Virus record (IMG/VR): IMGVR_UViG_3300015242_000026
Location: 1 to 60,347 of that record
Strand: one strand, 5' to 3'
Length of the DNA stretch: 60,347 nucleotides
DNA from: a virus
Shown here in pieces: positions 1 to 60,347 of this stretch; the stretch's first letter is position 1, and each line of letters starts with the position of its first letter. A model generated the notes under the pieces. That model made no database searches, was not told the origin of the DNA, and saw nothing but the letters and a program-made list of their open reading frames with translations. The position numbers were made by a program, and so were the translations under genes.

Positions 1-13
1 CTGCCGAAGGCTC
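1..13. repeat. Left copy of 13-bp terminal direct repeat
   Basis: The first 13 bases (CTGCCGAAGGCTC) are identical to the last 13 of the window (60335-60347). The repeat lies between the HNH/packaging end of the genome and the terminase genes, where a cos site is expected. It may be an assembly overlap of a circular molecule, a cohesive end written twice, or a short terminal redundancy; sequence alone cannot separate these. Confidence 0.8.
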
Positions 14-80
14 TCCCCCCAGCCCCGGGAATTTTAAACGGAGATCCACTGCATAATATTCGGTGACTCTCGGTAACCCG
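14..80. other. Packaging-proximal leader before terminase
   Basis: Non-coding leader, first very C-rich and then with a short AT-rich run (AATTTTAAA near 31-39), unusual in this genome. Together with 60127-60347 it forms the gap between the HNH nuclease gene and the small terminase gene, the usual place for cos and terminase-binding sites. No individual site can be named. Confidence 0.4.
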
Positions 81-407
81 ATGGCGGTGACTGTACGTGA
101 GATCTCGACCGTGACGGTGGGTAAGGGTCCGGTCGAGCTGGCCACCCGGGCGATGGTCCGCAGCATGGGCATCCTGACCCCCCGCCAGAAGCTCACCGCC
201 GCCGTCGCGGTCCGAGTCGCCGCGAACCTCGACGGCGAGGAAGACGGATCGAAGGCGTCCGCGCTGTCCCGCGAGCTGCGCCACCTGACGATGATCCTGA
301 TCCCGACCGCCGGCTCGACGTCCGTCGAGCCGGCGCACCTCGACCCGGTCGCGGCGCTGCGCGACGAGGTGGCGCGTAAGCGGCGTGAACGCGGGCAGGG
401 CGCGTGA
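81..407 (+). CDS. Probable terminase small subunit
   Basis: Likely DNA-recognition subunit of the packaging motor. It directly precedes the large subunit and overlaps it by 4 bases (GTGA), the normal actinophage order. The product (108 aa from ATG 81; GTG 63 is the alternative start) is a small helical protein with a LSRELR helix near residue 70 and a basic tail (RKRRERG), similar in size and composition to small terminases of this group. Neither start has a convincing Shine-Dalgarno. The call rests on position and composition; no diagnostic motif is visible. Confidence 0.7.
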   Translation: MAVTVREISTVTVGKGPVELATRAMVRSMGILTPRQKLTAAVAVRVAANLDGEEDGSKASALSRELRHLTMILIPTAGSTSVEPAHLDPVAALRDEVARKRRERGQGA

Positions 408-1933
408 GCGACCTCGTCGGCCGGCAGGAGCCGACGTTCCTGTGGGTGCCCGAGCACGATTTCAGCTTGGGAGCTGAAGTCATCGAGTTGGCCGCCGCGG
501 CCGGTCTGGTGCTGGACCCGTGGCAGCAGCTGCTGGTGAAACTCGCCTGCTCCGTCGACCCGGTCGACGCGTGGCTGTGTTTCGAGGTGTGCGTCATCGT
601 GTCCCGCCAGAACGGCAAGGGCAGCTTCCTGGAGGCGCTGGAGCTGGGCTGGCTGTATCTGTTCGGCGACCGGATGATCATCCATTCCGCGCACCTATTC
701 GAGACTTCTCGGGAGCATTTCCTGCGAATGCAGGCCCTTATCGGCGACAACGACGACTTTTCGCGGCGAATCCGCCGGATGCGCGAGGGTCGCGGCGCCG
801 AAGAGATAGAGCTGATCGGCGGGCAGCGACTCAAGTTCATGACCCGCAAGGGCGGCGCCGGCCGCGGGTTCACCGGCTCCAAGGTTGTCCTCGATGAGGC
901 CATGTACCTGGACGCGACGATGATGGCCGCGTCCCTGCCGACCCTGGCCACGATCCCCAACGCGCAGGTCGTCTACACCGGGTCGGCCGGGATGAAGCAC
1001 TCCACCCAACTCGCCGCGGTACGCCGGCGCGGATACGCCCGCAACGACCCGGCGCTGATGTTCGCCGAATGGGCCGCCGACAAGGCCGTCTACGGGCCGC
1101 ACGGTGAACTCCTCGCCGGTGACGACCCGGCCTCCCCGCAGACCTGGGCCAAGGTGAACCCCGGCCAAGGGATCCGGATCAGCGTCAGCTACATCCGCAA
1201 GGAGATGGCGACCTTGGGTGGACCCACGTCGAAAGAGTTCGGCACCGAACGGCTCGGGATCGGCGACTGGCCCGAGCAAGACGCAACGTGGGAAGTCATC
1301 GACAAGCAGACGTGGCAGTCCCGGGCCGACCAGGCAAGCCAGATCGTGGAGCGCGGGGCGATCGCCCTGGCCATCGACGCCGACCCGCAGCGGTCGATGG
1401 GCACCATCGGTGTCTGCGGGCTACGCGCCGACGGCCGCCGGCACATCGAGGTCATCGAACGGCACCGCGGCACCGGCTGGATCCTCGGCGCCAGCAGCGC
1501 CGCGGTCGGGAAGACCGACCCCGAGCCCGAGCATGAACTCTCCGACTGGGAACAGGCCATCGTCGACCGGATGACCGACCTGAAGACCCGCTACCGGCTA
1601 TGTGCGGTGGCGGTGCTGAAAACGTCAGCGGCGGCGAGCCTGATCGCGGCGCTGGTACGGGCAGGGTTGCCGGTGAAATCCCCGACCGAGATCGAGTACG
1701 CGCAGGCGTGCGGGGACCTGTTCGAGGCGGTTGTCGAGAAGGACACGCTCGTTCACCTCGACCAGCCGTCGATGAACGACGCGGCCGGCGCCGCGCGTAA
1801 GCGCAGCGGCGTCGAGGGTGGTTGGCGTTGGTCGCGGGAGTCCGCGGTGGACGCGGCACCGATCGTGGTCGGCACCCTGGCGCTGTGGGCACATGAGAGT
1901 TTCGCGCCTGTCCCTCGAAGCAAGATCTGGTAA
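404..1933 (+). CDS. terL: Terminase large subunit (packaging ATPase and nuclease)
   Basis: Motor that pumps DNA into the prohead and cuts it. In the 509-aa product the ATPase Walker A is SRQNGKGS (residues 67-74), of the RQNGK type usual in tailed-phage terminases, and Walker B is VVLDEA (161-166). The C-terminal nuclease shows the acidic LAIDADPQRS segment (Asp325) and a late VDAAPIVVG segment. Full length for the family. The GTG start overlaps the preceding stop. It is followed by a small membrane protein gene and the portal gene. Confidence 0.97.
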   Translation: MSDLVGRQEPTFLWVPEHDFSLGAEVIELAAAAGLVLDPWQQLLVKLACSVDPVDAWLCFEVCVIVSRQNGKGSFLEALELGWLYLFGDRMIIHSAHLFETSREHFLRMQALIGDNDDFSRRIRRMREGRGAEEIELIGGQRLKFMTRKGGAGRGFTGSKVVLDEAMYLDATMMAASLPTLATIPNAQVVYTGSAGMKHSTQLAAVRRRGYARNDPALMFAEWAADKAVYGPHGELLAGDDPASPQTWAKVNPGQGIRISVSYIRKEMATLGGPTSKEFGTERLGIGDWPEQDATWEVIDKQTWQSRADQASQIVERGAIALAIDADPQRSMGTIGVCGLRADGRRHIEVIERHRGTGWILGASSAAVGKTDPEPEHELSDWEQAIVDRMTDLKTRYRLCAVAVLKTSAAASLIAALVRAGLPVKSPTEIEYAQACGDLFEAVVEKDTLVHLDQPSMNDAAGAARKRSGVEGGWRWSRESAVDAAPIVVGTLALWAHESFAPVPRSKIW

Positions 1934-1944
1934 GGGAGCCACAT

Positions 1945-2196
1945 ATGATCCCGCAGGCCGACACCGAGGTGTCGTGGTTCGACCGAACCGCGCGACCGGC
2001 CGAACTGGCTCCGCGCCCGCGCATTCGTGGCCTGCGACTGCCCGCGCTCCCGTCGTGGCCGCTGGTCGCGCAGGTGGCCGGTGCGGTCGCTGCGCTGACC
2101 GGCGTGTACCAGGAGTGGGGCTCAGCGGTCGCGCTCATCGCCGCCGGCGTGGCCGCGGCTCTGATCGGCGCGCTGCGCGAGGCAGGCAAGATCTAA
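1945..2196 (+). CDS. Small two-helix membrane protein
   Basis: 83 aa: a polar, Arg/Pro-rich N-terminal 35 residues, then two hydrophobic segments (about 41-57 and 62-76) and a short basic tail (REAGKI), so probably a hairpin in the membrane. It lies 11 bases after terL and 1 base before the portal gene, with AGGGAG ahead of ATG 1945. Small membrane genes occur at this place in other actinophages, but their role is unknown. Not a holin by position. Confidence 0.75.
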   Translation: MIPQADTEVSWFDRTARPAELAPRPRIRGLRLPALPSWPLVAQVAGAVAALTGVYQEWGSAVALIAAGVAAALIGALREAGKI

Positions 2197-2197
2197 C

Positions 2198-3433
2198 ATG
2201 GGTCTCGGCCGGTTGTTCACGCGTTCGACGCGCTACACCGCGACCGACACGGTGACCGGCCAGACCGCTACGTACACCGTCATCGACAACATGGCCCCCG
2301 ACTGGCCGTCGGCGGCGTATCAGGGTGGGATGGGTATCCCCGGCGCCTGGCGGGCCGCGACGCTGCTGTCCGACCTGCTCGGGTCAGTGCCGTGGGATGC
2401 CTACCGGCAGCCGATCGGACAGCCGGAAACAAAGATCGAGCCGACACCGCCGATACTGGACCAGCCGGCCCCGCCGGACACCCGCATGACGACGTTCTCC
2501 TCATGGGGTCTGGATCTGATCTGGCACGGCAACGCCGTCGGGGTGATCGCCGCGCGTAACGCGCTGGGCTGGCCGACCGCCGCCCTGCCGATACCGGCGC
2601 AGTTCGTCGGGGTGCGGCGGGTGACACCGTTCATCGACTCGCCGCTGCCGGTCGGTGCGCTCGAGTACCAGATCGGGGAGATGAAGCTCGGCTCCCAGGA
2701 CGTCATCCACGTCAAGGGTCCGTGCCAGCCCGGCGCGGTACGCGGTCTGGGCGTGCTGGAAACCCAGCTGAACACGCTCAGCCTGGCGACCGAGCAGGCC
2801 CGGCAGGCCCGCTCGGTGTCTACACACGGCGTGCCGTCGGGCATCCTCGAGTCGTCCAACCCGGATCTGACCGATGACGAAGCCCGCGACTTGAAGGCCG
2901 GTTGGCTGGCGTCGCAGCAGTCCCGCACGATCGCCGTGCTCAATCCGAGCGTGAAGTTCACGCCGTTGTCCTGGAACCCCGAGCAGATGGAACTGGTCGC
3001 GGCCCGCCAGATGACGCTGAACGAGCTGGAGTTGGTGTTCGGGCTGCCGGTCGGCTGGCTGGGCGGGATGAACAGCGCCCGCCAATACTCTAATATCGAA
3101 CAAGACGCCGTTAATCTGCTGAAATTCAGCCTTAACGGTCACCTGTCCCGGTTCGAGCAGACCCTCTCGCTGGCCTTACCTCGCGGCACGGTGGCCCGCG
3201 CCAACGTCGACTCTGTGCTGCGCGCGGACACATTGACTCGCTATCAGGCCCACGCGATCGGCATCGCGAGCGGCTTCCTCACCGTTGATGAGGCTCGCGA
3301 CCTGGAGCACCGGCCGCCGCTACCCGACAAGCCGGCGATGGCTGACCCGTTCGCGGTCGGCGCAAGTCCGACCAGCGCCGATGCACCGCCCAGCAACACC
3401 AATCCGATGATGAATGGAGGGCCGCAGCCGTGA
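2198..3433 (+). CDS. Portal protein (HK97 type)
   Basis: Forms the dodecameric DNA gate at the capsid vertex and docks terminase. The 411-aa product has the family hallmarks: an early WRAATLLSDLLGSVPWD segment, the central SWGLDLIWHGNA region and the C-terminal RQYSNIEQDAVNLLKFSL block (about residues 297-314). A Pro/Asn-rich tail ends it. The next gene starts inside its stop (GTGA). Confidence 0.95.
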   Translation: MGLGRLFTRSTRYTATDTVTGQTATYTVIDNMAPDWPSAAYQGGMGIPGAWRAATLLSDLLGSVPWDAYRQPIGQPETKIEPTPPILDQPAPPDTRMTTFSSWGLDLIWHGNAVGVIAARNALGWPTAALPIPAQFVGVRRVTPFIDSPLPVGALEYQIGEMKLGSQDVIHVKGPCQPGAVRGLGVLETQLNTLSLATEQARQARSVSTHGVPSGILESSNPDLTDDEARDLKAGWLASQQSRTIAVLNPSVKFTPLSWNPEQMELVAARQMTLNELELVFGLPVGWLGGMNSARQYSNIEQDAVNLLKFSLNGHLSRFEQTLSLALPRGTVARANVDSVLRADTLTRYQAHAIGIASGFLTVDEARDLEHRPPLPDKPAMADPFAVGASPTSADAPPSNTNPMMNGGPQP

Positions 3434-3837
3434 CCGAGAAGACCCCGGCGCAGACCACGAAGACGACGGTGACGGCCGGCCCGGCGAAGACCGTCACCGA
3501 GACAACGAAGACCCAAGCCGGCGACGGGGAGCACACGACCACCGTCCAGACCCAGGTCCGGCCCGGCGGCGGATCAGAGACCCGCACCGACGTGAAGACA
3601 CCGGCGCCCGGCGAGTGTGTGGTCGACGACGGCACGCACCACACCGGACGGGCCGTGCCGGGCACGAAGGTGTGTTCGGCGCACACGTTCCGCTACCACA
3701 ACGACGGAACACCCCGGGACCCGGCGCAGACGGGGCAGGCGCCGAAGGTCGTCGAGAAGGACACGCTGGTCGACACCGATCCAAGGAACCAGGAGATGGT
3801 CCGAGCCGCGCAGTCGCGTGAGGTACGGACGTCCTGA
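3430..3837 (+). CDS. Thr-rich protein between portal and protease
   Basis: 135 aa, not recognised. The first 60 residues are low-complexity Thr/Lys/Glu (TEKTPAQTTKTTVTAG), without membrane segments. The second half holds two Cys in an ordinary globular context (GECVVDDGTH, TKVCSAHTF) and a charged C-terminus. GTG 3430 overlaps the portal stop and TGATG links it to the protease gene, so it is translated with the head genes. It may be a minor head or scaffold-like protein, but nothing in the sequence proves that. Confidence 0.6.
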   Translation: MTEKTPAQTTKTTVTAGPAKTVTETTKTQAGDGEHTTTVQTQVRPGGGSETRTDVKTPAPGECVVDDGTHHTGRAVPGTKVCSAHTFRYHNDGTPRDPAQTGQAPKVVEKDTLVDTDPRNQEMVRAAQSREVRTS

Positions 3838-4781
3838 TGGCCGTCAGCGAGCGGCCGTGGGGCCGGTACGCCGAAGCGGAGTACAGCTCGTCGGAGTGGC
3901 GGTCGGCGTGCCTGGTCGACACGGGCATCGGCGACCCCGACGCGAAGTCGCGGTACAAGCTGCCCGTCCGTGAGCCCATGGGCGAGGTGAACCGCGGTGC
4001 CGTCCAGGCGGCCGCCGGCGGGCTCGCCGCGGTGCGCGGGATCTCGTCGGACATGCGCTCATCGGTCGGCCGGCAGCTGGTCGCACTGCTTCGTGACGTG
4101 GGCGAGGAACCCCCGGAAGGGCTGATGACTATGGCCGGACTACGCGACGCCCGGGACACCCCGGCGGTCGACACCGCTACGCCGCTGTACCGGTCGTTCG
4201 CCCCAGACCTTGAGGTCAAGCACGGCGGGGACGGCCGGACCGTGTACGGCATCGCCGTGCCCTACAACGCGCCGACCCGCATCGACGGTGAGCTGGTCGA
4301 GCAGTTCGCCCGCGGGGCGTTCAACCACCAGGTCCGCGACCCGGGCCGGGTCAAGTTCGCCCGCGAGCACGTCATGCTGGGCGGGTCGCTCATCGGTGCG
4401 TTGTCCGCGATGCGCGACGACGCCGCCGGGTTGTACGTGGAGATGCGGGCATCGCGGACCCCGGTCGGCGACGAGACGCTCGAGCTGGTGAAGGACGGTG
4501 CGCTCGACCAGTTGTCCATCATGTTCCGGGAACGGCAGAACCGGCGGCTGGCCGGCGGCGTCACCGAGCGGGTGAAGGCCCACCTCGCCGAGGTCGCGGT
4601 GGTGATGGAAGGCGCCTACGGGGACCTGGCCACCGCGGCGGGCGTCCGGTCCGCGCAGGTCCCGGCTGCGGCGCTGGATCTGGACCTGCGGGCCGCCGCC
4701 GAAACGTATCTGGTCGGTGGGCTACCCGAGCCGACCGACAACGAGCTTGTCATCCGCGCGATCGAGCTTGGGCTGTTCTGA
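3837..4781 (+). CDS. Prohead maturation protease with extra N-terminal domain
   Basis: HK97-family (U35) serine protease that trims capsid and scaffold during head maturation. The protease core starts near residue 120 (FAPDLEVKHGGDGRTVYGIA); the likely catalytic His178 lies in FAREHVM and Ser227 in LDQLSIMF. Residues 1-100 form a separate charged module (YSSSEWRSACLVDTG, later a VGRQLVALL helix) not needed in minimal family members. No separate scaffold gene is seen, so the N-terminal module or the capsid delta-domain may fill that role (inference). Confidence 0.92.
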   Translation: MAVSERPWGRYAEAEYSSSEWRSACLVDTGIGDPDAKSRYKLPVREPMGEVNRGAVQAAAGGLAAVRGISSDMRSSVGRQLVALLRDVGEEPPEGLMTMAGLRDARDTPAVDTATPLYRSFAPDLEVKHGGDGRTVYGIAVPYNAPTRIDGELVEQFARGAFNHQVRDPGRVKFAREHVMLGGSLIGALSAMRDDAAGLYVEMRASRTPVGDETLELVKDGALDQLSIMFRERQNRRLAGGVTERVKAHLAEVAVVMEGAYGDLATAAGVRSAQVPAAALDLDLRAAAETYLVGGLPEPTDNELVIRAIELGLF

Positions 4782-4948
4782 CCGACTGTTATCGTCCGAC
4801 CTACATGTAAGCGCTGGACACCGGCCCCCCCGCCTATCGACGTGAACCCCCCGGCCCCTCAAAGAATGCCGGCACCTTCACCTCTCGACGCGGGCCCCCC
4901 GGTCACTCGGAGCATTCCAATCCTTGTGATCCCTGGAGGGGTTCGGCC
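4782..4948 (+). other. C-rich leader before the capsid gene
   Basis: 167 bases with no supportable gene. It contains C-runs and two similar blocks (TCGACGTGAACCCCCCGG at 4836-4853 and a related TCGACGCG...CCCCCCGG around 4885-4902). A good Shine-Dalgarno (CTGGAGGGG) sits about 10 bases before ATG 4949. It may hold a promoter or leader that raises capsid expression; no clear -10/-35 pair was found. Confidence 0.4.
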
Positions 4949-6313
4949 ATGGCCGAGAACGTCTATCTGCGTTCCATCCGCGAGCAGTACGACTCGCTCA
5001 AGAAGTCCATTGAAGGTCTGCAAACCCGGGCGACCGAGGCGAAGCGTGACCTGACCAACGAAGAGCTGCGCAGCATCATCGAACAGGGCGACAAGGCGAA
5101 GCTCCTGTACACCCAGATCGAGGACCTGTCCGAGATCGAGCTGCGCAACGCCAAGGTCGCGGCGATGCAGGAACGGGTGTCTTCGGCGATGGCCGCCGGC
5201 GCGGCGACCAAGCCCGACGAGCCGGTCGACGACGATCAGAGCGTCGACGATGGTACCCAGCTTCGCAACCTGGGCGGCGCCCGGACGCAGGACCGCGACC
5301 CCGGCTTCTACACCCGGGCGTCGCAGCATTCCTTCCTCGGCGACCAGTACCGGGCCGCCCGGCTCGGCGACGACGCGGCGAAGGCCCGGCTGACCAAGCA
5401 CTCCAACGCGATGCGCGACAACACCCACCTGCGTGACGTGCTCGGCGCTGGTGCGTCCACGTTCGGCGCCGGTCTGGTTCCGCCGATCTGGCTGGCCGAA
5501 CAGTTCGCGCCGATCCTGCACCGACGCCTGCGGGTGGCCAGCGTGTTGCGGCAGGTGCCGTGGGCCGGCCCGTTCCCGTGGACGATCCCGATCGCCGGCA
5601 CGGTGGCATCCGGATCGACCATTACGGAAGGCGTCAACAGCACGGAGACCGACCCGGGCTATTCGACGATTACGGTCACGCCGTCGACCATCATGGGCTA
5701 CTCCGAGGTGTCCCGGCAGATGCTCGAGGCCAGCAACCCCGCCGTCGATGCGATCATCTGGGGTGACCTGACGGGCGACTTCCTGGACCGCTGCGAGACG
5801 GCGGTTATCACCGCGCTCGAGGCGCAGACGTCGGTCAACCTGGCCACGGTCCTGGACAACACCCTGGCGACCAACATGCGCAACGGCGTGTTGGATGCGA
5901 TCGCGGCGGTGTCGGACAACTCCGGCGGGGACGCGGACGTGTTCGTCAGTAAGAACTCGAAGTGGGTCGGCTACCTGAAGCTGACCGACTCGACGAACCG
6001 GCCGCTGGTGCTGTCGCAGCGCTACAACCCGCAGAACGCGATCGGCCAGGGCAACGACCTGCAGGCGTTCCGGTCCCCGATTCAGGGCGACCTGGAAAGC
6101 CTCATGGTGGTCACCTCGCCGACCGTCGGCACGATGCGCGGTTTCGTCATCAACTCGCAGGAAATCCTGTACCAGAACAGCCCGCCGATGCAGTTCCAGT
6201 TCGAGCAGCCCGCCGGCCCGGCGCTGATCCGGATCGGCATATGGGGATACATGGCCGTGTCGACCGCGCGGCGGCCGAAAGCGATAACGAAGATTGTTTA
6301 CAGCAACAACTGA
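4949..6313 (+). CDS. Major capsid protein (HK97 fold)
   Basis: 454 aa. Residues 1-85 are charged and predicted coiled coil (SIREQYDSLKKSIEGLQ), the delta-domain that guides assembly and is usually removed by the protease encoded just upstream. The rest has HK97-fold landmarks: LVPPIWLAEQFAPIL near 172, a TIPIAGTVASGSTITEG turn and the repeated STI/VTPSTIMGYSEVSRQML strands, then an RRPKAITKI terminus. Strong RBS. The distance from the protease gene allows separate, high-level expression. Confidence 0.96.
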   Translation: MAENVYLRSIREQYDSLKKSIEGLQTRATEAKRDLTNEELRSIIEQGDKAKLLYTQIEDLSEIELRNAKVAAMQERVSSAMAAGAATKPDEPVDDDQSVDDGTQLRNLGGARTQDRDPGFYTRASQHSFLGDQYRAARLGDDAAKARLTKHSNAMRDNTHLRDVLGAGASTFGAGLVPPIWLAEQFAPILHRRLRVASVLRQVPWAGPFPWTIPIAGTVASGSTITEGVNSTETDPGYSTITVTPSTIMGYSEVSRQMLEASNPAVDAIIWGDLTGDFLDRCETAVITALEAQTSVNLATVLDNTLATNMRNGVLDAIAAVSDNSGGDADVFVSKNSKWVGYLKLTDSTNRPLVLSQRYNPQNAIGQGNDLQAFRSPIQGDLESLMVVTSPTVGTMRGFVINSQEILYQNSPPMQFQFEQPAGPALIRIGIWGYMAVSTARRPKAITKIVYSNN

Positions 6314-6322
6314 GGAGCCGCA

Positions 6323-6589
6323 GTGCAGAAACCATCGGTCGGCCGGATCGTGCATGTGGTCGGCGGTCCGGCTGTGTCGAACGGTGCCGACGTGGCGCCG
6401 GGGATCGTCACACGCGTGTGGTCCGAGTCGCCCGACGGGGACTTCTGGACGATAAACGCGACGGTGTTCCCCGACTGCGGGATCTCGCCGGCTCAGTCCG
6501 CGTCGTCGGTGTACCTGTACGAAACCGAAGAGGTGGCCCGGGAACGCAGCAGTGCGAATGCTGCCGCGTTCTGGCCGCCGCGAGCGTGA
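6323..6589 (+). CDS. Small capsid-adjacent protein
   Basis: 88 aa starting at GTG 6323 after GAGGAGCCGCA. It begins QKPSVGRIVHVVGGP and has a compact beta-rich core (DFWTINATVFPDCG, SSVYLYETEEVAR). Proteins of this form often follow capsid genes of actinophages and are also found free in actinobacterial genomes; no function is established. A head-decoration role is possible from position only. Confidence 0.65.
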   Translation: MQKPSVGRIVHVVGGPAVSNGADVAPGIVTRVWSESPDGDFWTINATVFPDCGISPAQSASSVYLYETEEVARERSSANAAAFWPPRA

Positions 6590-6595
6590 GGAGCG

Positions 6596-6733
6596 ATGAA
6601 CGTGGGAGGCAAGGCCAGCAAGGGGACGCCGCCTGATGGCCGGTTGTCCGAAAACAAGTCCGGCAGCGGGAGCAAACCTGCGGCCAGCAAACCGTCCGGC
6701 TACGGCTCGAAGTCCGGCGGCAAGGGCAAGTGA
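6596..6733 (+). CDS. 45-aa Lys/Ser/Gly-rich protein
   Basis: Very short gene (ATG 6596) with GAGGAGCG just before the start and a stop that overlaps the next reading frame (GTGA). The product is almost all Lys, Ser, Gly and Pro (ends SGYGSKSGGKGK), basic and probably disordered. Similar tiny basic proteins sit beside capsid genes in other actinophages. It may bind DNA or the capsid surface; this is inference. Confidence 0.6.
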   Translation: MNVGGKASKGTPPDGRLSENKSGSGSKPAASKPSGYGSKSGGKGK

Positions 6734-6750
6734 GCGAAGAGAGGTCATCT

Positions 6751-8169
6751 GTGCCGAACGCCACCGGGGACGGGCTTGTCCAGGTCGCCTACCTGCACGG
6801 CAACGATGTGCGCCACTCGTGGCACGAGTCGATGCGGCGACTGTACGAGCACGACCGGGTGGCGTTCGGCCGGATCTCCGGTACGAAGGGCCCACTCAAC
6901 ATCCGGTGCGGGACCGGCCAGCTGGTCCTCAAGCGCAACTACGCCGTCAAGCTGTTCCTGGACGGCACGCCGCACGAGTGGCTGTGGATGATCGACACCG
7001 ACATGGGCTTCGCGCCGGACGTCGTCGAACGCCTGGTGCAGTCCGCGCATCCGGTCGACCGGCCGGTGGTCGGTGCGCTGTGCTTCACGTTGTCGGACGC
7101 CGCCTACGACGGAATGAACGGCATGCGTACCAGCCTGGTGCCGACCATCTACCGGATGGGGCACACCCGCGAGGGTCACGCCACGTTCAGCCACTTCGGC
7201 GACTACCCGACCAACACGATGATCCAGGTCGCCGCCACCGGCGCCGCGTGCATCCTGTTTCACCGCTCCGTCTTGGAGAAGGTCCGCGCTGATCACGGCG
7301 ATCACTGGTTTGACCAGATGTACAACGAAGACGGCCAGATGGTCGGCGAGGACTTCGCGTTGTGCATGCGGCTGGGCGCGGCCGGCATCCCGATCTGGGT
7401 GCATTCCGGCATCCCGACCAACCACCACAAGGATGTCTGGATCTCCGAGGACGACTACCGGCTGCAGGCCGACCCGCCACAGCCGGCCGACACGGAGACC
7501 GCTGTGCTGGTGCCGGTGATGAAGCGCCCGCACAACGCGGCCCCGTTCATGGCCAGCCTGCGCGCGTCCACCGGCCTGGCCCGGGTGTACGCCATCGCCG
7601 ACCCGGACGATCCGGACACGATCGAAGCGTGGGAGGAAGCCGGCGCGACCGTGATCGTCCGGCCGGGCTCGGCCGGCACGTTCGCCGAGAAGATCAATCT
7701 CGGGTACCGGACGACGATCGAGCCGTGGCTGTTCATCGCCGGTGACGACGCCCGGTTCACCGGAGACTGGCTCGACCAGGCCCAGCACATCGCCCGACTA
7801 TCCGGCGCGAAAGTGATCGGCACCAACGACCTCAGCAACCCGCGGGTCCTGGCCGGCGAGCACGCCACCCACCTACTCATCGACCGGGAGTACATCGACG
7901 GGGAGGGCGGAAGCTGGGACGGGCCGGGCGCGATCGCGCACGAGGGCTATCGGCACTGGTTCGTCGACGATGAGATCGTCTACGCCGCCAAGCAGCGCGG
8001 CGCGTGGGCGATGGCCCCAGCATCGATCGTGCCGCACCTGCATCCGCTGTGGGGCAAGGGCGTGACCGACGAGGTATACGAACTGGGCCAGTCCCATGCC
8101 GAGACGGACGGCAAACTGTTCGAGGCGCGCTGCAGTAAATACCTGCTGGCGGCATCCGATGCACGCTGA
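6751..8169 (+). CDS. Two-domain glycosyltransferase (GT-A fold)
   Basis: 472 aa. Residues about 1-240 look like a GT-A sugar transferase with a DxD-type motif in WMIDTDMGFAPD and an acidic VGEDFALCMR segment; residues about 250-470 form a second GT-A-like domain (VLVPVMKRPHNAAPF, then IAGDDARFTGDW as its DxD-like site). It would add sugar to a virion or host target. GTG 6751 is preferred over GTG 6730 because GAGAGG lies 6 bases before it. The next gene is a methyltransferase, overlapping by 11 bases, so the two likely act together on capsid or tail glycans. Confidence 0.85.
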   Translation: MPNATGDGLVQVAYLHGNDVRHSWHESMRRLYEHDRVAFGRISGTKGPLNIRCGTGQLVLKRNYAVKLFLDGTPHEWLWMIDTDMGFAPDVVERLVQSAHPVDRPVVGALCFTLSDAAYDGMNGMRTSLVPTIYRMGHTREGHATFSHFGDYPTNTMIQVAATGAACILFHRSVLEKVRADHGDHWFDQMYNEDGQMVGEDFALCMRLGAAGIPIWVHSGIPTNHHKDVWISEDDYRLQADPPQPADTETAVLVPVMKRPHNAAPFMASLRASTGLARVYAIADPDDPDTIEAWEEAGATVIVRPGSAGTFAEKINLGYRTTIEPWLFIAGDDARFTGDWLDQAQHIARLSGAKVIGTNDLSNPRVLAGEHATHLLIDREYIDGEGGSWDGPGAIAHEGYRHWFVDDEIVYAAKQRGAWAMAPASIVPHLHPLWGKGVTDEVYELGQSHAETDGKLFEARCSKYLLAASDAR

Positions 8170-8704
8170 GGCCTTGGAATGGGTGCGCCGGCACGCCACC
8201 ACTCGCGCGGTGTCGGTGCTCGACCTCGGCGGCCGCAACATCAACGGCTCCCCGCGCGCCCTGTTCCCCAACGCGTCCGTGTACCGGACGCTCGACATCG
8301 CCGACGGCCCCGGCGTCGACATCGTCGCGGACGCGTCCACCTGGATCCCCGACCAGATGTACGACGTGGTCGTCTGCTGCGAGACGTTCGAGCACACCGC
8401 GTCGTGGCCGCAGATCTGCACCACGGCGTACGTGGCGTGCAAGCCCGGTGGCCTGCTGATCCTGACGATGGCCGGTCCTGGACGGCCGGACCACTCCGGT
8501 ATCGACGGCGGGTGGACGCTGCACCCCGGCGAGCACTACGGCAATGTCGAGCCCGGCGAGCTGTGGCGGGCGCTACACGACTGCGGGTGGCGGAAAATCC
8601 TCGTCGACTACCAGCCCAGCCCGGCCGACACCCGGGCAACCGCGGTCCGCCCGAAGGTGCCGGCCTTCGTTGAACTCGCCGCGCAGTCGGTGACGTATGG
8701 CTGA
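8159..8704 (+). CDS. SAM-dependent methyltransferase (class I)
   Basis: 181 aa from ATG 8159, which overlaps the end of the glycosyltransferase gene. The SAM site is visible: VLDLGGRNING (motif I), the acidic YRTLDIADGPGVDIVAD loop (motifs II/III) and DVVVCCETFEH (motif IV, similar to the YDVVVCSEVLEH type of Methyltransf_11 enzymes). The late LHPGEHYGNV segment fits a small-molecule or sugar acceptor better than DNA. It probably methylates the sugar added by its neighbour. Confidence 0.85.
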   Translation: MHAEALEWVRRHATTRAVSVLDLGGRNINGSPRALFPNASVYRTLDIADGPGVDIVADASTWIPDQMYDVVVCCETFEHTASWPQICTTAYVACKPGGLLILTMAGPGRPDHSGIDGGWTLHPGEHYGNVEPGELWRALHDCGWRKILVDYQPSPADTRATAVRPKVPAFVELAAQSVTYG

Positions 8705-8915
8705 GTTGCGGACGGCGAAGATACAGATTGTTCTCGATGCGGTGATCGTCCGACCGGGAGACACTCTGGTTCTCCGCTTTCACCAGGAACTGACCCCAGA
8801 GGAAGCCGCCGAGATCAAACAGCGGCTGGCCGAATACATGCCGGACGTGTCGGCGGTAATCCTCAACGCTGAACAGATGCTGGTCTACCGACCGAACGAC
8901 GATCCGACGGAGTGA
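8697..8915 (+). CDS. 72-aa hypothetical protein
   Basis: Small alpha/beta protein (VLDAVIVRPGDTLVLRF, then a LTPEEAAEIKQRLAEYMP helix). ATG 8697 overlaps the methyltransferase stop. The pattern, strands and then a helix with an acidic end, is common beside phage connector genes; no function is known. Confidence 0.6.
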   Translation: MAELRTAKIQIVLDAVIVRPGDTLVLRFHQELTPEEAAEIKQRLAEYMPDVSAVILNAEQMLVYRPNDDPTE

Positions 8916-8921
8916 CCGGCG

Positions 8922-9770
8922 ATGGCTCTGCTGCGGATGCTGGTGACCACGTTGCAGACCGTCAGCCACACGTTCTACGCCGACGGCGACCCGGTCGACG
9001 CGGGCGGCGCCGTCACTGTCGCCGTGAAGCGCCTGGACGGTACCGCCGTCGCCAGCGGCACCGCGACGCACGCCAGCGTCGGCACCTACACCTGGCCGGT
9101 GACCAGCGCGGTCCTCGACACGTTGACGGTCGACTGGACCGGCTCGGTCGGCGGGTCGACCGTGACCGTGCGGGACATCGTCGAGGTGGTCGGCGACTTC
9201 TTCTTCGGACTGGCCGAGGTCCGTGACGAGTTGGGCCTACCTGCCACGATCACCGATGCGAAGCTCGCGGCCCGGCGCATCCAGGTCGAACAGGAATGCG
9301 AGCGGATCTGCCGGCAGGCGTTCGTGCCCCGGTTCGCCCGCGAGGTGTTCTCCGGCAACGACCTGCAGCGCATCGGGCTGTACTGGCCCCGCACCCGGGC
9401 AATCCGGGCTGTCAGCGTCACCGGCACGGCATGGACCGCGCCGCAGATCGCCGAACTCGGATTCTCGGACGCCGGCGTACTACGCCGGCCGGTCGGGGCG
9501 ACGTGGCCGGCCGGTCAGCGCAACATCGTCGTCGAGTACGAGCACGGCCTGGACCTGCCGCCACAGGACATCCACGACGCGAGCATGCTGCGCCTGCGTT
9601 CGCTGCTGCCCCGCGCCCGCTCTGGCGTTCCGGACCGCACTACCAGCTTCACCGACCCCGGGGGCGCGGTGTACCGGCTGTCCCTGCCAACCGCGACCGC
9701 GACCGGCGTCCCCGATGTCGACGGCGCCTACGCGAAATGGCCCGGTCCACGCAGGATCGTGACCGCGTGA
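8922..9770 (+). CDS. Head-tail connector (adaptor), with N-terminal beta domain
   Basis: 282 aa. Residues about 100-190 match the HK97 gp6/SPP1 gp15-like adaptor pattern: GLAEVRDELGLPATITDAKL, a long helix with ERICRQAFVPRFARE, then beta strands and the helix DIHDASMLRLRSLLP. Residues 1-95 form a separate Ig-like or beta-sandwich module (FYADGDPVDAGGAVTVAVKR, GTYTWPVTSA), an addition to the minimal adaptor. The adaptor sits under the portal and starts the neck. Confidence 0.8.
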   Translation: MALLRMLVTTLQTVSHTFYADGDPVDAGGAVTVAVKRLDGTAVASGTATHASVGTYTWPVTSAVLDTLTVDWTGSVGGSTVTVRDIVEVVGDFFFGLAEVRDELGLPATITDAKLAARRIQVEQECERICRQAFVPRFAREVFSGNDLQRIGLYWPRTRAIRAVSVTGTAWTAPQIAELGFSDAGVLRRPVGATWPAGQRNIVVEYEHGLDLPPQDIHDASMLRLRSLLPRARSGVPDRTTSFTDPGGAVYRLSLPTATATGVPDVDGAYAKWPGPRRIVTA

Positions 9771-9793
9771 GTGCGTGGGTGGAGAGGACCGCG

Positions 9794-10072
9794 ATGGACC
9801 CGACCTACGATCCACCGTCCGGGTCGACCAATCCATCAGCCGCACCGGGAGCAGGCGAGATCCAGCCAGACGCGAGACTGGCCGCTATCGAGTTCGCGCA
9901 CGATATTTCGGCGAACCTGATGGCGAAGGCCGACGCTGGCGCACGACTGTTTTTCGCGCTGTACCACCGTCCGCAGGCGGCCGAGCTGTTCGAAAGCGAG
10001 TTCATGAGCAAAGGGCTGCGGATGGCATACATGGCCGCAGCCGAGGCGTTCATCCCGCGCGGGCAGTCGTGA
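9794..10072 (+). CDS. 92-aa protein of the neck gene cluster
   Basis: ATG 9794 follows GGAGAGGA at 9781-9788, a clear reason for this start. The product is helical and acidic in the middle (DARLAAIEFAHDISANLMAK, ELFESEFMSKGL), with a Pro/Ser-rich first 25 residues. It lies between adaptor and tail terminator genes, where a head-closure protein would stand, but that fold is usually beta-rich, so the role is open. Confidence 0.6.
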   Translation: MDPTYDPPSGSTNPSAAPGAGEIQPDARLAAIEFAHDISANLMAKADAGARLFFALYHRPQAAELFESEFMSKGLRMAYMAAAEAFIPRGQS

Positions 10073-10509
10073 AGTCGACCAATGCGTACGCCGCGAAGCG
10101 GGCCATCATCGACCGGTTCGACACATTGTCGAAGGTCGTGGGGCATCCCCTCGAGGGCGTGCAGGTCACCGACTCGTATCCGCGCGACCTGGCCGACCGG
10201 TCCATCTACGGCGGCGGCGCCCGGTTCACGCAGGACCAGGAATCCGCTGAACCGGGTCTACTCCGCTTCGAGACGGTCACCACCGGGCTGTACGTGCGGG
10301 TGTTGCAGGCAGGCGAGGTCCGCGACGTCGAGGCCGCCCTGGAGGCGCTGGGGGACATCGTGGCTGACGTGCTGGCCGAAGACCCGGACCTTGGCGGAGA
10401 AATGACCTTCCTGCAGATCGCCGCAGGCAGCGCTGACTTCTACCCGACCGACTCCGGCATCGAGGCGATCCTCGCCTTGTCGGTCCAGGTCGAATCGCAC
10501 CTGGACTGA
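10069..10509 (+). CDS. Probable tail terminator protein
   Basis: 146 aa from GTG 10069, which overlaps the upstream stop (GTGA). It begins with a helix (AIIDRFDTLSKVVG), has a central VTTGLYVRVLQAG strand followed by the helix VRDVEAALEALGDIVADVL, and ends DSGIEAILALSVQVESHL. This pattern is that of gpU-like tail terminators, which cap the tube and meet the neck. Position after the adaptor and before the gp10-like gene agrees. Confidence 0.65.
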   Translation: MKSTNAYAAKRAIIDRFDTLSKVVGHPLEGVQVTDSYPRDLADRSIYGGGARFTQDQESAEPGLLRFETVTTGLYVRVLQAGEVRDVEAALEALGDIVADVLAEDPDLGGEMTFLQIAAGSADFYPTDSGIEAILALSVQVESHLD

Positions 10510-10511
10510 CC

Positions 10512-10823
10512 ATGGCCGACGAAGTTCGTGTCGTCTGGAACGACGCGGAGATTCACGCCATCGCCCGCCAGGAGTACGCACGCCGCGAGCTCGCCAGCCA
10601 CGGCGGCCAGCTCGCCGATACCGCCCGGGCGGGCGCACCCCGCCGTACCGGCGCGGGCGCCGACTCAATCCGCGCGGAGACGGTGTTCGAGGACGCTGAG
10701 TGGACGGTTCGAGTGGCCTGGGATGCATTGCATGCCTATATGAGATTTCCAGAGCTGGGGACTAAGACCGTCCGCGCGCAGCACTTCCTGTTGCACGCCG
10801 CCGACCGCTATGCCCGCCCCTGA
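10512..10823 (+). CDS. HK97 gp10-like neck/tail protein
   Basis: 103 aa with the family pattern: N-terminal helix (WNDAEIHAIARQEYARREL), the basic APRRTGAGADSIRAE stretch near 51-65, a beta pair (AEWTVRVAWDALHAYM) and a final PELGTKTVRAQHFLLHA segment near 80-96. Proteins of this type are made with the neck and tail-completion proteins. Two bases separate it from the previous gene. Confidence 0.75.
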   Translation: MADEVRVVWNDAEIHAIARQEYARRELASHGGQLADTARAGAPRRTGAGADSIRAETVFEDAEWTVRVAWDALHAYMRFPELGTKTVRAQHFLLHAADRYARP

Positions 10824-10835
10824 GAGGACTTACCG

Positions 10836-11162
10836 GTGACCGATTTTCCCGCCGAAAACGCCGGTGCGACCACCGGTACTACGTTGACCGAACGGTCCGG
10901 TGCTGCGTCGGGTGACACGGTACCCATCGGGTCAATCCTGCTGATGCGTAACACCGGTGCCGGTTCGCACGACGTCACGTTCACCAACGGCAACCTCGTG
11001 GACGGCCTCACCACGTCCAACCGGACCGTTGCCATGGCCGCGGCTGCCATCAAGGTGGTGTTCATCCCAACCTATCTGGGTGACGCGAGCGGCCGGGTGG
11101 CGATGGCCGTCGCGAATGCCACCCCAACCGAGTTGAAGTACTACGTTTTAGGTGGATTCTGA
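10836..11162 (+). CDS. Beta-rich structural protein
   Basis: 108 aa, GTG start 12 bases after the gp10-like stop with GAGAGGAC in between. Composition is Gly/Thr/Ala with alternating strands (HDVTFTNGNLVDGLTT, IKVVFIPTYLGDASG), like decoration or minor tail subunits. It is encoded between connector genes and the tail-tube gene. The final A of its stop is the first A of the next start. Confidence 0.6.
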   Translation: MTDFPAENAGATTGTTLTERSGAASGDTVPIGSILLMRNTGAGSHDVTFTNGNLVDGLTTSNRTVAMAAAAIKVVFIPTYLGDASGRVAMAVANATPTELKYYVLGGF

Positions 11163-11503
11163 TGGCCGACGAGCGGTTCGACTATGTCACTCTGCGGGTC
11201 ATCCAGGATCCGTTGATGGGCCGCCCCGCCTACAACGAGGGCGAAGGGATCATGGCGCAGGTCGTCGAGACGCTGGGCCTGGTCGTCGGCGAGGACGTCA
11301 GGCCGGCCCGACCGGACTCGATGGACATGCCGGCCAAGAACGCGACCCGCGCGCAGTGGGCCAGGTACGCCGAGATCCAGGGCATGCCGCAGGACGAGGT
11401 CGATGCGTCGACGGTTGGCCAACTCCGCGACAAATACCTGCCGGCCGACGAGGAGCCGTTAGCGCTGACCAAGGCCGCCAAGGGTGCGACACCCGCGAAT
11501 TAA
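11162..11503 (+). CDS. 113-aa protein with SAP-like C-terminal helix pair
   Basis: Residues 1-45 are beta-rich (FDYVTLRVIQDPLMG). Residues about 60-95 resemble the two-helix SAP or Rho-N fold often attached to actinophage structural proteins (NATRAQWARYAEIQGMP, then VGQLRDKYLP). ATG overlaps the previous stop by one base. It is the last gene before a 265-base gap and a terminator, so it ends the connector transcript. Confidence 0.6.
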   Translation: MADERFDYVTLRVIQDPLMGRPAYNEGEGIMAQVVETLGLVVGEDVRPARPDSMDMPAKNATRAQWARYAEIQGMPQDEVDASTVGQLRDKYLPADEEPLALTKAAKGATPAN

Positions 11504-11699
11504 CCCCCTTGGGGTCAGCTACTAGGTCCCCGCCAAGTACGCGTTACCCGCTGCTCAGGCTGACGGCACGTCCGGATCTAACCGGTCGGATCCCGTCGGA
11601 TCCGATCACCTGACGGTCGCGGTCTCGCCTCGCCGGTTTCCTCGGTACCAGTACTTCCGACCCGCTTGCGCGCCCCAAGGGTGCTCACATCGTAACCAC
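11504..11699 (+). other. Gap between connector and tail-tube genes
   Basis: No gene is supportable here. It holds two head-to-tail GTCGGATCC copies (11585-11593 and 11595-11603) with related GGATC words nearby, and the short palindrome ACCCCTTGGGGT at 11503-11514. I tested both strands for a tRNA by eye and found no T-arm signature. It ends in a terminator. Confidence 0.4.
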
Positions 11700-11727
11700 A
11701 AGCCCGCGTGCCTGAGCGCGGGCTTTC
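11700..11727 (+). terminator. Intrinsic terminator upstream of tail-tube gene
   Basis: Perfect 9-bp stem AAGCCCGCG / CGCGGGCTT with an 8-base loop, followed by TTC. It lies about 40 bases before the tail-tube start. Because it would stop readthrough from the connector genes, the tube gene probably has its own promoter or an antitermination system. Confidence 0.8.
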
Positions 11728-11768
11728 TGCTGCCCGAACGCCGGGGCGTGACACCCGCAAGAGAGGAC

Positions 11769-12359
11769 GTGGTTCCAATTTCGACCTTCACGATCGCGAA
11801 GGATGCCCTGGCGAAAGGTCCGGGCACCATCTTCTGGGCGCCGCCGTCAACTGCATTGCCTGACTACACCGTCGCCAGCTCGGCGTTCAGCGTCAACGCG
11901 TGGACCGGCTGGTTCCAGCTGGGCATCACCAAGGGCGGCAGTGAGTTCAACTACGACCTGAACACGGACCCGATCCAGGCCGCCGAATACCTCGACGATA
12001 TCGATCAGGTGTCCTCCGGCCGTGTGGTCACGCTCAAGTTCGAACTGATGCGGATCACCGCCACCAACGTATCGCGGGCACTGAACCGGCCGACCGTGGC
12101 GACGACGGGTTCGGGTACCACGCTGCGCTCGACGGTGAAGGCGCCGGCGTTGGGCGCCGAGCTGTACTGCATGATCGGCTGGCAGGGTCAGGACGACACC
12201 GAACGGCTTGTCGCGCAGGTCGCGTTCCAGATCGGCGCAGTCAACTGGAAACGGGCTAAGGGTGCAGATGTGGCCACGCTGCCGCTCGAATACAAGTTCT
12301 TCCCCGATTCCAATGGCGACCCTTTCCTCTTCGACACGGCCGGCACGGTCCGTGGCTGA
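11769..12359 (+). CDS. Major tail tube protein
   Basis: About 196 aa (GTG 11769) or 203 aa (GTG 11748); GAGAGGA lies only 1 base before GTG 11769, so the exact start is uncertain. The body is beta-rich with the pattern of siphovirus tube proteins: TIFWAPPSTALPDYTV, a FQLGITKGGSEFNYDLNTD segment near 50 and VALPLEYK-like late strands (ATLPLEYKFFPDSNG). It sits directly before the tail assembly chaperone pair and the tape measure gene, the normal tube position. Confidence 0.88.
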   Translation: MVPISTFTIAKDALAKGPGTIFWAPPSTALPDYTVASSAFSVNAWTGWFQLGITKGGSEFNYDLNTDPIQAAEYLDDIDQVSSGRVVTLKFELMRITATNVSRALNRPTVATTGSGTTLRSTVKAPALGAELYCMIGWQGQDDTERLVAQVAFQIGAVNWKRAKGADVATLPLEYKFFPDSNGDPFLFDTAGTVRG

Positions 12360-12525
12360 CCTCGCACAGACCGAGCCGAATGCGGACGCGCGGACGTTCG
12401 CCCGGACGATGCGGCAACTCTTCGTCGCGCTCATGTTGGAGGGCTTCACCGAGGCGCAGGCGTTACAGATCATCGGGATGGGCATTGCTGCGAGCGTGTC
12501 CGGGCAAGGCGGTACCGGTGCCTGA
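12352..12525 (+). CDS. 57-aa protein before the tail chaperone
   Basis: GTG 12352 overlaps the end of the tail-tube gene by 8 bases and its stop lies inside the next start region. The product is helical with a SEQ-rich acidic N-terminus (ADLAQTEPNADARTF) and a hydrophobic helix (LFVALMLEGFTEAQALQIIG). Small genes of this type occur between tube and chaperone genes of actinophages; role unknown. Confidence 0.6.
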   Translation: MADLAQTEPNADARTFARTMRQLFVALMLEGFTEAQALQIIGMGIAASVSGQGGTGA

Positions 12526-13000
12526 ATCACGACGGCGACCTCGCAAGGCGATCACGACCCACGAGGTGCAGGCCGAGGTCGAAGGCGTCGAGATCGTCGG
12601 CGACGGCCGCAAGGTGTCGTTCATGGGCCAGGAGTTTCGGATGGCCGAGAAAATCGGCCTGATGCCCCTCCTCCACCTTGCGGTCGCGTCGAAGAAAGGT
12701 GTCGACGCGGGCGACATGGCCGGGCTGGTTGCCATGTACGAGGTGCTCCGCGACTGCATCGACCAGTCCGAGTGGGAGCGGTTCGAAACGCACGCGGTCG
12801 ACACCAAGGCCGACGCGGACGATCTGCAGAAGGTCGTCGGGGACGTGGTGGAAATGCTGTCGGCCCGCCCTACCGGGTCGCCTTCCGGCTCATCGGCTGG
12901 GCGGCGGCCAACCTCGGCGAACTCGAAGGGGTCCTCACGGCCGACGGATACGCACCCATCGGACGGCATGATCAGCGTGGACTCGCTGCTGGCCCGCTAG
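12518..13000 (+). CDS. Tail assembly chaperone (gpG-like)
   Basis: 160 aa from GTG 12518. The N-terminal part is globular (VEIVGDGRKVSFMGQEFRM, MPLLHLAVASKK, an SEWERFETHAVD helix); the end is the Arg/Pro/Ser-rich low-complexity tail (SARPTGSPSGSSAGRRPTS) seen in many actinophage gpG proteins. It helps the tape measure protein become coated with tube subunits. A second reading frame, reached by a -1 shift, lies at its end. Confidence 0.8.
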   Translation: MPESRRRPRKAITTHEVQAEVEGVEIVGDGRKVSFMGQEFRMAEKIGLMPLLHLAVASKKGVDAGDMAGLVAMYEVLRDCIDQSEWERFETHAVDTKADADDLQKVVGDVVEMLSARPTGSPSGSSAGRRPTSANSKGSSRPTDTHPSDGMISVDSLLAR

Positions 13001-13179
13001 ATGTTCTGCCCGTCCGGGTGGTGTTGAACCGGGTCTACCTGTATCTGGTGACCGGCCGGGACGGTGAGGACCGGGAAAAGTTCGATACCGAACTGTGGGC
13101 GCCGCTTGAGGGTTGGGCGGCCGCTGAGGCTGATGCGTGGCGTCGACTCGACGAACTCGCAGTAGACGGCGACGGCTAG
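12994..13179 (+). CDS. Tail assembly chaperone, gpT-like extension (frameshift product)
   Basis: Open reading frame in the -1 frame relative to the chaperone gene, from about 12994. It reads PLDVLPVRVVLNRVYLYL and EKFDTELWAPLEGWAAAEA, the pattern of actinophage gpT extensions, which normally follow directly on a LLAR segment; here LLAR ends the 0 frame at the stop. The parts therefore fit if translation slips back one base just before TAG 12998-13000. No canonical slippery heptamer is seen there. A separate start (GTG 13018) is the alternative. Confidence 0.55.
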   Translation, partial: PLDVLPVRVVLNRVYLYLVTGRDGEDREKFDTELWAPLEGWAAAEADAWRRLDELAVDGDG

Positions 13180-13183
13180 GGCG

Positions 13184-13354
13184 TCAGAACAGCCACACGA
13201 GCAGCCGCCACGCGCACCAGCCGACACCGCCAGCCACTGCGACGGTGACAGCCGGGCCGATCACCGCGTACGCGAACCGGGATGTCCAGCGGGCGACTGG
13301 TGGCCGCTCGCCGTACTCATTCCACCGCTGCCGGAACGTCTTCGGCTCGCCCAT
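13184..13354 (-). CDS. Antisense 56-aa single-pass membrane protein
   Basis: Reads against all its neighbours, filling almost the whole gap between chaperone and tape measure genes. From ATG 13354 the product has a basic, aromatic N-terminus (GEPKTFRQRWNEYGERPP), a membrane span about residues 28-48 (AYAVIGPAVTVAVAGGVGWC) and an aromatic tail (WRLLVWLF). Its length fits the gap exactly. Lone reversed genes in late operons are often lysogen-expressed morons; an envelope or exclusion role is inferred. Confidence 0.6.
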   Translation of the reverse strand: MGEPKTFRQRWNEYGERPPVARWTSRFAYAVIGPAVTVAVAGGVGWCAWRLLVWLF

Positions 13355-13377
13355 AACCTGATCGTAAGGGGAAACTG

Positions 13378-16242
13378 GTGGCCGCTCTCGCCGAAGTGTT
13401 CCTCCGCGGCCGGTTGGACACGTCCCAGTTGAAGGGTGACGCCGAGAAGGGACTCAACAACGCCGGGCTGGGCAAACTCGGCGAGCAGCACGGCAAGGCG
13501 TTCGGCCAGTCGTTCACCGCATCGGCCGGTCAGATGCTCGCGAAGGTCGGGGTGCTGCTCGGCGCGCTTGGCGTCGCCAACGTGTTCAAGGACTCGATCG
13601 CCGAGGCCCGGGAGGCCATCAAGGTCGGCAAGCTCACCGAGGCGGCCATCAAGTCGACCGGCGGCGCGGCGAAGATCTCGGCCAAGCAGATCGGCGACCT
13701 CGCCAACTCGCTGTCACTGAAGGTCGGTGTCGACGACGAGGCGATCCAATCCGGCGAGAACCTGCTGCTGACCTTCACCAACATCCGCAACGGCGTCGGT
13801 AAGTCCAACGACATCTTCAACCAGGCGTCCGCCGCCGTGCTCGACATGACCGCCGCGATGAACAACGGCGCGGTCACCACCGAGGGCGTGAAGGCGTCCA
13901 GCATCCAACTGGGCAAGGCGCTCAATGACCCGATCAAGGGCATCACCGCGCTGACCCGCGTCGGTGTGACGTTCTCGGCCGAGCAGAAGAAGCAGATTGA
14001 GGGCTTCGTCAAGGCCGGCGACACCATGTCCGCGCAGAAGGTCATCCTCGCGGAGCTGTCCAAGGAGTTCGGCGGCGCCGCAGCCGCCGCGGCCGATCCG
14101 GCGCAGAAAGCGCAGGTCGCGTGGAAGAACTTCGAGGAGATGCTCGGCGGACTGGTCCTGCCCGTCATCGGAACGCTGCTCACCCTGCTGACCGGCAAGG
14201 TTCTACCGGTCATCCAGAACCAGATCATCCCGTTTGTGCTGCTGATGGGACGGGCGTTCATCGCGGCGTTCCGCGAGGGCGACGTCACCTCAACCGGCCT
14301 GTTCGGCGCGATCGAGCGGCTCGGCGGCATCCTCGGCATGCTCTGGCATCAGGTGCAGGCGTTCTGGTCTGGCATGACCGGCGGGGCCAAATCGGCCGCC
14401 GGGACGATGGAGCAACTTGGCGGGGTCTTCCACGACGTCGTCATCCCGGCGCTGGTGACGTTCGCGGGCTGGATGGAAACCGCGGTTGGCTGGCTGACCG
14501 GCGGGTCGAACTGGGCCGGGCTGCTGCGGGCGGCCGTCGCCGGCGCGGCCGGGGCGATCCTCATAGCCGCCGGGGTCATCAAAATCATCACCACCGCGCA
14601 GCTGCTATGGAACCTCGCCATGTCGCTGAACCCGATCGGGCTGGTAATCCTCGCCATCGGCGCGCTGGTCGCCGGCCTGATCTACGCGTGGACCCACTTC
14701 TCCGGGTTCCGCGACTTCCTGATCAACGCGTGGAAGACGATCAGCGACGCGACGCTGTGGGTGTGGCACAACGTGTTCGAGCCGGCGTTCCATGGCATCG
14801 CCGCGGTCGCGTTGTGGCTGTGGAACAACGTCCTGCAGCCGACGTTCCTGGGGATCAAGTTCTACATCGAAAACTTCGTCGCCCCGGTCGTCATGTTCCT
14901 GTGGCACAACGTGGTCGAGCCGGCGTTCGCCGGGATCCGGTTCGCCATCAACGTCGCATGGACGGTCATCCAGGTCATTTTCGCGGCGATCCGCCTGTAC
15001 GTCGTCACCGTCCTCGCCCCGCTGTTCACGTGGCTGTGGCACAACGTCGTCGAACCCGTATTCGGGGGCATCGCCGCGTACATCTCGGCGGTATGGAACA
15101 ACGTCATCAAACCGGTGTTCGGCGCGCTCGGCGGGTTCATCCGCGACATTGTCGCGCCCGCGTTCAAGGCCGGGGTGTCCGCCGTCGAAGCGCAGTGGAA
15201 CCGGATCAAAGACGTCGCCAAGGTACCGGTCACGTTCGTCGTGAACCAGGTCATCAACCCGATGATCCGCGGTTTCAACAAGGTCGCGTCAGCGTTCGGC
15301 GTCAAGTCGTCCGTTGGGGAGATCGGCGGGTTCGCGGCCGGCGGCCGGATCCCGGGCGTCGCCTCATCCCGCGACAACATGCTCGCCGCTGTCGCGACGG
15401 GCGAGTTCATCATGCCCGCCGACAAGACCGCCCGGTACCTGCCGGTGCTACAAGCCATGCATTCCGGGAGCCTGCCCGGGTACGCGTTGGGTGGGCTCAT
15501 CGACGTCGGCAAAGACCTGGTCGGGGCGGTGACGAACCCGGCCAAATTCATCAAGGGGCCGATCGACGCGGCGTTGGCACTCGTCCCGGGGGGCGGCACG
15601 ATCCGGGACATGGCCGTCGGGGCCGGCCGGAAACTCTTGGATGGGCTGATGACGTGGATCGGTGGCCTGTTCGCCGGCCGTTCCGGCGGCGGGGGTCTCC
15701 CAGCGACCGGGTCGCTGGGGCAGTGGATAGCAGCGGCGATGGCGTTGACCGGCGTCCCCGCGTCATGGGCGGGCCCACTCAACACGCTGATCATGCGGGA
15801 GTCGGGCGGGAACCCGAACGCCATCAACCTGACCGACTCGAACGCCCTGGCGGGCCACCCGTCGCAGGGCCTGATGCAGACGATCCCGTCGACGTTCGCC
15901 GCATACGCCCTACCCGGGCTGGGTGGGATCACGAACCCGGTCGCGAACATCGTCGCCGGGATCCGGTACATCCTCAGCCGATACGGTTCGATCTTCAACG
16001 TTCAGCAGGCCAACGCGAACCTGCCGGCGAAGGGCTACGACCAGGGCGGGCCGTGGCCGTCCGGGACGTACGGCTACAACGGATCGGGCCGAACGGAACA
16101 TGTCGTGACCGGACCGACGATGGACGCGGTCGTCGACCGGCTGGACCGGCTCATCACCGCGGTGGAGCGGGTCGCGCCAGGCGTAGGAGCCGAGATCAAC
16201 CGGACCGGCCAGTCGGTCATCCGGTTGGCGCGGGCAACCTAG
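13378..16242 (+). CDS. Tape measure protein with lytic transglycosylase domain
   Basis: 954 aa, the longest gene, setting tail length and released into the host on infection. GTG 13378 follows AAGGGGA. Features in order: helical N-terminus with FTASAGQMLAKVG; hydrophobic segments about 260-290 and 375-440; four to five copies of a WHNVxEPxFxGI-type motif (about 455-590, e.g. WLWHNVVEPVFGGIAAY); then a lytic transglycosylase/lysozyme-like domain at about 780-890 with RESGGNPNAINLT (likely catalytic Glu near 808) and GLMQTIPSTFAAY. The last domain would locally cut peptidoglycan. Confidence 0.95.
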   Translation: MAALAEVFLRGRLDTSQLKGDAEKGLNNAGLGKLGEQHGKAFGQSFTASAGQMLAKVGVLLGALGVANVFKDSIAEAREAIKVGKLTEAAIKSTGGAAKISAKQIGDLANSLSLKVGVDDEAIQSGENLLLTFTNIRNGVGKSNDIFNQASAAVLDMTAAMNNGAVTTEGVKASSIQLGKALNDPIKGITALTRVGVTFSAEQKKQIEGFVKAGDTMSAQKVILAELSKEFGGAAAAAADPAQKAQVAWKNFEEMLGGLVLPVIGTLLTLLTGKVLPVIQNQIIPFVLLMGRAFIAAFREGDVTSTGLFGAIERLGGILGMLWHQVQAFWSGMTGGAKSAAGTMEQLGGVFHDVVIPALVTFAGWMETAVGWLTGGSNWAGLLRAAVAGAAGAILIAAGVIKIITTAQLLWNLAMSLNPIGLVILAIGALVAGLIYAWTHFSGFRDFLINAWKTISDATLWVWHNVFEPAFHGIAAVALWLWNNVLQPTFLGIKFYIENFVAPVVMFLWHNVVEPAFAGIRFAINVAWTVIQVIFAAIRLYVVTVLAPLFTWLWHNVVEPVFGGIAAYISAVWNNVIKPVFGALGGFIRDIVAPAFKAGVSAVEAQWNRIKDVAKVPVTFVVNQVINPMIRGFNKVASAFGVKSSVGEIGGFAAGGRIPGVASSRDNMLAAVATGEFIMPADKTARYLPVLQAMHSGSLPGYALGGLIDVGKDLVGAVTNPAKFIKGPIDAALALVPGGGTIRDMAVGAGRKLLDGLMTWIGGLFAGRSGGGGLPATGSLGQWIAAAMALTGVPASWAGPLNTLIMRESGGNPNAINLTDSNALAGHPSQGLMQTIPSTFAAYALPGLGGITNPVANIVAGIRYILSRYGSIFNVQQANANLPAKGYDQGGPWPSGTYGYNGSGRTEHVVTGPTMDAVVDRLDRLITAVERVAPGVGAEINRTGQSVIRLARAT

Positions 16243-16610
16243 CCCGCCGGGGTGGCTGCGCGGGTATTGAACTGCGCCACCCATCGCCGGGCGATCGCCT
16301 CACGCTTCGGGTCCACCTCGACGACGGCCTGGAACGTCGGGCCCTCGATGGTTAGCCATAGCGTCCGGTGGTCCTTCTTCTTGCGCAGGGCCAGCGCGAA
16401 GACGCCGGTGGCCAGCAGCCGGGTGGCGGTGACGCGACGCTCAATGTCGCCCGTGGTCTCCAGGCTGGCATGGGCGCCCGCGACCGGGCCACGGCCGCTG
16501 CCGGTGATGACCTCGCCATCTTTCACCTTGATGTCGAGCAGTCGGGAGGCGGATTTGAACAGGGCATTGTCGGAACCGAGGGTCGCGCGCATGGCCGCAG
16601 TGTGTACCAC
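16239..16610 (-). CDS. Antisense protein in the tail operon (PH-like fold suspected)
   Basis: 123 aa on the minus strand between tape measure and minor tail genes; its stop overlaps the end of the tape measure gene by 4 bases. ATG 16592 is an alternative start. The product has no membrane span; it alternates strands (LFKSASRLLDIKVKDGEVI, RRVTATRLLATGVFALALRK, RTLWLTIEGPTFQAVVEV) and ends in a helix (AIARRWVAQFNTRA), resembling single-domain PH-like or DUF4429-type proteins of actinobacteria. Probably expressed in the lysogen. Confidence 0.7.
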   Translation of the reverse strand: MVHTAAMRATLGSDNALFKSASRLLDIKVKDGEVITGSGRGPVAGAHASLETTGDIERRVTATRLLATGVFALALRKKKDHRTLWLTIEGPTFQAVVEVDPKREAIARRWVAQFNTRAATPAG

Positions 16611-16685
16611 CCCCGCCAGCCCAGCGTGACGGGCGCGTGGGATTACGCGTCCGTCATCACAACGACCAGGGGGCGGTGAGCACTC
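16611..16685 (+). other. Short gap before minor tail gene
   Basis: 75 bases separating the antisense gene from the next tail gene. It would hold the promoter of the antisense gene; no clear -10/-35 pair was found. GGTGAG at 16675-16680 lies 5 bases before the ATC at 16686 discussed in the next entry. Confidence 0.3.
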
Positions 16686-17060
16686 ATCGCGACCCTGACG
16701 CTCACCAAGACGTTCGTTAACCTGCTCGCTACCGGCGTGTCCGTGTCCGGGCAGACGGGCCGGGACCGGGCCGAGGCATACTCGGTGCCGGGCGAGACCC
16801 GCACCTACGCCGGTGGGCGGCGCCGTTCGATTACGCAGGCCGGCGAGCTCGGCTCGTACGCGTTCACGATGCTGCTTGTCCCGCGGGCGACCGTGGAGAC
16901 GCTACGAACCTGGCAGGGCCAGACGGTGCAGGTCCGCGACAACAAGGGCCGCCGGTTCTTCGGCGTCTTCTACGGTGTCACCGCCGCCGAGATTATTTCG
17001 CGGGCGACATGGAACGTGGCGATCACCTTGTCCGTGGTCACCAACGCCGAGGGCGTCTGA
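16686..17060 (+). CDS. Minor tail protein; possible AUC start
   Basis: Beta-rich tail protein (TYAGGRRRSITQAGELGSYA, GRRFFGVFYGVTAAEIISR). The frame stays open to 16680 and the residues before GTG 16737 (TLTLTKTFVNLLATG) look like the natural first strand, yet no ATG, GTG or TTG precedes them. ATC 16686 has GGTGAG 5 bases upstream, so a rare AUC start is possible; otherwise a one-base insertion disrupts a normal GTG start at 16676, or the protein starts at GTG 16737. Follows the tape measure gene; precedes the next minor tail gene by 2 bases. Confidence 0.65.
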   Translation: MATLTLTKTFVNLLATGVSVSGQTGRDRAEAYSVPGETRTYAGGRRRSITQAGELGSYAFTMLLVPRATVETLRTWQGQTVQVRDNKGRRFFGVFYGVTAAEIISRATWNVAITLSVVTNAEGV

Positions 17061-17062
17061 CC

Positions 17063-18181
17063 GTGCAGCCGATCGCCCGGTCCGGCCTGACCGCAGCCCA
17101 GGTCACCGCCCTCATTCAGACCGCTTCGGCGGTGGAGGTCGATTCTGGCCTTGAGCTGCTCGATATGGGACTGAACGTGGTCGCGGACATCAGCGCCGAC
17201 CTGCGCGGTGGGTCGGTGTCCCGGGCGTCGTACGCGACTCTGCACGGCACCGCCAGCCTCGCCGTCTCCCGGGAGCTCGACTGGGCCAACGCGCTGGTAC
17301 GCCCGTACATGACGATGACGGACGGGATCAACACCGCCCGGTTCAACCTCGGCGCCTATCTCACCAGCAGCCCCCGCACCGAAACAGGCGAGTCGCCAGT
17401 CACGTGGGCCGTTGACGGCTACGACATCCTGCACGTCCTGAACACCCCGATCGGGGACGCATACACCGTCGCCGCGGGAGTCGGCTATCTGGCCGCCGCC
17501 GAGCGGGTGCTGCTGGACCAGGGCATCGTGCGCTACAACATCGACCAGACTTCAGCCGCTGCCGTGCTCGGTTCCCCGCGGGTCTGGGTGCTGGACACCC
17601 AGACCACCTGGCTCAATGTCGTCAACGCCCTCCTCGCCGCTATCGGCTATCAGGGCGTGTGGTCGGACTGGGACGGCCGCCTGCAGCTCGGCCCGTACCA
17701 GTCGCCGACCGATCGGGGACCGGAGTGGGTGTACGACACGGGCCCGGACACGTCGATGCTGGCGCCGAAGCAGGTCACCGTCCGGGACTATTTCAACGCC
17801 CCGAACCGGTGGGTTTTCTACTGGAGCAAAGACCCATCCCTGGGTGCGCCCACGGAAGGTAACGGCGTCTACACCTACGTCAATTACACGTACGGGGTGA
17901 CGTCGGTCAACGCCCGCGGTCGGGTCATCACGGCGCCGCCGGTGCAGGTGGACGCCGCCGATCAGGCGTCGCTGGTGACGCAGGCGCAAAGCGCGATCGA
18001 CGCCGATTTGCGGTTGAAGACCACATTCGAGGTGTCCGTTTTTCCCAACCCGCTGCACTGGCACTTTGATCGGCTGACCGTCGCCGGCTCCCAACTCGGC
18101 ACGATCATGGACGTGCTGGTCAGCAAATGGACGTTGCCGCTGGACGGCAGCGACGGCCCGCAGGAATGGCAGCTCCTGTGA
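17063..18181 (+). CDS. Minor tail protein (tail tip, Dit/Tal-like)
   Basis: 372 aa from GTG 17063. Beta-rich with a LADLRGGSVSRASYATLHG-type N-terminal stretch (DISADLRGGSVSRA), VTWAVDGYDILHVLNTPIG near 115-135, and a late NPLHWHFDRLTVAG segment. The arrangement of strands and the position two genes after the tape measure fit baseplate-hub proteins that open the tail tip. The next gene overlaps its stop. Confidence 0.7.
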   Translation: MQPIARSGLTAAQVTALIQTASAVEVDSGLELLDMGLNVVADISADLRGGSVSRASYATLHGTASLAVSRELDWANALVRPYMTMTDGINTARFNLGAYLTSSPRTETGESPVTWAVDGYDILHVLNTPIGDAYTVAAGVGYLAAAERVLLDQGIVRYNIDQTSAAAVLGSPRVWVLDTQTTWLNVVNALLAAIGYQGVWSDWDGRLQLGPYQSPTDRGPEWVYDTGPDTSMLAPKQVTVRDYFNAPNRWVFYWSKDPSLGAPTEGNGVYTYVNYTYGVTSVNARGRVITAPPVQVDAADQASLVTQAQSAIDADLRLKTTFEVSVFPNPLHWHFDRLTVAGSQLGTIMDVLVSKWTLPLDGSDGPQEWQLL

Positions 18182-18882
18182 CCACACTGGATCTGTCGCT
18201 GGTCCAGGCGATCGACGAGCGGGTCGCGGCCGGCGAGAAAACTCTGCTGGCTATGGGGACCGTCGCGGCGTGGGATCCGAACCTGCCGACCGACGTCATG
18301 GTCACGTTCGACTCGTCCGCCGTGGCGGTGCCCTGCAAGGTCTTCGATCTGTATGTGGCCGAGGGTGACCGGGTCGGCTTGGCCAAACTTGATCGCTGGT
18401 GGACCGTCGTGGGTACCTTCACCAGACGGTGGCGGCAGGTGCTCGGTGGGACCCGATGGTCGGGCGGCGGCAACCTCGTCACCGGGCTTACCACTACAGA
18501 GCTGGTCATCATGACCACGGCGTCGATATTCGTCCCTGGTGGGACGCAGGTGCAGGTCTCGGCGGGTGTCCGGCTACTGGAGACCAGCGCGGCCGGGTCG
18601 AACTACATTTTCCGGATCCGCGACGGCGCCACTGTCGGCGGCACCCAACGCGGCGAGTACACGTGGCGCTCACCAGACACCACGTCCGGGTGGAACCAGT
18701 ACTTCTGGGCCGGGTACGACACGGCCAGCACCCCGGTCGTGCAGACCTACTGCCTGACCGCGCAGCGGATCGGCGCGACCGGCTTCCTCACGATGATCGC
18801 CGGTGGGGTCACGCACAACGTCCATTTGATCGCCTACGCCGTAGCGCCTGCCGGCACTATCGAGAACAGGACAACCCCATGA
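18178..18882 (+). CDS. Minor tail protein with jelly-roll-like C-terminus
   Basis: 234 aa from GTG 18178 (GTGA overlap). Residues 1-85 contain an OB-like segment (AVPCKVFDLYVAEGDRVGLAKL, DRWWTVVGTF); the rest is a repeated strand pattern (NYIFRIRDGATVGGTQRGEY, TGFLTMIAGGVTHNVHLIAYA) typical of fibre-head domains. It is probably part of the tail tip and may contact the receptor. No catalytic motif. Confidence 0.65.
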   Translation: MTTLDLSLVQAIDERVAAGEKTLLAMGTVAAWDPNLPTDVMVTFDSSAVAVPCKVFDLYVAEGDRVGLAKLDRWWTVVGTFTRRWRQVLGGTRWSGGGNLVTGLTTTELVIMTTASIFVPGGTQVQVSAGVRLLETSAAGSNYIFRIRDGATVGGTQRGEYTWRSPDTTSGWNQYFWAGYDTASTPVVQTYCLTAQRIGATGFLTMIAGGVTHNVHLIAYAVAPAGTIENRTTP

Positions 18883-18925
18883 TGCTGGCCGGCGGTTCCC
18901 GCACCGAGACCGGGTCATAGCCGTC

Positions 18926-21028
18926 GTGGCTACCGTCACCACCACCACCAACACCAACCCGTTCCAATACCCAGGTACCACGCTGCTCGTCAAACTGGCC
19001 GGCCGGAGCAAATGGCTGATCCTGGTCAAGGGCAGCACCGCAGACAACTACCTGCTTTACGTGTCGACCGACACCGGCGCATCGTGGGCGCTGCTGTTGA
19101 CGGTCGTGCGCACCAACATCGTGGACCTCGGCGCGCTGCACTGGGACGCAGGGGATTGGGTCACGTGGGCGTACCGGACCAACGAGTCCTCGACGGACCG
19201 GCTGTATTTTCGCCGGCTCAGCGCCATCTCTGGCGTGCCCAGCTCGGGCGAATGCCTGGTAGCGCAGGCCGGTAACGGCGGCGTGGCAGGTGCCGCGTTC
19301 ACCGGCGTCGACGTGCGGACCGTGTTCGCCAGCGCCAGCCTCGCCTATGTCGTGGTGGCCGGCGGCACCCAGATCGGCGGCAGTCAGGGCGTCACCCTGT
19401 TCGGCGCCACCATCGATGGTCTGGGCAATCTGGTCCACAACGACGGGATCATCAAGGGGACCGGTCAGTGGCTCTTCACCGCCGCCGCCGGACGGTGCGG
19501 TGTGTCGCTGGACGTGTACCACAACGGCGACGGGGTCACTCCAGCGTGGGCAACCCCTGATTTGTGGGTCCTGTTCGGCCGCTCGCAGCTGAACCTGGTC
19601 CGGCTGGCATGGACGGGTTCCGGCTGGACCGGGTCGCCGGGGCAGACCGTCATCGCGTCAGCCACCGGGGCGCGTGACTACACGTCTGGCCGGTTTACCG
19701 GCCAAGTGTTCAACGCCGTCTACCCCGACCCGGTCAGCACCGACCGGGTGGTGCTGCTCGAACGTGACGCCGCGAACTCGACCACCACCGTCCGCCCGCA
19801 GTGCCCGGCGCACCCCACCGGCGTGATCCGCCAGGCGGCGATGGCGTACGTGCCGAACTACTCCACCGGCGACGTGCGGGTGTTCGCGGTAGGCACCAGC
19901 ACAGCGGTGATCTATTTCGTGGACTGGGTGCGAGCATCCAACACATGGACCACCTGGACGACAACCGGCATCGCGGCGGTGATCGGCACCAACGCCGACA
20001 ACTGGGGTGTCAAGCCGTCATCCAGCCAGGACGCCCGACACATGATCTACGCGGCGACCGGAACTTCGCCGTTCACGCTGTCTGTCACCACCCAGACCCT
20101 GTCGTACGCGCCCGACATCCCCACCTGGGTATCGCCCACCTCGGGGGCGGCGTGGGACGTTGCCGTCATCCTGCCGCTGGACTGGGCGTTCACCGACCAG
20201 GATCCCGGCGACACCCAGTCCGCGTTCGCCGTCAGCAAACAGATCGGCGCCGGCGCGCTGTCCTACTGGCGGGCGTCGGACTCGACGTGGCAGGCCGGCG
20301 AGGTCCAGAACACCTCCGGATCCACGCTGCTCAATGTGCCGGCAGCGACCATGGCCGCGTCCGACGCCGCGACCACGTTCAAGGTCAAAGTTTGGGACGC
20401 CGCATCCACAGCCTCCGCATATTCGGCCGGGCTGATCGTCATCCCCAGCACGCCGGTCAACCCGGCGATCACCGCCCCCACCGCCGCGCAGGTACTGGCC
20501 ACCGACCACGTGACGATGACCTGGACGGCGACGGAACAGACCCAGTTCCGGGTGCTGCTGTTCATCACTTCCGGTGCGCAGGTCTACGACTCCGGCTGGA
20601 TCACCGACGCCGCGTCCCGCTCCTACCTGGTGCCCTACGTGCTGGCCAACGGCACGAACTGGACGCTGCATCTGCAGACCACCAACAACGAGGGTCTGCC
20701 CAGTGTCGACCAGACCCGCCAGTTCACCGTCACGTACGTCCCGCCGATGACCCCGACAACAGTGGCCACGCCAGCGCCGGGGCAGGGCTGGATTTCGGTG
20801 GCCATCACCAACCCGACGCCGGGCGGCGGCGCACCCGCTGTCGCGTCGCAGTCCCTGTACCGGCGGATCGCCGGATCGGGTGACCTGGTCGGTGTGCGGA
20901 TCGGCGCCGGGCTCGCGTCGGGGGCGACGGTGCAGGACTTCTGGGCGGTGTCCGGGGTCGCCTACGAGTACCGGTCGGTCGTCGTCGGCGTCAACGGCAC
21001 AAGCACCTCGGGGACGTTCACGGCCTAA
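18926..21028 (+). CDS. Large minor tail / receptor-binding protein
   Basis: 700 aa from GTG 18926. Residues about 1-370 are repetitive beta structure resembling a sialidase-type propeller (YLLYVSTDTGASWALL is an Asp-box-like repeat, also DLWVLFGRSQLNLVRLAW). Residues about 390-700 are two to three fibronectin type III-like modules (TPVNPAITAPTAAQVLATD, TVATPAPGQGWISVAITNP). As the last tail gene before lysis genes, it is the best candidate for binding the host surface. Confidence 0.75.
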   Translation: MATVTTTTNTNPFQYPGTTLLVKLAGRSKWLILVKGSTADNYLLYVSTDTGASWALLLTVVRTNIVDLGALHWDAGDWVTWAYRTNESSTDRLYFRRLSAISGVPSSGECLVAQAGNGGVAGAAFTGVDVRTVFASASLAYVVVAGGTQIGGSQGVTLFGATIDGLGNLVHNDGIIKGTGQWLFTAAAGRCGVSLDVYHNGDGVTPAWATPDLWVLFGRSQLNLVRLAWTGSGWTGSPGQTVIASATGARDYTSGRFTGQVFNAVYPDPVSTDRVVLLERDAANSTTTVRPQCPAHPTGVIRQAAMAYVPNYSTGDVRVFAVGTSTAVIYFVDWVRASNTWTTWTTTGIAAVIGTNADNWGVKPSSSQDARHMIYAATGTSPFTLSVTTQTLSYAPDIPTWVSPTSGAAWDVAVILPLDWAFTDQDPGDTQSAFAVSKQIGAGALSYWRASDSTWQAGEVQNTSGSTLLNVPAATMAASDAATTFKVKVWDAASTASAYSAGLIVIPSTPVNPAITAPTAAQVLATDHVTMTWTATEQTQFRVLLFITSGAQVYDSGWITDAASRSYLVPYVLANGTNWTLHLQTTNNEGLPSVDQTRQFTVTYVPPMTPTTVATPAPGQGWISVAITNPTPGGGAPAVASQSLYRRIAGSGDLVGVRIGAGLASGATVQDFWAVSGVAYEYRSVVVGVNGTSTSGTFTA

Positions 21029-21136
21029 CCCGGCCCCCCAAGGCCAGCAACATGGCGCCCGCTGTCGGTAGTGCCCGGCCGCGGGGCGGCGCTCGTCGCC
21101 ACGCTAATCGCGCTCCACAATCAGAGAGGCCCACCA

Positions 21137-21835
21137 ATGCGCCGGCTCCTGTCCGCCACTGTGGTCCTCGCCAGCGTTCTGCTGGCCGCCGCCGTACCGC
21201 AGGCCATCCGGCCGGCGGCTGTACCGAACCCGCTGCGAATCTTGAGCCTCGGGGACAGTCTGACCGCCGGATACGGGAGCACGGACGGGCTCGGCTACCG
21301 CCGCGAGTTGGATCGGCTCCTCACCGCGGCGAGCATCCCGCACGTCATCACCACCACGGCGACGGTGGGCGCGACCACCGCTGATCTGCTGATGCATGTC
21401 GTCGCCGACGTGGCCGCCGCGCAGCCCGACGTGGTGTTGCTGTCGATCGGGACCAACGACGCGGTACAGAGCCCCGCGAGTATCGCGGCGTTCGAGTCAA
21501 ATTATGACCAGATTCTGACGGCGATCCTGGCGGCCCAGCCTGGCGTGGTCGTCGTCGCCAGCTGGGTGATGTATTCGGACGGCCCGGCCTGGTTCGCGGT
21601 CAACGAGAAACTGATCAACGACGCGATCTACCGCCGGGTGTACGGCGGCCACGTCGGCCGGGTCGTGGGGATCGCGGACCTCCAGCTGGTCAACTGCCGC
21701 TATGTCTGTACGGCCGATCACGTCCACCCCGGCAATGTCGGGTATGACGCGTTCGCGTGGGAGTGGTGGCGGGCGCTCGGGTTGTGGCTGGGCCAGCCGT
21801 GGGGCGTGCCGACTGGACCGTGGACCGGGCCGTGA
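21137..21835 (+). CDS. Secreted SGNH-family hydrolase (esterase)
   Basis: 232 aa. ATG 21137 follows AGAGAGG and opens a typical signal peptide (MRRLL, then a hydrophobic run ending near Ala19-Pro21). Catalytic blocks of the SGNH/GDSL family are present: LSLGDSLTAGYG (Ser41), IGTND (Asn107) and ADHVHPGN (Asp194, His197). It would remove acyl or acetyl esters from a lipid or cell-wall polymer, either to clear the envelope at lysis or as a tail-linked enzyme. The muramidase gene starts inside its stop. Confidence 0.88.
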   Translation: MRRLLSATVVLASVLLAAAVPQAIRPAAVPNPLRILSLGDSLTAGYGSTDGLGYRRELDRLLTAASIPHVITTTATVGATTADLLMHVVADVAAAQPDVVLLSIGTNDAVQSPASIAAFESNYDQILTAILAAQPGVVVVASWVMYSDGPAWFAVNEKLINDAIYRRVYGGHVGRVVGIADLQLVNCRYVCTADHVHPGNVGYDAFAWEWWRALGLWLGQPWGVPTGPWTGP

Positions 21836-22809
21836 CCCTGTACGGGTGGGACGCGTCCGACTACGACTGGCCGCGCGGTGCGATGGATCTCGGCGCCGCG
21901 AAACGCGACGGGATCGTCTTCTTTACCCACAAAGCGACCGAGGGCACCACCACCAAGCACAAGCATTTCGGTGAGGCGGTCACCCGGGCGCGGGACGCCG
22001 GGATCGAGTTCATCGGCGCCTACCACGTCGTCCGGTCACCGCGGAATGCCCGCGACGAGTTCAACTACTTCCTGGCCTATGTCGCCAGCCAGGCGGTCTG
22101 GCTGCTCACCTACCCGGGCTTTTTCGTCCAGGTCGACCTGGAGAAATGGCCCTACGATCCGGTCCCGGCCGCCGAAGCCGAAGATTTCGCGGACATCGCC
22201 ACCGCCGAACTCGGCCGCACCGCGATCATCTACGCGTCGCGCGGCCAGTACGGCAACGACCTGGCCGGTACGAGCCATCCGCTGTGGAACGCCGCCTACG
22301 GAACGAACCCGGTCGGGCCGTACCGGTCCACCTATCCGGGGGACCGGGCTACCGGCTGGACCGCCTACTCGGGAGTAGTCCCGGCGATCTGGCAGTACGG
22401 GTCCCGGCTGACCATCGGTACGCAGCCCGGCTGCGACGCGAACGCGTACCGCAGCTCGCTCGAAGACCTGCGCACCCTCATCCAAGGAGACACCGGAATG
22501 GTCGCTGTCGACCCGTTGCACTACGCCGCCCATCCCGCCTTCGCCTCCGTCGTGCGCGCCATTGTGGAGGGCGCCACCGAGGAAGGCTGGATCGACAAGA
22601 CGGGCGTCACCTGGGATGACGACGCCGCGGCAGTGAACCTGACCACGATCCTCACTGGGATCAGGGCGCTCGCCAACCAAGCCGCCGGGCCGGCTGTCCT
22701 GACCGAGGATGATCGGCAGGCCATCATCGCCGGGGTCGTCGCGTCTCTGCCGGCTCCAGCAACCGCAGCCGAGGTGGCCGCCGAAATCATTCGTCAACTG
22801 GCACCGTGA
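21832..22809 (+). CDS. Endolysin, GH25 muramidase
   Basis: 325 aa from GTG 21832. The GH25 barrel covers about residues 1-205: WDASDYDW (Asp7), THKATEG (33-38), AYHVVRSP, and QVDLEKW with the catalytic Asp102/Glu104, then WQYGSRL. It cuts peptidoglycan between MurNAc and GlcNAc. Residues about 220-325 form a separate helical domain (SVVRAIVEGATEEGWID, VAAEIIRQLAP), probably for wall binding or oligomerisation. No signal peptide, so a holin is needed; candidates follow downstream. Confidence 0.93.
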   Translation: MTLYGWDASDYDWPRGAMDLGAAKRDGIVFFTHKATEGTTTKHKHFGEAVTRARDAGIEFIGAYHVVRSPRNARDEFNYFLAYVASQAVWLLTYPGFFVQVDLEKWPYDPVPAAEAEDFADIATAELGRTAIIYASRGQYGNDLAGTSHPLWNAAYGTNPVGPYRSTYPGDRATGWTAYSGVVPAIWQYGSRLTIGTQPGCDANAYRSSLEDLRTLIQGDTGMVAVDPLHYAAHPAFASVVRAIVEGATEEGWIDKTGVTWDDDAAAVNLTTILTGIRALANQAAGPAVLTEDDRQAIIAGVVASLPAPATAAEVAAEIIRQLAP

Positions 22810-22810
22810 G

Positions 22811-22828
22811 GTATCGGCGGGCCGATAC
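22811..22828. promoter_or_regulatory. Inverted repeat after endolysin gene
   Basis: Perfect 8-bp arms GTATCGGC / GCCGATAC with a 2-base centre, starting 2 bases after the endolysin stop. There is no T-run, so it is a weak terminator at best. Alternatives are an mRNA 3'-end stabiliser or a protein-binding palindrome. Confidence 0.55.
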
Positions 22829-22909
22829 AGGAAACGGTACGACTCGCGGTCCAGACCCCCGCCGCGGGCCATACAAACCCCGAGTTGGTGGGGAAGGGCG
22901 GGCTCGTGC

Positions 22910-23179
22910 GTGAAGACGACGGGAATCCTCACGGTAATCAGAGACCTCGGACTAATCGTCGTCGGTCTCGGCGGAATAGTTTTCCAACAGATCAGCGGCC
23001 GAGTGAATATAGAATTGCTGATGGTGTACACCACGATACTCGGGGTGCCCGGGGCGATCGGTCTGCTGCAGCTGTCCCGTGGCAGGTCAGAAACCCCGCA
23101 TACAGCAGGGTCATCGTCGCAGTCTCCGCCGCAGCCCTTGTCTCCGCCGGAATCTTCACCGCCGTCGCCGCCGCGTTGA
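22910..23179 (+). CDS. Holin candidate 1 (two-span membrane protein)
   Basis: 89 aa from GTG 22910. Two hydrophobic segments (LTVIRDLGLIVVGLGGIVF about 8-26; LLMVYTTILGVPGAIGLL about 37-54) are joined by a short polar loop, followed by a Ser/Pro-rich tail. That is the layout of class II holins and of many actinophage lysis-cassette proteins. First membrane gene after the endolysin. Another frame over its 3' end (to 23190) also encodes a hydrophobic stretch but has no good start. Confidence 0.7.
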   Translation: MKTTGILTVIRDLGLIVVGLGGIVFQQISGRVNIELLMVYTTILGVPGAIGLLQLSRGRSETPHTAGSSSQSPPQPLSPPESSPPSPPR

Positions 23180-23191
23180 AGGGCATGTGAA

Positions 23192-23443
23192 ATGTGGCAG
23201 ACAGGCTCACGTCCCACTTGGTATTTCCTGGTAGTCATCTATCTGAGCATGTTCGCGCTCGTTGTCGGCACCATGCTTTACACCAACTATGTGGCCGAAG
23301 AGAACAATCGCAAATGGTGCCACCTACTCGTCACGCTGGATGAGTCATACAGTTCGACGCCGCCAGTCTCCGCGCTCGGCCGGAAAATCGCCGCCGACAT
23401 CCACGGCCTGCGGGCCGACCTGAAATGCGGCTCCAGCCGGTGA
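23192..23443 (+). CDS. Single-span lysis-cassette membrane protein
   Basis: 83 aa from ATG 23192. One span near residues 9-31 (WYFLVVIYLSMFALVVGTML), then an external or cytoplasmic part with two Cys and mixed charge (AEENNRKWCHLLVTLDESY). Proteins of this shape regularly follow actinophage holins and may be a partner or antiholin; that is family knowledge without proof here. The next gene starts before this one ends. Confidence 0.65.
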   Translation: MWQTGSRPTWYFLVVIYLSMFALVVGTMLYTNYVAEENNRKWCHLLVTLDESYSSTPPVSALGRKIAADIHGLRADLKCGSSR

Positions 23444-23907
23444 CCAAACCGGTCAAGGTCTTCTCGATCGTCGGGCTGACCCTCGCGTGGCTGGGTTGGG
23501 AGTTGTGGGCCAACTTCGACACCGACCCGAACACGTGGCCGCTGACCTGGGTGATCGTCCGCTACGTCCCGGCCTGGGTCACCCTGCCGGCCGTGGCGGT
23601 CCTCGCCGCATGGCTGCCGTGGCATTTCTGGTCCAACTATCAGCGCAAGCGCCGCCGGCCGTACCCCTACGGTTCGCGCGCTCTCTCGTCTACCCCGGAG
23701 GTAGCCGTGTTCGCCAAGTACAGAAAGTTCTGGATCGCCGCTGCCGGTGTCGCGGCGGTGGTCGTCAAGGCCCTCGCCGATGGGCAGGTCGATCCGGCTG
23801 AGTGGGGAGAGATCGCAATCGCCGTGGCCACCGCGCTCGGTGTGGTCGCGGTACCGAACCAGCCCGCGGACCCGGCCCCGCCGAAGCTGGCGAGCCGGTA
23901 CCGGTGA
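23425..23907 (+). CDS. Holin candidate 2 (multi-span membrane protein), with internal start
   Basis: 160 aa from ATG 23425 (18-base overlap with the upstream gene). Spans: about 10-27, 45-67 and, in the second half, 97-112 plus a weaker hydrophobic ALG segment. A basic patch (KRRRPYPYGSR) separates the halves. A perfect GGAGG at 23697-23701, 5 bases before GTG 23707, allows the second half to be made alone (see next entry). Two products from one gene would resemble holin/antiholin dual-start systems. Confidence 0.6.
   Translation: MRLQPVTKPVKVFSIVGLTLAWLGWELWANFDTDPNTWPLTWVIVRYVPAWVTLPAVAVLAAWLPWHFWSNYQRKRRRPYPYGSRALSSTPEVAVFAKYRKFWIAAAGVAAVVVKALADGQVDPAEWGEIAIAVATALGVVAVPNQPADPAPPKLASRYR
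23707..23907 (+). CDS. Holin candidate 3, nested 66-aa product
   Basis: Same frame as the preceding entry, started at GTG 23707 behind GGAGG (spacing 5). The product (MFAKYRKFWIAAAGVAAVV, EWGEIAIAVATALGVVAVPNQ) is a complete small membrane protein of a type widespread in actinophages, where it is usually a free-standing gene beside the lysin. The ALGV-x-PN ending is a good marker. This start is at least as likely as 23425 to be the main one. Confidence 0.65.
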   Translation: MFAKYRKFWIAAAGVAAVVVKALADGQVDPAEWGEIAIAVATALGVVAVPNQPADPAPPKLASRYR

Positions 23908-24776
23908 CCCGCACCATCTACCGGGAGAAGATCCCGGCGACCGACCCTCGGTTGAAAAGGCATGTCCTGCACGACTCCGAGTCGCGCCGGTACGCGTTCA
24001 ACACGGCCGGGCTGTCCATCGTCAGCGTGGAGCACCACCGGTGGCTGCCGATCCTCGACCAAGGCGACGTCGGATCATGCACAGCAGACGCCGGGTTCGG
24101 TGTCCTCGGGACCGACCCGTACGCGACCAGCGGCGCAAGCCAACCGATCATGGCCACGTTCGGCGCGTTCACCCAGGCCGGCGCGTACCAGCTGTACAGC
24201 GCGGAGGAACAGTACGACGGGGGCGGCCCGTGGCCGCCCAACGACAATGGCTCTTCGGGGCTGACCCTCGCCAAAGTGCTCCGCGACGTCGGCGCGATCG
24301 CCGGCTGGACTCAGACCTTCACGCTCGATGACGCCCTGAAGGCGCTGGGCCAGTACCCGCTCGCCATCGGTACGGTCTGGTTCAACTCGATGTTCGACCC
24401 GGACCCGCAGGGCATCATCACGGTCTCCCGGTCCAGTGGCCTCGCGGGTGGCCATGAGTACGAAGCGGTCGGCTACGACCAGCCACGAGGGTTGGTGCAC
24501 CTGGCGAACTCGTGGGGCACCAGCTGGGGCGAGAGCGGCTACTTCTGGATGGCCGCTGAAGACCTCGGTCTGCTCCTCGAAGACCAGGGCGACGTCACAG
24601 TCTTCACACCACTGACCAATCCCGCCCCGGTACCCACGCCTGTACTCGTGGACGCCAACGCCGACGATGTGGCCCTGGCCCGGGTGCTCGACCCGTGGGC
24701 CGAGGCCCCGCACGTTGGCCAGAACCACCGGGCAGCGATGGCGTACCTGCAGTGGCGAGCAACCAAGGCCCTGTGA
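23904..24776 (+). CDS. Papain-like cysteine protease (C1 family)
   Basis: 290 aa from GTG 23904. The full papain-type active site is present in order: oxyanion Gln53 and catalytic Cys59 in LDQGDVGSCTADAG, His184 in GGHEYEAVGYD, and Asn202 in LANSWGTSWGESGYFW. There is no prodomain and no signal peptide. The C-terminal 50 residues are a separate acidic/Pro segment. It lies among holin genes, so it may help lysis or take part in head/tail processing; the natural substrate is unknown. Confidence 0.88.
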   Translation: MTRTIYREKIPATDPRLKRHVLHDSESRRYAFNTAGLSIVSVEHHRWLPILDQGDVGSCTADAGFGVLGTDPYATSGASQPIMATFGAFTQAGAYQLYSAEEQYDGGGPWPPNDNGSSGLTLAKVLRDVGAIAGWTQTFTLDDALKALGQYPLAIGTVWFNSMFDPDPQGIITVSRSSGLAGGHEYEAVGYDQPRGLVHLANSWGTSWGESGYFWMAAEDLGLLLEDQGDVTVFTPLTNPAPVPTPVLVDANADDVALARVLDPWAEAPHVGQNHRAAMAYLQWRATKAL

Positions 24777-25111
24777 CCGGGCTCGCCGGGTACCGTCAGC
24801 GCCGACGCAGGCTGCGGACATTGGTCGACGCCGACGAGGCCCACCTCGGGCTGCACCGCGGCATCGGTGGGGTACACCGCCGGCCCGGCCGCCGGCGCCG
24901 GCGTAACTCGTGGACCGCAGCGATCGGACCGGCCATCGTCGCTGCGGCCGCGGCCACCGCGATCTGGCTCCTACTCGGCCCGGCCGCCATCCCAGCACAC
25001 CAACTGCACCTACCCCAGCTGCCCGGACTACCTGGCCTGGCGACACCCGCCACACCGGCCGGTCCGACCCCGCCGGCGGCGTGTACACCGCCCCTCCCAC
25101 CAGCCAGGTAG
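24773..25111 (+). CDS. Single-span basic membrane protein with Pro-rich tail
   Basis: 112 aa from GTG 24773. Residues 1-45 are strongly basic (YRQRRRRLRTL, RRPGRRRRRN), then one span (about 50-68, AIGPAIVAAAAATAIWLLL) and a Pro-rich outer part (LPQLPGLPGLATPATPAGP). Last plus-strand gene before a strong terminator. The shape suits a wall-spanning or lysis-timing protein, but no family is recognised. Confidence 0.6.
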   Translation: MTGLAGYRQRRRRLRTLVDADEAHLGLHRGIGGVHRRPGRRRRRNSWTAAIGPAIVAAAAATAIWLLLGPAAIPAHQLHLPQLPGLPGLATPATPAGPTPPAACTPPLPPAR

Positions 25112-25199
25112 ATCCTGTGGGCGTGCAGCTAGCAGCACTGGCAGCCGCATTGGCCCGCGTGTACCAGCGGGTACTCGAGTACCGGCCGGTACAACGAAT
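25112..25199 (+). other. Gap between late genes and terminator
   Basis: A plus-strand frame stays open here (to 25467), but it runs into the convergent minus-strand gene and its product has no recognisable pattern after the first 35 residues. I treat this as untranslated 3' sequence of the late transcript. Confidence 0.35.
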
Positions 25200-25238
25200 C
25201 GCCGTCGTCGTCCCCACAAGGGACGGCGGCGGCGCATT
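25200..25238. terminator. Strong hairpin terminator between convergent blocks
   Basis: 15-bp arms at 25200-25214 and 25220-25234 around the 5-base loop CACAA; all positions pair if two G-U pairs are allowed, and CATTTT follows. It lies exactly where the plus-strand late block meets the minus-strand transfer block, so it probably stops transcription from both sides. Confidence 0.85.
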
Positions 25239-25255
25239 TTGCTGTGCTCCCGGCA

Positions 25256-25768
25256 CTACGGGAGCTTCCATTCCTCCCGGTACCCGGGACGGTCGGAGTA
25301 GGGCGAGGCGAGCAGGCGGACGTACCGGCAGGGCCCAACCGGCACCGCGTCCCGCGTCGGGAAGGACGAGTGCTTGGCCACGCAGGCGACACACACCGGC
25401 AACTCCTCGTACGCCTCATCCAGTACGTCGCCGTCGCGCTCAAGCCAGCCGATGCTGCGCCAGATGATCCCGTGAATGTCGAGGATTTGCCGCTTGACCT
25501 CGACGTCTCGGAGTACCCGGGCAGGGTCATGGCGGGCGATGTGCTCGGCGTCTGCCATGCTCTGCCGATCGCCGGTCTCGCCGGTCCCCGCGACGCATGT
25601 AGCAGAGGCGCCAGTCGCCCCGGCGAAGACGGCTTCCTCGAACCATGCCGTGCCCGGCTTCCGCCAATGCTTGTCGGGGCTGTGCCGCCACGGTCCGGCG
25701 GTCGCCGCCCGCGCTACCCGCTCGTCATCGTCCAGTTGCGCTGTCAGCCAGGTCACCAGGTCGTCCAT
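25256..25768 (-). CDS. DUF6221 family protein
   Basis: 170 aa from ATG 25768. It opens MDDLVTWLTAQLDDDERVAR and AATAGPWRHS, the recognisable beginning of DUF6221 proteins, followed by ADAEHIARHDPARVLRDVE near 90-110; two Cys stand in VCVACVAKH. The family is common in Streptomyces genomes and integrative elements and has no known function. Last gene of the long minus-strand operon. Confidence 0.85.
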   Translation of the reverse strand: MDDLVTWLTAQLDDDERVARAATAGPWRHSPDKHWRKPGTAWFEEAVFAGATGASATCVAGTGETGDRQSMADAEHIARHDPARVLRDVEVKRQILDIHGIIWRSIGWLERDGDVLDEAYEELPVCVACVAKHSSFPTRDAVPVGPCRYVRLLASPYSDRPGYREEWKLP

Positions 25769-25782
25769 GACGGGCACCGTAC

Positions 25783-26148
25783 CTACTCCCCGGTGCACGG
25801 GCACAGGTACCCGCCGTCGTTCGTAGGACAGGTCGAGTCCCTGCCGCGGTAGCAGCCGAGCCGCGAGCAGCAGGTGCAGTAGTCGCACGACTCGTAGGAG
25901 TACGCCAGCCGCGGGCCGGGGTCTTGTTGGCGCGGTGCGTCAGTGTCCGGCAGCAGCCGGGCCAGCGCTCGCAGGTACGACCCGGCCGCGAGCGCGCCCA
26001 TCTCCTGATCGTGAGCGCCAAGTTCGGCCCAGGTCGGGTTGTACACGCCTTCGTGGGAGAGCTGCTGGCGAGCTTCGGCCAGTTGCCAGGCCGTCACGTT
26101 CACACCGTTGAGGGTGAGCGCTTCGTCGGGGTTGATGCGTCGGATCAT
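25783..26148 (-). CDS. Cys-rich protein of the transfer operon
   Basis: 121 aa from ATG 26148, which overlaps the stop of the upstream gene (TGATG). The first 85 residues are helical (DEALTLNGVNVTAWQLAEA, GALAAGSYLRALARLLPD); the end is a dense Cys cluster (ESCDYCTCCSRLGCYRG, then CPTNDGGYLCPC), probably a zinc site. Not recognised as a named family. Confidence 0.65.
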   Translation of the reverse strand: MIRRINPDEALTLNGVNVTAWQLAEARQQLSHEGVYNPTWAELGAHDQEMGALAAGSYLRALARLLPDTDAPRQQDPGPRLAYSYESCDYCTCCSRLGCYRGRDSTCPTNDGGYLCPCTGE

Positions 26149-26387
26149 CAGTGGCACTCGCAATCGCAATCTTCATTCGGGCCGGGGTATGCGCCCGGGT
26201 CGTTCTCGTCGTACGGCATCTCCGTTGCGCAGTCGCAGTCGCGGCACTCGTCGTCCCTAACCGCCGAGACCGTCAGCGTGCCGCCGGCCGCCTTGACCGA
26301 CTCGTAGGCGGCGGCCAGCTCCGCGGGTGTCTTGTCCGGCCAGAACCGGGCCATGTCCTCGATCGTTGCCTCGCGCTCGTCGCTCAT
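26148..26387 (-). CDS. 79-aa acidic Cys-rich protein
   Basis: ATG 26387 behind AGGAGTGGAGACCC. The N-terminal half is a helical segment (IEDMARFWPDKTPAELAAA), the C-terminal half is acidic with DDECRDCDCA and EDCDCECH at the very end, probable metal ligands. Translationally coupled to the next gene. Unknown function. Confidence 0.65.
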   Translation of the reverse strand: MSDEREATIEDMARFWPDKTPAELAAAYESVKAAGGTLTVSAVRDDECRDCDCATEMPYDENDPGAYPGPNEDCDCECH

Positions 26388-26423
26388 GGGTCTCCACTCC
26401 TCTGTGTAGTCGTCTCGAAAGGT

Positions 26424-27092
26424 CTACTTACGTGAGGGCATCGGTTCGAGGGTGTCCGGGAGCCATTCCGGCATCTCGAAACCCACGTCCGAAACCTCGA
26501 CGGGAATGGACGACCCAAGGCGGAGTTGCGTATCAGCTTCGGCCTTGAGGTGGCGGTAGAGCGTCGCCGGTGCCACTCCGACCGATGCGGCGGCCTGACG
26601 AACGGTCCGCTTCGTGGCGAGCAGCGCCTTCGCCGCAGCGAGCCGATCCGCAGTCAGCTTCAACGGCCGACCCCCGGTCTCGCCGCGCGCCCTGGCCGCG
26701 GCCCGGCCGGCGGAAGACCGCTCGGCGATCATGCGACGCTCGAACTGCGCCAGCGACGCGAACAGATGGAAGATCAGCTCACCGGTCGCCGTCGTCGTGT
26801 CGATGTGCTCACCGAGCGACCGGAACGCGACCCCGCGATCCTGAATGCCGTTCACCGTCTCAACGAGGTGCAGCAGCGACCGGCCCAGCCGATCCAGCTT
26901 CCAGACGACCAGCACATCGCCCGCCCGGGCGTACTCCAACGCCCTCGCCAACTCCGGCCGCTCGCGCAGCGCCCCGCTGGCCTTCTCCACGAACACCCTG
27001 TCGCAGCCGGCAGCAGCGAGCGCGTCGAGCTGGAGTTGCGGGTTCTGATCCGCAGCAGATACCCGGGCGTACCCGATGGTCTGACCGGTCAC
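26424..27092 (-). CDS. Small serine recombinase (resolvase/invertase type)
   Basis: 222 aa. N-terminal catalytic domain with IGYARVSAADQNPQLQLD (nucleophile Ser12) and WKLDRLGRSLLHLVETV (Arg68, Arg71), then IAERSSAGRAAARARG and a C-terminal HTH about 150-185 (RTVRQAAASVGVAPATLYRHL). A 40-residue acidic tail follows. It is the short resolvase/DNA-invertase type, not a large serine integrase. It could resolve dimers or invert a segment; no matching crossover pair was found. It sits inside the transfer operon and overlaps the neighbouring start. Confidence 0.93.
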   Translation of the reverse strand: MTGQTIGYARVSAADQNPQLQLDALAAAGCDRVFVEKASGALRERPELARALEYARAGDVLVVWKLDRLGRSLLHLVETVNGIQDRGVAFRSLGEHIDTTTATGELIFHLFASLAQFERRMIAERSSAGRAAARARGETGGRPLKLTADRLAAAKALLATKRTVRQAAASVGVAPATLYRHLKAEADTQLRLGSSIPVEVSDVGFEMPEWLPDTLEPMPSRK

Positions 27093-27592
27093 TGCGGCAC
27101 CAATTGGGCGTGCGCGCGCAGCTGGCCCGCCTCGGCGTAACCGAACTGGGCGACCGCCCGAGCGATCGTCTCCGCCTCAACCTGAGTCGGGGTTGCCCAA
27201 TCGCCCTCGACGACGCCGCGGGTCAACACCCGGTTCGTGCCGCCGGTCGGCTCGTAGACGGTGACCCGCCAAGCCCTTGCCGGGGTCGCGGCGACTGCGG
27301 TCGACACGACCGTTCGGCGCCGGCGGGACCAACGCCACAGCATCACCCCGCCCGCACCGACCCACAGGACACGGCGCGCCAGCCAGAGCAGCACCCGCCT
27401 GCCCCGCCTCGTCGCCACTGCCACCGACGCCGGGTACAGCCCGAACAGGAAGAAGTACGGGTTGGTCGCGAAGACCTGGTAGGTCAGGCTCACCGCAGCC
27501 GTCAGGGAGATCGCCACGGCGATGCCCTCCAAGCTCACCCCGCTGCTGCTGCTCTTGGAGCACCCGCAGTCCCCACTGATCACCGTGCACAT
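27089..27592 (-). CDS. Membrane protein of the transfer operon
   Basis: 167 aa from ATG 27592 behind GAGGAGATTTC. It starts with a short Cys/Ser-rich stretch (CTVISGDCGCSKSSSSG), then spans about 22-40 and 45-58, a basic loop (RRGRRVLLWLARR) with a third hydrophobic part, and a soluble C-terminal 80 residues (RAWRVTVYEPTGGTNRV). Not recognised. Its place after the TraB gene suggests a partner in spread or envelope function (inference). Confidence 0.65.
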   Translation of the reverse strand: MCTVISGDCGCSKSSSSGVSLEGIAVAISLTAAVSLTYQVFATNPYFFLFGLYPASVAVATRRGRRVLLWLARRVLWVGAGGVMLWRWSRRRRTVVSTAVAATPARAWRVTVYEPTGGTNRVLTRGVVEGDWATPTQVEAETIARAVAQFGYAEAGQLRAHAQLVPQ

Positions 27593-27601
27593 GAAATCTC
27601 C

Positions 27602-27823
27602 TCACAAATTCCGGAAGTAGTTGTAGATCGCCCGGCCCAACTTCAGGCGCCGGCCGGTCGCCCCGCACGTACCGCAAAGCTGAAACCCGCCGCCCCACAA
27701 CGCCGAACGGCGGGCCGTACCCCGACACCGCCAGCACTTCGCATACGGCCAAAACACGCAGCCGGTCGCGTAGTACAGCGGCAGACCGACGACGATCCCG
27801 ATGACAGCGAGAGTGGTATTCAT
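27602..27823 (-). CDS. 73-aa membrane protein with zinc-ribbon motif
   Basis: One N-terminal span (TTLAVIGIVVGLPLYYATGC), then two CxxC-type pairs (CWRCRGT near 31 and CGTCGATGR near 50) with a basic C-terminus. Small proteins of exactly this make-up sit next to the transfer gene in many Streptomyces integrative elements; function unknown. It begins 20 bases before the repeat cluster that follows traB. Confidence 0.7.
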   Translation of the reverse strand: MNTTLAVIGIVVGLPLYYATGCVFWPYAKCWRCRGTARRSALWGGGFQLCGTCGATGRRLKLGRAIYNYFRNL

Positions 27824-27843
27824 CGATGTCTCCGGGGCTGATC

Positions 27844-27929
27844 GTGTAGCGGCCCGGCCGCTACACGTAGCGGCTGCGCTACACCTGCCGCTACAGGGCT
27901 GACCTGCGGAAACAGGCTTGTAGCGGCAG
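27844..27929. repeat. Cluster of TGTAGCGG inverted repeats beside the translocase gene
   Basis: Three inverted repeats share the half-site TGTAGCGG: 11-bp arms 27844-27854/27856-27866 (1-base centre); GTAGCG/CGCTAC at 27867-27872/27877-27882; 11-bp arms 27885-27895/27919-27929. A further CCGCTACA lies at 27992-27999 inside the 3' end of the translocase gene. It could be the site read by the translocase, like the clt repeats of Streptomyces conjugative plasmids, an operator, or a set of hairpins. IR2 has the same GTAGC-N6-GCTAC form as the lysogeny switch. Confidence 0.85.
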
Positions 27930-27947
27930 ATCGTGGGTAGGCGCTCA

Positions 27948-30089
27948 TCAGGCCGAATCCAGGGTTTTCCGCTTCATGGCCCGCACGATCGCCGCTACAT
28001 GGGCGCCCTTGACGACGCGGTTGTCGTCGGACTTGTCTCGGCCGTTCTTGCTCTCCACCTGCAGGGCGCGTAGCTGCGCGGAGATCGCCTCGCCGGTGAC
28101 GTCGGCATAGTGCTCGGGCAGCTGCTCGGCCAGCCGAGCCGCGATCTGCGTCCAACTCACCCATGCCTCACCGGCGTAGAACACGCCGTGCACGTCGCGC
28201 AGCACGTCGCGGTACTCCCGCGTCACGTCCTCGCCGGCCGCCTGGCCGGTCAACGTCCCGGCCGCCTCACGATGCGCCCGAGCAGCCTTCAAGATGGTCT
28301 GCGCGTCCTCGCCGGTCGCCAGGAACGTCCGGACGATGGGCGTCTCGTCGGACTGGCCGTAGAGGATCCCGACGCCCAGGTACTCCTTACCGAGCGGCAG
28401 CGCCGAGGCGTCGTAGCCCTCGGCGTAGGCGTCGCCGCCGAGGATCGCGTCCGACACGATCCGGTTGCCGCACTTCAGCGCGAACCGGACTGCGAAGTTG
28501 TCCCGGAATCGGTTGAACAGGCGGCCGACATCCCCGGCGCCGACGCCGGAGGGTTTCTGCGATGCGCCGATCAGGACGACACCGGCCGATGGACCAACCG
28601 CCATGATCTTGGAGAGGAGGTCGGCGATTTCCGAGACGGCATCCTTGTCCGCCAGCTCGTAGTACAGCTGGAACTCCTCCATCACCAGCAGCCAAACCCG
28701 CAGGTCCGGGTACTTACGTGCCAGCTCGCGGGTGAGTTTGCCCTCCGGGCACTCCGACAGCGGCAGCCCGGACAGGAAGTCATTGACCCGCTCGATGTGC
28801 CGCATGATCTCGCGCAGCGCCTGGAGGAGATTGTCGACAGGATCGCTGTCCTGGGCGTTCGGGACGATGCCGAAGACCATCCGGTGCGCGACCAGCCGGA
28901 ACGGTTTCCAGTCGGGCGAGTTCTTCCCGTCGGCGATCGTGATCCGCACGTACGGGTCCAGCGCCGCATACAGGGCCAGCAGTCGGGCGGAGAAAGTCTT
29001 GCCCTTGCGGGGCTGTGCTCCGACCAGGATCGACACCCACATCAGGAACACCGAGGTCAGGCGTCCGCGCTCGTCCAGGCCGAACGGTGCCGGCTTCCAA
29101 ATGTCTGTCACCTTGCCCGTGAGCAGCGGGGTCTTACCTGCGGGAACGGACAGCGGGTCGACGTCGGTGACGTACAGCCGGTGCTTGCGTACCGACTTCT
29201 TGTCGCGGGTCAGGTACACCTGCTGCTCCAGGACATCCAGACCAGACGCGATCGCCGCTCTCTCCTTCACCGCGTCCGCGAACGTCGCCCCGAACGGCAG
29301 GATCACCGTTACTTCGGAGCCCTGGTCGAGGGCGTCTCGGGACATCCGTGACCCGAACTCGATCCTCTGGTCTGGTTTGTCCGCACGCCCGAGCCCTGCT
29401 GCGTAGTAGGCGCGTAGCACCACATCGGCGTTGATCACCCGGAATTGCGGGGCGACCACCGCAGACGACACGATCGGCTTTGCCCGCACCGCGACTCGGC
29501 CGTGATGCGCCAGCGGCGGCATCACCACGGCCACGATCAGCAGCTGCAACCACAGCGGCCCGAACGTGTGCAACAGCGCATACCCGATCAGCAGCACGAC
29601 CAGGACACAGGCGAGTACCCAGCCGCGGAACAACCGGCGGGCGTTGCCCTCCCGCCGGTGCTGGCGGAACGCCGCATGATCGGTCTGGTTGACCGCCGCC
29701 TGTTCCATCCGAAACGACGCCGGATCCCACCACCACGAGATCAACAGCCACAACACGCGCAGCAACCCGACCGGCGCGAACAACACACCCAGACCGGCGT
29801 ACAGCGGCGCCCGGACACCGTGCCACGCCGCGTGATGCCCCAGCGCTCCAGCCTTACGGCTGGTGGTCTTCCGAATCCCAGTCCAGGTACGCAGGTTCGC
29901 CGGCACGATCGGCCGGCGTTCATGCTGCTCGACAACCGCATCGACGAACACCGGCTTGTGCTTGTGCTTGGCCGGGTCAGGCCGGTCCTCGTCCGGGTCC
30001 AGCTGGGCCTCGAACGACATGTCGTAGACCTCGCTCGGCCCGATCTCGCCCCGCACCACGACCTGGTCCTCGACGACGTCCTCACTCAC
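27948..30089 (-). CDS. TraB/FtsK-type DNA translocase
   Basis: 713 aa. Polar N-terminus, membrane spans about 95-120 and 154-192, then a RecA-like motor with Walker A GAQPRKGKT (357-365) and Walker B VWLLVMEE (465-472), and IGASQKPSGVGAG in the sensor region. A C-terminal winged-helix-like part (about 640-713, SWTQIAARLAEQLP) corresponds to the DNA-reading gamma domain. In Streptomyces plasmids and AICEs one such protein moves double-stranded DNA between hyphae; host FtsK and SpoIIIE are the relatives. The AQPRKGKTF form is typical of the mobile-element group. Confidence 0.9.
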   Translation of the reverse strand: MSEDVVEDQVVVRGEIGPSEVYDMSFEAQLDPDEDRPDPAKHKHKPVFVDAVVEQHERRPIVPANLRTWTGIRKTTSRKAGALGHHAAWHGVRAPLYAGLGVLFAPVGLLRVLWLLISWWWDPASFRMEQAAVNQTDHAAFRQHRREGNARRLFRGWVLACVLVVLLIGYALLHTFGPLWLQLLIVAVVMPPLAHHGRVAVRAKPIVSSAVVAPQFRVINADVVLRAYYAAGLGRADKPDQRIEFGSRMSRDALDQGSEVTVILPFGATFADAVKERAAIASGLDVLEQQVYLTRDKKSVRKHRLYVTDVDPLSVPAGKTPLLTGKVTDIWKPAPFGLDERGRLTSVFLMWVSILVGAQPRKGKTFSARLLALYAALDPYVRITIADGKNSPDWKPFRLVAHRMVFGIVPNAQDSDPVDNLLQALREIMRHIERVNDFLSGLPLSECPEGKLTRELARKYPDLRVWLLVMEEFQLYYELADKDAVSEIADLLSKIMAVGPSAGVVLIGASQKPSGVGAGDVGRLFNRFRDNFAVRFALKCGNRIVSDAILGGDAYAEGYDASALPLGKEYLGVGILYGQSDETPIVRTFLATGEDAQTILKAARAHREAAGTLTGQAAGEDVTREYRDVLRDVHGVFYAGEAWVSWTQIAARLAEQLPEHYADVTGEAISAQLRALQVESKNGRDKSDDNRVVKGAHVAAIVRAMKRKTLDSA

Positions 30090-30124
30090 TGCTGCTCTAC
30101 CTCTCGGCTCGCTACGAACACTCG

Positions 30125-30151
30125 ACCCCGGCAGGTGGTCCCTACCGGGGT
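30125..30151 (-). promoter_or_regulatory. Hairpin in the translocase gene leader
   Basis: 11-bp stem ACCCCGGTAGG / CCTGCCGGGGT (one G-U) with a 5-base loop, 36 bases before the GTG start at 30089 on the minus-strand transcript. It lies in the only gap of this stretch without a duplicated leader. It could limit translation or readthrough into the translocase gene. Confidence 0.65.
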
Positions 30152-30167
30152 GAGCTGGGAAACGTGG

Positions 30168-30341
30168 TCAGCTACTGCCCGCCTTGCCGCGCTGGGCGTT
30201 CGAGTTCAGCCGCTGCTTCACAGCCTTTTTACTGACCGGGTCAGGCTGCGCCTTCTGCGCACGTCGACTCAGCGAGGCGTGCTGCTTGTCGCTGATCGTG
30301 TTCGGGACGTTTTTACTGCTGCTGCTGTCGAACCAACCCAT
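30168..30341 (-). CDS. 57-aa basic protein, transfer operon
   Basis: ATG 30341 with GAGGAGGAGATCGAG before it. It begins GWFDSSSSKNVPN and ends in a Lys/Arg/Ser-rich stretch (KKAVKQRLNSNAQRGKAG); no membrane span. Start context and upstream leader are shared with the gene at 30423-30563, so the two arose by duplication of the leader or of the gene pair. Unknown role. Confidence 0.65.
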   Translation of the reverse strand: MGWFDSSSSKNVPNTISDKQHASLSRRAQKAQPDPVSKKAVKQRLNSNAQRGKAGSS

Positions 30342-30422
30342 CTCGATCTCCTCCTCGTCATGGCCGGGTGGCCACCGCACCCGGGCCGGCGAGAGTGCCG
30401 GCCCGGAACGGAAACAACCCGG
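30342..30422 (-). repeat. Duplicated leader, copy A (hairpin plus Shine-Dalgarno)
   Basis: 81-base spacer that closely matches 30564-30648. On the minus-strand transcript it carries CCGGGTTGTTTCCG, then a perfect 10-bp stem (arms 30381-30390/30397-30406, 6-base loop), then CGGCCATGAC and a strong GAGGAGGAG. Copy B changes the innermost pair from C-G to T-A, keeping the stem. Probably a structured 5' leader. Confidence 0.75.
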
Positions 30423-30563
30423 TCAGTTCTGGGTGGTATGTCCAAAAACCTTGCCGGGCCGCGCTCCTCCGGCCGGGACCTTCGGGAGCTTGGCGGCCAG
30501 CTTCGCGGCCTGCTCATGCGCGCGAGTCGAAATACCCGGGTCTGGCTTGACGAACTTGCCCAT
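30423..30563 (-). CDS. 46-aa basic protein, transfer operon
   Basis: ATG 30563 behind AGGAGGAGATCGAC. The product (MGKFVKPDPGISTRAHEQAA, later KLPKVPAGGARPGKVFG) is basic, Pro/Ala-rich and without a membrane span. It has the same leader as the 57-aa gene downstream. Very small basic proteins are common beside transfer genes of actinomycete elements; function unknown. Confidence 0.65.
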   Translation of the reverse strand: MGKFVKPDPGISTRAHEQAAKLAAKLPKVPAGGARPGKVFGHTTQN

Positions 30564-30648
30564 GTCGATCTCCTCCTGTCATGGCCGGGTCGGCCACCGC
30601 GCCGAGCCGGTCCGAAAGAACCGGCCCGGACGGAAACAACCCGGATCA
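30564..30648 (-). repeat. Duplicated leader, copy B
   Basis: Second copy of the leader described at 30342-30422. The stem is 30602-30611/30620-30629 with an 8-base loop; one pair is G-U on the transcript and the closing pair is T-A in place of C-G. CGGAAACAACCCGG and GTCATGGCCGGGT flank the stem in both copies. Confidence 0.75.
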
Positions 30649-30793
30649 ATGCAAGTCCCGAGCGCCGCAGCAACGGCACTGATGAGCGCCGCCGCACGTG
30701 CAACCGCAGCTCAAACACCCGCCGCGATGAGCACACCCCACACCGACCGCACTTGCCGCTGTTCTGCTGCCGACAGGAGTCCTTATTGGCCAT
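30646..30793 (-). pseudogene. Cys-rich small protein, probably needing a +1 shift
   Basis: ATG 30793 follows GGGAGAACTGA and 3 bases of spacing after the upstream stop; it reads NKDSCRQQNSGKCGRCGVC and then loses its Cys pattern. The +1 frame, from about 30741 to 30646, continues it (GCLSCGCTCGGAHQCRCC, ends ARDLH). Joined, the two give a compact Cys-rich protein of about 48 aa. Either a real frameshift mutation, a sequencing error, or a 31-aa gene from GTG 30741. Left in the original frame it would overrun the next gene. Confidence 0.4.
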
Positions 30794-30892
30794 TCAGTTC
30801 TCCCATTCCTTGATTCGCAGGTAGACCAGGTACGCCGACAGGACGCCGAGGCCGAGGCCGAGAGCGAGAGCGATGAAGGTGAAGACGGTCAT
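30794..30892 (-). CDS. 32-aa single-span membrane peptide
   Basis: ATG 30892 overlaps the stop of the Spd-like gene (ATGA) with GGAGACC upstream. Nearly the whole peptide is one span (TVFTFIALALGLGLGVLSAY) followed by LRIKEWEN. Tiny membrane peptides next to Spd genes are usual in Streptomyces conjugative elements and affect pock size there; here this is inferred from context. Confidence 0.6.
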   Translation of the reverse strand: MTVFTFIALALGLGLGVLSAYLVYLRIKEWEN

Positions 30893-31623
30893 GACGGGTC
30901 TCCGTTCCTGAGCAGGTGGGCCAGGGCGGCGCCCATGCCCAAGACGCCCACTGGGATACAGGCCACGAAGGTGGTGATCTGCCAGGGGGCGTGATCCATG
31001 TGCGCCGCCGCCATCAGATGGAAGGTGACCTGACCGAGCGCGCCGAGGATCAGCGAACCAACCGCGGACCAGCGGGCGAACCGCCGGGCCCGCGGCGGGA
31101 CACCGATCGCGAGACAGGCCCGCAGCGCGTACGCCGCGTACGCCTCAACCCCGATCGGCAACGTGATCGCCGTGTTGAGCTGGGCGCTGTCCCAAATACC
31201 GGGCAGTGGGTGGACCACCCCGAAACCGGTCAGCCCGCCCAGCCCCACCCAGCCCGACCAGATCGCCACCGAAGCCGGCAGAGCGAGCAGCAGCAGCGGC
31301 CACGCGCTCACCTTCTGGGCCGGCGGCCTATCCGATCCCGCGCCCACTGTGGTCTGCGGAACGGCCGCCACGGCCGGCGCCGGCTCGGCGGGGACATCTA
31401 CCTCATCAGGATTGATCAGGTCGGGGTCGGCCCCTGCGGCCTCGTCGAAACGCCGAGCCTGCTCCTCCAGCCGCGCCTGAATGTCCTTCGCCCGGTCATA
31501 GCCGACCTTCAACTCCCGGCGGATCTCGTTACAGGCCGGTACCCGATCGAGCGTGTTCGCCAGGTCCCGGGCCGCCGGCATCAACTCGTCGACCGTCGCA
31601 CCGTTGATCGTCGGGGTACTCAC
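30889..31623 (-). CDS. Spd-like / DUF2637-type membrane protein
   Basis: 244 aa. Residues 1-60 hold an HTH-like helix set (ACNEIRRELKVGYDRAKDIQ), followed by an acidic Pro linker and four membrane spans (about 106-127, 146-167, 184-205, 215-238). The layout, N-terminal HTH plus DUF2637-like membrane half, is that of the Spd (spread) proteins encoded with traB in actinomycete elements, which form the septal cross-wall channel complex. Embedded in a run of overlapping genes upstream of the translocase. Confidence 0.78.
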   Translation of the reverse strand: MSTPTINGATVDELMPAARDLANTLDRVPACNEIRRELKVGYDRAKDIQARLEEQARRFDEAAGADPDLINPDEVDVPAEPAPAVAAVPQTTVGAGSDRPPAQKVSAWPLLLLALPASVAIWSGWVGLGGLTGFGVVHPLPGIWDSAQLNTAITLPIGVEAYAAYALRACLAIGVPPRARRFARWSAVGSLILGALGQVTFHLMAAAHMDHAPWQITTFVACIPVGVLGMGAALAHLLRNGDPS

Positions 31624-31814
31624 TGAACGCCACCCTTCGCAATGGCCAGCTGTACATGGACCAGCGCGTGGAGGTGTTTCTCCACCCGCTCGTGACTACT
31701 GACCGGCTCTGCCGAGATGGTGGCGGCAAGCTCGACATGCTCGGCCGGGGTCATCGCGACCAGCCGGTCACGATCCGCCGCAATCTCGGCGGCCCTGCGT
31801 TCGGCGTCGCTCAC
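31620..31814 (-). CDS. 64-aa helical protein
   Basis: ATG 31814 overlaps the upstream stop and its own stop overlaps the Spd-like start (both ATGA). All helical (DAERRAAEIAADRDRLVAM, VEKHLHALVHVQLAIAKG). Unknown function; its strict coupling suggests it is made in fixed ratio with the Spd-like protein. Confidence 0.65.
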   Translation of the reverse strand: MSDAERRAAEIAADRDRLVAMTPAEHVELAATISAEPVSSHERVEKHLHALVHVQLAIAKGGVQ

Positions 31815-32563
31815 TGGTCACCACCGGCGATCTCCCGCAGCCGGGCGGTGTAGGTGAGTCCGGCGCGGCGCAACGCATCGGCTGGCGTGCCCTCGGTCCA
31901 ATCGGGGACGCTACCGGTCATCGGCAACGGGGTGTGCTCGCGCGCGTACCCGCGGACCTGCTCCGCCAGCTCGTACCATGCGAGCGAGGGCAGCGCGGCG
32001 GGCCCCGTGACGAGCTCCACGCCGCAGGTGGCGCCGCGCTCGGTCAGGTAGCGCTGCGCCGTGACCCGGTACGCCTCGGTGTACGCGGCCCCGTCCTGGT
32101 CGAACAGCCGCTCGATCGCGGCGGACAGGTCCTCGGCTGCGGCTACCTGCTCGTTGGTGGCGTTCTCGTCGTTCGTGCGCTCAACCGCCTGATCGTTCTC
32201 CTCATCGAACAGGTCGCAGATGCCGAAGTCGAAGAACACATACTCGGCGTCGAAGTGCAGGCGCACCGGTTCGGTCCGCCAGGACAGCAGGTCAGCGGGA
32301 GCGTGGCCGGCGGTGCCGTTCACGAGCTGGCGCACTAGGTCCGCTTCCCACGAGCCGGGCCGGCCGGCCAGCAACGCGTCAACGCCGCCGACATTTGCCG
32401 CCACCGCGGTCAGCACATAGGCGGCAATATCGGCGAAGTCCACCGGCTCGGTCGCGGCGGCCGGAGTGCCCGCGCCACGTACCCGGGTCTGCCGGGCCAC
32501 CGAGGTCAGAACCTCGATCGCCTGCCCGTACAACTCCCGGCGGGAAACCTCAGGGGTACTCAC
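31811..32563 (-). CDS. 250-aa hypothetical protein with duplicated ends
   Basis: Mostly helical, acidic in the centre (FGICDLFDEENDQAVERT), no membrane span, not recognised. Its first residues (STPEVSRRELYGQ) and last residues (LREIAGGDQ) reappear around the next gene upstream (TPEVSRGELYP just before its ATG, LREIAGGDR at its end), and the DNA is nearly identical at both places. The two genes therefore share conserved edges and differ in the middle. Confidence 0.65.
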   Translation of the reverse strand: MSTPEVSRRELYGQAIEVLTSVARQTRVRGAGTPAAATEPVDFADIAAYVLTAVAANVGGVDALLAGRPGSWEADLVRQLVNGTAGHAPADLLSWRTEPVRLHFDAEYVFFDFGICDLFDEENDQAVERTNDENATNEQVAAAEDLSAAIERLFDQDGAAYTEAYRVTAQRYLTERGATCGVELVTGPAALPSLAWYELAEQVRGYAREHTPLPMTGSVPDWTEGTPADALRRAGLTYTARLREIAGGDQ

Positions 32564-32778
32564 CGGTCACCACCGGCGATCTCCCGCAGCAGCTCGGCGA
32601 CCATCTCGGCCGGGATGACTCCGCGTTCGATCGCGGCGAGTTGGGCGAACTTCATCGCGATCTGCTCACGGCCCGGGTTCGCCGACCATGCGGGGCTCGG
32701 GGAGCTGCCGTTTTCCGTTTCATTGTCGGCGGCGGCCCTGCGTAGCAGCGCGGCGGCCTCGGCGAGGTAGTCGGTCAT
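32560..32778 (-). CDS. 72-aa helical protein
   Basis: ATG 32778 follows GGGGAGCTGTACCCG; a longer frame to 32862 is open. It starts TDYLAEAAALLRRAAADN and ends VAELLREIAGGDR. The end and the upstream leader match the neighbouring 250-aa gene at DNA level (see there). Unknown function. Confidence 0.6.
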   Translation of the reverse strand: MTDYLAEAAALLRRAAADNETENGSSPSPAWSANPGREQIAMKFAQLAAIERGVIPAEMVAELLREIAGGDR

Positions 32779-32815
32779 CGGGTACAGCTCCCCGCGGGAA
32801 ACCTCAGGGGTACGC

Positions 32816-32971
32816 TCACCGGTTCCTCGCCTCCTCACGGCGGGCACGTTCACGCGCCTCACGGAGGCGGGTGACCAGCTCGCTGCGCTCGAACCGCTCG
32901 CCGAACTCCAGGTCCAACGCCGTCAATGCTTCGATGCACATCGTCAACTCGGAAATCGTCAGCACGTCCAT
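32816..32971 (-). CDS. 51-aa charged helical protein
   Basis: ATG 32971, stop 32816-32818 overlapping a GTGA. It reads DVLTISELTMCIEALTALD and continues as one strongly charged helix (ELVTRLREARERARREEA). Too short for family assignment; supported by position, length that fills the gap and consistent codon use. Confidence 0.55.
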   Translation of the reverse strand: MDVLTISELTMCIEALTALDLEFGERFERSELVTRLREARERARREEARNR

Positions 32972-33011
32972 GCCACCTATCAAGATCGCAACGAAGAAGG
33001 GGGTTGAGATT

Positions 33012-33143
33012 TCAGGAGCCCTGGCCGAACAGGCGCTTGTCGCGACGACGCATCTTCTTCGCGAACCGACGCGCCTGGCGGGGCGTCAGGCCAGCACGAC
33101 CCGTCTGGTCCGTGTAGACCGCGTAGCGGCAGCCGTCATACAT
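33012..33143 (-). CDS. 43-aa basic protein
   Basis: ATG 33143 behind TTGGAGACCGAG. Product YDGCRYAVYTDQTGRAGLTP then a basic helix (RRFAKKMRRRDKRLFG). The same GGAGACCGAG ribosome site precedes the next gene upstream. The TDQTGRAGLTPRQ core is seen in small proteins near Streptomyces transfer genes; function unknown. Confidence 0.6.
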   Translation of the reverse strand: MYDGCRYAVYTDQTGRAGLTPRQARRFAKKMRRRDKRLFGQGS

Positions 33144-33213
33144 CTCGGTCTCCAATCAAGATCGCGAAGGGGAACAGAGGGAGGGGCGGCTCTACGGCCG
33201 CCCCCGAGATCAA

Positions 33214-33345
33214 CTATTTGCCCTTGCTCTTCCTCTCGCGCTTGTCCCTCTCGACCATCTGCGCGTAACCGGTGGACATCGAACACACGGCACTCCCAGT
33301 GGCGTGACCGCCGCCGCACTTGCTACAGGTCGTCTGCTTCGCCAT
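33214..33345 (-). CDS. 43-aa zinc-knuckle-like protein, first gene of the transfer operon
   Basis: ATG 33345 behind GGGAGACCGAG. It has TTCSKCGGGHATGSAVC (Cys at 7, 10 and 21 plus His14), a likely zinc site, then a charged helix (MVERDKRERKSKGK). It lies directly downstream of the minus-strand promoter at 33384-33413, so it leads the operon. The frame upstream of its ATG is open for a long way but only by chance. Confidence 0.65.
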   Translation of the reverse strand: MAKQTTCSKCGGGHATGSAVCSMSTGYAQMVERDKRERKSKGK

Positions 33346-33365
33346 CTCGGTCTCCCTCGTTGCTG

Positions 33366-33443
33366 TTTCTGTGTTCTGGGGTAACACTAAAGACCGGACC
33401 CATTGCGTGTCAAGAGGTAACATGTATAGCCTGAACACAGAAA
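33366..33443. promoter_or_regulatory. Back-to-back promoters with symmetric operator
   Basis: Plus promoter: TTGCGT (33403-33408), 16 bases, TATAGC (33425-33430). Minus promoter: TTGACA (complement of 33408-33413), 18 bases, TAGTGT (complement of 33384-33389). An 11-bp perfect inverted repeat has its arms at each predicted start site (TTTCTGTGTTC 33366-33376; GAACACAGAAA 33433-33443). GGTAACA occurs in direct repeat at 33380 and 33416. One regulator could shut both operons. Confidence 0.75.
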
Positions 33444-33470
33444 TGATCCAGTCTGCGGAGGGTGTTACCG

Positions 33471-33716
33471 ATGGGAACGGAAAGCCGTTACTCTCAGCGC
33501 GTGTCCAGACTTCCCACCGCGCTGAACGACAGACAGAAGCGGCTGCTGGCCGCTCTGGCGGGCGTCGTGGAGAAGCGCCGCCGCAACGACGCGGAGTACG
33601 AGGACCTGCTCGTCCAGTGCAAGGCAGCGGACATCCCGATCGCACACATCGCGGACACCGCAGGGGTGCAGCGGAAGACGATCTACAGCCAGCTCGGGCG
33701 TGCCGGTGGGGGCTGA
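33471..33716 (+). CDS. HTH regulator, divergent from transfer operon
   Basis: 81 aa from ATG 33471 (GGAGGG 9 bases upstream; GTG 33462 is possible). A helical first half (LNDRQKRLLAALAGVVEKR, coiled) leads to an HTH near residues 45-75 (IPIAHIADTAGVQRKTIYSQ), like those of small phage and plasmid regulators. It is the first gene right of the symmetric operator and the best candidate to bind it. Confidence 0.7.
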   Translation: MGTESRYSQRVSRLPTALNDRQKRLLAALAGVVEKRRRNDAEYEDLLVQCKAADIPIAHIADTAGVQRKTIYSQLGRAGGG

Positions 33717-33720
33717 ACCC

Positions 33721-34227
33721 GTGGGCCGGACCGCCCTGTATGAGCTGCACGACGACGCGGGCGTGCTGCTCTACGTCGGCATCTCCAATCGGCCTCGGGT
33801 CCGATTCGCCAAGCACGCCCACGACAAGGTCTGGTGGCCAGAGGTAGCGACATGGACAGTCACCTGGCACGAAACCCGCGACGGCGCCGCACTCGCAGAG
33901 GTGACTGCGATTCGTACCAAACGTCCCCGACACAACAAGGCCCTGCCAGACGAGTACGGCGTCTACCGAGTCGCTGGGCGTCGCCCGCCGTTGAGCCCGG
34001 ACCACGTCGCAGTTCTTGAGCGCCTGGCTTCGATCGTGGACCCGGCCGCGCGCGCCATAGAGATCGGCCGGCAACTCCAGGCGATCCCAAAGACTCAGCA
34101 GCGCTTGGCGGGCATGCGGCAGGCCGCCGTTCTTGAAATGCGCGCCAACGGCACGACCTTGGCCAAGATCGGCGCGGAGTTGGGCGTGAGCAGCGGGCGC
34201 GCCCAACAGATCAGTATCGGCGAATGA
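33721..34227 (+). CDS. GIY-YIG nuclease-like protein with C-terminal HTH
   Basis: 168 aa from GTG 33721 (GGGGG 9 bases upstream; GTG 33700 also open). The N-terminus has the GIY-YIG frame: ALYELHDDAGVLLYVGISNR (the two motifs read ALY and YVG) with Arg and His following (RVRFAKHA), then TKRPRHNKALPDEY. Residues about 140-168 are an HTH (GTTLAKIGAELGVSSGRAQQ). Proteins of this kind may cut DNA or act as site-specific regulators. Second gene of the divergent operon, closed by a terminator. Confidence 0.82.
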   Translation: MGRTALYELHDDAGVLLYVGISNRPRVRFAKHAHDKVWWPEVATWTVTWHETRDGAALAEVTAIRTKRPRHNKALPDEYGVYRVAGRRPPLSPDHVAVLERLASIVDPAARAIEIGRQLQAIPKTQQRLAGMRQAAVLEMRANGTTLAKIGAELGVSSGRAQQISIGE

Positions 34228-34236
34228 GCACAACGA

Positions 34237-34274
34237 AGCGGCCCCGCCAGTCCTCAGGGACAGGCGGGGCCGCT
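34237..34274. terminator. Bidirectional hairpin terminator
   Basis: Perfect 12-bp stem AGCGGCCCCGCC / GGCGGGGCCGCT with a 14-base loop between convergent genes (34227 plus, 34290 minus). T content after the stem is low on either side, but stem strength and place support termination. Confidence 0.8.
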
Positions 34275-34289
34275 CTGCTCGTGCTAGGG

Positions 34290-34898
34290 CTAGCCCACCT
34301 TGACCCAGTCCCCGCAGTCCCTGCTGACAAATGTGTCGTCGCTGGCCCGGATCGTTACCCGCTGCTTCACCTTCGAAGCGGTGATGAAGTTGTTGGCGAC
34401 GATCTGACCGTTCCGGCCGCGCTCCCAGTAACAGCCCTCGATGTCGGAGCTGGTCGTCTCGTAGGTGCCGGGTTTCACCTCGCTGGGCACGGCGTGCGCG
34501 TCGCCGCCACCGATCCCGCCCTGCGCCCGCTGCCATACCGCCAGATATTGCGGGCAGCCTGCTCTCAACTCGTCCGGGTTGATGTTGCCGCTGTTCTGGT
34601 TCTGGATGTAGGCGTCGAGCAGGTCGGCCTCGCCGGACCTTGCCCACGCTTCCGAGTCGGAGCAGGTAGAGCTGATCGAAGGTGTCGGGCTGGGCTGCGG
34701 AGGCGTCGGCTGACTCTCTGTCGCCTGGGCGACAGGCGGCTGCGTATCGGATGGGCTGGCCGCAGCGACCGGCGCATGCCCGCCGGTGCGCGCTGCAACG
34801 GCTGCCACAACGGGGATGACGAGAAGGACCACGCATACCGCGCCGCCCATAATCCATCTCCGCCGCTCCTGCTGCCGGAGCGTGTCCATGGGTGTCAT
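34290..34898 (-). CDS. Membrane-anchored exported protein, lysogenic conversion candidate
   Basis: 202 aa from ATG 34898 (ATG 34889 also possible). Basic N-terminus (QQERRRW), one span about 17-36, a Pro/Ser/Thr linker about 45-75, then an outer domain ending GTYETTSSDIEGCYWERG and DCGDWVKVG. The latter pattern (PGTY...CYW...CG.W.KVG) is a domain widespread in secreted and lipoproteins of actinobacteria, with paired Cys. It stands alone between a terminator and the regulator region, like genes expressed from a prophage. Confidence 0.75.
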   Translation of the reverse strand: MTPMDTLRQQERRRWIMGGAVCVVLLVIPVVAAVAARTGGHAPVAAASPSDTQPPVAQATESQPTPPQPSPTPSISSTCSDSEAWARSGEADLLDAYIQNQNSGNINPDELRAGCPQYLAVWQRAQGGIGGGDAHAVPSEVKPGTYETTSSDIEGCYWERGRNGQIVANNFITASKVKQRVTIRASDDTFVSRDCGDWVKVG

Positions 34899-34899
34899 G

Positions 34900-35406
34900 T
34901 CCCGCAGTGTGACCGGTCACGTCCAGTAGGTCACCGGATGATCGGTCGCCATGTCCTAATGATTCGGTCATCGGGACATCAACCGCGATCGACCGGACGC
35001 GTTCGACCGGCAGGCCAAGCAGTCGGGCAATCTCATTGATCGGCGTGCCTAGCTCATGCATCCTGACGACGAACTGGACCTCCGGGTCCGGCCTGCGCCT
35101 CGATGGTGATCGGGTGTACGCGAACACCCCGCCGGCCGCCTCGACCGCCGCTCGCAACTCGCCGTCGTCGCGTCCTTCGATCGCGACGAGAACCGCGGCG
35201 GCCTGGCCGTCTCGGACCAACGCCACCGCCGCAACCCGGTCCGGAGTTACGCTCACGACCTCATACCCGTTGCGCTCCAGGTAGGACCTGCTGGCCGCGT
35301 ACTGACGTAACACGTCGATCTGGCCCCGACAAAGCAGGACCGCACGGCGCCCGTGGGCGACCGGGGAATGGTCGGTGAGTGTTTGATGAGCGTCGATTAG
35401 CGGCAT
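34900..35406 (-). CDS. Regulatory or resolvase-like protein, 3' end not defined
   Basis: Starts at ATG 35406 (GGGGAGG 4 bases upstream). First 125 residues: a Rossmann-like resolvase-type fold (AVLLCRGQIDVLRQYAAS, YEVVSVTPDRVAAVALV, AAVLVAIEGRDDGEL); then an HTH near 130-155 (TPINEIARLLGLPVERVRS). Proteins of this make-up occur beside integrase and regulator genes of Streptomyces elements. No stop is met near residue 170 where the family should end; the frame stays open to 33214 across other genes, so the stop may be lost by a base change. The end given is approximate. Confidence 0.55.
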
Positions 35407-35512
35407 GCGGCCTCCCCGATGCGAGGGGGAGCGCGGCAGCCGGGCCATTGTGGATCATCCGACCACCGCACTCCTGCACGCACCGTAGGAATTGGATTAC
35501 GGTCGAACCAGA

Positions 35513-35548
35513 TCACTGGCGGGTCAGATCGGTGCCGTGCGCCAGTGA
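35513..35548. promoter_or_regulatory. Inverted repeat downstream of XRE-TPR gene
   Basis: Perfect 9-bp arms TCACTGGCG (35513-35521) and CGCCAGTGA (35540-35548), 18-base centre, between the XRE-TPR gene and the start of the resolvase-like gene. GGGTCAG occurs beside it at 35521 and again near 35562. It may be a terminator of the upstream gene or an operator of the downstream one. Confidence 0.5.
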
Positions 35549-35564
35549 ACTAACCCGCAGTGGG

Positions 35565-36812
35565 TCAGTCGCGCACGTCGAGAAAGTCGGCCAGCTCACG
35601 CAGATCCGCAGGCACGGTACGTGCACGGGTGTGCAGGAGCCGCCCGGTCAGGGTCCGGCCGTAGCGCTGATAGCGCAGCCAGCCCGGCACTGTCTGCCGC
35701 AGGCGTAGCAGCACGGCGATCGCCTCGTCGGGCCGGCGTCGCTCAAGGTGCGCGGCTGCGACGTCGAGCTCGAAGCGGTGATGGGTGACTAGTGGCGTCG
35801 CATCGTCGGGGACGTCTCGCGCCGACCGGAGTGCAGTGTCAACGTCGCCACTGACCATCGCCAGCTCGACTTCGCGCATAGCTACGACGGCGGGGCTGAT
35901 TTGCGTCCAGTGCGCGACGTCATTGGAGCGGTAGTCCTCCGCGACGTATGCCGCGGCCCTGGCCCGGCGCAATGCGTCGGCGGCTACATCGGGCCGGTTG
36001 TTGCGGGTGGCCGCCGCGGCGGCTCCGAGGTTCAGCCAGCCCCAGGTGCCGACCTGGGCCAACGGTGAGCGGGTAAAACTGGGCTCCACTGCTTGGGCGC
36101 TGGCCAGCGCGGCCAGCTCGGCGTCGTCGAACCGGGCCTGCCGTGTCAGTAGCCAGTTTTCCGTGCATACCACCGCCGCCATCGTCGCCTCGCTCCCGAT
36201 GGCCCGGCCGGCGTCCATCGCCAACCCGAGCGATTGATAGGCGAGGTCGTCGTGGCGTAGCTGGATGAGCACCATGCCTGCGGTGATGTAGATCTGCGCA
36301 AGCTGCTCGCGTACCACGTCCGCGTCGCCGCCCGCCACGCTGTCCGCAGCGTGCCGCGCGTGGATGATCGCGGTTGGCAGGGCCGCGACCGCGCCGGCAT
36401 AGTCGGAATCTCGGAACATGCCATTGACCTCGCGCGCGGCCTGTCGCACCGCGTCGGCCGTGGGTGGCTCCTCGTCGTCGGCGAGCGTTGGCGCCGAGCT
36501 GTCGGTGACTGATCGTGCCGGCTGGAGAGCCCTGCGGATCCCATACAGGTCGTCGCGGTCGTCGCGGTCGACCGGGCCGACGAACCGCGGAGTCGGTTTG
36601 AACAGATCGACCGTGGTCAGGTCGAGAGCCCCGGCGAGTTTGCGTAGCGTCGGAAGCGACGCAGAGTCCCGGTCACCGCGTTCGAGTTTGCGGATCACAG
36701 ACACGCTGACCGCCGCACGCTCTGCGAGTTGCTCCTGCGTCATGCCGCGCCGACGTCGCATACGCGCGAGGTTGTCACCGAGCGCGGGGAACTTGTCGAC
36801 CATCACCTTCAC
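35565..36812 (-). CDS. XRE-family regulator with TPR-like domain
   Basis: 415 aa. HTH at about 10-65 (LGDNLARMRRRRGMTQEQLA, VSVSVIRKLERGDRDSAS), an acidic linker, then helical repeats of TPR type about 120-400 (e.g. QIYITAGMVLIQLRHDDLAY, AMDAGRAIGSE). Such HTH-TPR proteins are common next to integrase genes of actinomycete elements and in host genomes, where they sense a peptide or protein partner. It would regulate lysogeny or transfer; target sites are unknown. Confidence 0.82.
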   Translation of the reverse strand: MKVMVDKFPALGDNLARMRRRRGMTQEQLAERAAVSVSVIRKLERGDRDSASLPTLRKLAGALDLTTVDLFKPTPRFVGPVDRDDRDDLYGIRRALQPARSVTDSSAPTLADDEEPPTADAVRQAAREVNGMFRDSDYAGAVAALPTAIIHARHAADSVAGGDADVVREQLAQIYITAGMVLIQLRHDDLAYQSLGLAMDAGRAIGSEATMAAVVCTENWLLTRQARFDDAELAALASAQAVEPSFTRSPLAQVGTWGWLNLGAAAAATRNNRPDVAADALRRARAAAYVAEDYRSNDVAHWTQISPAVVAMREVELAMVSGDVDTALRSARDVPDDATPLVTHHRFELDVAAAHLERRRPDEAIAVLLRLRQTVPGWLRYQRYGRTLTGRLLHTRARTVPADLRELADFLDVRD

Positions 36813-36899
36813 TCCCAGGCAGAGGACTGGGCCGGCGGGCGACCGGGCCTCTACACCCGATGCCCGCCGTGCCCTCTAAGGTACTCCCAGCCCAGGTTC
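36813..36899. other. Non-coding gap next to integrase: attP candidate
   Basis: 87 bases between the integrase stop and the XRE-TPR start. It contains two related words (ACTCCCAGGCAG near 36814 and ACTCCCAGCCCAGG near 36881) and CCCAG/CTGGG pairs that could be integrase arm or core sites. It is the only sizeable gap touching the integrase gene. No host sequence is available to confirm the core. Confidence 0.35.
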
Positions 36900-37802
36900 T
36901 CAGCAGGGGGCAGGAGCGGGCAGCGCATTGACGGCGAGTCGGCGCTGCTCGCTCGTAACGAGCGCATAGATCTTGGTGGTATTCGGGTTGGCGTGACCCA
37001 TCAATATCGACACCGTGAGTAGATCCGCGCCCGCGCCGCCCAGTTCCTTCGGCCGTAATAGCATCGTCGCGAATCGGCTACGGAATCGATGCATGGTGAT
37101 GTCAGGCATTCCGATCTTGTCGAAGCGGTACGCCATACGACTCGACATCTGATAGGCCGTCATCACCCGCCCCGACCCGAGCAGCGCGATCGGGCCGGGT
37201 GGTATGGCCCGCATTCGACGCCACAGGTCCGGATGCGTCTCGACGATCCGGGACTTGCCGCCTTTGCCCTGGTGGACCGCCAACTCGTCGGCGTTGACGT
37301 GACGGCGGTCGAGTGCCGCCACCTCGCAGGATCTCAGCCCGGCATAGGCGGCGAGCATCACGTACAGGTCCCATGGCGGCGCGAGCAGCGTCAATGCTTG
37401 CTGTAGCTCGTCCTCGGTGGCCGGACGGGGCAGACCGGCCTCGACCTTGGGGCGCATGAGGCCTGCCGAGGGGTCATGACCGATGCGCCCGGCCATGTCG
37501 CGGAAGAAACCCACGATGTGCGTGTAGTAGGTGCCGCGGGTCTGGGCAGACCAGGGGCATCGGCCGCGGGTACCGACCGGGCCGGCCTGGGCCAGCCAGT
37601 CCTCGAGGTCCTCGGTGGTGGCGTCGACCAGGCCGAGGGGTAGGTCCCGGTCGAGCCGCTCGAGCAGCTCACCGCGATCGGTGATGGTCCTCTCGGAGAG
37701 GTTGGCTCCCCGGCAGCGTCTCAGATGCGCTGTGATCATGTCATTCATGTTCGGTGACATTGCCGTCACTGACATTGCGGCGGTATCCGGGAGATTGGCC
37801 AT
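36900..37802 (-). CDS. int: Tyrosine integrase
   Basis: 300 aa. The catalytic residues of tyrosine recombinases are all visible: Arg157 (AYAGLRSCEV), Lys183 (GKGGKSRIV), His238/Arg241 (TMHRFRSRFAT), His270 (MGHANPNTT) and the nucleophile Tyr279 (KIYALV). An N-terminal SAM-like core-binding domain covers about 20-110. Start near 37802; several Met codons follow within 22 residues. It lies 1 base after the repressor gene on the same strand, so the two may be co-transcribed. Confidence 0.95.
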   Translation of the reverse strand: MANLPDTAAMSVTAMSPNMNDMITAHLRRCRGANLSERTITDRGELLERLDRDLPLGLVDATTEDLEDWLAQAGPVGTRGRCPWSAQTRGTYYTHIVGFFRDMAGRIGHDPSAGLMRPKVEAGLPRPATEDELQQALTLLAPPWDLYVMLAAYAGLRSCEVAALDRRHVNADELAVHQGKGGKSRIVETHPDLWRRMRAIPPGPIALLGSGRVMTAYQMSSRMAYRFDKIGMPDITMHRFRSRFATMLLRPKELGGAGADLLTVSILMGHANPNTTKIYALVTSEQRRLAVNALPAPAPC

Positions 37803-37803
37803 G

Positions 37804-38265
37804 TCAAGCCGCCACGGGTTCGGAGCGATCGATCGAAACGGCCCTGCGCCTGAGGCGCTGCCTGTTACCCGATGGGGTTAGTCCGTCTGGCCGGTCCGAC
37901 AGGGCCCGAACGGCTGGCCTAGGATACGGGTACGTAACTTTGATAGGCCGAACGGTTGGCCTTCCCTTGGCCGGAGTTAACGGCCCGCCGAACAAAAGCC
38001 ACTGCCGGTCGATGTCTAGGCAGTCGGCGACCCTGCCCGCGACGTCGATGATGTCTGCCGGTCGGCGACCGGCTTCCCAGGTGCTCCAGGTCGCGTAGTG
38101 CAGCTCGCACCGAGCTGCGGCTTCGCGGATCGTTAGCCCTTCGAGGCGTCGGGCGAGCACGAGTCGATTCGCGAACGTATCGCTCGGGATGCGCCCCTGT
38201 CGTTGCTGGTCAGATCCATCGAGCTTGGCCGGCAGCTCGCGGTCCCCAGAACTCGCGGTAGTCAT
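37804..38265 (-). CDS. Immunity repressor (XRE family)
   Basis: 153 aa from ATG 38265. HTH at about 31-92: FANRLVLARRLEGLTIREAA, then CELHYATWSTWEAGRRPAD and LDIDRQWLLFGGPL, the pattern of the XRE repressors that temperate actinophages encode beside the integrase. The remaining 60 residues are Pro/Arg-rich. It is divergent from a small Cro-like gene across a 130-base region with palindromes, the classic arrangement of a lysogeny switch. Confidence 0.87.
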   Translation of the reverse strand: MTTASSGDRELPAKLDGSDQQRQGRIPSDTFANRLVLARRLEGLTIREAAARCELHYATWSTWEAGRRPADIIDVAGRVADCLDIDRQWLLFGGPLTPAKGRPTVRPIKVTYPYPRPAVRALSDRPDGLTPSGNRQRLRRRAVSIDRSEPVAA

Positions 38266-38353
38266 GCCACGAGTGTGGCGTACGAGCAATATTGTTGGCA
38301 ATAAGTCCAGATGGATGATCGTATGAACGTGATGTGCCCGAACAGGTAACGAC

Positions 38354-38410
38354 GTAGTCCTTGACTACACCGGTGCTCTTCCGCCAGCCTGTGTAGCGTG
38401 ACAGCTACAC
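38354..38410. promoter_or_regulatory. Lysogeny switch operators
   Basis: Two palindromes in the divergent region: GTAGT-N5-ACTAC (38354-38368) and GTGTAGC-N6-GCTACAC (38391-38410); the second covers the GTG start of the Cro-like gene at 38398. TTGACT at 38361-38366 could be a -35. The half-site GTAGC is the same as in the repeat cluster at 27844-27929. Confidence 0.75.
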
Positions 38411-38643
38411 GAGAGCACATCGCAGGCGAGGTTCGCGCCGAGCTGGCCCGGCAAGGCAAGTCGCGCGCCTACCTCGTCGAACTCCTCAACCTCGAAGCCA
38501 GTGCCGTGAGCTGGAAGTTGCACGGCAAGCGCTCGTTCCGCGCCGAAGAGCTCGCGGCCATCGCCGCCGGGCTCGGCGTGCCCGTTACCCAGTTCACGGC
38601 CGTAGGGCGCCCTGCCGCACCCCGGCGCCGAGGTGCGGCATGA
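38398..38643 (+). CDS. Cro-like HTH regulator
   Basis: 81 aa from GTG 38398, which lies inside an operator palindrome with no room for a normal Shine-Dalgarno, so translation may be leaderless. HTH core: IAGEVRAELARQGKSRAYLV, EASAVSWKLHGKRSFRAEE, LAAIAAGLGVPVTQF. First gene of the rightward early operon and opposed to the repressor; by analogy it would favour lytic growth. Confidence 0.82.
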   Translation: MTATREHIAGEVRAELARQGKSRAYLVELLNLEASAVSWKLHGKRSFRAEELAAIAAGLGVPVTQFTAVGRPAAPRRRGAA

Positions 38644-39158
38644 CCAACCTTGGATCTCCCGAGTACTCCCCGGCTGGCCGGGACCCTGTTGATGATCCTC
38701 TCCTGGGTGATCTTCGGGTGGTCGCTACAACCGGCCAGCCGGGGCCGGCGGCAGGCGAGTTTTGTCACCGCCACTTTTCTTGGTTGTGCCAGGCCGGGCA
38801 GGGCCAATGCCAGAGGTCGAACGCGACACCTCGTGTGTGGCTGGTGGCGGAGCAGCCGGGCCGTGAGGTTCTGAAGGTCAGGGACATCGATCTAGATCCG
38901 TGGCTGCGGAACGTTTCGGACGGCCCGTCGGAGTTGGACACCTGGTCGCCCGTGGGGGAGCCGGACACGGAGTTGCCCTGGCCTTCGTTGCTGGGTGAGT
39001 TCGGTCCGCTCACGGAAGAGCTTGGCCTGCCGTCGCTGTCGGGCCATGGTGCGGCGATGGTGTCTCCCGCTGTCGCCGTTGGGGGTGAGGCGGACCCGGG
39101 ACTTTCGCGGTCCGGGTCCGCCGACCCTCTCGATGAGCGTGAAGGGGCAGCGTCATGA
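38640..39158 (+). CDS. 172-aa early protein with Cys/His segment
   Basis: ATG 38640 overlaps the Cro-like stop (ATGA). Not recognised. A CHRHFSWLCQAGQGQCQ segment near residue 42 has three Cys and two His in zinc-finger-like spacing; the rest is acidic and Ser/Pro-rich. Another frame (38650-38874) encodes a possible membrane span, but the coupling to the upstream gene favours this one. Confidence 0.5.
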   Translation: MTNLGSPEYSPAGRDPVDDPLLGDLRVVATTGQPGPAAGEFCHRHFSWLCQAGQGQCQRSNATPRVWLVAEQPGREVLKVRDIDLDPWLRNVSDGPSELDTWSPVGEPDTELPWPSLLGEFGPLTEELGLPSLSGHGAAMVSPAVAVGGEADPGLSRSGSADPLDEREGAAS

Positions 39159-39544
39159 CGGCCCCGGTCCAGGTCTCTGAGCGGGTCGCTGCTGGGGTGG
39201 CGTGGCTGGATGAGAACGTGCCTGGCTGGCCGGCGAAGATCGACCTGGACGAGCTGGACATGGGCAGTCCCAGTTGCTGCGTGCTCGGGCAGGTCTATGG
39301 CAGCTACTGGCGATCGCCGCTGGTCAGCCACGTTGACTGCGCTTGCGAAGAGTCCAGCATTGAATGCGCTCGGGACTGTGACGGCTTGTGCGGCGATGAG
39401 TGTGAATGCTCGCCGGAGTGCGACGACTCGGCTGCTCTTCCGCTCGGGTTCGCGGGCGATCCTTGGCTAACCAACTGCGGCCCTTGCCAGGCTGAGTGGG
39501 TCCGTGTCATCACGGCTCGTACTGCTGCTGCGGGTGTGTCGTGA
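39155..39544 (+). CDS. 129-aa Cys-rich early protein
   Basis: ATG 39155 overlaps the preceding stop. Begins with a helix (VSERVAAGVAWLDENVPGWP), contains GSPSCCVLGQVYGSYW near 52-67 (a pattern common in small actinophage proteins) and a dense acidic Cys block (CACEESSIECARDCDGLCG). Function unknown; metal binding is likely. Confidence 0.65.
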   Translation: MTAPVQVSERVAAGVAWLDENVPGWPAKIDLDELDMGSPSCCVLGQVYGSYWRSPLVSHVDCACEESSIECARDCDGLCGDECECSPECDDSAALPLGFAGDPWLTNCGPCQAEWVRVITARTAAAGVS

Positions 39545-40419
39545 AGCGCCTGCTTTCGCTTGGCGCGGGTGTCCAATCGACCGTTCTTGCCTTGATGACC
39601 GCCGACGGCACGCTACCCATGATCGACGGCGCGATCTTCGCTGACACCGGCTGGGAACCGGCGCGGGTGTACGAGCATCTGTTCAAACTCCGCGACGTGC
39701 TGACGGCGGCCGGGGTTCCCCTGTACATCGTCGCGAACGGCGACCTGCGCCGGGACGCGATCAGCCCCGAGTACCGATACGCGAGCATCCCGTACTTCGT
39801 GCGCAACCCGGACGGCACGGAGGGAATGGGCCGACGGCAATGCACCTCGGAGTACAAACTGGCCCCAATTCGTAGGAAGGTCCGCGAACTACTCGGAGCC
39901 TCGGCACCGGACTTTAAACGCGTCCCGGCCGGCCACCGCGCCGAACAGTGGATCGGGTTCTCGACCGACGAGATCATCCGCGTCAGCGACAGCGACGTCC
40001 GCTACATCATCAACCGTCATCCGCTCCTTGAGCTGGGCATGTCCCGTACGGACTGCAAACGGTGGCTCGCCGCCCGGGGCTGGGGCAGCGTCGCAAAGAG
40101 CGCATGCATTGGTTGCCCGTACCACGGCAACGCGCAGTGGCGGGACATGCGCGACAACCGCCCGGAGGAGTTCGCCGACGCGGTCGCGTTCGATACGTCC
40201 ATCCGCAAGGGCGGCGCGCGCGGTCTGCCGCTCGATGGTGAGGCATTCCTCCACCGTTCCCGGCTTCCGCTGTCCATCGCCCCGATCGACAGGGTGACAC
40301 GCACGGAGTGGCGCGAGCGTCAGGGCGACCTGTTTGACCTGGACGAGGACGGCGACCCGGATGGCTGTTCGCCGTACGGCTGCCGCTCCGGCGTGCCCGT
40401 ACAGGCGGTGTCGTCATGA
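39541..40419 (+). CDS. PAPS reductase-like / PP-loop enzyme
   Basis: 292 aa from GTG 39541 (GTGA overlap). PP-loop SLGAGVQST at 6-14, then FADTGWEPARVYEHL; the late SACIGCPYHGNAQWRDM segment has a CxxC pair. This is the phage branch of the PAPS-reductase fold (adenylate-activating, sulfur-handling), widespread in actinophages. It may act in nucleotide or tRNA thiolation or DNA modification. The true substrate is not known; a DndC role is not supported because no other dnd gene is present. Confidence 0.85.
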   Translation: MKRLLSLGAGVQSTVLALMTADGTLPMIDGAIFADTGWEPARVYEHLFKLRDVLTAAGVPLYIVANGDLRRDAISPEYRYASIPYFVRNPDGTEGMGRRQCTSEYKLAPIRRKVRELLGASAPDFKRVPAGHRAEQWIGFSTDEIIRVSDSDVRYIINRHPLLELGMSRTDCKRWLAARGWGSVAKSACIGCPYHGNAQWRDMRDNRPEEFADAVAFDTSIRKGGARGLPLDGEAFLHRSRLPLSIAPIDRVTRTEWRERQGDLFDLDEDGDPDGCSPYGCRSGVPVQAVSS

Positions 40420-40934
40420 CGTTGAAACGTTCCTGGATGCCGCGGGCGAAGACACCGCTTCGGCGGTACACGGAGCTCCGCCGGTCTGCCGCAGCCACGG
40501 CAGCCGGTGTCGAGGGGTCCGCGGGTGGGGGTGCGACGGTGGGCAGGCCGCCCCGCCCGCGGACCGTCGCCGGGCATCGGCTTCCGGTCGCCGTGACGAA
40601 GGTCGTGTTCGACCGGTCGGGCGGGTGGTGCGAGATCGGACTGCCGGGTTGCGGGGTCCATGCGGTGCAGTCGCATCACCGGATTACGCAGAAGTCCGGC
40701 GGCCGGCACGGCGCCGCAGCGGCCCGGAGTGACCGCTGCTCGAACTTGCTCCATTCGTGCGTGTCGTGCCACGAGACGGTGACCCGTTCCCCGGCCTACT
40801 CGCGGCGGTTTGAGCACGGCTGGTCGCTGCTGGAGCACGAGGAACCGTCACAGATCCCGGTCCTGTACCGCGACCAGCTCGTGTACCTCGACGACGTCGG
40901 CGGCGTCATCGCCTACGAGACGGCTGGTGCGTGA
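40416..40934 (+). CDS. HNH endonuclease family protein
   Basis: 172 aa. Basic N-terminus, then the HNH core: GGWCEIGLPGCGVHAVQ, SHHRITQKSGGRHG (metal-binding His pair), CSNLLHSCVSCHETV. The arrangement with two Cys pairs is that of phage-encoded HNH proteins replacing a RusA-like or homing nuclease. Coupled to the PP-loop gene by ATGA. Confidence 0.85.
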   Translation: MTLKRSWMPRAKTPLRRYTELRRSAAATAAGVEGSAGGGATVGRPPRPRTVAGHRLPVAVTKVVFDRSGGWCEIGLPGCGVHAVQSHHRITQKSGGRHGAAAARSDRCSNLLHSCVSCHETVTRSPAYSRRFEHGWSLLEHEEPSQIPVLYRDQLVYLDDVGGVIAYETAGA

Positions 40935-41143
40935 TGGCTACGAGCAGGGATTTGCAGAAGCTCGGAACGCCGTCGGGCGGCTTCGTTGTCGGCGATGGTG
41001 TCCCGCCGCGTGACCCGGCAGTGGCGGGTTTCGTGGGCAAACGCCGGGCTGTCCTCGGTGCCGTCCCTCACCCGGACGGGACCAGAGCTGAGCGGCGGGC
41101 GTGGGCGAAGGCGCAGCGCCGGAGCGGGAAAGCCGGTACCTGA
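40934..41143 (+). CDS. 69-aa basic early protein
   Basis: ATG 40934 directly after the HNH stop (GTG 40931 also possible). Basic, Gly/Pro-rich and likely partly disordered (GGFVVGDGVPPRDPAVAG; ends AKAQRRSGKAGT). No recognised family. Confidence 0.5.
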   Translation: MATSRDLQKLGTPSGGFVVGDGVPPRDPAVAGFVGKRRAVLGAVPHPDGTRAERRAWAKAQRRSGKAGT

Positions 41144-41149
41144 AACGGG

Positions 41150-41184
41150 GCGAGTCCCTGGCGGGTGCAACGCCGGGGACTCGC
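41150..41184 (+). terminator. Strong hairpin, possible terminator or RNA structure
   Basis: 9-bp perfect outer stem GCGAGTCCC / GGGACTCGC with an inner GGCG/CGCC stem and a GGTGCAA loop. No T-run follows, so rho-independent stop is uncertain. It stands in the only gap (80 bases) of the first early operon, 39 bases before the next start. Confidence 0.55.
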
Positions 41185-41222
41185 GAGCCAAAGACCTAGC
41201 TAATCGGGAGAGAAGACGGCAT

Positions 41223-41597
41223 ATGGCTATACGAATGGTACAGGAGTCGGACATCGAGGTGGAACGTGACCACGGACGCCGTGCGGCGCTGGTCGCCGGC
41301 CTGCGGGAGTTGGCTGACTTCTTCGCGGCTCACCCGGACTTCCCGATGCCCTACTGTCCGGATTTCACGCATTGCGTCTTGACCGACGACGACCAGGCGG
41401 GCATGGCGGAATTGACCGTGATCGCCGCAGGTCTTGGTCTGCCGGTCGACACCACGTCAAATCGCAATCCGGGCGTTGACCGGCAGTTCGGAGGCGTCGC
41501 ATATCGGGCGTTCTACGTGTCGAAGGAGTCGTCCCGCCGGCACCAGGCCGCTGCCACCTATGGCGGTTGCGTCGAGCCGGACGAGGTGGCGTCGTGA
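41223..41597 (+). CDS. 124-aa early protein
   Basis: ATG 41223 behind CGGGAGAGAAG; frame is open upstream but this RBS decides the start. Helical first half (RRAALVAGLRELADFFAAHP), then VLTDDDQAGMAELTVIAAG and a beta part (GVAYRAFYVSKESSRRHQAA). Proteins of this pattern occur in many actinophage early regions; function unknown. Confidence 0.65.
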   Translation: MAIRMVQESDIEVERDHGRRAALVAGLRELADFFAAHPDFPMPYCPDFTHCVLTDDDQAGMAELTVIAAGLGLPVDTTSNRNPGVDRQFGGVAYRAFYVSKESSRRHQAAATYGGCVEPDEVAS

Positions 41598-41971
41598 CGT
41601 TCTGGGACACGCGGTCGACGGCGGTGTCTGACGACGGTCCGCCACCTGTGGGGTCGGCGGAGGTGGCTGAGCTGACCGGCCGACTCTTGCGGGAGCGGGA
41701 CGCGGCGTTAGAAGAGTTGGCGGCCGAGCGGCTGCGTTCGCAGTCGTTCATCGAAGAGCTGGACATCTCCCGGCAGGCCCCGCCTCCGGTGGCTCGGCTG
41801 GTGGCCGTACAGCGGCGGGAAGCCGGCCGGCACGCCGCTAACTGCGTCCGGCTCTCGGACCAGCTGGCAGATCTCCGCAGGGAGAACGAGCGGCTGGCCG
41901 TGGAGCTGGATGCGCTCGTACGTACGTACGCCCGCGCGCTCGGTTACGCCGACCCGGATGGTGTGTCGTGA
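41594..41971 (+). CDS. 125-aa coiled-coil protein
   Basis: GTG 41594 (GTGA overlap). After a short polar start, residues 22-110 are coiled coil (VAELTGRLLRERDAALEELA, SDQLADLRRENERLAVEL). It probably dimerises; no enzymatic motif. Confidence 0.65.
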   Translation: MTFWDTRSTAVSDDGPPPVGSAEVAELTGRLLRERDAALEELAAERLRSQSFIEELDISRQAPPPVARLVAVQRREAGRHAANCVRLSDQLADLRRENERLAVELDALVRTYARALGYADPDGVS

Positions 41972-42150
41972 CCGGCCCGGCGTGGGACGACCTGATGCGA
42001 CATGCCCAGGTCATCGCGGAGGAAAGGTCGCATGCCACCTGCCCGAAGCGGGCTTTTGTTCAGGGGAAACGTGATCCCAGCGGCATGTACAGCTGGGGCG
42101 TGTACTTGTTCCCCCGCCCGATCATCTCGCGGAGGGTGTGGCCGTCATGA
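41968..42150 (+). CDS. 60-aa early protein
   Basis: GTG 41968 (GTGA overlap). A short helix (WDDLMRHAQVIAEERSHAT) followed by a beta part (PSGMYSWGVYLFPRPIISR). The beginning resembles the ubiquitous short actinophage proteins that pair a helix with one beta hairpin. Function unknown. Confidence 0.6.
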   Translation: MTGPAWDDLMRHAQVIAEERSHATCPKRAFVQGKRDPSGMYSWGVYLFPRPIISRRVWPS

Positions 42151-42410
42151 ACCGCTGGCTGCTGTTCCTGATCGTCGGCGGTCCGTTATGGCTGCTTTGC
42201 GCGTGGCACCTTTCCCGGGACCTCATGGAGTTCGTTGCGCGCCGCGTCCGGCTCCTCCACGAGAACAAGGCGAATGGGGGCCAGATTGACGCTGAAATCG
42301 AGCGGGCCCGGAAGTCGATCGAGCTGAACGACTTCGCTCTGTGGGAGTTGGAAACGTCGTCTGCGCGTTCGCGGCGCTGGACTCGGTTGCTTCGGCGGGT
42401 GGACCGGTGA
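42147..42410 (+). CDS. 87-aa membrane protein with charged helix
   Basis: ATG 42147 (ATGA overlap). One span at the N-terminus (RWLLFLIVGGPLWLLCAWHL), then a charged amphipathic helix (ENKANGGQIDAEIERARKS). Early-region membrane protein, possibly for envelope change during lytic growth. Confidence 0.6.
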   Translation: MNRWLLFLIVGGPLWLLCAWHLSRDLMEFVARRVRLLHENKANGGQIDAEIERARKSIELNDFALWELETSSARSRRWTRLLRRVDR

Positions 42411-42754
42411 ACGCGGTGGCGGTGGCGATCGGGCTCTGTGCGCTGTGGGCCACGGTGTGGGCCGCGACGGTATCGATCGCCATCCGGAATGTCCGCCGTC
42501 GTGGCGATGACGTGCTCGCGGCGGTGGAGCAGCTGTCCGGGTGGCTCGCGGAGTCGCGGCCGGTCGCCCCGATACATCTACCGGCGGGCGCGTGGGACCT
42601 CCCACTGGATCCGTCCCTACCGGACATCCCTCAGGCCCCACCGGCGGGCCGGCTGGTCCATCCCGAACCGCTCGTTGATCCGGCGCTGGCCGATCCGGCC
42701 GGCCCTAAGCCGTGGGCCTATCCGAGCCGTCATCAGCATGGAGGTGTCTTGTGA
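42407..42754 (+). CDS. 115-aa membrane protein
   Basis: GTG 42407 (GTGA overlap). One N-terminal span (AVAIGLCALWATVWAATVS), a short helix (VLAAVEQLSGWLAES) and a Pro-rich tail (LPLDPSLPDIPQAPPAGR). Not recognised. Confidence 0.6.
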   Translation: MNAVAVAIGLCALWATVWAATVSIAIRNVRRRGDDVLAAVEQLSGWLAESRPVAPIHLPAGAWDLPLDPSLPDIPQAPPAGRLVHPEPLVDPALADPAGPKPWAYPSRHQHGGVL

Positions 42755-43167
42755 GTGCGGTTGGTGCTGTGTGGGCGGCGTTGCACGCCGGGCATCAGGT
42801 GGGTGACCACCTGGCGCAGACGGATCATCAGGCAGCGGGCAAAGCGGCCGCCAAGAACTGGGCGGGCCCGATGGGCGGGCATGTTGCCGGGTACACGGCG
42901 TGCCAGGTGGCGGCGTTGGCCGGGCTGCGGCTGGCTGGGGTACGGCTACGCCCTGGTCCTGTCGCTGCCGCTCTGGTGTTGTCTGCGGGTACGCACGCGT
43001 TCATCGACCGCAGGTGGCCGGTCCGTTGGGTTCTCCAACACACCGGCTCTCCGCAGTTCGCGGATTTGGCCGGGCACGGTTTGAACGGCCCGTATCTGGC
43101 TGACCAGGCTCTGCACACCGGAGTCCTGTATGTGGCGGCTCTGATCGCATCGAGGGGTGCCCGGTGA
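42751..43167 (+). CDS. DUF3307-like membrane protein
   Basis: 138 aa from GTG 42751. Starts SAVGAVWAALHAGHQVGDHL, QTDHQAAGKAAAKN, the recognisable opening of the DUF3307-like proteins found in Streptomyces phages and elements; spans about 40-85 (HVAGYTACQVAALAGLRLA, AAALVLSAGTHAFID), and an end with QALHTGVLYVAALIAS. Conserved His residues suggest a membrane enzyme or metal site. Function unknown. Confidence 0.78.
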   Translation: MSAVGAVWAALHAGHQVGDHLAQTDHQAAGKAAAKNWAGPMGGHVAGYTACQVAALAGLRLAGVRLRPGPVAAALVLSAGTHAFIDRRWPVRWVLQHTGSPQFADLAGHGLNGPYLADQALHTGVLYVAALIASRGAR

Positions 43168-43580
43168 CCGCCGTACTAGCTGTGACTCACCGTCTGGTGG
43201 TGGTTGCCCCAGACCAGGGCTGGTTGACGTTGACGGAGCCACGGTCCGGGCGTGCCGAGTTGGGCAACCAGTGGATAGATGCAACGGCTTCTGCCGCCCG
43301 GGCCGCTGGCCTGCCGGCGTTGGGCCGGGTCCGAATCCGGATTGAGGCACGCCCCGACAAGGTCGCTTTCGACGGTCCGGGGATCCGGCGCGCGGAGGAC
43401 GTCCGGCCGACAGTGCACCGGGTAGGTGAGGGCCTGGAGGAGGCGGGGGTGCTCGCGGAGTGGAACCCTGCCGCCGTTCGTCAGGTCCTCGGCGAGGAGC
43501 TGATCCTCGGTACACCTACGGGCCCGGCCGGCGGTCGGGGCTACCTGATCATCACTTTCACGGAGGTGGATCGTGGCTGA
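43164..43580 (+). CDS. RusA-like Holliday junction nuclease candidate
   Basis: 138 aa. Central RVRIRIEARPDKVAFDGPGI, then IRRAEDVRPTVHRVGEGLEE and AGVLAEWNPAAVRQV resemble the RusA pattern in which a strand with basic residues is followed by an Asp-rich loop and a helix, but the key aspartates are weaker than in typical members. Early genes of this sort commonly resolve replication intermediates. Treat as tentative. Confidence 0.5.
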   Translation: MTAVLAVTHRLVVVAPDQGWLTLTEPRSGRAELGNQWIDATASAARAAGLPALGRVRIRIEARPDKVAFDGPGIRRAEDVRPTVHRVGEGLEEAGVLAEWNPAAVRQVLGEELILGTPTGPAGGRGYLIITFTEVDRG

Positions 43581-43788
43581 TCATCAGTGTCCCGGTGGCT
43601 GCGGCCTGCCGATCGGCCGGCGGTGGTTGGCGTGTCGGGATGACTGGGTCCGGCTACCGGGGCCGCTGCAAGCCGCCCTGAATCATGCGTATCCGTCGCG
43701 GTTGCGGGATCCGCGGGCGCACCGTGCGGCCCTGGCTGCGTGTCTGTCGTGGTACCGAGCCAACCCTCGGGTGGTGGCCGGTGGCTGA
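43573..43788 (+). CDS. 71-aa zinc-ribbon protein
   Basis: GTG 43573, overlapping the preceding gene by 8 bases. Opens ADHQCPGGCGLPIGRRWLAC (Cys at 6, 10 and 21), then a helical part (PLQAALNHAYPSRLRDPRA). The CPxGCGxxIGRRxLxC pattern marks a small family present in many actinophage early regions; probable nucleic-acid-binding zinc protein. Confidence 0.7.
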   Translation: MADHQCPGGCGLPIGRRWLACRDDWVRLPGPLQAALNHAYPSRLRDPRAHRAALAACLSWYRANPRVVAGG

Positions 43789-44011
43789 CGACGATGGGAT
43801 GCCGGAGGTGCCGCCGCGGGGGCGGTTCCGGATCAACTACGCCATCGAGCGTCAGGACGCCGGCGGCGACTTCATCGAGATTGGCTTCGGCGCGTCCTCG
43901 ACTTCGAGCAGCGTCAACTCGGCGGTCTACGACGTGCAATCCCAGATCCAGAACCGGGAATGGGAGACCTCGGACGACATGCCCGACCCGTCGGAGGTGG
44001 ACCATGGCTGA
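43781..44011 (+). CDS. 76-aa early protein
   Basis: GTG 43781. It reads ADDDGMPEVPPRGRFRINYA, then DFIEIGFGASSTSSSVNSAV: an acidic start and a beta-rich core. The beginning shares ADDD-x-MP with the next gene (MADDDRMPQV), a small repeat of start regions. Unknown function. Confidence 0.6.
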   Translation: MADDDGMPEVPPRGRFRINYAIERQDAGGDFIEIGFGASSTSSSVNSAVYDVQSQIQNREWETSDDMPDPSEVDHG

Positions 44012-44270
44012 CGACGATCGGATGCCGCAGGTTGTGAGCACCGCGCAAGAGCATCTGGCCTGGTGTGTGGAACGAGCCATGGTCTACGCGGAGATGGGCG
44101 ATATGTCCCAGGCGTGGGCGTCCTTCGGGTCGGACTGCCGCAAACACGAGGGCACCGCTCACATTCCATTCCATCTGCTGTACGGCATGGAGATGGTCCG
44201 CCAGATCCAGTCCGGTGCGGGCGCTGAGGCGTTCAAGGACTTCGTCAGCGGCTGGAGTGTGACCGGATGA
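44004..44270 (+). CDS. 88-aa helical early protein
   Basis: ATG 44004 behind GGAGGTGGACC. Starts MADDDRMPQVVSTAQEHLAW and is helical throughout (YAEMGDMSQAWASFGSDCRK, FKDFVSGWSV). The helix pattern is like the short proteins before Gp37/Gp68-type genes in other actinophages. Function unknown. Confidence 0.6.
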   Translation: MADDDRMPQVVSTAQEHLAWCVERAMVYAEMGDMSQAWASFGSDCRKHEGTAHIPFHLLYGMEMVRQIQSGAGAEAFKDFVSGWSVTG

Positions 44271-45292
44271 GCACAAATAGCAGCATCGAGTGGACCGAGA
44301 CCACCTGGAATCCGCTCCTCGGCTGCTCCCGCGTGTCGCCGGGATGTGACCACTGCTACGCGATCAACACCGCCACCCTGCGCGCGGGCAACCCGCACCC
44401 GAAGGTTTCGGGCGCGTTCGCCGGGCTCACCGAACGTCGCGACGGCCGGCTCGACTGGACCGGTGCCGTCAACCTTCTCCCCGAACGGCTCGTCCAGCCG
44501 CTGAAATGGCGGAAACCTCGCCGGATCTTCGTGAACAGCCTGTCGGATTTGTTCCACGAGAGCGTCCCGGACGAGTACATCGCCCGGGTGTTCGCGGTCA
44601 TGGCCGCTACTCCGCAGCACACCTACCAGATCTTGACCAAGCGGCATGGCCGGATGCGCAACCTGCTTCGGGACGAGTGCCGGTGCGGTGGCGGCCACGC
44701 GCCCGGGGTGCACTTCCGGTCGTCGATGGTATGGGCGGCAACGCCGCACAGCGACTCGTACGTCCCGGGCCTGCCGCAGATCTCGAAGCTGCTGTTCGGC
44801 GGCTCTGGATGGCCGCTGCCGAACGTTTGGTTGGGCGTGAGCGTCGAGGACCAGAAGTGGGCCGACATTCGGGTACCGGTCCTGCTCGACACCCCCGCCG
44901 CTGTCCGCTGGCTGTCGTGCGAACCGCTACTCGGCCCCCTGGATCTCGCCGGCTGGGCCTACGACCAGGCGTCCCAATCCATCGATTGGGTTGTAGCCGG
45001 CGGTGAGTCCGGGCCCGGTGCGAGGCCGATGCTGCCCGACTGGGCCAGGTCACTCCGCGACCAGTGCGTTCAGGGCGGGGTGCCGTTCCTGTTCAAACAA
45101 TGGGGCAACTGGGCACCGAACGGCTCCCGCGGCATCGGCAACATCAACCCCCGTGAACGGCTCGTCGGGCAACCGGTCGGCGACATGGGTCACCTCGAGG
45201 TCATCGAACGGCTCGGCAAGAAAGCCGCCGGACGCCTGCTGGACGGCCGGACCTGGGACGAATACCCCAACCGGGAGGCCGACCGTGGATGA
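44267..45292 (+). CDS. Gp37/Gp68-like (DUF5131) radical-SAM-type protein
   Basis: 341 aa. N-terminal SSIEWTETTWNPLLGC and SRVSPGCDHCYA with Cys20, Cys27 and Cys30, the CxxxxxxCxxC cluster of the phage Gp37/Gp68 family, then RRIFVNSLSDLFHESVPDEY and QILTKRHGRM. A late ARPMLPDWARSLRDQCVQG is also typical. The cluster suggests an Fe-S/SAM chemistry; the substrate is not known. ATG overlaps the preceding stop. Confidence 0.9.
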   Translation: MSTNSSIEWTETTWNPLLGCSRVSPGCDHCYAINTATLRAGNPHPKVSGAFAGLTERRDGRLDWTGAVNLLPERLVQPLKWRKPRRIFVNSLSDLFHESVPDEYIARVFAVMAATPQHTYQILTKRHGRMRNLLRDECRCGGGHAPGVHFRSSMVWAATPHSDSYVPGLPQISKLLFGGSGWPLPNVWLGVSVEDQKWADIRVPVLLDTPAAVRWLSCEPLLGPLDLAGWAYDQASQSIDWVVAGGESGPGARPMLPDWARSLRDQCVQGGVPFLFKQWGNWAPNGSRGIGNINPRERLVGQPVGDMGHLEVIERLGKKAAGRLLDGRTWDEYPNREADRG

Positions 45293-45551
45293 CCTTGCCT
45301 GGTTGGACCGGTCCGTCGCCGCGTGTACCGGCCATGATCCGGAGGATTTCTTTCCCTCTGAACGGTCCGAGGTTGATTCGTCGCAGCGGACAGAGAGAGC
45401 GAAGGCAATTTGCCGTCCCTGCCCGCTCCGCCGGCCGTGCCTCGGGCACGCCATGTCCCATCTCGAACTGCTGGGTGTGTGGGGTGCCACGACGACCAAG
45501 GAACGCAGGGACGAGCGCAAGAAGGCGACGAAGAAGTGGTGGCAGCGCTGA
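45285..45551 (+). CDS. WhiB-family Fe-S transcription factor
   Basis: 88 aa from GTG 45285. The four Cys of the WhiB iron-sulfur cluster are Cys14, Cys43, Cys46 and Cys52 (ACTGHDPEDFFP; AICRPCPLRRPC), followed by GVWGATTTKERR (64-75), the G[VI]WGG turn with one change, and a Lys/Arg tail. Such proteins bind the principal sigma factor; phage copies can alter host transcription or development. It points strongly to an actinobacterial host. Confidence 0.93.
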   Translation: MDDLAWLDRSVAACTGHDPEDFFPSERSEVDSSQRTERAKAICRPCPLRRPCLGHAMSHLELLGVWGATTTKERRDERKKATKKWWQR

Positions 45552-45718
45552 TGGATCACAAACATTTGGCTGCGGGGCGGGAGACAACCCGAATCCGCCC
45601 GGCGGCGGGCCGCCGCCTGATCCGGGTCCGCCGCCGGCCTGCGAGGGCCAGGTGGACATGTTCGAGGTGTTCGCTGACCCAGCTGGTCGAGCACATCGAG
45701 AGCGCGGTGACGGCGTGA
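45551..45718 (+). CDS. 55-aa basic protein, frame uncertain
   Basis: ATG 45551 overlaps the WhiB stop by one base. This frame is Arg-rich for 30 residues and then reads SLTQLVEHIESAVTA, which looks genuine. Frame 1 over the same DNA reads GCGAGDNPNPPGGG...CEGQVDMFEVFA, also gene-like. The best fit may be frame 1 first and this frame last, i.e. a -/+1 shift near 45670. Confidence 0.4.
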   Translation: MDHKHLAAGRETTRIRPAAGRRLIRVRRRPARARWTCSRCSLTQLVEHIESAVTA

Positions 45719-45954
45719 AGCGCACGGGCGCCACCGTGCGCCGGCCGGTCCCGCACGTCTTCGTGCTGGACGAGGACATCCCACCGGACTGGAAGGGCAA
45801 GCGTTTCTGCCGGGCGGTGGCGCCAGACCAGCGGCCCGATGGAGGCCTCCGTCGCTGCGCTCTACCGGAGGGCGACTCTGTGCATGTCGCTGAGGCGGAG
45901 TTGGTGTCTGTGGTGGACGTGAAGGGCCGGATCCTCGGGGAGGGCGGCCGGTGA
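45715..45954 (+). CDS. 79-aa early protein
   Basis: GTG 45715 (GTGA overlap). Beta-rich with PHVFVLDEDIPPDWKGKRF and LPEGDSVHVAEAELVSVV; one Cys pair (FCRAVAP, RRCAL). Unknown function. Confidence 0.6.
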   Translation: MKRTGATVRRPVPHVFVLDEDIPPDWKGKRFCRAVAPDQRPDGGLRRCALPEGDSVHVAEAELVSVVDVKGRILGEGGR

Positions 45955-46373
45955 TGGAGACGTTGCGGATTAAGCCGTCACGCGGGTATGGCGCCCCGCA
46001 TGCCATGTTCGCTGGCGATGGCCTGGCATTGACCATCGCGCTGGGTCGCGTGCCGGCGCATTCGCCGTATCGAGCGGGTGACTGGGTCCAATGCCACGGC
46101 TATCCCGGATACCCGGCAGGTCCGCAGCAGTGGGGTTTCCGCGGTTTCGTCCTGGCCGGGATGGGTTCCACGATTCTGCGTGGCCTGACTGACGACGGCC
46201 GGGAATGGGCGGAGCACTGGGGTGCTCTCGTGCCGGACGGTACGCGGGAGCGGTCCCACGCCATCTGCGTGTGCTGCCCTCGCGTCCGGCGACGGTCGGC
46301 GCGTAAGGCGGAGCAACTCGACCTGCTCGGCCTCGCTGATCTTTTCTCGTTCGACTCGAAAGGCGAAAATTGA
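45954..46373 (+). CDS. 139-aa early protein
   Basis: ATG 45954 (GTG 45951 possible), directly after the previous stop. Central part has CHGYPGYPAGPQQWGFRGF and a Cys pair in ICVCCPRVRRRSA; ends in DLFSFDSKGEN. A beta-barrel-like ligand or nucleic-acid domain is possible; no recognised family. Confidence 0.6.
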   Translation: METLRIKPSRGYGAPHAMFAGDGLALTIALGRVPAHSPYRAGDWVQCHGYPGYPAGPQQWGFRGFVLAGMGSTILRGLTDDGREWAEHWGALVPDGTRERSHAICVCCPRVRRRSARKAEQLDLLGLADLFSFDSKGEN

Positions 46374-46876
46374 TGACCGAATTGTCCACAGTGGCGGCCG
46401 GCGACCTGGACGTGGTCCCCGATAACGACTGGCCCCACAACGATCTGACCCCGGCGGAGCTCGCCGCGATCGAAACGGACCCGCACGTGTCGTTCTGCCG
46501 GGAACCTCGAGGGTTATGCGTCCCGTGCATGGAGGCGTTCCGGGCAGTCCGGAGGATTCTGCTGGCGGCTCGCCCCCTGATCGATGAGGAGATCCTGGAG
46601 GCGGCGGCGCTCGCCCAGGCGGACGAGCACCGCCGGCTGGCCGTTCAAGGTCTGCTGCTGCCGCCGGGTGCGCAGCGCCGCGTCCAGGTGATGATCACCT
46701 GGGTATACGCGGACGGTACAACCGTCGAGTGGGGCCCGGCCACCCTAGAAGATGCCCGGGAGCTGGTGAAGGAACCTCCTGACGCTGCGATGTCGGGGGA
46801 GATCCGCACTCGGGACCACTGGGCAGGGCCGTGGAGTGTTGTGGAGCCCGTGGAGGTTCCCGATGCTCCGCGATGA
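46373..46876 (+). CDS. 167-aa early protein
   Basis: ATG 46373 (TTG 46370 also possible). Acidic start, then CREPRGLCVPCMEAFRAVR near residue 43 (three Cys), a helical middle (IDEEILEAAALAQADEHRR) and a beta C-terminal half (RRVQVMITWVYADGTTVEWG). Unknown function. Confidence 0.6.
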   Translation: MTELSTVAAGDLDVVPDNDWPHNDLTPAELAAIETDPHVSFCREPRGLCVPCMEAFRAVRRILLAARPLIDEEILEAAALAQADEHRRLAVQGLLLPPGAQRRVQVMITWVYADGTTVEWGPATLEDARELVKEPPDAAMSGEIRTRDHWAGPWSVVEPVEVPDAPR

Positions 46877-47279
46877 CGTCAACAGTGCGTTGGTACAACT
46901 CGGCAAGCGGGCCACCGAGGAGCAGGCGCGCCTCCGCGTGCTGGCGCGCTGTCTTGTGCTGGACGAGATCTGCGCCGAGCGGGCCGGGCAGGACGAGAAG
47001 TGGGGCCAGCAGGACCACCCCGACGGTACCGGCCCGGATCTCGTATGGATGGCCGCTGAATCCCGCGATGAGGCCCGGACCCAGTGTGACGACAGGTTCG
47101 CCCGCGGCGCCGGCACTTGGATGGACATCCTTGAGGAAGAAGTATCCGAGGCGTTCGCCGAGTCTGACCCGCCGTACCTGCGCGCCGAGCTGGTCCAGGT
47201 GGCCGCGGTGGCGGTGGCGTGGATTGAAGCGATCGATCGCCGGTTGGCCGCCGAGCCAGTGGAGGTTCCTGGTGGCTAG
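46863..47279 (+). CDS. MazG-like nucleotide pyrophosphohydrolase
   Basis: 138 aa from ATG 46863. Helical, with ERAGQDEKWGQQDHPDGTG, then TWMDILEEEVSEAFAE and an ELVQVAAVAVAWIEAIDRRL helix: the EExxE/ExxxD spacing of MazG-type NTP pyrophosphohydrolases that hydrolyse dNTPs. A nucleotide-pool role is likely; the family is frequent in actinophages. Confidence 0.75.
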   Translation: MLRDDVNSALVQLGKRATEEQARLRVLARCLVLDEICAERAGQDEKWGQQDHPDGTGPDLVWMAAESRDEARTQCDDRFARGAGTWMDILEEEVSEAFAESDPPYLRAELVQVAAVAVAWIEAIDRRLAAEPVEVPGG

Positions 47280-47715
47280 CCGAACCAAGCGCCGCAGGGT
47301 ATGGGTGGTGTCCGACGCGGGGTCCGACGACTGTTCGGCGCTCAATGTCTTCGAGCGCGAGGCAGACGCGCGGGAGGCTGTCGACGCGGGGTATGGCGCC
47401 GACGTTCAGGGGCGGGTCCTACATGGGCCCGGCGATGTGCCTGCGAGGCGGGTCCGCTGGTCGGGGTCGTCGTCGATCGGTCCTGATGGCAGCGTGCCCG
47501 CGACGCCGAGTGTTTTCCCGACGAACGTCTGGGATGAGGGCATGGTCTCACGGCGTACCCGGCCGAGCGTGATCGTCACCGACGACGCGGCCGGCGTCGG
47601 GTGGACGGTGGTCCAGGTGAGCGGCTGGGGCGAGGCGGCGGCGTTGAAGGCCCTGACGGGTCGGGTCGCGAAGATCCGCGCGGAGCGCATCGAACCCGCA
47701 GAGGTGACGTCGTGA
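47272..47715 (+). CDS. 147-aa early protein
   Basis: GTG 47272 (8-base overlap). Reads VWVVSDAGSDDCSALNVFE, later NVWDEGMVSRRTRPSVIV and VQVSGWGEAAALKALTGRV. No family recognised. Mixed alpha/beta, no membrane span. Confidence 0.55.
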   Translation: MASRTKRRRVWVVSDAGSDDCSALNVFEREADAREAVDAGYGADVQGRVLHGPGDVPARRVRWSGSSSIGPDGSVPATPSVFPTNVWDEGMVSRRTRPSVIVTDDAAGVGWTVVQVSGWGEAAALKALTGRVAKIRAERIEPAEVTS

Positions 47716-47939
47716 TACGGCACAGGATCTGGCCGGTGGAGGTCTGCTCGGTCTGTGGGGAGTACCGACACGTTCGCGGTGACGGGAAAGTCCGCATGCA
47801 CGCAGCTGCACCGGGGCGGCCGGCCAGCTCGCAGACCTGCGAAGGGTCGGGGCGTCCACCCTCGGAGGTACCTGGTGGTCTGACTGCCGTCGAGTATTTG
47901 GCCCGCCACAAGAAGGCGAAGGAGACAGCCGATGGCTAG
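47712..47939 (+). CDS. 75-aa zinc-ribbon protein, tandem copy 1
   Basis: GTG 47712 (GTGA overlap). Reads IWPVEVCSVCGEYRHVRGDG, then TCEGSGRPPSE: two Cys pairs spaced for zinc. It is paralogous to the next gene, which shares IWPxxICSVCG, VRGDG and GSGRPP. A longer C-terminal helix (AVEYLARHKKAKE) is unique to this copy. Confidence 0.65.
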   Translation: MIRHRIWPVEVCSVCGEYRHVRGDGKVRMHAAAPGRPASSQTCEGSGRPPSEVPGGLTAVEYLARHKKAKETADG

Positions 47940-48111
47940 GTCAGCGATTTGGCCGTCAGGGATCTGCTCGGTGTGCGGCGTGCGTCGTCAGGTCCGCGGC
48001 GACGGGTTCATCCGTAGCCATGTTGTTCCGGGGATGTCGGCGCGGTCGAAGCTGACCTGCGGGGGTTCCGGGCGTCCGCCGGTGCGTTCGAAGGGGCAGG
48101 CCGATGCCTGA
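47932..48111 (+). CDS. 59-aa zinc-ribbon protein, tandem copy 2
   Basis: ATG 47932, overlapping the previous stop by 8 bases. Reads IWPSGICSVCGVRRQVRGDG, later LTCGGSGRPPV. Same layout and spacing as the preceding gene, so a recent tandem duplication is likely. It lacks the C-terminal helix. Confidence 0.65.
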   Translation: MARSAIWPSGICSVCGVRRQVRGDGFIRSHVVPGMSARSKLTCGGSGRPPVRSKGQADA

Positions 48112-48295
48112 CGCGTGGGACGTGATCCAGGATGCGATTGCCCGGCCGTGGACGGTGGTCCCTTCGGTGCCGATGGTGACGGAATCGGTCATCAACTGGC
48201 AGGCCGACGCGGTTGTGGCTGCTCTCGGGGAGGCCGGCTACGTCGTGCTTCCCCCGTCACGTACTGCTGCCAGAAACGGCGGTTCCGATGCCTGA
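48104..48295 (+). CDS. 63-aa early protein
   Basis: ATG 48104 (8-base overlap). A helix/strand unit (DAWDVIQDAIARPWTVVPSV, then ADAVVAALGEAGYVVLPPS). Its second half matches a common short actinophage motif in which a helix leads to VVLP. Unknown function. Confidence 0.6.
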   Translation: MPDAWDVIQDAIARPWTVVPSVPMVTESVINWQADAVVAALGEAGYVVLPPSRTAARNGGSDA

Positions 48296-48560
48296 CCTAT
48301 CTCCGGGTCTGGTAGCCCAGATCGATCAGGTGTACGCGGCGTCGCTCGCCGATCTCCAAGACATCCTCGATGAGGTGGCGCCGTGGATGGCGCGCGGACC
48401 AGGGGTCGCCACGACGTATGCGGCGACAATGCTGCTCCGTTCTGGCTGGACTGAGGAGCAGCTGGCCGGCCTGGCGGCCACCGCGATCGCTGAGTTGATC
48501 CGCGCTCGTGCTGCTGCCGTAGTAGAGCCCGAAACGATCGAGGGGCGCTCCGATGTCTAG
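48288..48560 (+). CDS. 90-aa helical early protein
   Basis: ATG 48288 (8-base overlap). All helical (PGLVAQIDQVYAASLADLQD, EEQLAGLAATAIAELIRARA). No recognised family. Confidence 0.6.
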   Translation: MPDLSPGLVAQIDQVYAASLADLQDILDEVAPWMARGPGVATTYAATMLLRSGWTEEQLAGLAATAIAELIRARAAAVVEPETIEGRSDV

Positions 48561-48819
48561 TCAGCATCGTTCCGGGCGTCGGTCCGGCTGGCGTAGGGGC
48601 AGGTCGGTCGATCCGGCGGCGGTGTTCCGGGCGGTGGGTGCCGAACGGATGCCGTTGACGTCGGCGGAGCGTACCGAGGCGGTGCGCCAGCTGACCGCTG
48701 AGCGGCTGTCGATCAATGAGACGGCCCGACGTCTGGGTTTGGCCGCCCGGACCGTTACACGTCATCGTGCTGCGGCCCGGCGGAGCGAGAAGACCGGTGC
48801 GGGGTGCTCCGATGGCTGA
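48553..48819 (+). CDS. Small HTH protein
   Basis: 88 aa, ATG 48553. Basic Ser-rich start, then an HTH at about 40-80 (TEAVRQLTAERLSINETARR, LGLAARTVTRHRA). It is a resolvase- or sigma-type HTH without an effector domain. Could be a transcription regulator of the downstream genes. Confidence 0.7.
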   Translation: MSSQHRSGRRSGWRRGRSVDPAAVFRAVGAERMPLTSAERTEAVRQLTAERLSINETARRLGLAARTVTRHRAAARRSEKTGAGCSDG

Positions 48820-49462
48820 CGTGGAGATCCCGGCGAGTTGTTCCGGCCGGCCGACGGTCGGTGGGGTGGTGGCACCGTTCGTGAATATCCGGCTTGCTGA
48901 TGGTGGGGTGGATTTCCGCACCCCGCATCAGGGCACGTACGAGCGGTGTTGGCGGGAGAACCTGTGTCAGACGTGCGGCTGTCCGGTCGGTCCGTTGGCG
49001 GTGCTGTTCGGCGGCCCTAGGCAGGTCCGTGAACGCCGGTTCGATGAGCCTCCGCTGTGTCCTCCGTGCGCCGTGTACGCGTCGCAGGTGTGCCCGATGG
49101 TCGCTGGCCGACTGGCCCGGTACGCGTCCCGGGCGCGGCTATCGGAGGGCGCCAGGGGTCATGTCTGCCCGGATGCGGCCTGTTCATGTGGGGGGTTCGT
49201 CGCCTCGGATCCGGACGCCTATGACGCTTCGGGTGATCCAGCGCATCCCTGGTACGCCGTGTACGTGCGCACCAACGGCTGGCGACTCGTCGGGCATTGG
49301 GTGACGGGGCCCTGCTCGGATCGGGGTTGTCTGCACGACCGGCTGCTGGTCAACGGCTGCCAGTTGATCGAGGTGCCGCGCAAGGTGGTGCTCGTGTCAG
49401 CACCCGGCGAGGGTCGGGTCTGGCGGCGGCTGACCGCTGACGAGGTGGGTGCCATTAGCTGA
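48812..49462 (+). CDS. Cys-rich 216-aa early protein
   Basis: ATG 48812 (8-base overlap with the HTH gene). At least three Cys clusters: WRENLCQTCGCPVG near 50, PPLCPPCAVYASQVCP near 82 and CPDAACSCG near 116, then GPCSDRGCLHDRLLVNGC. Similar Cys-rich proteins occur in Streptomyces phages; no function is known. It is the last early gene before a 107-base gap and the replication pair. Confidence 0.65.
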   Translation: MADVEIPASCSGRPTVGGVVAPFVNIRLADGGVDFRTPHQGTYERCWRENLCQTCGCPVGPLAVLFGGPRQVRERRFDEPPLCPPCAVYASQVCPMVAGRLARYASRARLSEGARGHVCPDAACSCGGFVASDPDAYDASGDPAHPWYAVYVRTNGWRLVGHWVTGPCSDRGCLHDRLLVNGCQLIEVPRKVVLVSAPGEGRVWRRLTADEVGAIS

Positions 49463-49569
49463 TCTACCTGGACAGATACGGCGCGGACACCCGATCTTGG
49501 AGGTGTTCGCGCCGAGGCGTAACCCGATGATCCATTGAGTAAGATCGATAGCTGAGACGAGGAGCCTGG
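49463..49569 (+). other. Gap before the replication pair
   Basis: 107 bases without a gene. It contains GCGCGGACACCC and GTTCGCGCCG words that pair imperfectly (CGGCGC...GCGCCG near 49478-49513), and GACGAGGAGCCTGG just before GTG 49570. It is the natural place for a promoter of the replication operon; no convincing -10/-35 was seen. Confidence 0.35.
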
Positions 49570-50487
49570 GTGTCCGTCAAGGTCATGGCCTGGGTATGGG
49601 AGCACTCCCATTCGAGGCTGTCCGCCCGGCTGGTGTTGCTGGCCATCGCTGACCATGCCAACGGCGACGGCATCGACGCGTTTCCCTCGAATCCGCAGCT
49701 GATGATGAAGACGGGGCTCAGTGAACGTGCGGTGCGGTGCGCGGTGGCCGAGCTGGTGGACCTGGGGGAGTTGCACGTCTCGGTGGGCGGCGGGCGGGGT
49801 AACCCGAATCGGTACCGGGTACTGATGCCGGATCGTTCAGCCGAGGCGCCCGCCGCGCAATCGAACCCGGCAGATATTGCCCCCTATGTGGACGGAAACC
49901 CGGCAGATAAAACCCCGTATAGCGTTAACCCGGCAGAGTTAACCCCGTATTCGACGCAGGAAACGGGGCAGAATCCGTCAACAAACCCGGCAGAATCTGC
50001 CCCCGGAACCAAAAGACAACCAAGAGCAACCACCAAGCACTCCCCTTCGGGGAGTGCCGCGCCTGCGCCCGCACGTACGCGTACACGCACGCGAGGGACC
50101 CGCATCCCGCCTGGCTTCGCTCTCGACGAGGACATGCGGGCCTGGGCCTACGCCGACGCCACCCAGGCCCGTTCATCGCCGCCGGACCCAACCGCGTTCA
50201 TGGACTGGCTCGACCGGCACACCGAGCAATTCCGCGATCACTGGACCGGCAAGGACGGGTCCAATGCGGTCAAGCTCGACTGGACCGCGACGTGGCGAAA
50301 CTGGATCCGCAAAGAGATCGACCTGATCGCCCAGCGAGCGGCCCAGCCCGGTACGGCCATCGCACGCTACGGCGGCCCCAACACCCACAAATCGTCCACA
50401 ACGGACCAACGCGTCGCCGCGGGCCTCGCCCTCGCCGAGCAGCTCGAGGCCAACCCCGACCTGGCGCAACTGGAGGCCCCCCGATGA
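49570..50487 (+). CDS. Lambda O-like replication initiator
   Basis: 305 aa from GTG 49570. Winged-helix domain at about 1-85 (KVMAWVWEHSHSRLSARLVL, MMKTGLSERAVRCAVAELVD), a repetitive NPA(D/E)xxPY linker about 97-145, a basic stretch (ARTRTRTRGTR) and a C-terminal domain (DEDMRAWAYADATQARS, KLDWTATWRNWIRKE) of the kind fused to phage initiator proteins that bind the origin and the helicase loader. Four iterons lie inside the linker coding sequence (see next entry). A loader-like gene follows directly, as O and P do in lambda. Confidence 0.85.
   Translation: MSVKVMAWVWEHSHSRLSARLVLLAIADHANGDGIDAFPSNPQLMMKTGLSERAVRCAVAELVDLGELHVSVGGGRGNPNRYRVLMPDRSAEAPAAQSNPADIAPYVDGNPADKTPYSVNPAELTPYSTQETGQNPSTNPAESAPGTKRQPRATTKHSPSGSAAPAPARTRTRTRGTRIPPGFALDEDMRAWAYADATQARSSPPDPTAFMDWLDRHTEQFRDHWTGKDGSNAVKLDWTATWRNWIRKEIDLIAQRAAQPGTAIARYGGPNTHKSSTTDQRVAAGLALAEQLEANPDLAQLEAPR
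49864..50057. other. Candidate replication origin (iterons) inside the initiator gene
   Basis: Four copies of AACCCGGCAGA followed by C-runs start at 49864, 49897, 49927 and 49984 (spacing 33, 30, 57). Copies 1 and 4 form palindromes (GGCAGATATTGCC; GGCAGAATCTGCC). An A-rich stretch follows (about 50007-50036), then a 9-bp hairpin (50037-50057). Lambda ori has the same plan inside gene O. Confidence 0.65.
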
Positions 50488-50969
50488 CACCCGCTGACAC
50501 CGCCCGCGTGCTGTCGAAGGCAGCCGCCTTCGATCAACGCACGATCGGCGCCGCTGACGTGGCCGCGTGGCACGAGGCGATCGGCGACCTCGAGGCCGCC
50601 GACGCCCTGGCCGCAGTGACCCGACACTTCCAACGGACCGACCAGCGGGTCATGCCGTCGCACATCCGGCGCCTGGCCGCCGAGATCGCCCGTGAGCGGC
50701 GCCGGGCGCTGCGCGAGGCCGCCGAGGCGCGGGCGTTGGAATCCGAGCGGTCCGAGCGGCGTACCGACCGTAGGGCGGAGGTCGCCGCGCTGGTCGAGCA
50801 GGTCCGCGGCATCCTCCCGCCGGCCGACGTCGAGGTTCTGCGGCCACGGGCCGCGCACTGGGGCCGTGAGCATCGTGCCTACCGCCGATACGTCGAGGGT
50901 GTACCGAACCCGCACTACGACCCCAGCGCGGTGTACGAGGAACCCGATGGCCGCAAGGGGCAGCGATGA
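50484..50969 (+). CDS. Helicase-loader-like replication protein
   Basis: 161 aa from ATG 50484 (ATGA overlap with the initiator gene). It begins ADTARVLSKAAAFDQRTIGA and ADVAAWHEAIGDLEAADALA, then AVTRHFQRTDQRVMPSHIRR; the rest is a charged helix and a C-terminal YRRYVEGVPNPHYDP. This form is the one encoded next to O-like initiators in actinophages and is thought to load the host replicative helicase, like lambda P. Confidence 0.8.
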   Translation: MTPADTARVLSKAAAFDQRTIGAADVAAWHEAIGDLEAADALAAVTRHFQRTDQRVMPSHIRRLAAEIARERRRALREAAEARALESERSERRTDRRAEVAALVEQVRGILPPADVEVLRPRAAHWGREHRAYRRYVEGVPNPHYDPSAVYEEPDGRKGQR

Positions 50970-51379
50970 GCATCTACGTCACCACGATCAGCATCGACTC
51001 GGTTGATCACGCCGATGGCTGTACCCGGCTGAAGCTGATCGCAGGGTTCGAAAACACCTACGAGGACGACCCTGACCAGCCGTGCAGCTGCAACGCGGGC
51101 CCACTCATCTACGAGGCGAGCCACATCCTGCCGACACCTGACGGCAAGCGTGGCGGCTGCTTCGACCTGGCCGCGATCCCCGGGTTCATTTCCATGCCCG
51201 GCCGCCCGGCGATCGGAACCCTCGACGATGACCGGCCGTACTGGCCGTGGCTGAGGGTCGGCGTCAAGGTGGCCGCTCGGGCCTCATGGTCGGCGGTGGT
51301 GTTGACCCGGTTGCAGGTGGCCGAGGTATATGCGGAGCTCGGCGAATGGCTGGCTGCGACAGGCGAGAAGGAGGATTGA
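50966..51379 (+). CDS. 137-aa replication-region protein
   Basis: ATG 50966 (ATGA overlap). Mixed alpha/beta: TISIDSVDHADGCTRLKLIA, PCSCNAGPLIYEASHILPTP, then RVGVKVAARASWSAVVLTRLQ. Not recognised; one Cys pair. Coupled to the loader gene. Confidence 0.6.
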   Translation: MSIYVTTISIDSVDHADGCTRLKLIAGFENTYEDDPDQPCSCNAGPLIYEASHILPTPDGKRGGCFDLAAIPGFISMPGRPAIGTLDDDRPYWPWLRVGVKVAARASWSAVVLTRLQVAEVYAELGEWLAATGEKED

Positions 51380-51381
51380 TC

Positions 51382-51996
51382 ATGGATGGGATGACACCTG
51401 GCCGTGAGGTGTATGTGGCAGCGGCAGCTGCGTATGCCGATGAGTTCGCCATCCTGGCGGTGTCCGGACTTGTCGAGCGCCTGAGGTCGACAGTCGATGT
51501 CGCGTACCGAGCCGGCCGGGAGGACGCTGCTCGGGACATTGAGGCGGCGGTCGTTGCTGGTGCGCTGATCCCGGAGTGGGCCCGCGACGGCAATGTTCCT
51601 CCGACCGCCGCCGCGCTTCGTGCGTGGGCTGCTCAGCTTGCCCGCGGTGAGGGGGGCGACTGCTCATGCCCTGAGCACGACGTGACGACGCTCGGTGAGC
51701 CGAGACGTACATGGCTGCCGAGCGTGAATCCGGATTGCTCGATCCACGGGAGGAGCTCGACCGGCGGCCAAGGAGCCGTCGTCCGGGACGAGGTGGTCAT
51801 CCGTGGTGAGTTGGATATCGCCACTCTGGTGATGGCGTTGGATCGGGTGACGGAGTCAGGCGCTCGGTCCGAGCGCAGTGCAGCGGCCGACTTGCTGGGT
51901 CGGCTGGGTGCGGTGATGGGTTCGGATGCGAGGTATCGGTTCAGGGGTAGTGGCCTAGGACGATCTGAGCAGAGTGGTCAGGGGAACACTCCATGA
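51382..51996 (+). CDS. 204-aa helical protein
   Basis: ATG 51382, 2 bases after the previous stop. The first 95 residues are helical (VAAAAAYADEFAILAVSGLV, AAALRAWAAQLARG); then GDCSCPEHDVTTLGEPRRT and NPDCSIHGRSS (Cys/His, possible zinc site), and a final helix (ADLLGRLGAVMG). Unknown role. Confidence 0.55.
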   Translation: MDGMTPGREVYVAAAAAYADEFAILAVSGLVERLRSTVDVAYRAGREDAARDIEAAVVAGALIPEWARDGNVPPTAAALRAWAAQLARGEGGDCSCPEHDVTTLGEPRRTWLPSVNPDCSIHGRSSTGGQGAVVRDEVVIRGELDIATLVMALDRVTESGARSERSAAADLLGRLGAVMGSDARYRFRGSGLGRSEQSGQGNTP

Positions 51997-52751
51997 CCAC
52001 CGAACGGTGCGCGGCCGCCGAGCGCTGTACACGCTTCGACCGCCGTGAGCAGTTGGCGGGTGTGACGGAGACGGGGCCGTTGTGTGAGGGCTGCCTCCTC
52101 GCGGGCGAATTGGCGGTGCCTGCCCTGGTGCTGGACTTCCGGGACTTGGAGCAGCAGATTCCTGTCGGGCTGGGTATGCGCGGTGACGGACGTGGGTCGG
52201 GTGATCCGTCGGTACCGATGCGTCTGGATGTCGCTGCGCTACAGGATGAGATCTGGTGGCTGGCGACGGCGTGGGAAGAGATCGTGCGGGACATGGACCG
52301 GTTGTCCACTCCGGAGCTGCGATGGGCGGCCCACGAGTCGGCGCCGGCGCCGAGGCTGCTACGGGGTGTGGAGGTCCAGCGCGCTGTCGGCATCCTCGCG
52401 CATCGGGTACGGCAACTGTCACGAGTTCCGTCGCAGCAGTTCTGGCGCTACCCGCCCACGGACGGCTGGTCGGAGGTCAGCGGCGCGCAGGGCCTCGTCG
52501 ACCTGACCCGGGCGCACCGGCGGGCGATGGCTGTCCAAGGGCTGAACGAGGCCCGACCGGAGCCGTGTGCCGGGGTGCCGTGTCGGGTGTGTGATCTGAA
52601 GGCGCTGTTTCGGGAGCCGGGTGAGGACTGGGTCCGGTGCGGCTCCTGCGGCGCCCACTACTCGGCGACGGACTACCGGACCTGGACACGGCTGGTCAGC
52701 GCGCACGCGGTACGGACCGACACGCCGCAGGCCGACAGCTTGCCGTTGTGA
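51993..52751 (+). CDS. 252-aa Cys-rich protein of the replication region
   Basis: ATG 51993 overlaps the previous stop. N-terminal CxxC-type pair (RCAAAERC, GPLCEGCLLAGEL), a long helical middle (LQDEIWWLATAWEEIVRD, VGILAHRVRQLSRVP), and a C-terminal zinc ribbon (CAGVPCRVCDLKALF, VRCGSCGAHYSATDYR). Proteins with this two-zinc, helix-in-between plan are encoded in many actinophage replication regions; function unknown. Confidence 0.65.
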   Translation: MTTERCAAAERCTRFDRREQLAGVTETGPLCEGCLLAGELAVPALVLDFRDLEQQIPVGLGMRGDGRGSGDPSVPMRLDVAALQDEIWWLATAWEEIVRDMDRLSTPELRWAAHESAPAPRLLRGVEVQRAVGILAHRVRQLSRVPSQQFWRYPPTDGWSEVSGAQGLVDLTRAHRRAMAVQGLNEARPEPCAGVPCRVCDLKALFREPGEDWVRCGSCGAHYSATDYRTWTRLVSAHAVRTDTPQADSLPL

Positions 52752-52793
52752 TCACATAGGTTTACCTTGTCCGTACCACGACTGTGTCCACGC

Positions 52794-52821
52794 AGCCCCA
52801 ACCCTTCATCTGGTTGGGGCT
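52794..52821 (+). terminator. Intrinsic terminator after the replication operon
   Basis: 10-bp perfect stem AGCCCCAACC / GGTTGGGGCT with an 8-base loop CTTCATCT, followed by T. It closes the early operon 43 bases after the Cys-rich gene and 27 bases before the next start. Confidence 0.85.
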
Positions 52822-52847
52822 TCGCTGCGTTCGGAGGTGGGATTGCG

Positions 52848-53051
52848 GTGAACCTGGATGCCGAGGTCACCGCGGTCGAGGCGGCCGGCGTGCTCGGGGT
52901 GGACCGTCATCTGATCTACACCTGGCGGGCACTGGGCAAGGTCACGTCGGTTGGTAGTGGACGGTCACGTCGGTACCGGTGGGGTGACCTGCTGGCAGTA
53001 GAGGCGAGGACCCGGCAGTCCGACCCGGCGGGCCAGCGAAGGACGGCGTGA
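52848..53051 (+). CDS. Excisionase-like HTH protein (MerR-type)
   Basis: 67 aa from GTG 52848 behind CGGAGGTGGG. The core (VTAVEAAGVLGVDRHLIYTW, then RALGKVTSVGSGRSRRYRW and GDLLAVEART) is the MerR-like winged-helix fold of phage excisionases and AlpA regulators. As it follows a terminator it must have its own promoter. It is the best excisionase candidate, although it is about 15 kb from the integrase; a late regulator is the other possibility. Confidence 0.72.
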   Translation: MNLDAEVTAVEAAGVLGVDRHLIYTWRALGKVTSVGSGRSRRYRWGDLLAVEARTRQSDPAGQRRTA

Positions 53052-53149
53052 CGCCCCCACGCCCCCCGCTCCGACCCTGTACCGCGCGGCACCATCGCCC
53101 GCCTGAACCCCATGCCCACGCCGGCCACGCAGCGACCAAGAGGAGAACC

Positions 53150-53635
53150 ATGACCACAGTTGAAGCGGTATCGGCGAACGGCACCGGCTGCCCCGGAGCA
53201 ACCCCTACTGCGGACCTCGTCGGGGACACGGTCGAGGTCACGATTCCCGGTTTCACCGTGAAGCGGGGTACCGGCGCGACGCCGACCGAGTTCCGTAAGA
53301 ACTGCCAGTTCTCCCTGCGTGTCACTGACCCCCGGCGTTTCGCGCTGGCCGGGGTTGACACCGAGGGCACGCTTGACATCCACTCCGGCACCACCGCGAA
53401 GTTGACGATCAAGTATTACTTCCAAGGCGCAGCCAGCACCTCGCTGATCCACAGCTTCACCGGCCCGGAAACCGGTGGCTGGGCAGACAGCTCAGACGCC
53501 GCCGCGCTGGTGTACGGCGACGGCACGAAGTTGCTGAACGTCAACACGGAGCTGCTGCTCACCGGTACCGGGACTGCTGTGGACACGTTCAGCCTCGCGG
53601 CGCCGGTCATTGTCCGGCTCGCCTGGGAAGCCTGA
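53150..53635 (+). CDS. DUF4360 protein without signal peptide
   Basis: 161 aa from ATG 53150 behind GAGGAGAACC. The DUF4360 pattern is clear: NGTGCPGATPTADLVGDTVE, FRKNCQFSLRV, TIKYYFQGAASTS, SFTGPETGGWADSSD and LNVNTELLL. In actinobacteria these proteins are exported and carry a signal peptide and more Cys; here no signal peptide is visible and two of the usual Cys are present. A virion (appendage) or host-surface role is therefore possible. First gene of the fibre cluster. Confidence 0.82.
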   Translation: MTTVEAVSANGTGCPGATPTADLVGDTVEVTIPGFTVKRGTGATPTEFRKNCQFSLRVTDPRRFALAGVDTEGTLDIHSGTTAKLTIKYYFQGAASTSLIHSFTGPETGGWADSSDAAALVYGDGTKLLNVNTELLLTGTGTAVDTFSLAAPVIVRLAWEA

Positions 53636-53680
53636 CCCCCTGGTCGAAATGGCGGGCGCGGCGGCGCTGTCCCGTGCGCC

Positions 53681-53938
53681 TTAGTCGACGGAGCCTTCCG
53701 GCTGTTCCGGCATGGTCGCCAACTGCTCTCGCGCGGCTTGCACCTCCGCGATGAACACGTCGAGCTTGGTCAGCGCGTCCGCCCGGTCCGGAGTGGAGAC
53801 GACCTCCCAGCTGTCGCATTGGTGCGGCAGTTGCACCAACCAGTGCATCGACCGGGCAATGCGCTTGAGCGCTGCGTCGTACGTGTTCTGGAGTCCTTGA
53901 CCGACCTCGAACTCGTACTCGCCACCCATTGACTTCAT
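53681..53938 (-). CDS. Antisense 85-aa protein (moron candidate)
   Basis: Minus-strand gene alone between plus-strand genes. Start unclear: GTG 53947, ATG 53938 or ATG 53929. Helical product (LQNTYDAALKRIARSMHWLV, LDVFIAEVQAAREQLATM) with an acidic tail, no membrane span. Codon use resembles its neighbours. Reversed genes of this kind may be expressed from the prophage. Confidence 0.5.
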   Translation of the reverse strand: MKSMGGEYEFEVGQGLQNTYDAALKRIARSMHWLVQLPHQCDSWEVVSTPDRADALTKLDVFIAEVQAAREQLATMPEQPEGSVD

Positions 53939-53962
53939 GTCACCCACCCTAGGGAGCCGTCG

Positions 53963-54193
53963 ATGCCCGAGGACACCCCGATCGACCTCGACAAGCTCCG
54001 TTCGCTGGGCTTCCTGTCACGCGGGCGCACCGCACCACGGGTGCGGGAGTGGCGCTCCGATGACGGGGAACGCCACAAAGCGACGACCGACGAGCTGAAC
54101 TCGACGGTCACGCAGCATGCCCGCGGTGACCGCCAGGACGTCATGCTCCGGCCCGAAACCATCCGCAAACACATCTCGGAGCTGGTGCGATGA
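53963..54193 (+). CDS. 76-aa protein of the fibre cluster
   Basis: ATG 53963 behind TAGGGAGCC. Charged (TPIDLDKLRSLGFLSRGRT, VREWRSDDGERHKATTDEL), no membrane span; ends IRKHISELVR. The next gene overlaps by 4 bases. Unknown function, possibly a tail-fibre assembly protein by position. Confidence 0.55.
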   Translation: MPEDTPIDLDKLRSLGFLSRGRTAPRVREWRSDDGERHKATTDELNSTVTQHARGDRQDVMLRPETIRKHISELVR

Positions 54194-54450
54194 AACAAGA
54201 TCCGGTACTCGTCGACCCGGACGGGCATCACCCGTACGCCAAAGAGCGAGCCCTCGACGCCGGGCTGTCCGGGGAGGTCGCCGACCTGTGCGAGCGGATC
54301 GTGATGGCCGAACGGGCTGTCCGGCTGACTCCGGGCGACGAGGTGGCCATGGCCGAGTACGAGGCCGCGGTGGCCGCAGCTCAGGCGTACAACGGGCCGC
54401 GACGAGCTACTGGGGTAGCTGTCGGCGGCGACGCGGTAAGGGTGGGCTGA
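54190..54450 (+). CDS. 86-aa protein of the fibre cluster
   Basis: ATG 54190 (ATGA overlap). Acidic helical protein (VADLCERIVMAERAVRLTP, GDEVAMAEYEAAVAAAQAYN). Two bases separate it from the next gene. Unknown function. Confidence 0.55.
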   Translation: MKQDPVLVDPDGHHPYAKERALDAGLSGEVADLCERIVMAERAVRLTPGDEVAMAEYEAAVAAAQAYNGPRRATGVAVGGDAVRVG

Positions 54451-54451
54451 C

Positions 54452-54967
54452 ATGGCGGTAACCAAGTCCGGCGCATATGTGCACACGTTCCAGGAGGCGC
54501 TCCGCGCGACCGCGATCACCGGCACCGGCGGCCTCGACCTGCGGTTAGCCACGGCGAAAATCGCGCTGATCTCCAACTCGGCGTCTGATGGTGTGGCGCC
54601 GATCAACTTCTCCGCGACCACGGTCGGCTGGGCCAACACCAACGAAGTGTCCGGGACCGGCTGGGCAACCGGCGGTGTCCTGTTGTCGGCGGCCGCGGCC
54701 GGTGCGACATCCGTCGTCCCGACCGTCGCGGAGGGAACCACCGGGTCGTTGCGCTACAACTGGACGTCCAGTTTGTCCGTCGCATCGACGACGCTTGTAG
54801 CGGCAGTCGGGGCAATCATCTACCTCGACTCGATCACCGCCCCCGCCGATTTGGTCGACGCCATGTTCCTGTTCATCTATTTCGGTGGTGCGTTCACCAC
54901 AACCGCCGGAACATTCGGGATCACCCCATCCGCGACGGGTCTACTCGAAGTGGATTACACCCCCTAA
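54452..54967 (+). CDS. Beta-rich structural protein
   Basis: 171 aa, ATG 54452. Repetitive strands of the kind seen in phage neck or fibre proteins (LATAKIALISNSASDGVAPI, TLVAAVGAIIYLDSITAP). Ends DYTP; followed by A5-G7 (54976-54987), where the next gene begins. Likely virion protein. Confidence 0.65.
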   Translation: MAVTKSGAYVHTFQEALRATAITGTGGLDLRLATAKIALISNSASDGVAPINFSATTVGWANTNEVSGTGWATGGVLLSAAAAGATSVVPTVAEGTTGSLRYNWTSSLSVASTTLVAAVGAIIYLDSITAPADLVDAMFLFIYFGGAFTTTAGTFGITPSATGLLEVDYTP

Positions 54968-54986
54968 AAAGGGGGGGCGGGTTCCC

Positions 54987-57140
54987 GTGAGTATCAGTAC
55001 CGACGACATCATCCAGTCGGCCACCGGAACGTTCAACGCCACATCCGGCACGGCCACGCTCCCGGGCGGAACCACGGACGGAAACACCGTCTGGTTGTGC
55101 GTGATGACGTTCGGTACCAGCGCACCGCTGGTCACCGGGTTCACCCGCGATCACGGCGGTGCGGTGAGCAGCGCCAAATCGTATGTGCTGCGGCAATCGA
55201 ATGTGACCGCTGGGACAAGCTCCTGGTCGATCACCGGGTTCGGCAGCGCTCAACCAACTGTCTGGTTCGCATTCGAAATCCAGGGGTTGGCGCGGATTGG
55301 GCAGCCCGAATGTAACTCCCTGATCAGCGGCGCTTCATTCGTCGGCGCAACATCTATTGCCTCCGCGACAACCCCGGCTAGCACCCTCTATGAGGGTCTG
55401 GTCCTCGCGTTCCATGGCGGCCAGAACGTCAGCAGCGCGACGATCCCGACGTGGTCGGGGCAGACGAACGATTTCGTCGAATATGTCGAGAACTCGATCG
55501 TCGTCGGCAGCACCGCAACATCCGCCGCGGTCAGTTTCTACCATGCGGTAGACATCTCCGCCGGATACCAGTGCACCGCCACGGCGAGCATCGCTGTCAC
55601 GGCCAGCGCGGTTGTGGTCGTGTACGCACCTGCCGGTGCGCACCGGATTCCTAACCCCGACCTCATCATGGGATTCGAAACCGGCACCATCGCCGGGTGG
55701 ACAACGGGAAACACAGCCTGCCCGCCAGTCGATGTGGTCGTGGGAACACCGGCGATCGTCTCCACATCCCCGAGAACAGGGACGTACTGCCTGGAGCTGG
55801 CTGCGACGACGGCCGCCGAGTCCATCGCCTGGACAACAACCGGTGCGCTCAGCCTCTATCCGGCGCCGAGCGGCTTCACGGCCTTCCGCCAGTACGTGGC
55901 CCGGGTGTCGTTCTACTTCCCGACGTCGCTGCCGGCGTCCGACGTCGCCGTGATGGACATGACCACCGGCTCCGGGGCGTCCCTGAACGGTGTGACCGCC
56001 ACCTTCCGGGTAGCCACCGGCCAGCTCGGCGTCGCCGTGTCTGAGGCGTCCCACGGTACCGGTACGGAGGTATTGAGCACCGCCACGCTGGTAGCTAACA
56101 CGTGGTACTCGCTCGACATAGCCATCGACATGGACAACGGCGACCGCAGCCTCGGCGGCCTATGGTTTTCGGACTGGGCATTGGACGGGGTTGCCCAGAC
56201 CCAGGCGGTCAAATCGACCACCACCACCGGCGCGAACGCGACCATTTCCCAGCTCCGCCTCGGATGGTTGACCAGCACAACCGCGACAATCCGGTACGAC
56301 GACGTGGTCGGCACCAAACACCCCGGCCACTATCCGTTGGGCGACATCGGGATCTACCCGCTCGGCGTGGACCCGGCCGGCACGGTCACCCTGTCCGGTA
56401 CCACCGGGAACTTCAACACGTTCACGTCGAACGGCACGCTGGCCGCGTGGAACGCGACCACCGCCCGGAACAACATTGATGAGATCCCGGCGACCATCGG
56501 CGCCAGCGCGGACGGGTTCGCACAGATCACGGTCGCGGCGTCCGACTATGTCGAGGTCCCGATGCTCACCAGGTCGGGCGCTACGAACTACGAAACGATT
56601 CGCGGTGTCCGGTGGTATTTCCCAGGCTGGGCAGCCTCGACGACCGCGGCGACGATCGGAATGCGCGGGTTCGACGGCACCACCGAAACGGTCCTACTCG
56701 CGGCGGCCGACCCGAACTTCGACAACTCCACCACAACCCCGGCATGGGTGTGCCGCATGCACCGCGCTCTCGCGTCGAGCACGCCCTACATCTGGACTCA
56801 GGCGCAACTTGATGCCCTGACCGCCCGGGTCGGATTCTCCACCGGCGCAACTCCGGACATTGGTGTCCACGCAATCCTCGCCGAAGTCGCCATGCGTCGC
56901 GCCTATGAACAGCAGGTGCTGGAAGCCAGTGGGGTAATCATCTATGCCCGGCTTGATCCGGACACCGGGAACATCATCGCGATGCGACTGGTCGCGCCGG
57001 TCGCCGGAGACGCCTGGGCCCTGTACACCGTCAACGGTGTTGACGTAAACCGCACCGCTACAGCAGGTACCGAAGACGTGTACTACATCGGCGCGGAATC
57101 CAACGCAGTCGTGTCGTTCTGGACCGGCGGATTGTCTTGA
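54987..57140 (+). CDS. Large fibre-like protein with LamG-type domain
   Basis: 717 aa from GTG 54987; an AAAAAGGGGGGG run serves as RBS. Beta throughout. About 1-220: fibre-type repeats (SATGTFNATSGTATLPGGTT). About 235-430: a LamG/concanavalin-like sugar-binding domain (LIMGFETGTIAGWTTGNTA, YCLELAATTAAESIAWTT, MDNGDRSLGGLWFSDWALD). About 440-670: a second similar unit (TLSGTTGNFNTFTSNGTLAA). It should bind glycans on the host surface and may be an appendage distinct from the tip protein at 18.9 kb. Confidence 0.75.
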   Translation: MSISTDDIIQSATGTFNATSGTATLPGGTTDGNTVWLCVMTFGTSAPLVTGFTRDHGGAVSSAKSYVLRQSNVTAGTSSWSITGFGSAQPTVWFAFEIQGLARIGQPECNSLISGASFVGATSIASATTPASTLYEGLVLAFHGGQNVSSATIPTWSGQTNDFVEYVENSIVVGSTATSAAVSFYHAVDISAGYQCTATASIAVTASAVVVVYAPAGAHRIPNPDLIMGFETGTIAGWTTGNTACPPVDVVVGTPAIVSTSPRTGTYCLELAATTAAESIAWTTTGALSLYPAPSGFTAFRQYVARVSFYFPTSLPASDVAVMDMTTGSGASLNGVTATFRVATGQLGVAVSEASHGTGTEVLSTATLVANTWYSLDIAIDMDNGDRSLGGLWFSDWALDGVAQTQAVKSTTTTGANATISQLRLGWLTSTTATIRYDDVVGTKHPGHYPLGDIGIYPLGVDPAGTVTLSGTTGNFNTFTSNGTLAAWNATTARNNIDEIPATIGASADGFAQITVAASDYVEVPMLTRSGATNYETIRGVRWYFPGWAASTTAATIGMRGFDGTTETVLLAAADPNFDNSTTTPAWVCRMHRALASSTPYIWTQAQLDALTARVGFSTGATPDIGVHAILAEVAMRRAYEQQVLEASGVIIYARLDPDTGNIIAMRLVAPVAGDAWALYTVNGVDVNRTATAGTEDVYYIGAESNAVVSFWTGGLS

Positions 57141-57877
57141 CCGCGCAGGTCCGGTCGACAGGCTCGGGCAGCTCCGGATCTGCGACAGCGACCACGTTCT
57201 CCCCGCCCATGCCCGCGGGATTCGTTACCGGCGATCTCCTCATCGGCGTCGCGTGCGGAAGCACCGGCACAGTGCCGGCGACCCGGCCATCCGGGTCAAC
57301 TTCTGTCAACAACGTCGCGGACGGCACCGTCTTCAACCTGGACGTCGTCAGGAAAGTCGCGGTGCTCGGCGACGTGTTCACCTGGACGATCGGCACCGCC
57401 CAAAAATGGGCTGGGTGTGTCATCGCCATCCGGCTGTTCGACCCGGCCACACCCATCGTCGGGAACACCGCCGTAGCGCAAGGCGCCACGGCCAGCTTGT
57501 CCTTCATCACCACCGCAGCGACCCCCACGAGCGCCGACAGCTTGATGATCGCCGTGTTCGGCCTCCAGGCGGCGAACGCCTGGACGTGCAGCTCGACGAC
57601 ACCGTCCATGACGGAGATCGCCGACGTGGCATCGTCCGGCACCACCCCGGCCAGCTGCGGCGTATACGTGTCAGCGACGCCCCCGGCGATCGCATCCATC
57701 AACCGGACCGGCACCAGCACCGTCAGCAGCGCCAACGGCTGCATGTTCCAGGTGTTCATCAACCCGGGCCCGCAGATACCCGAGTGGACACAGCGGTCAC
57801 CGAGCCCTATCGAGCAGGGGAACGTCGCCGGCCCGTACGCGCCGCTGGCATCCCCATCGCGGATATTCGGAGGCTGA
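57137..57877 (+). CDS. Fibre-cluster protein, 246 aa
   Basis: TTG 57137 overlaps the previous stop (TTGA). Beta-rich Gly/Ser/Thr/Ala chain (PMPAGFVTGDLLIGVACGST, FTWTIGTAQKWAGCVIAIR, ADSLMIAVFGLQAANAWT), with a Pro-rich end. It resembles sandwich domains of phage fibres. Probably part of the same appendage. Confidence 0.6.
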   Translation: MTAQVRSTGSGSSGSATATTFSPPMPAGFVTGDLLIGVACGSTGTVPATRPSGSTSVNNVADGTVFNLDVVRKVAVLGDVFTWTIGTAQKWAGCVIAIRLFDPATPIVGNTAVAQGATASLSFITTAATPTSADSLMIAVFGLQAANAWTCSSTTPSMTEIADVASSGTTPASCGVYVSATPPAIASINRTGTSTVSSANGCMFQVFINPGPQIPEWTQRSPSPIEQGNVAGPYAPLASPSRIFGG

Positions 57878-57878
57878 C

Positions 57879-58319
57879 GTGCGTCAATCAGCTGCTTGGC
57901 GCACCACCGGCGCAGGCTCAGCCACTCTCCCGGCGGCCAGCGTGTACGCGTCGAGCGCGGGGGCACTGTGGGTCACCGAGCTCGGAATCACCAACACCAC
58001 GGTGACCGCGTTTGAGTGCTCGCTGAAACGGCTGACGACCACCGGCACTCAGGGCACCGCCCAAACGGTCGTATGGGAAGAGAACGACGGGAACTTCTCG
58101 GCCAGAGGCGACCCTCGGGATACACACACCGTCGCGCCGACCCTGGTGGCCGGCGAGCTGCGGCGGGCGTCAATCGGCGCCAGCATTGGCAGCGGCGTGA
58201 TCTGGACGTTCGGCGGTCGCGGCCTATTCATCCCGGCTGGTACGACCAACGCGGTCGGGTTGATGCCGATGACCGGCACCGGGCAGATCTTCGACGTCTA
58301 CATGAGCTGGGATTCGTAG
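57879..58319 (+). CDS. Fibre-cluster protein, 146 aa
   Basis: GTG 57879. Single beta domain: LWVTELGITNTTVTAFECSL, GNFSARGDPRDTHTVAPTLV and IWTFGGRGLFIPAGTTNAVG. The LELGI...NTT / AFECSL pattern is common in small phage head- or tail-fibre subunits. Probable virion protein. Confidence 0.6.
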   Translation: MRQSAAWRTTGAGSATLPAASVYASSAGALWVTELGITNTTVTAFECSLKRLTTTGTQGTAQTVVWEENDGNFSARGDPRDTHTVAPTLVAGELRRASIGASIGSGVIWTFGGRGLFIPAGTTNAVGLMPMTGTGQIFDVYMSWDS

Positions 58320-58337
58320 CGGTTTGGAGTAGCCGTC

Positions 58338-59741
58338 GTGGTCGCTGTCCGCCGCTCGCCGACCCGTGGTTTGTTGCCAGTAGGCCGGCTCGCGTCGCGG
58401 CTGCTCCGCCCGGCCGCGTCGTCAAACGTTGACGCCACCGCGACCCCCGCGGTAGTCGCCGGTACCGCCACAATCCCCGGGCCGATCATCTCGGCTACCG
58501 CTACACCTGGGGTAGTTACTGGTACGGCCACGATCCCTATCCCGGTCGTCCAGGCCGCCGCTACGCCCGCTGTGGTCGCCGGGGTTGCGACCATCCCAAC
58601 ACCGCCCCTGACCGTCACGGTGGCCCCGGCGGTAGTTGCCGGTACCGCGACTATCCCGACGCCAGTTGTGGCGGTCACCGCCATCCCCGGTGTCGTGGCG
58701 GGCAGCACGACAATTCCAACCCCGACCGTGACGGCTACCGCGAACGCCACCGTCACCCCGGCGGTGGTCGGGGCTACGGTCACGATCCCGACCCCGACCG
58801 TCAAGGTCGCTGCGGCCCCCGTCGTCGTGGCCGGTACGGCGATCATCCCGACTCCGGTACTCACGGCCGCCGCGACACCGTCTGTTGTCGCCGGCACCGC
58901 GACGATCCCGGCCCCGACTCTGGCCGCCACGGTCACCCCGACCGTCGTGGCCGGCGTGACATCGATACCCGCGCCGACGGTCAAAGTCACCGTCGGCCCG
59001 GCCGTCGTCGCCGGCGCGGTCACGATCCCGGGCCCGGTCGACACGGTCGCGGCTACCCCAGGCGTAGTGGTCGGCACCGTCACGATCCCGGCCCCGACGA
59101 TCGCTGTGACCGTCCAGTTGGCCGTGGTCGCCGGTGTTGCCACGATCCCGGCCCCGACGGTCAGCGCCAGCGGGAACGCCACCGTCGCCGCGGTTGTCGT
59201 CGCCGGTACCGTCACCATCCCTGGGCCGGTCGTCAAGGCGACTGCGACTGCTGCGGTGGTCATTGGGGCCGTCACGATCCCGACCCCGGTGGTCAAGGCC
59301 ACCGCGACACCCGGCGTAGTCGCTGGGTCCACGACGATCCCCGGCCCGACGGTCATAGTCGGCGCGAACGCCACGGTGTCTCCGCCCGTCGTGGCCTGCA
59401 CAGTCACGATCCCCATGCCGACAACAGCGGCTATTACCGCTGCGACCACGGTGTCGGGTGTCGTCACGATCCCGGCGCCAACAGTCAAGGTGACCGTCAC
59501 CCCGACGACGGTGTTCGCCATGGCCGGTATCCCGGTCCCGACGATCGTCATCACCTCGGCGTACGAACCGATCCTGATCGGCGTGGACGGTGCACTGGTC
59601 GGCGCCGGTGTCCTCGACGGTGATGCGCTGCTGGTCGGCGCGGTCGCGGGGAGCGCCGTGTCCACGGGTGTCGTCGACGGCGAGGCCGTGTCGGTGGGTT
59701 CGGTGGATGGCGGCTCGGTCCTCGTCGGGTTGGTGGGCTGA
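58338..59741 (+). CDS. Long repetitive fibre (18 x 20-aa repeat)
   Basis: 467 aa. After a 30-residue basic start comes a repeat with the consensus ATPxVVAGTATIPxPxVxAT, 18 units, mostly exactly 20 aa; three units carry a 4-aa insertion (ANAT/GNAT). Charged residues are almost absent, as in beta-solenoid or Ala/Pro/Val rods. The last 50 residues form shorter V/G/D repeats (GVLDGDALLVGAVAGSAV). It probably makes a thin fibre or whisker. GTG start, 18 bases after the previous stop. Confidence 0.78.
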   Translation: MVAVRRSPTRGLLPVGRLASRLLRPAASSNVDATATPAVVAGTATIPGPIISATATPGVVTGTATIPIPVVQAAATPAVVAGVATIPTPPLTVTVAPAVVAGTATIPTPVVAVTAIPGVVAGSTTIPTPTVTATANATVTPAVVGATVTIPTPTVKVAAAPVVVAGTAIIPTPVLTAAATPSVVAGTATIPAPTLAATVTPTVVAGVTSIPAPTVKVTVGPAVVAGAVTIPGPVDTVAATPGVVVGTVTIPAPTIAVTVQLAVVAGVATIPAPTVSASGNATVAAVVVAGTVTIPGPVVKATATAAVVIGAVTIPTPVVKATATPGVVAGSTTIPGPTVIVGANATVSPPVVACTVTIPMPTTAAITAATTVSGVVTIPAPTVKVTVTPTTVFAMAGIPVPTIVITSAYEPILIGVDGALVGAGVLDGDALLVGAVAGSAVSTGVVDGEAVSVGSVDGGSVLVGLVG

Positions 59742-59745
59742 TGGC

Positions 59746-60126
59746 ATGAGCTATGCCCAGCAGGTTGCTCATCCGGCGCCGCGGGCCGGGCGTGGTGGTC
59801 CCGGGTACCAGCGTGCTGCTGCGGTGGTCAGACAGCGGGCTGAGAAGGGGGAGCCCTGCTACTTCTGGCGGCGTGACCCTGCCTGCCCCGGTCCGGGCTT
59901 CGACTGGGCGCTACCGCACAACCACCGTCACGCCTACACCACCCACCATCTGCACCGCCTGATGGACGGTGGGCAACCGGTGCCCGACCCGGGCCTGATG
60001 GCTCCGGCTCATCGTGGCTGCAATGCCCGGGATGGGCTTCGGGCGCAGAACGCCAGGCGTCAGGGCGTGCAGCTACCCGCTGTTGCGGCTGGGCAGGCAG
60101 CGGAGCGTACGTCCCGACGGTGGTGA
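59746..60126 (+). CDS. HNH nuclease next to the packaging site
   Basis: 126 aa from ATG 59746. Cys/His pattern CYFWRRDPACPGPGFDWALP, HNHRHAYTTHHLHRLM and APAHRGCNARDGLRA fits an HNH (or EVE-like) phage nuclease. HK97-type phages encode an HNH protein beside the terminase that is needed for cos cleavage; on the circular map this gene is the last before terS. Confidence 0.78.
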   Translation: MSYAQQVAHPAPRAGRGGPGYQRAAAVVRQRAEKGEPCYFWRRDPACPGPGFDWALPHNHRHAYTTHHLHRLMDGGQPVPDPGLMAPAHRGCNARDGLRAQNARRQGVQLPAVAAGQAAERTSRRW

Positions 60127-60347
60127 CGATGAGTAATGGCATGACGGTGCGTGATGGTGACGCATGGTCACTATACAACGTGATGCATAACGCGGCATTA
60201 CACAGTAGGTGGCGTGCACCGACATGGTCCGCGCGAAGCGCCGTCGACTAGAGCCAACGAACGATCAAGGGTCTGACCTGCTAAAACTTACCGTGATCAC
60301 GGGTTTTTTCCGTGTCACTACGACCGACAGCAAGCTGCCGAAGGCTC
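60127..60347. other. Packaging-region gap with terminator and terminal repeat
   Basis: 221 bases without a gene. It has GTGAC-GCATG-GTCAC (60157-60171), related GTGATG words, and a terminator: CCGTGATCACGG palindrome (60291-60302) flanked by AAAAC and GTTTTTT (60283-60309). The last 13 bases (60335-60347) repeat bases 1-13. Probable cos/pac region. Confidence 0.6.
60283..60309 (+). terminator. Terminator before the terminase operon
   Basis: Palindrome CCGTGATCACGG preceded by AAAAC and followed by a run of six T (GTTTTTT). It would end the fibre/HNH transcript just before the packaging region. On the circular map it lies about 145 bases before the small terminase start. Confidence 0.7.

Follow-up and report, generated by a model that had tools for sequence, protein, structure and literature searches.

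An AICE-type TraB cassette with a clt-like site in a temperate siphophage, and a possible particle-free route of transfer between hyphae

We have analyzed the 60,347 nucleotides of the IMG/VR virus record IMGVR_UViG_3300015242_000026, a stretch that we refer to as the window. This virus is a temperate siphophage (the search for a contractile sheath was non-exhaustive), and the gene set that indicates it, TerL, portal, protease, HK97 capsid, tape measure, lysis (endolysin), integrase and repressor, confirms the setting given by a previous sequence-only reading. The host is probably a mycelial actinomycete, and the presence of a tyrosine integrase makes integration of the phage in a lysogen likely. 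Our interest was in a block on the minus strand at positions 25256-33345 (Table 1), in which many genes overlap by 1-4 bases or lie less than 80 bases apart. The tight arrangement described before is therefore real, although the gene caller gives 17 genes and not the eighteen counted in that reading. A promoter scan gave no signal above chance.

Table 1. Coordinates of the genes and sites of the phage that are discussed in the text.
Feature	Position	Strand	Status
Virion and lysis region (TerL, portal, protease, capsid, tape measure, endolysin)	404..24776	+	
g35-g37 at the distal operon end, a DUF6221 protein and two small acidic proteins with cysteines	25256..26387	-	
g38, serine recombinase (resolvase/invertase), overlaps g39	26424..27092	-	
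g39, basic membrane protein, 167 aa	27089..27592	-	
g40, basic membrane protein with zinc ribbon, 73 aa	27602..27823	-	
clt-like site between traB and g40, octamer array	27824..27947	-	predicted
g41, TraB-type dsDNA translocase, 713 aa	27948..30089	-	
g42, basic protein, 57 aa	30168..30341	-	
g43, basic protein, 46 aa	30423..30563	-	
g44, single-span membrane peptide, 32 aa	30794..30892	-	
g45, SpdB-like protein with HTH-like N terminus and membrane core, 244 aa	30889..31623	-	
g46-g51, promoter-proximal small proteins of no known family	31620..33345	-	
g52-g53, divergent small HTH-like proteins adjoining the operon start	33471..34227	+	
g55, XRE-type phage regulator	35565..36812	-	
g56, phage tyrosine integrase	36900..37802	-	
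g79, phage replication initiator, O-like, in the role of an AICE replication module	49570..50487	+	

The translocase of the block is g41. Its Walker A motif (GAQPRKGKT, residues 357-365) and the acidic pair E471/E472 of the Walker B motif (placed before at 465-472) are conserved throughout the family, as expected from the TraB/FtsK-type translocase that had been proposed. The structure model (pLDDT 81) shows an N-terminal transmembrane domain, with hydrophobic spans 99-117 and 158-176 inside helices predicted at 69-121 and 138-176. The C terminus forms a winged helix (629-697), modelled as helix-strand-helix-helix-wing. The best match in the PDB was the FtsK motor with dsDNA (E 6e-13), followed by TcpA. 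Identity to homologues from AICEs and phages was 50-62%. The profile built for this family detects the TraB of plasmid pSVH1 at E 1.7e-39, and leaves undetected three host FtsK/SpoIIIE-type proteins (L060-L062) and gp10 of the Streptomyces phage Gilgamesh. Judged by these comparisons, plasmid TraB is a closer match for g41 than host FtsK is; the check on its grouping that the sequence-only reading proposed thus separated it from both host and phage FtsK proteins, and an origin from host FtsK or from phage packaging is ruled out by the profile and by the AICE-type partners. In close phage pairs the dN/dS of traB was 0.08 and 0.20, indicating that the phage gene is under purifying selection.

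The other genes of the block were also largely as announced, including the zinc-ribbon membrane protein (g40), the 32-aa membrane peptide (g44) and the small basic proteins (g42, g43, g50 and g51). The zinc-ribbon protein belongs to cluster C1, which is found downstream of traB in 26 loci, and membrane peptides of 29-51 aa sit upstream of traB in some phage relatives. Relatives of g53 were found in L005 and L007. The case of g45 is more complex. It had been described as an HTH plus four-span Spd/DUF2637-like protein, and its HTH-like segment, hydrophobic core and likeness to AICE proteins hold; on the other hand, it has no match to Pfam DUF2637, and only two spans pass the threshold of a simple hydropathy scan, the count of four coming from inspection. 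The Pfam domain is matched by the proteins at the equivalent position in L006, L023 and L036, and we have dropped the direct assignment and retain g45 as a position equivalent only. No NCBIfam match was obtained for g41, g45 or g40. Neither the serine recombinase g38, for which a role in multimer resolution is possible, nor the array of repeats at 27846-27927 appeared in the earlier reading.

This array occupies the gap between traB and g40. Five exact copies of the octamer GTAGCGGC are found on both strands within 82 bp (27846-27927), with a GCAGGTCA element at 27900-27907. The whole phage contains 11 copies of the octamer against 2.7 expected; the array is the densest octamer cluster among 1721 windows in the phage, and it scores 10 when the maximum in shuffled sequences was 5. 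As a positive control, a blind scan of the gap downstream of traB in pSVH1 yielded GACCCGGA, which we take to be the published octamer bound by pSVH1 TraB. The stretch of pIJ101 scanned as a clt control gave no array, and this stretch differs from the published clt. The geometry of the array and a second element, TGACCTGC, are kept in phages, AICEs, pSVH1, pSG5 and pFP11. In TraB, the 8-bp repeats are contacted by helix alpha-3 (PMC3583192). Across loci, the similarity of the repeats tracks that of the TraB C-terminal domain once motor and N terminus are accounted for, a small effect (partial Mantel r 0.18, p 0.022), and does not follow the motor (p 0.17). L006, L007 and L047 have CGGAAC repeats and a wing sequence in common while their motors do not form one clade (AU p 8e-5). 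This covariation would fit a winged helix of TraB that reads the 8-bp repeats, and the array is likely a loading site for the TraB pump, a candidate pointed out by its sequence and position.

Similar arrangements are known from plasmids. In the TraB/SpdB2/clt region of pSVH1 (also in pSG5 and pFP11) the order is, as here, small genes, a membrane Spd protein, a small gene, traB, a gap and small genes, with an octamer array and the TGACCTGC element directly 3' of traB. Like g41, pSVH1 TraB combines an FtsK-like motor with a C-terminal DNA-binding domain (~31% identity over the motor). However, pSVH1 is a small plasmid and not a phage, and the octamers differ, GACCCGGA in the plasmid and GTAGCGGC in the phage. 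A second group of relatives is formed by the AICEs that replicate by Prim-Pol/DUF3631 (Ghinet et al., 2011, PMC3218068). They carry TraBs 50-61% identical to g41, a protein 51-68% identical to g45 at the same position upstream of traB, a zinc ribbon of the g40 type, a clt-type array and a GntR or XRE regulator. The presence of the operon in conjugative elements, which had been put forward as a check, was verified by the g45-g41-g40 order in AICEs bearing Prim-Pol, DUF3631, xis and int. What sets the window apart is that it has virion genes and an O-like initiator of phage type. No Prim-Pol was found in it, in agreement with the previous reading, which left replication to the phage module, where we find g79; a search for DUF3631 gave no match in the window, the control genomes being equally silent. 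AICEs are defined by Int, Tra and Rep (RepSA, RepAM/DUF3631 or Prim-Pol), and on the Prim-Pol and DUF3631 searches the window falls outside this definition. Insertion of a whole AICE in the phage is ruled out, because with the block we detected neither Prim-Pol nor xis, nor a further tyrosine integrase.

The search in other actinophages and prophages was also positive. The cassette recurs in at least 16 other phages, prophages or phage-plasmids (17 phage-like elements with the present one), often next to the lysis genes, within the lysogeny region. In the tree, TraBs from phages and from AICEs intermingle, which indicates that the cassette has been exchanged repeatedly, and a phage-only clade, that is, a single origin of phage TraB, is ruled out (AU p = 3e-5). 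Among 50,697 records of isolated phages none has this cassette, the sole match being the distant Gilgamesh gp10. In 247 sampled actinomycete genomes no phrog_9 terminase was near any of the traB places among those listed, suggesting that phage carriage is rare in chromosomes. There are two circular Pseudonocardia phage-plasmids, pPaSha2 (CP052773) and unnamed3 of P. broussonetiae (NZ_CP053567), with terminase, capsid, protease, integrase and adjoining DUF2637 and FtsK/TraB genes. The TraB of pPaSha2 has 32% identity, unnamed3 additionally carries Prim-Pol, and we found no account of either as a conjugative phage. A plasmid-phage of Streptomyces, pZL12 (Zhong et al., 2010, as cited in PMC3583192 and PMC4487206), is described as already combining a lytic cycle with conjugal transfer, and a phage with a transfer cassette would therefore not be the first of its sort. 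By that description pZL12 is a theta-type plasmid, whereas our phage encodes a tyrosine integrase with which it may integrate.

We consider it probable that this temperate siphophage carries a complete AICE-type TraB/Spd/clt cassette which would give it a second, particle-free route beside its virions. From the hybrid of phage and conjugative element suggested earlier, the AICE-type cassette and clt-like site in a phage are borne out. That they represent a dsDNA-transfer machine maintained by selection is well supported by sequence comparison. We infer that phage DNA may be transferred between hyphae free of particles. The integrase would excise the prophage, and phage replication would supply circular double-stranded DNA. 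TraB hexamers would load on the octamer array through the winged helix and drive the circle, unprocessed, through a pore in the membrane, either past septa or into a hypha in contact with the first. In this scheme g45, g44, g40 and g39 are putative partners for spreading or for the pore.

The main rival explanation is that the cassette acts only inside the mycelium of the lysogen, TraB and the Spd-like proteins spreading or partitioning phage circles across septa. Spd proteins of Streptomyces plasmids do function in intramycelial spreading (PMC4170104), and the block is oriented like the integrase and repressor, not like the virion operon. However, the phage and AICE cassettes are interchangeable, and in AICEs TraB carries the element from one hypha to another; we regard a purely intramycelial role as unlikely, if clearly the strongest competitor. 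It is rather improbable that the repeats 3' of traB, instead of serving transfer, control g40 and the downstream genes as an operator or a structured RNA leader, with TraB a less specific translocase. Self-regulation is frequent in Tra operons, and the gap precedes an ORF start and folds stably as RNA (z -4.0). Against this, direct and inverted copies within one locus all vary together, and they vary along with the TraB wing; in many loci GCAGGTCA is kept in the absence of its complement; and the equivalent gap of pSVH1 holds the octamer that its own TraB presumably binds.

Genes of AICE type lacking AICE replication genes could also be a recently captured remnant without function for the phage. 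The occurrence in 17 phage-like elements, the intact ORFs and arrays and the low dN/dS (0.08-0.20) make this very improbable, as does the lack of xis or of a further integrase around the block. We give hardly any credit to a service of the translocase in packaging or DNA ejection during the lytic cycle, or in host chromosome segregation. PHROG 1358 labels such proteins FtsK/SpoIIIE-like and Gilgamesh has an FtsK-like gene, but the phage owns a TerL/portal set, the family profile misses both host FtsK and Gilgamesh gp10, and the type of partners and site is that of AICEs.

Particle-free transfer by a TraB/Spd/clt cassette might extend beyond this phage. There is perhaps an even chance that temperate actinophages and phage-plasmids include a recurring class which spreads both by virions and by TraB/clt dsDNA transfer between hyphae, trading the cassette with AICEs, and that the reading head at the C terminus of TraB is swapped as one unit with its DNA site. 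The ~30 natural pairs of TraB and site with concerted changes would provide a ready test system for octamer reading by winged helices. If the machine works, the virus would move through mycelium without particles and could bypass the loss of receptors, and host DNA might be carried along, as happens with TraB elements. There would then be reason to re-examine the border between phages and conjugative elements in actinomycetes.

Genes for TerL, portal, head protease, capsid, tape measure and endolysin were all found in the 60,347-base IMG/VR record, which also encodes an XRE regulator, a tyrosine integrase and an O-like replication initiator. The sequence-only reading had described a packed minus-strand block of eighteen genes; the block, which lies after the lysis genes and before the integrase, was recovered as such, with 17 closely packed genes called. 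Inside this operon lies a serine recombinase gene (g38), and the S. decoyicus plasmid NZ_CP107886 likewise has a recombinase downstream of traB. Two repeats are also found there. A 32-base element with GTAC at both ends (94% identity) is possibly an operator or translational element, and a 56-base repeat (71%) suggests a duplication. Elsewhere, g92, associated with an array of repeats, codes for a 20-residue repeat protein of 389 aa without family.

Features of the phage genome
Feature	Position	Remark
Operon	25256-33345	minus strand
g38	26424-27092	serine recombinase
Gap after traB	27824-27947	non-coding
TGACCTGC	27900-27907	in the gap
TGACCTGC	48053, 60274, 23082	intergenic
TGACCTGC, four sites		genic
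g41	27948-30089	minus strand, translocase
56-base repeat	30326-30381, 30548-30603	spans starts of small basic proteins g42, g43
32-base element	32528-32559, 32782-32813	upstream of g47 and g48
Reductase-like gene	39595-40419	phosphoadenosine phosphosulfate; early region
Array of ~60-base repeats	58432-59503	near right end; within and upstream of g92

The translocase g41 (713 aa) had no Pfam or NCBIfam match. With tblastn it matched 44 records of actinomycete plasmids; its sole phage hits were the two records of the Streptomyces phage Gilgamesh (27% over 43%). Pattern scans provided 7 and then 18 viral contigs (the sets partly overlap) plus 25 chromosomal loci, at 45-62% identity except for two contigs at 34%. 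In the AlphaFold2 model (mean pLDDT 81) long N-terminal membrane helices are followed by a motor and a C-terminal winged helix; in the PDB it best matched a dsDNA-bound FtsK motor and TcpA, a conjugation protein. That g41 is a TraB, rather than a host FtsK or phage FtsK-like protein, had been proposed before and is upheld by the family profile, which picked up pSVH1 TraB (E 1.7e-39) and two more Streptomyces plasmid TraBs and left three host FtsK/SpoIIIE-type proteins and Gilgamesh gp10 undetected. The C terminus of the TraB of plasmid pPaSha2 (575-671; gene L036:19902-21950) weakly matched DUF3631, the RepAM family (E 4e-4), a sequence similarity hinting that AICE replication and transfer proteins may have a common DNA-binding domain.

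Most chromosomal relatives were AICE-like, with the order regulator, WhiB-like gene, membrane protein, traB, small zinc-ribbon protein, Prim-Pol, DUF3631 protein, excisionase and integrase (Prim-Pol, DUF3631 and HTH_17 were confirmed in locus L010), a gene content that fits the AICE definition in PMC3218068. The membrane protein (51-68%), traB and the zinc-ribbon protein are common to these elements and the phage in identical order, as expected from the earlier reading of the operon as conjugation-type. Prim-Pol is present in the AICEs and absent from the phage, as already noticed from the sequence, and the latter has its O-like initiator. Nocardia and Cellulosimicrobium plasmids (L034, L035, L037) also encode proteins resembling the membrane protein g45 (57-65% over the part that matched), none of them close to an annotated traB; two of the genes adjoin ParA, and one lies on a plasmid that has a MobF relaxase.

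Directly 3' of traB, nearly every relative has a non-coding gap, mostly of 110-370 bases, carrying an octamer repeated on both strands. In the phage, five exact copies of GTAGCGGC lie inside 82 bases, the densest octamer cluster of 1721 windows, with 11 copies observed over the whole genome against 2.7 expected. When the gaps were aligned the geometry recurred, and the middle bases of all copies changed in concert from locus to locus. The identical blind scan of the pSVH1 gap gave GACCCGGA, which we take to be the octamer bound by pSVH1 TraB. This protein binds 8-bp repeats via helix alpha-3 of its winged helix (PMC3583192). A second element, TGACCTGC, hardly varies among the traB gaps, whether in phages, AICEs or plasmids (pSVH1, pSG5 and pFP11 included), and NNAAAC often comes after it. 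It is enriched over the phage as a whole (8 observed, 2.3 expected). In some relatives it is present away from traB too.

Over 31 loci, repeat similarity followed C-terminal similarity once motor and N-terminal similarity were removed (partial r 0.18, p 0.022), and motor similarity did not correlate significantly with it (p 0.17). Since the C-terminal domain adjoins the site on the DNA, both could be swapped as one piece. The loci L006, L007 and L047 have CGGAAC repeats and the wing sequence SLWGVPR in common, and constraining their motors to group was rejected (p 8e-5); this case was spotted before testing and is therefore supporting evidence, not independent proof.

Sixteen phage-like elements beyond this one have the cassette. 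L002, L003, L004, L007, L038, L045, L046, L047 and L048 also have a terminase on their contig, and L005 a portal; tail or lysis genes lie next to the cassette in L006, L008, L015 and L016; and pPaSha2 and P. broussonetiae unnamed3, both circular plasmids, combine capsid, protease and terminase with DUF2637 and traB. The machine is under selection in phages (traB dN/dS of 0.08 and 0.20 in the two closest pairs) and has been exchanged: the motor tree requires the phage label to change five times, and strong branch support makes four of these changes unavoidable. A single phage clade of traB motors was rejected (p 3e-5). Among 247 sampled actinomycete genomes there were 46 matching places, none with a phrog_9 terminase (a profile that misses some terminases) within 45 kb on its own contig and many with Prim-Pol within a few kb, indicating that phages are minority carriers.

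The simplest reading is a working TraB machine loading onto the phage's own circle. The parts, the site, the selection and the exchange are seen in the sequence data; TraB binding, the pore and DNA transfer are inferred, and the DNA may pass from hypha to hypha or just through septa. The kind of phage that also conjugates is already known from the precedent of the Streptomyces plasmid-phage pZL12 (PMC3583192, PMC4487206). New here are the form, a siphophage with an integrase, as well as the clt-like site and the repeated exchange with AICEs.
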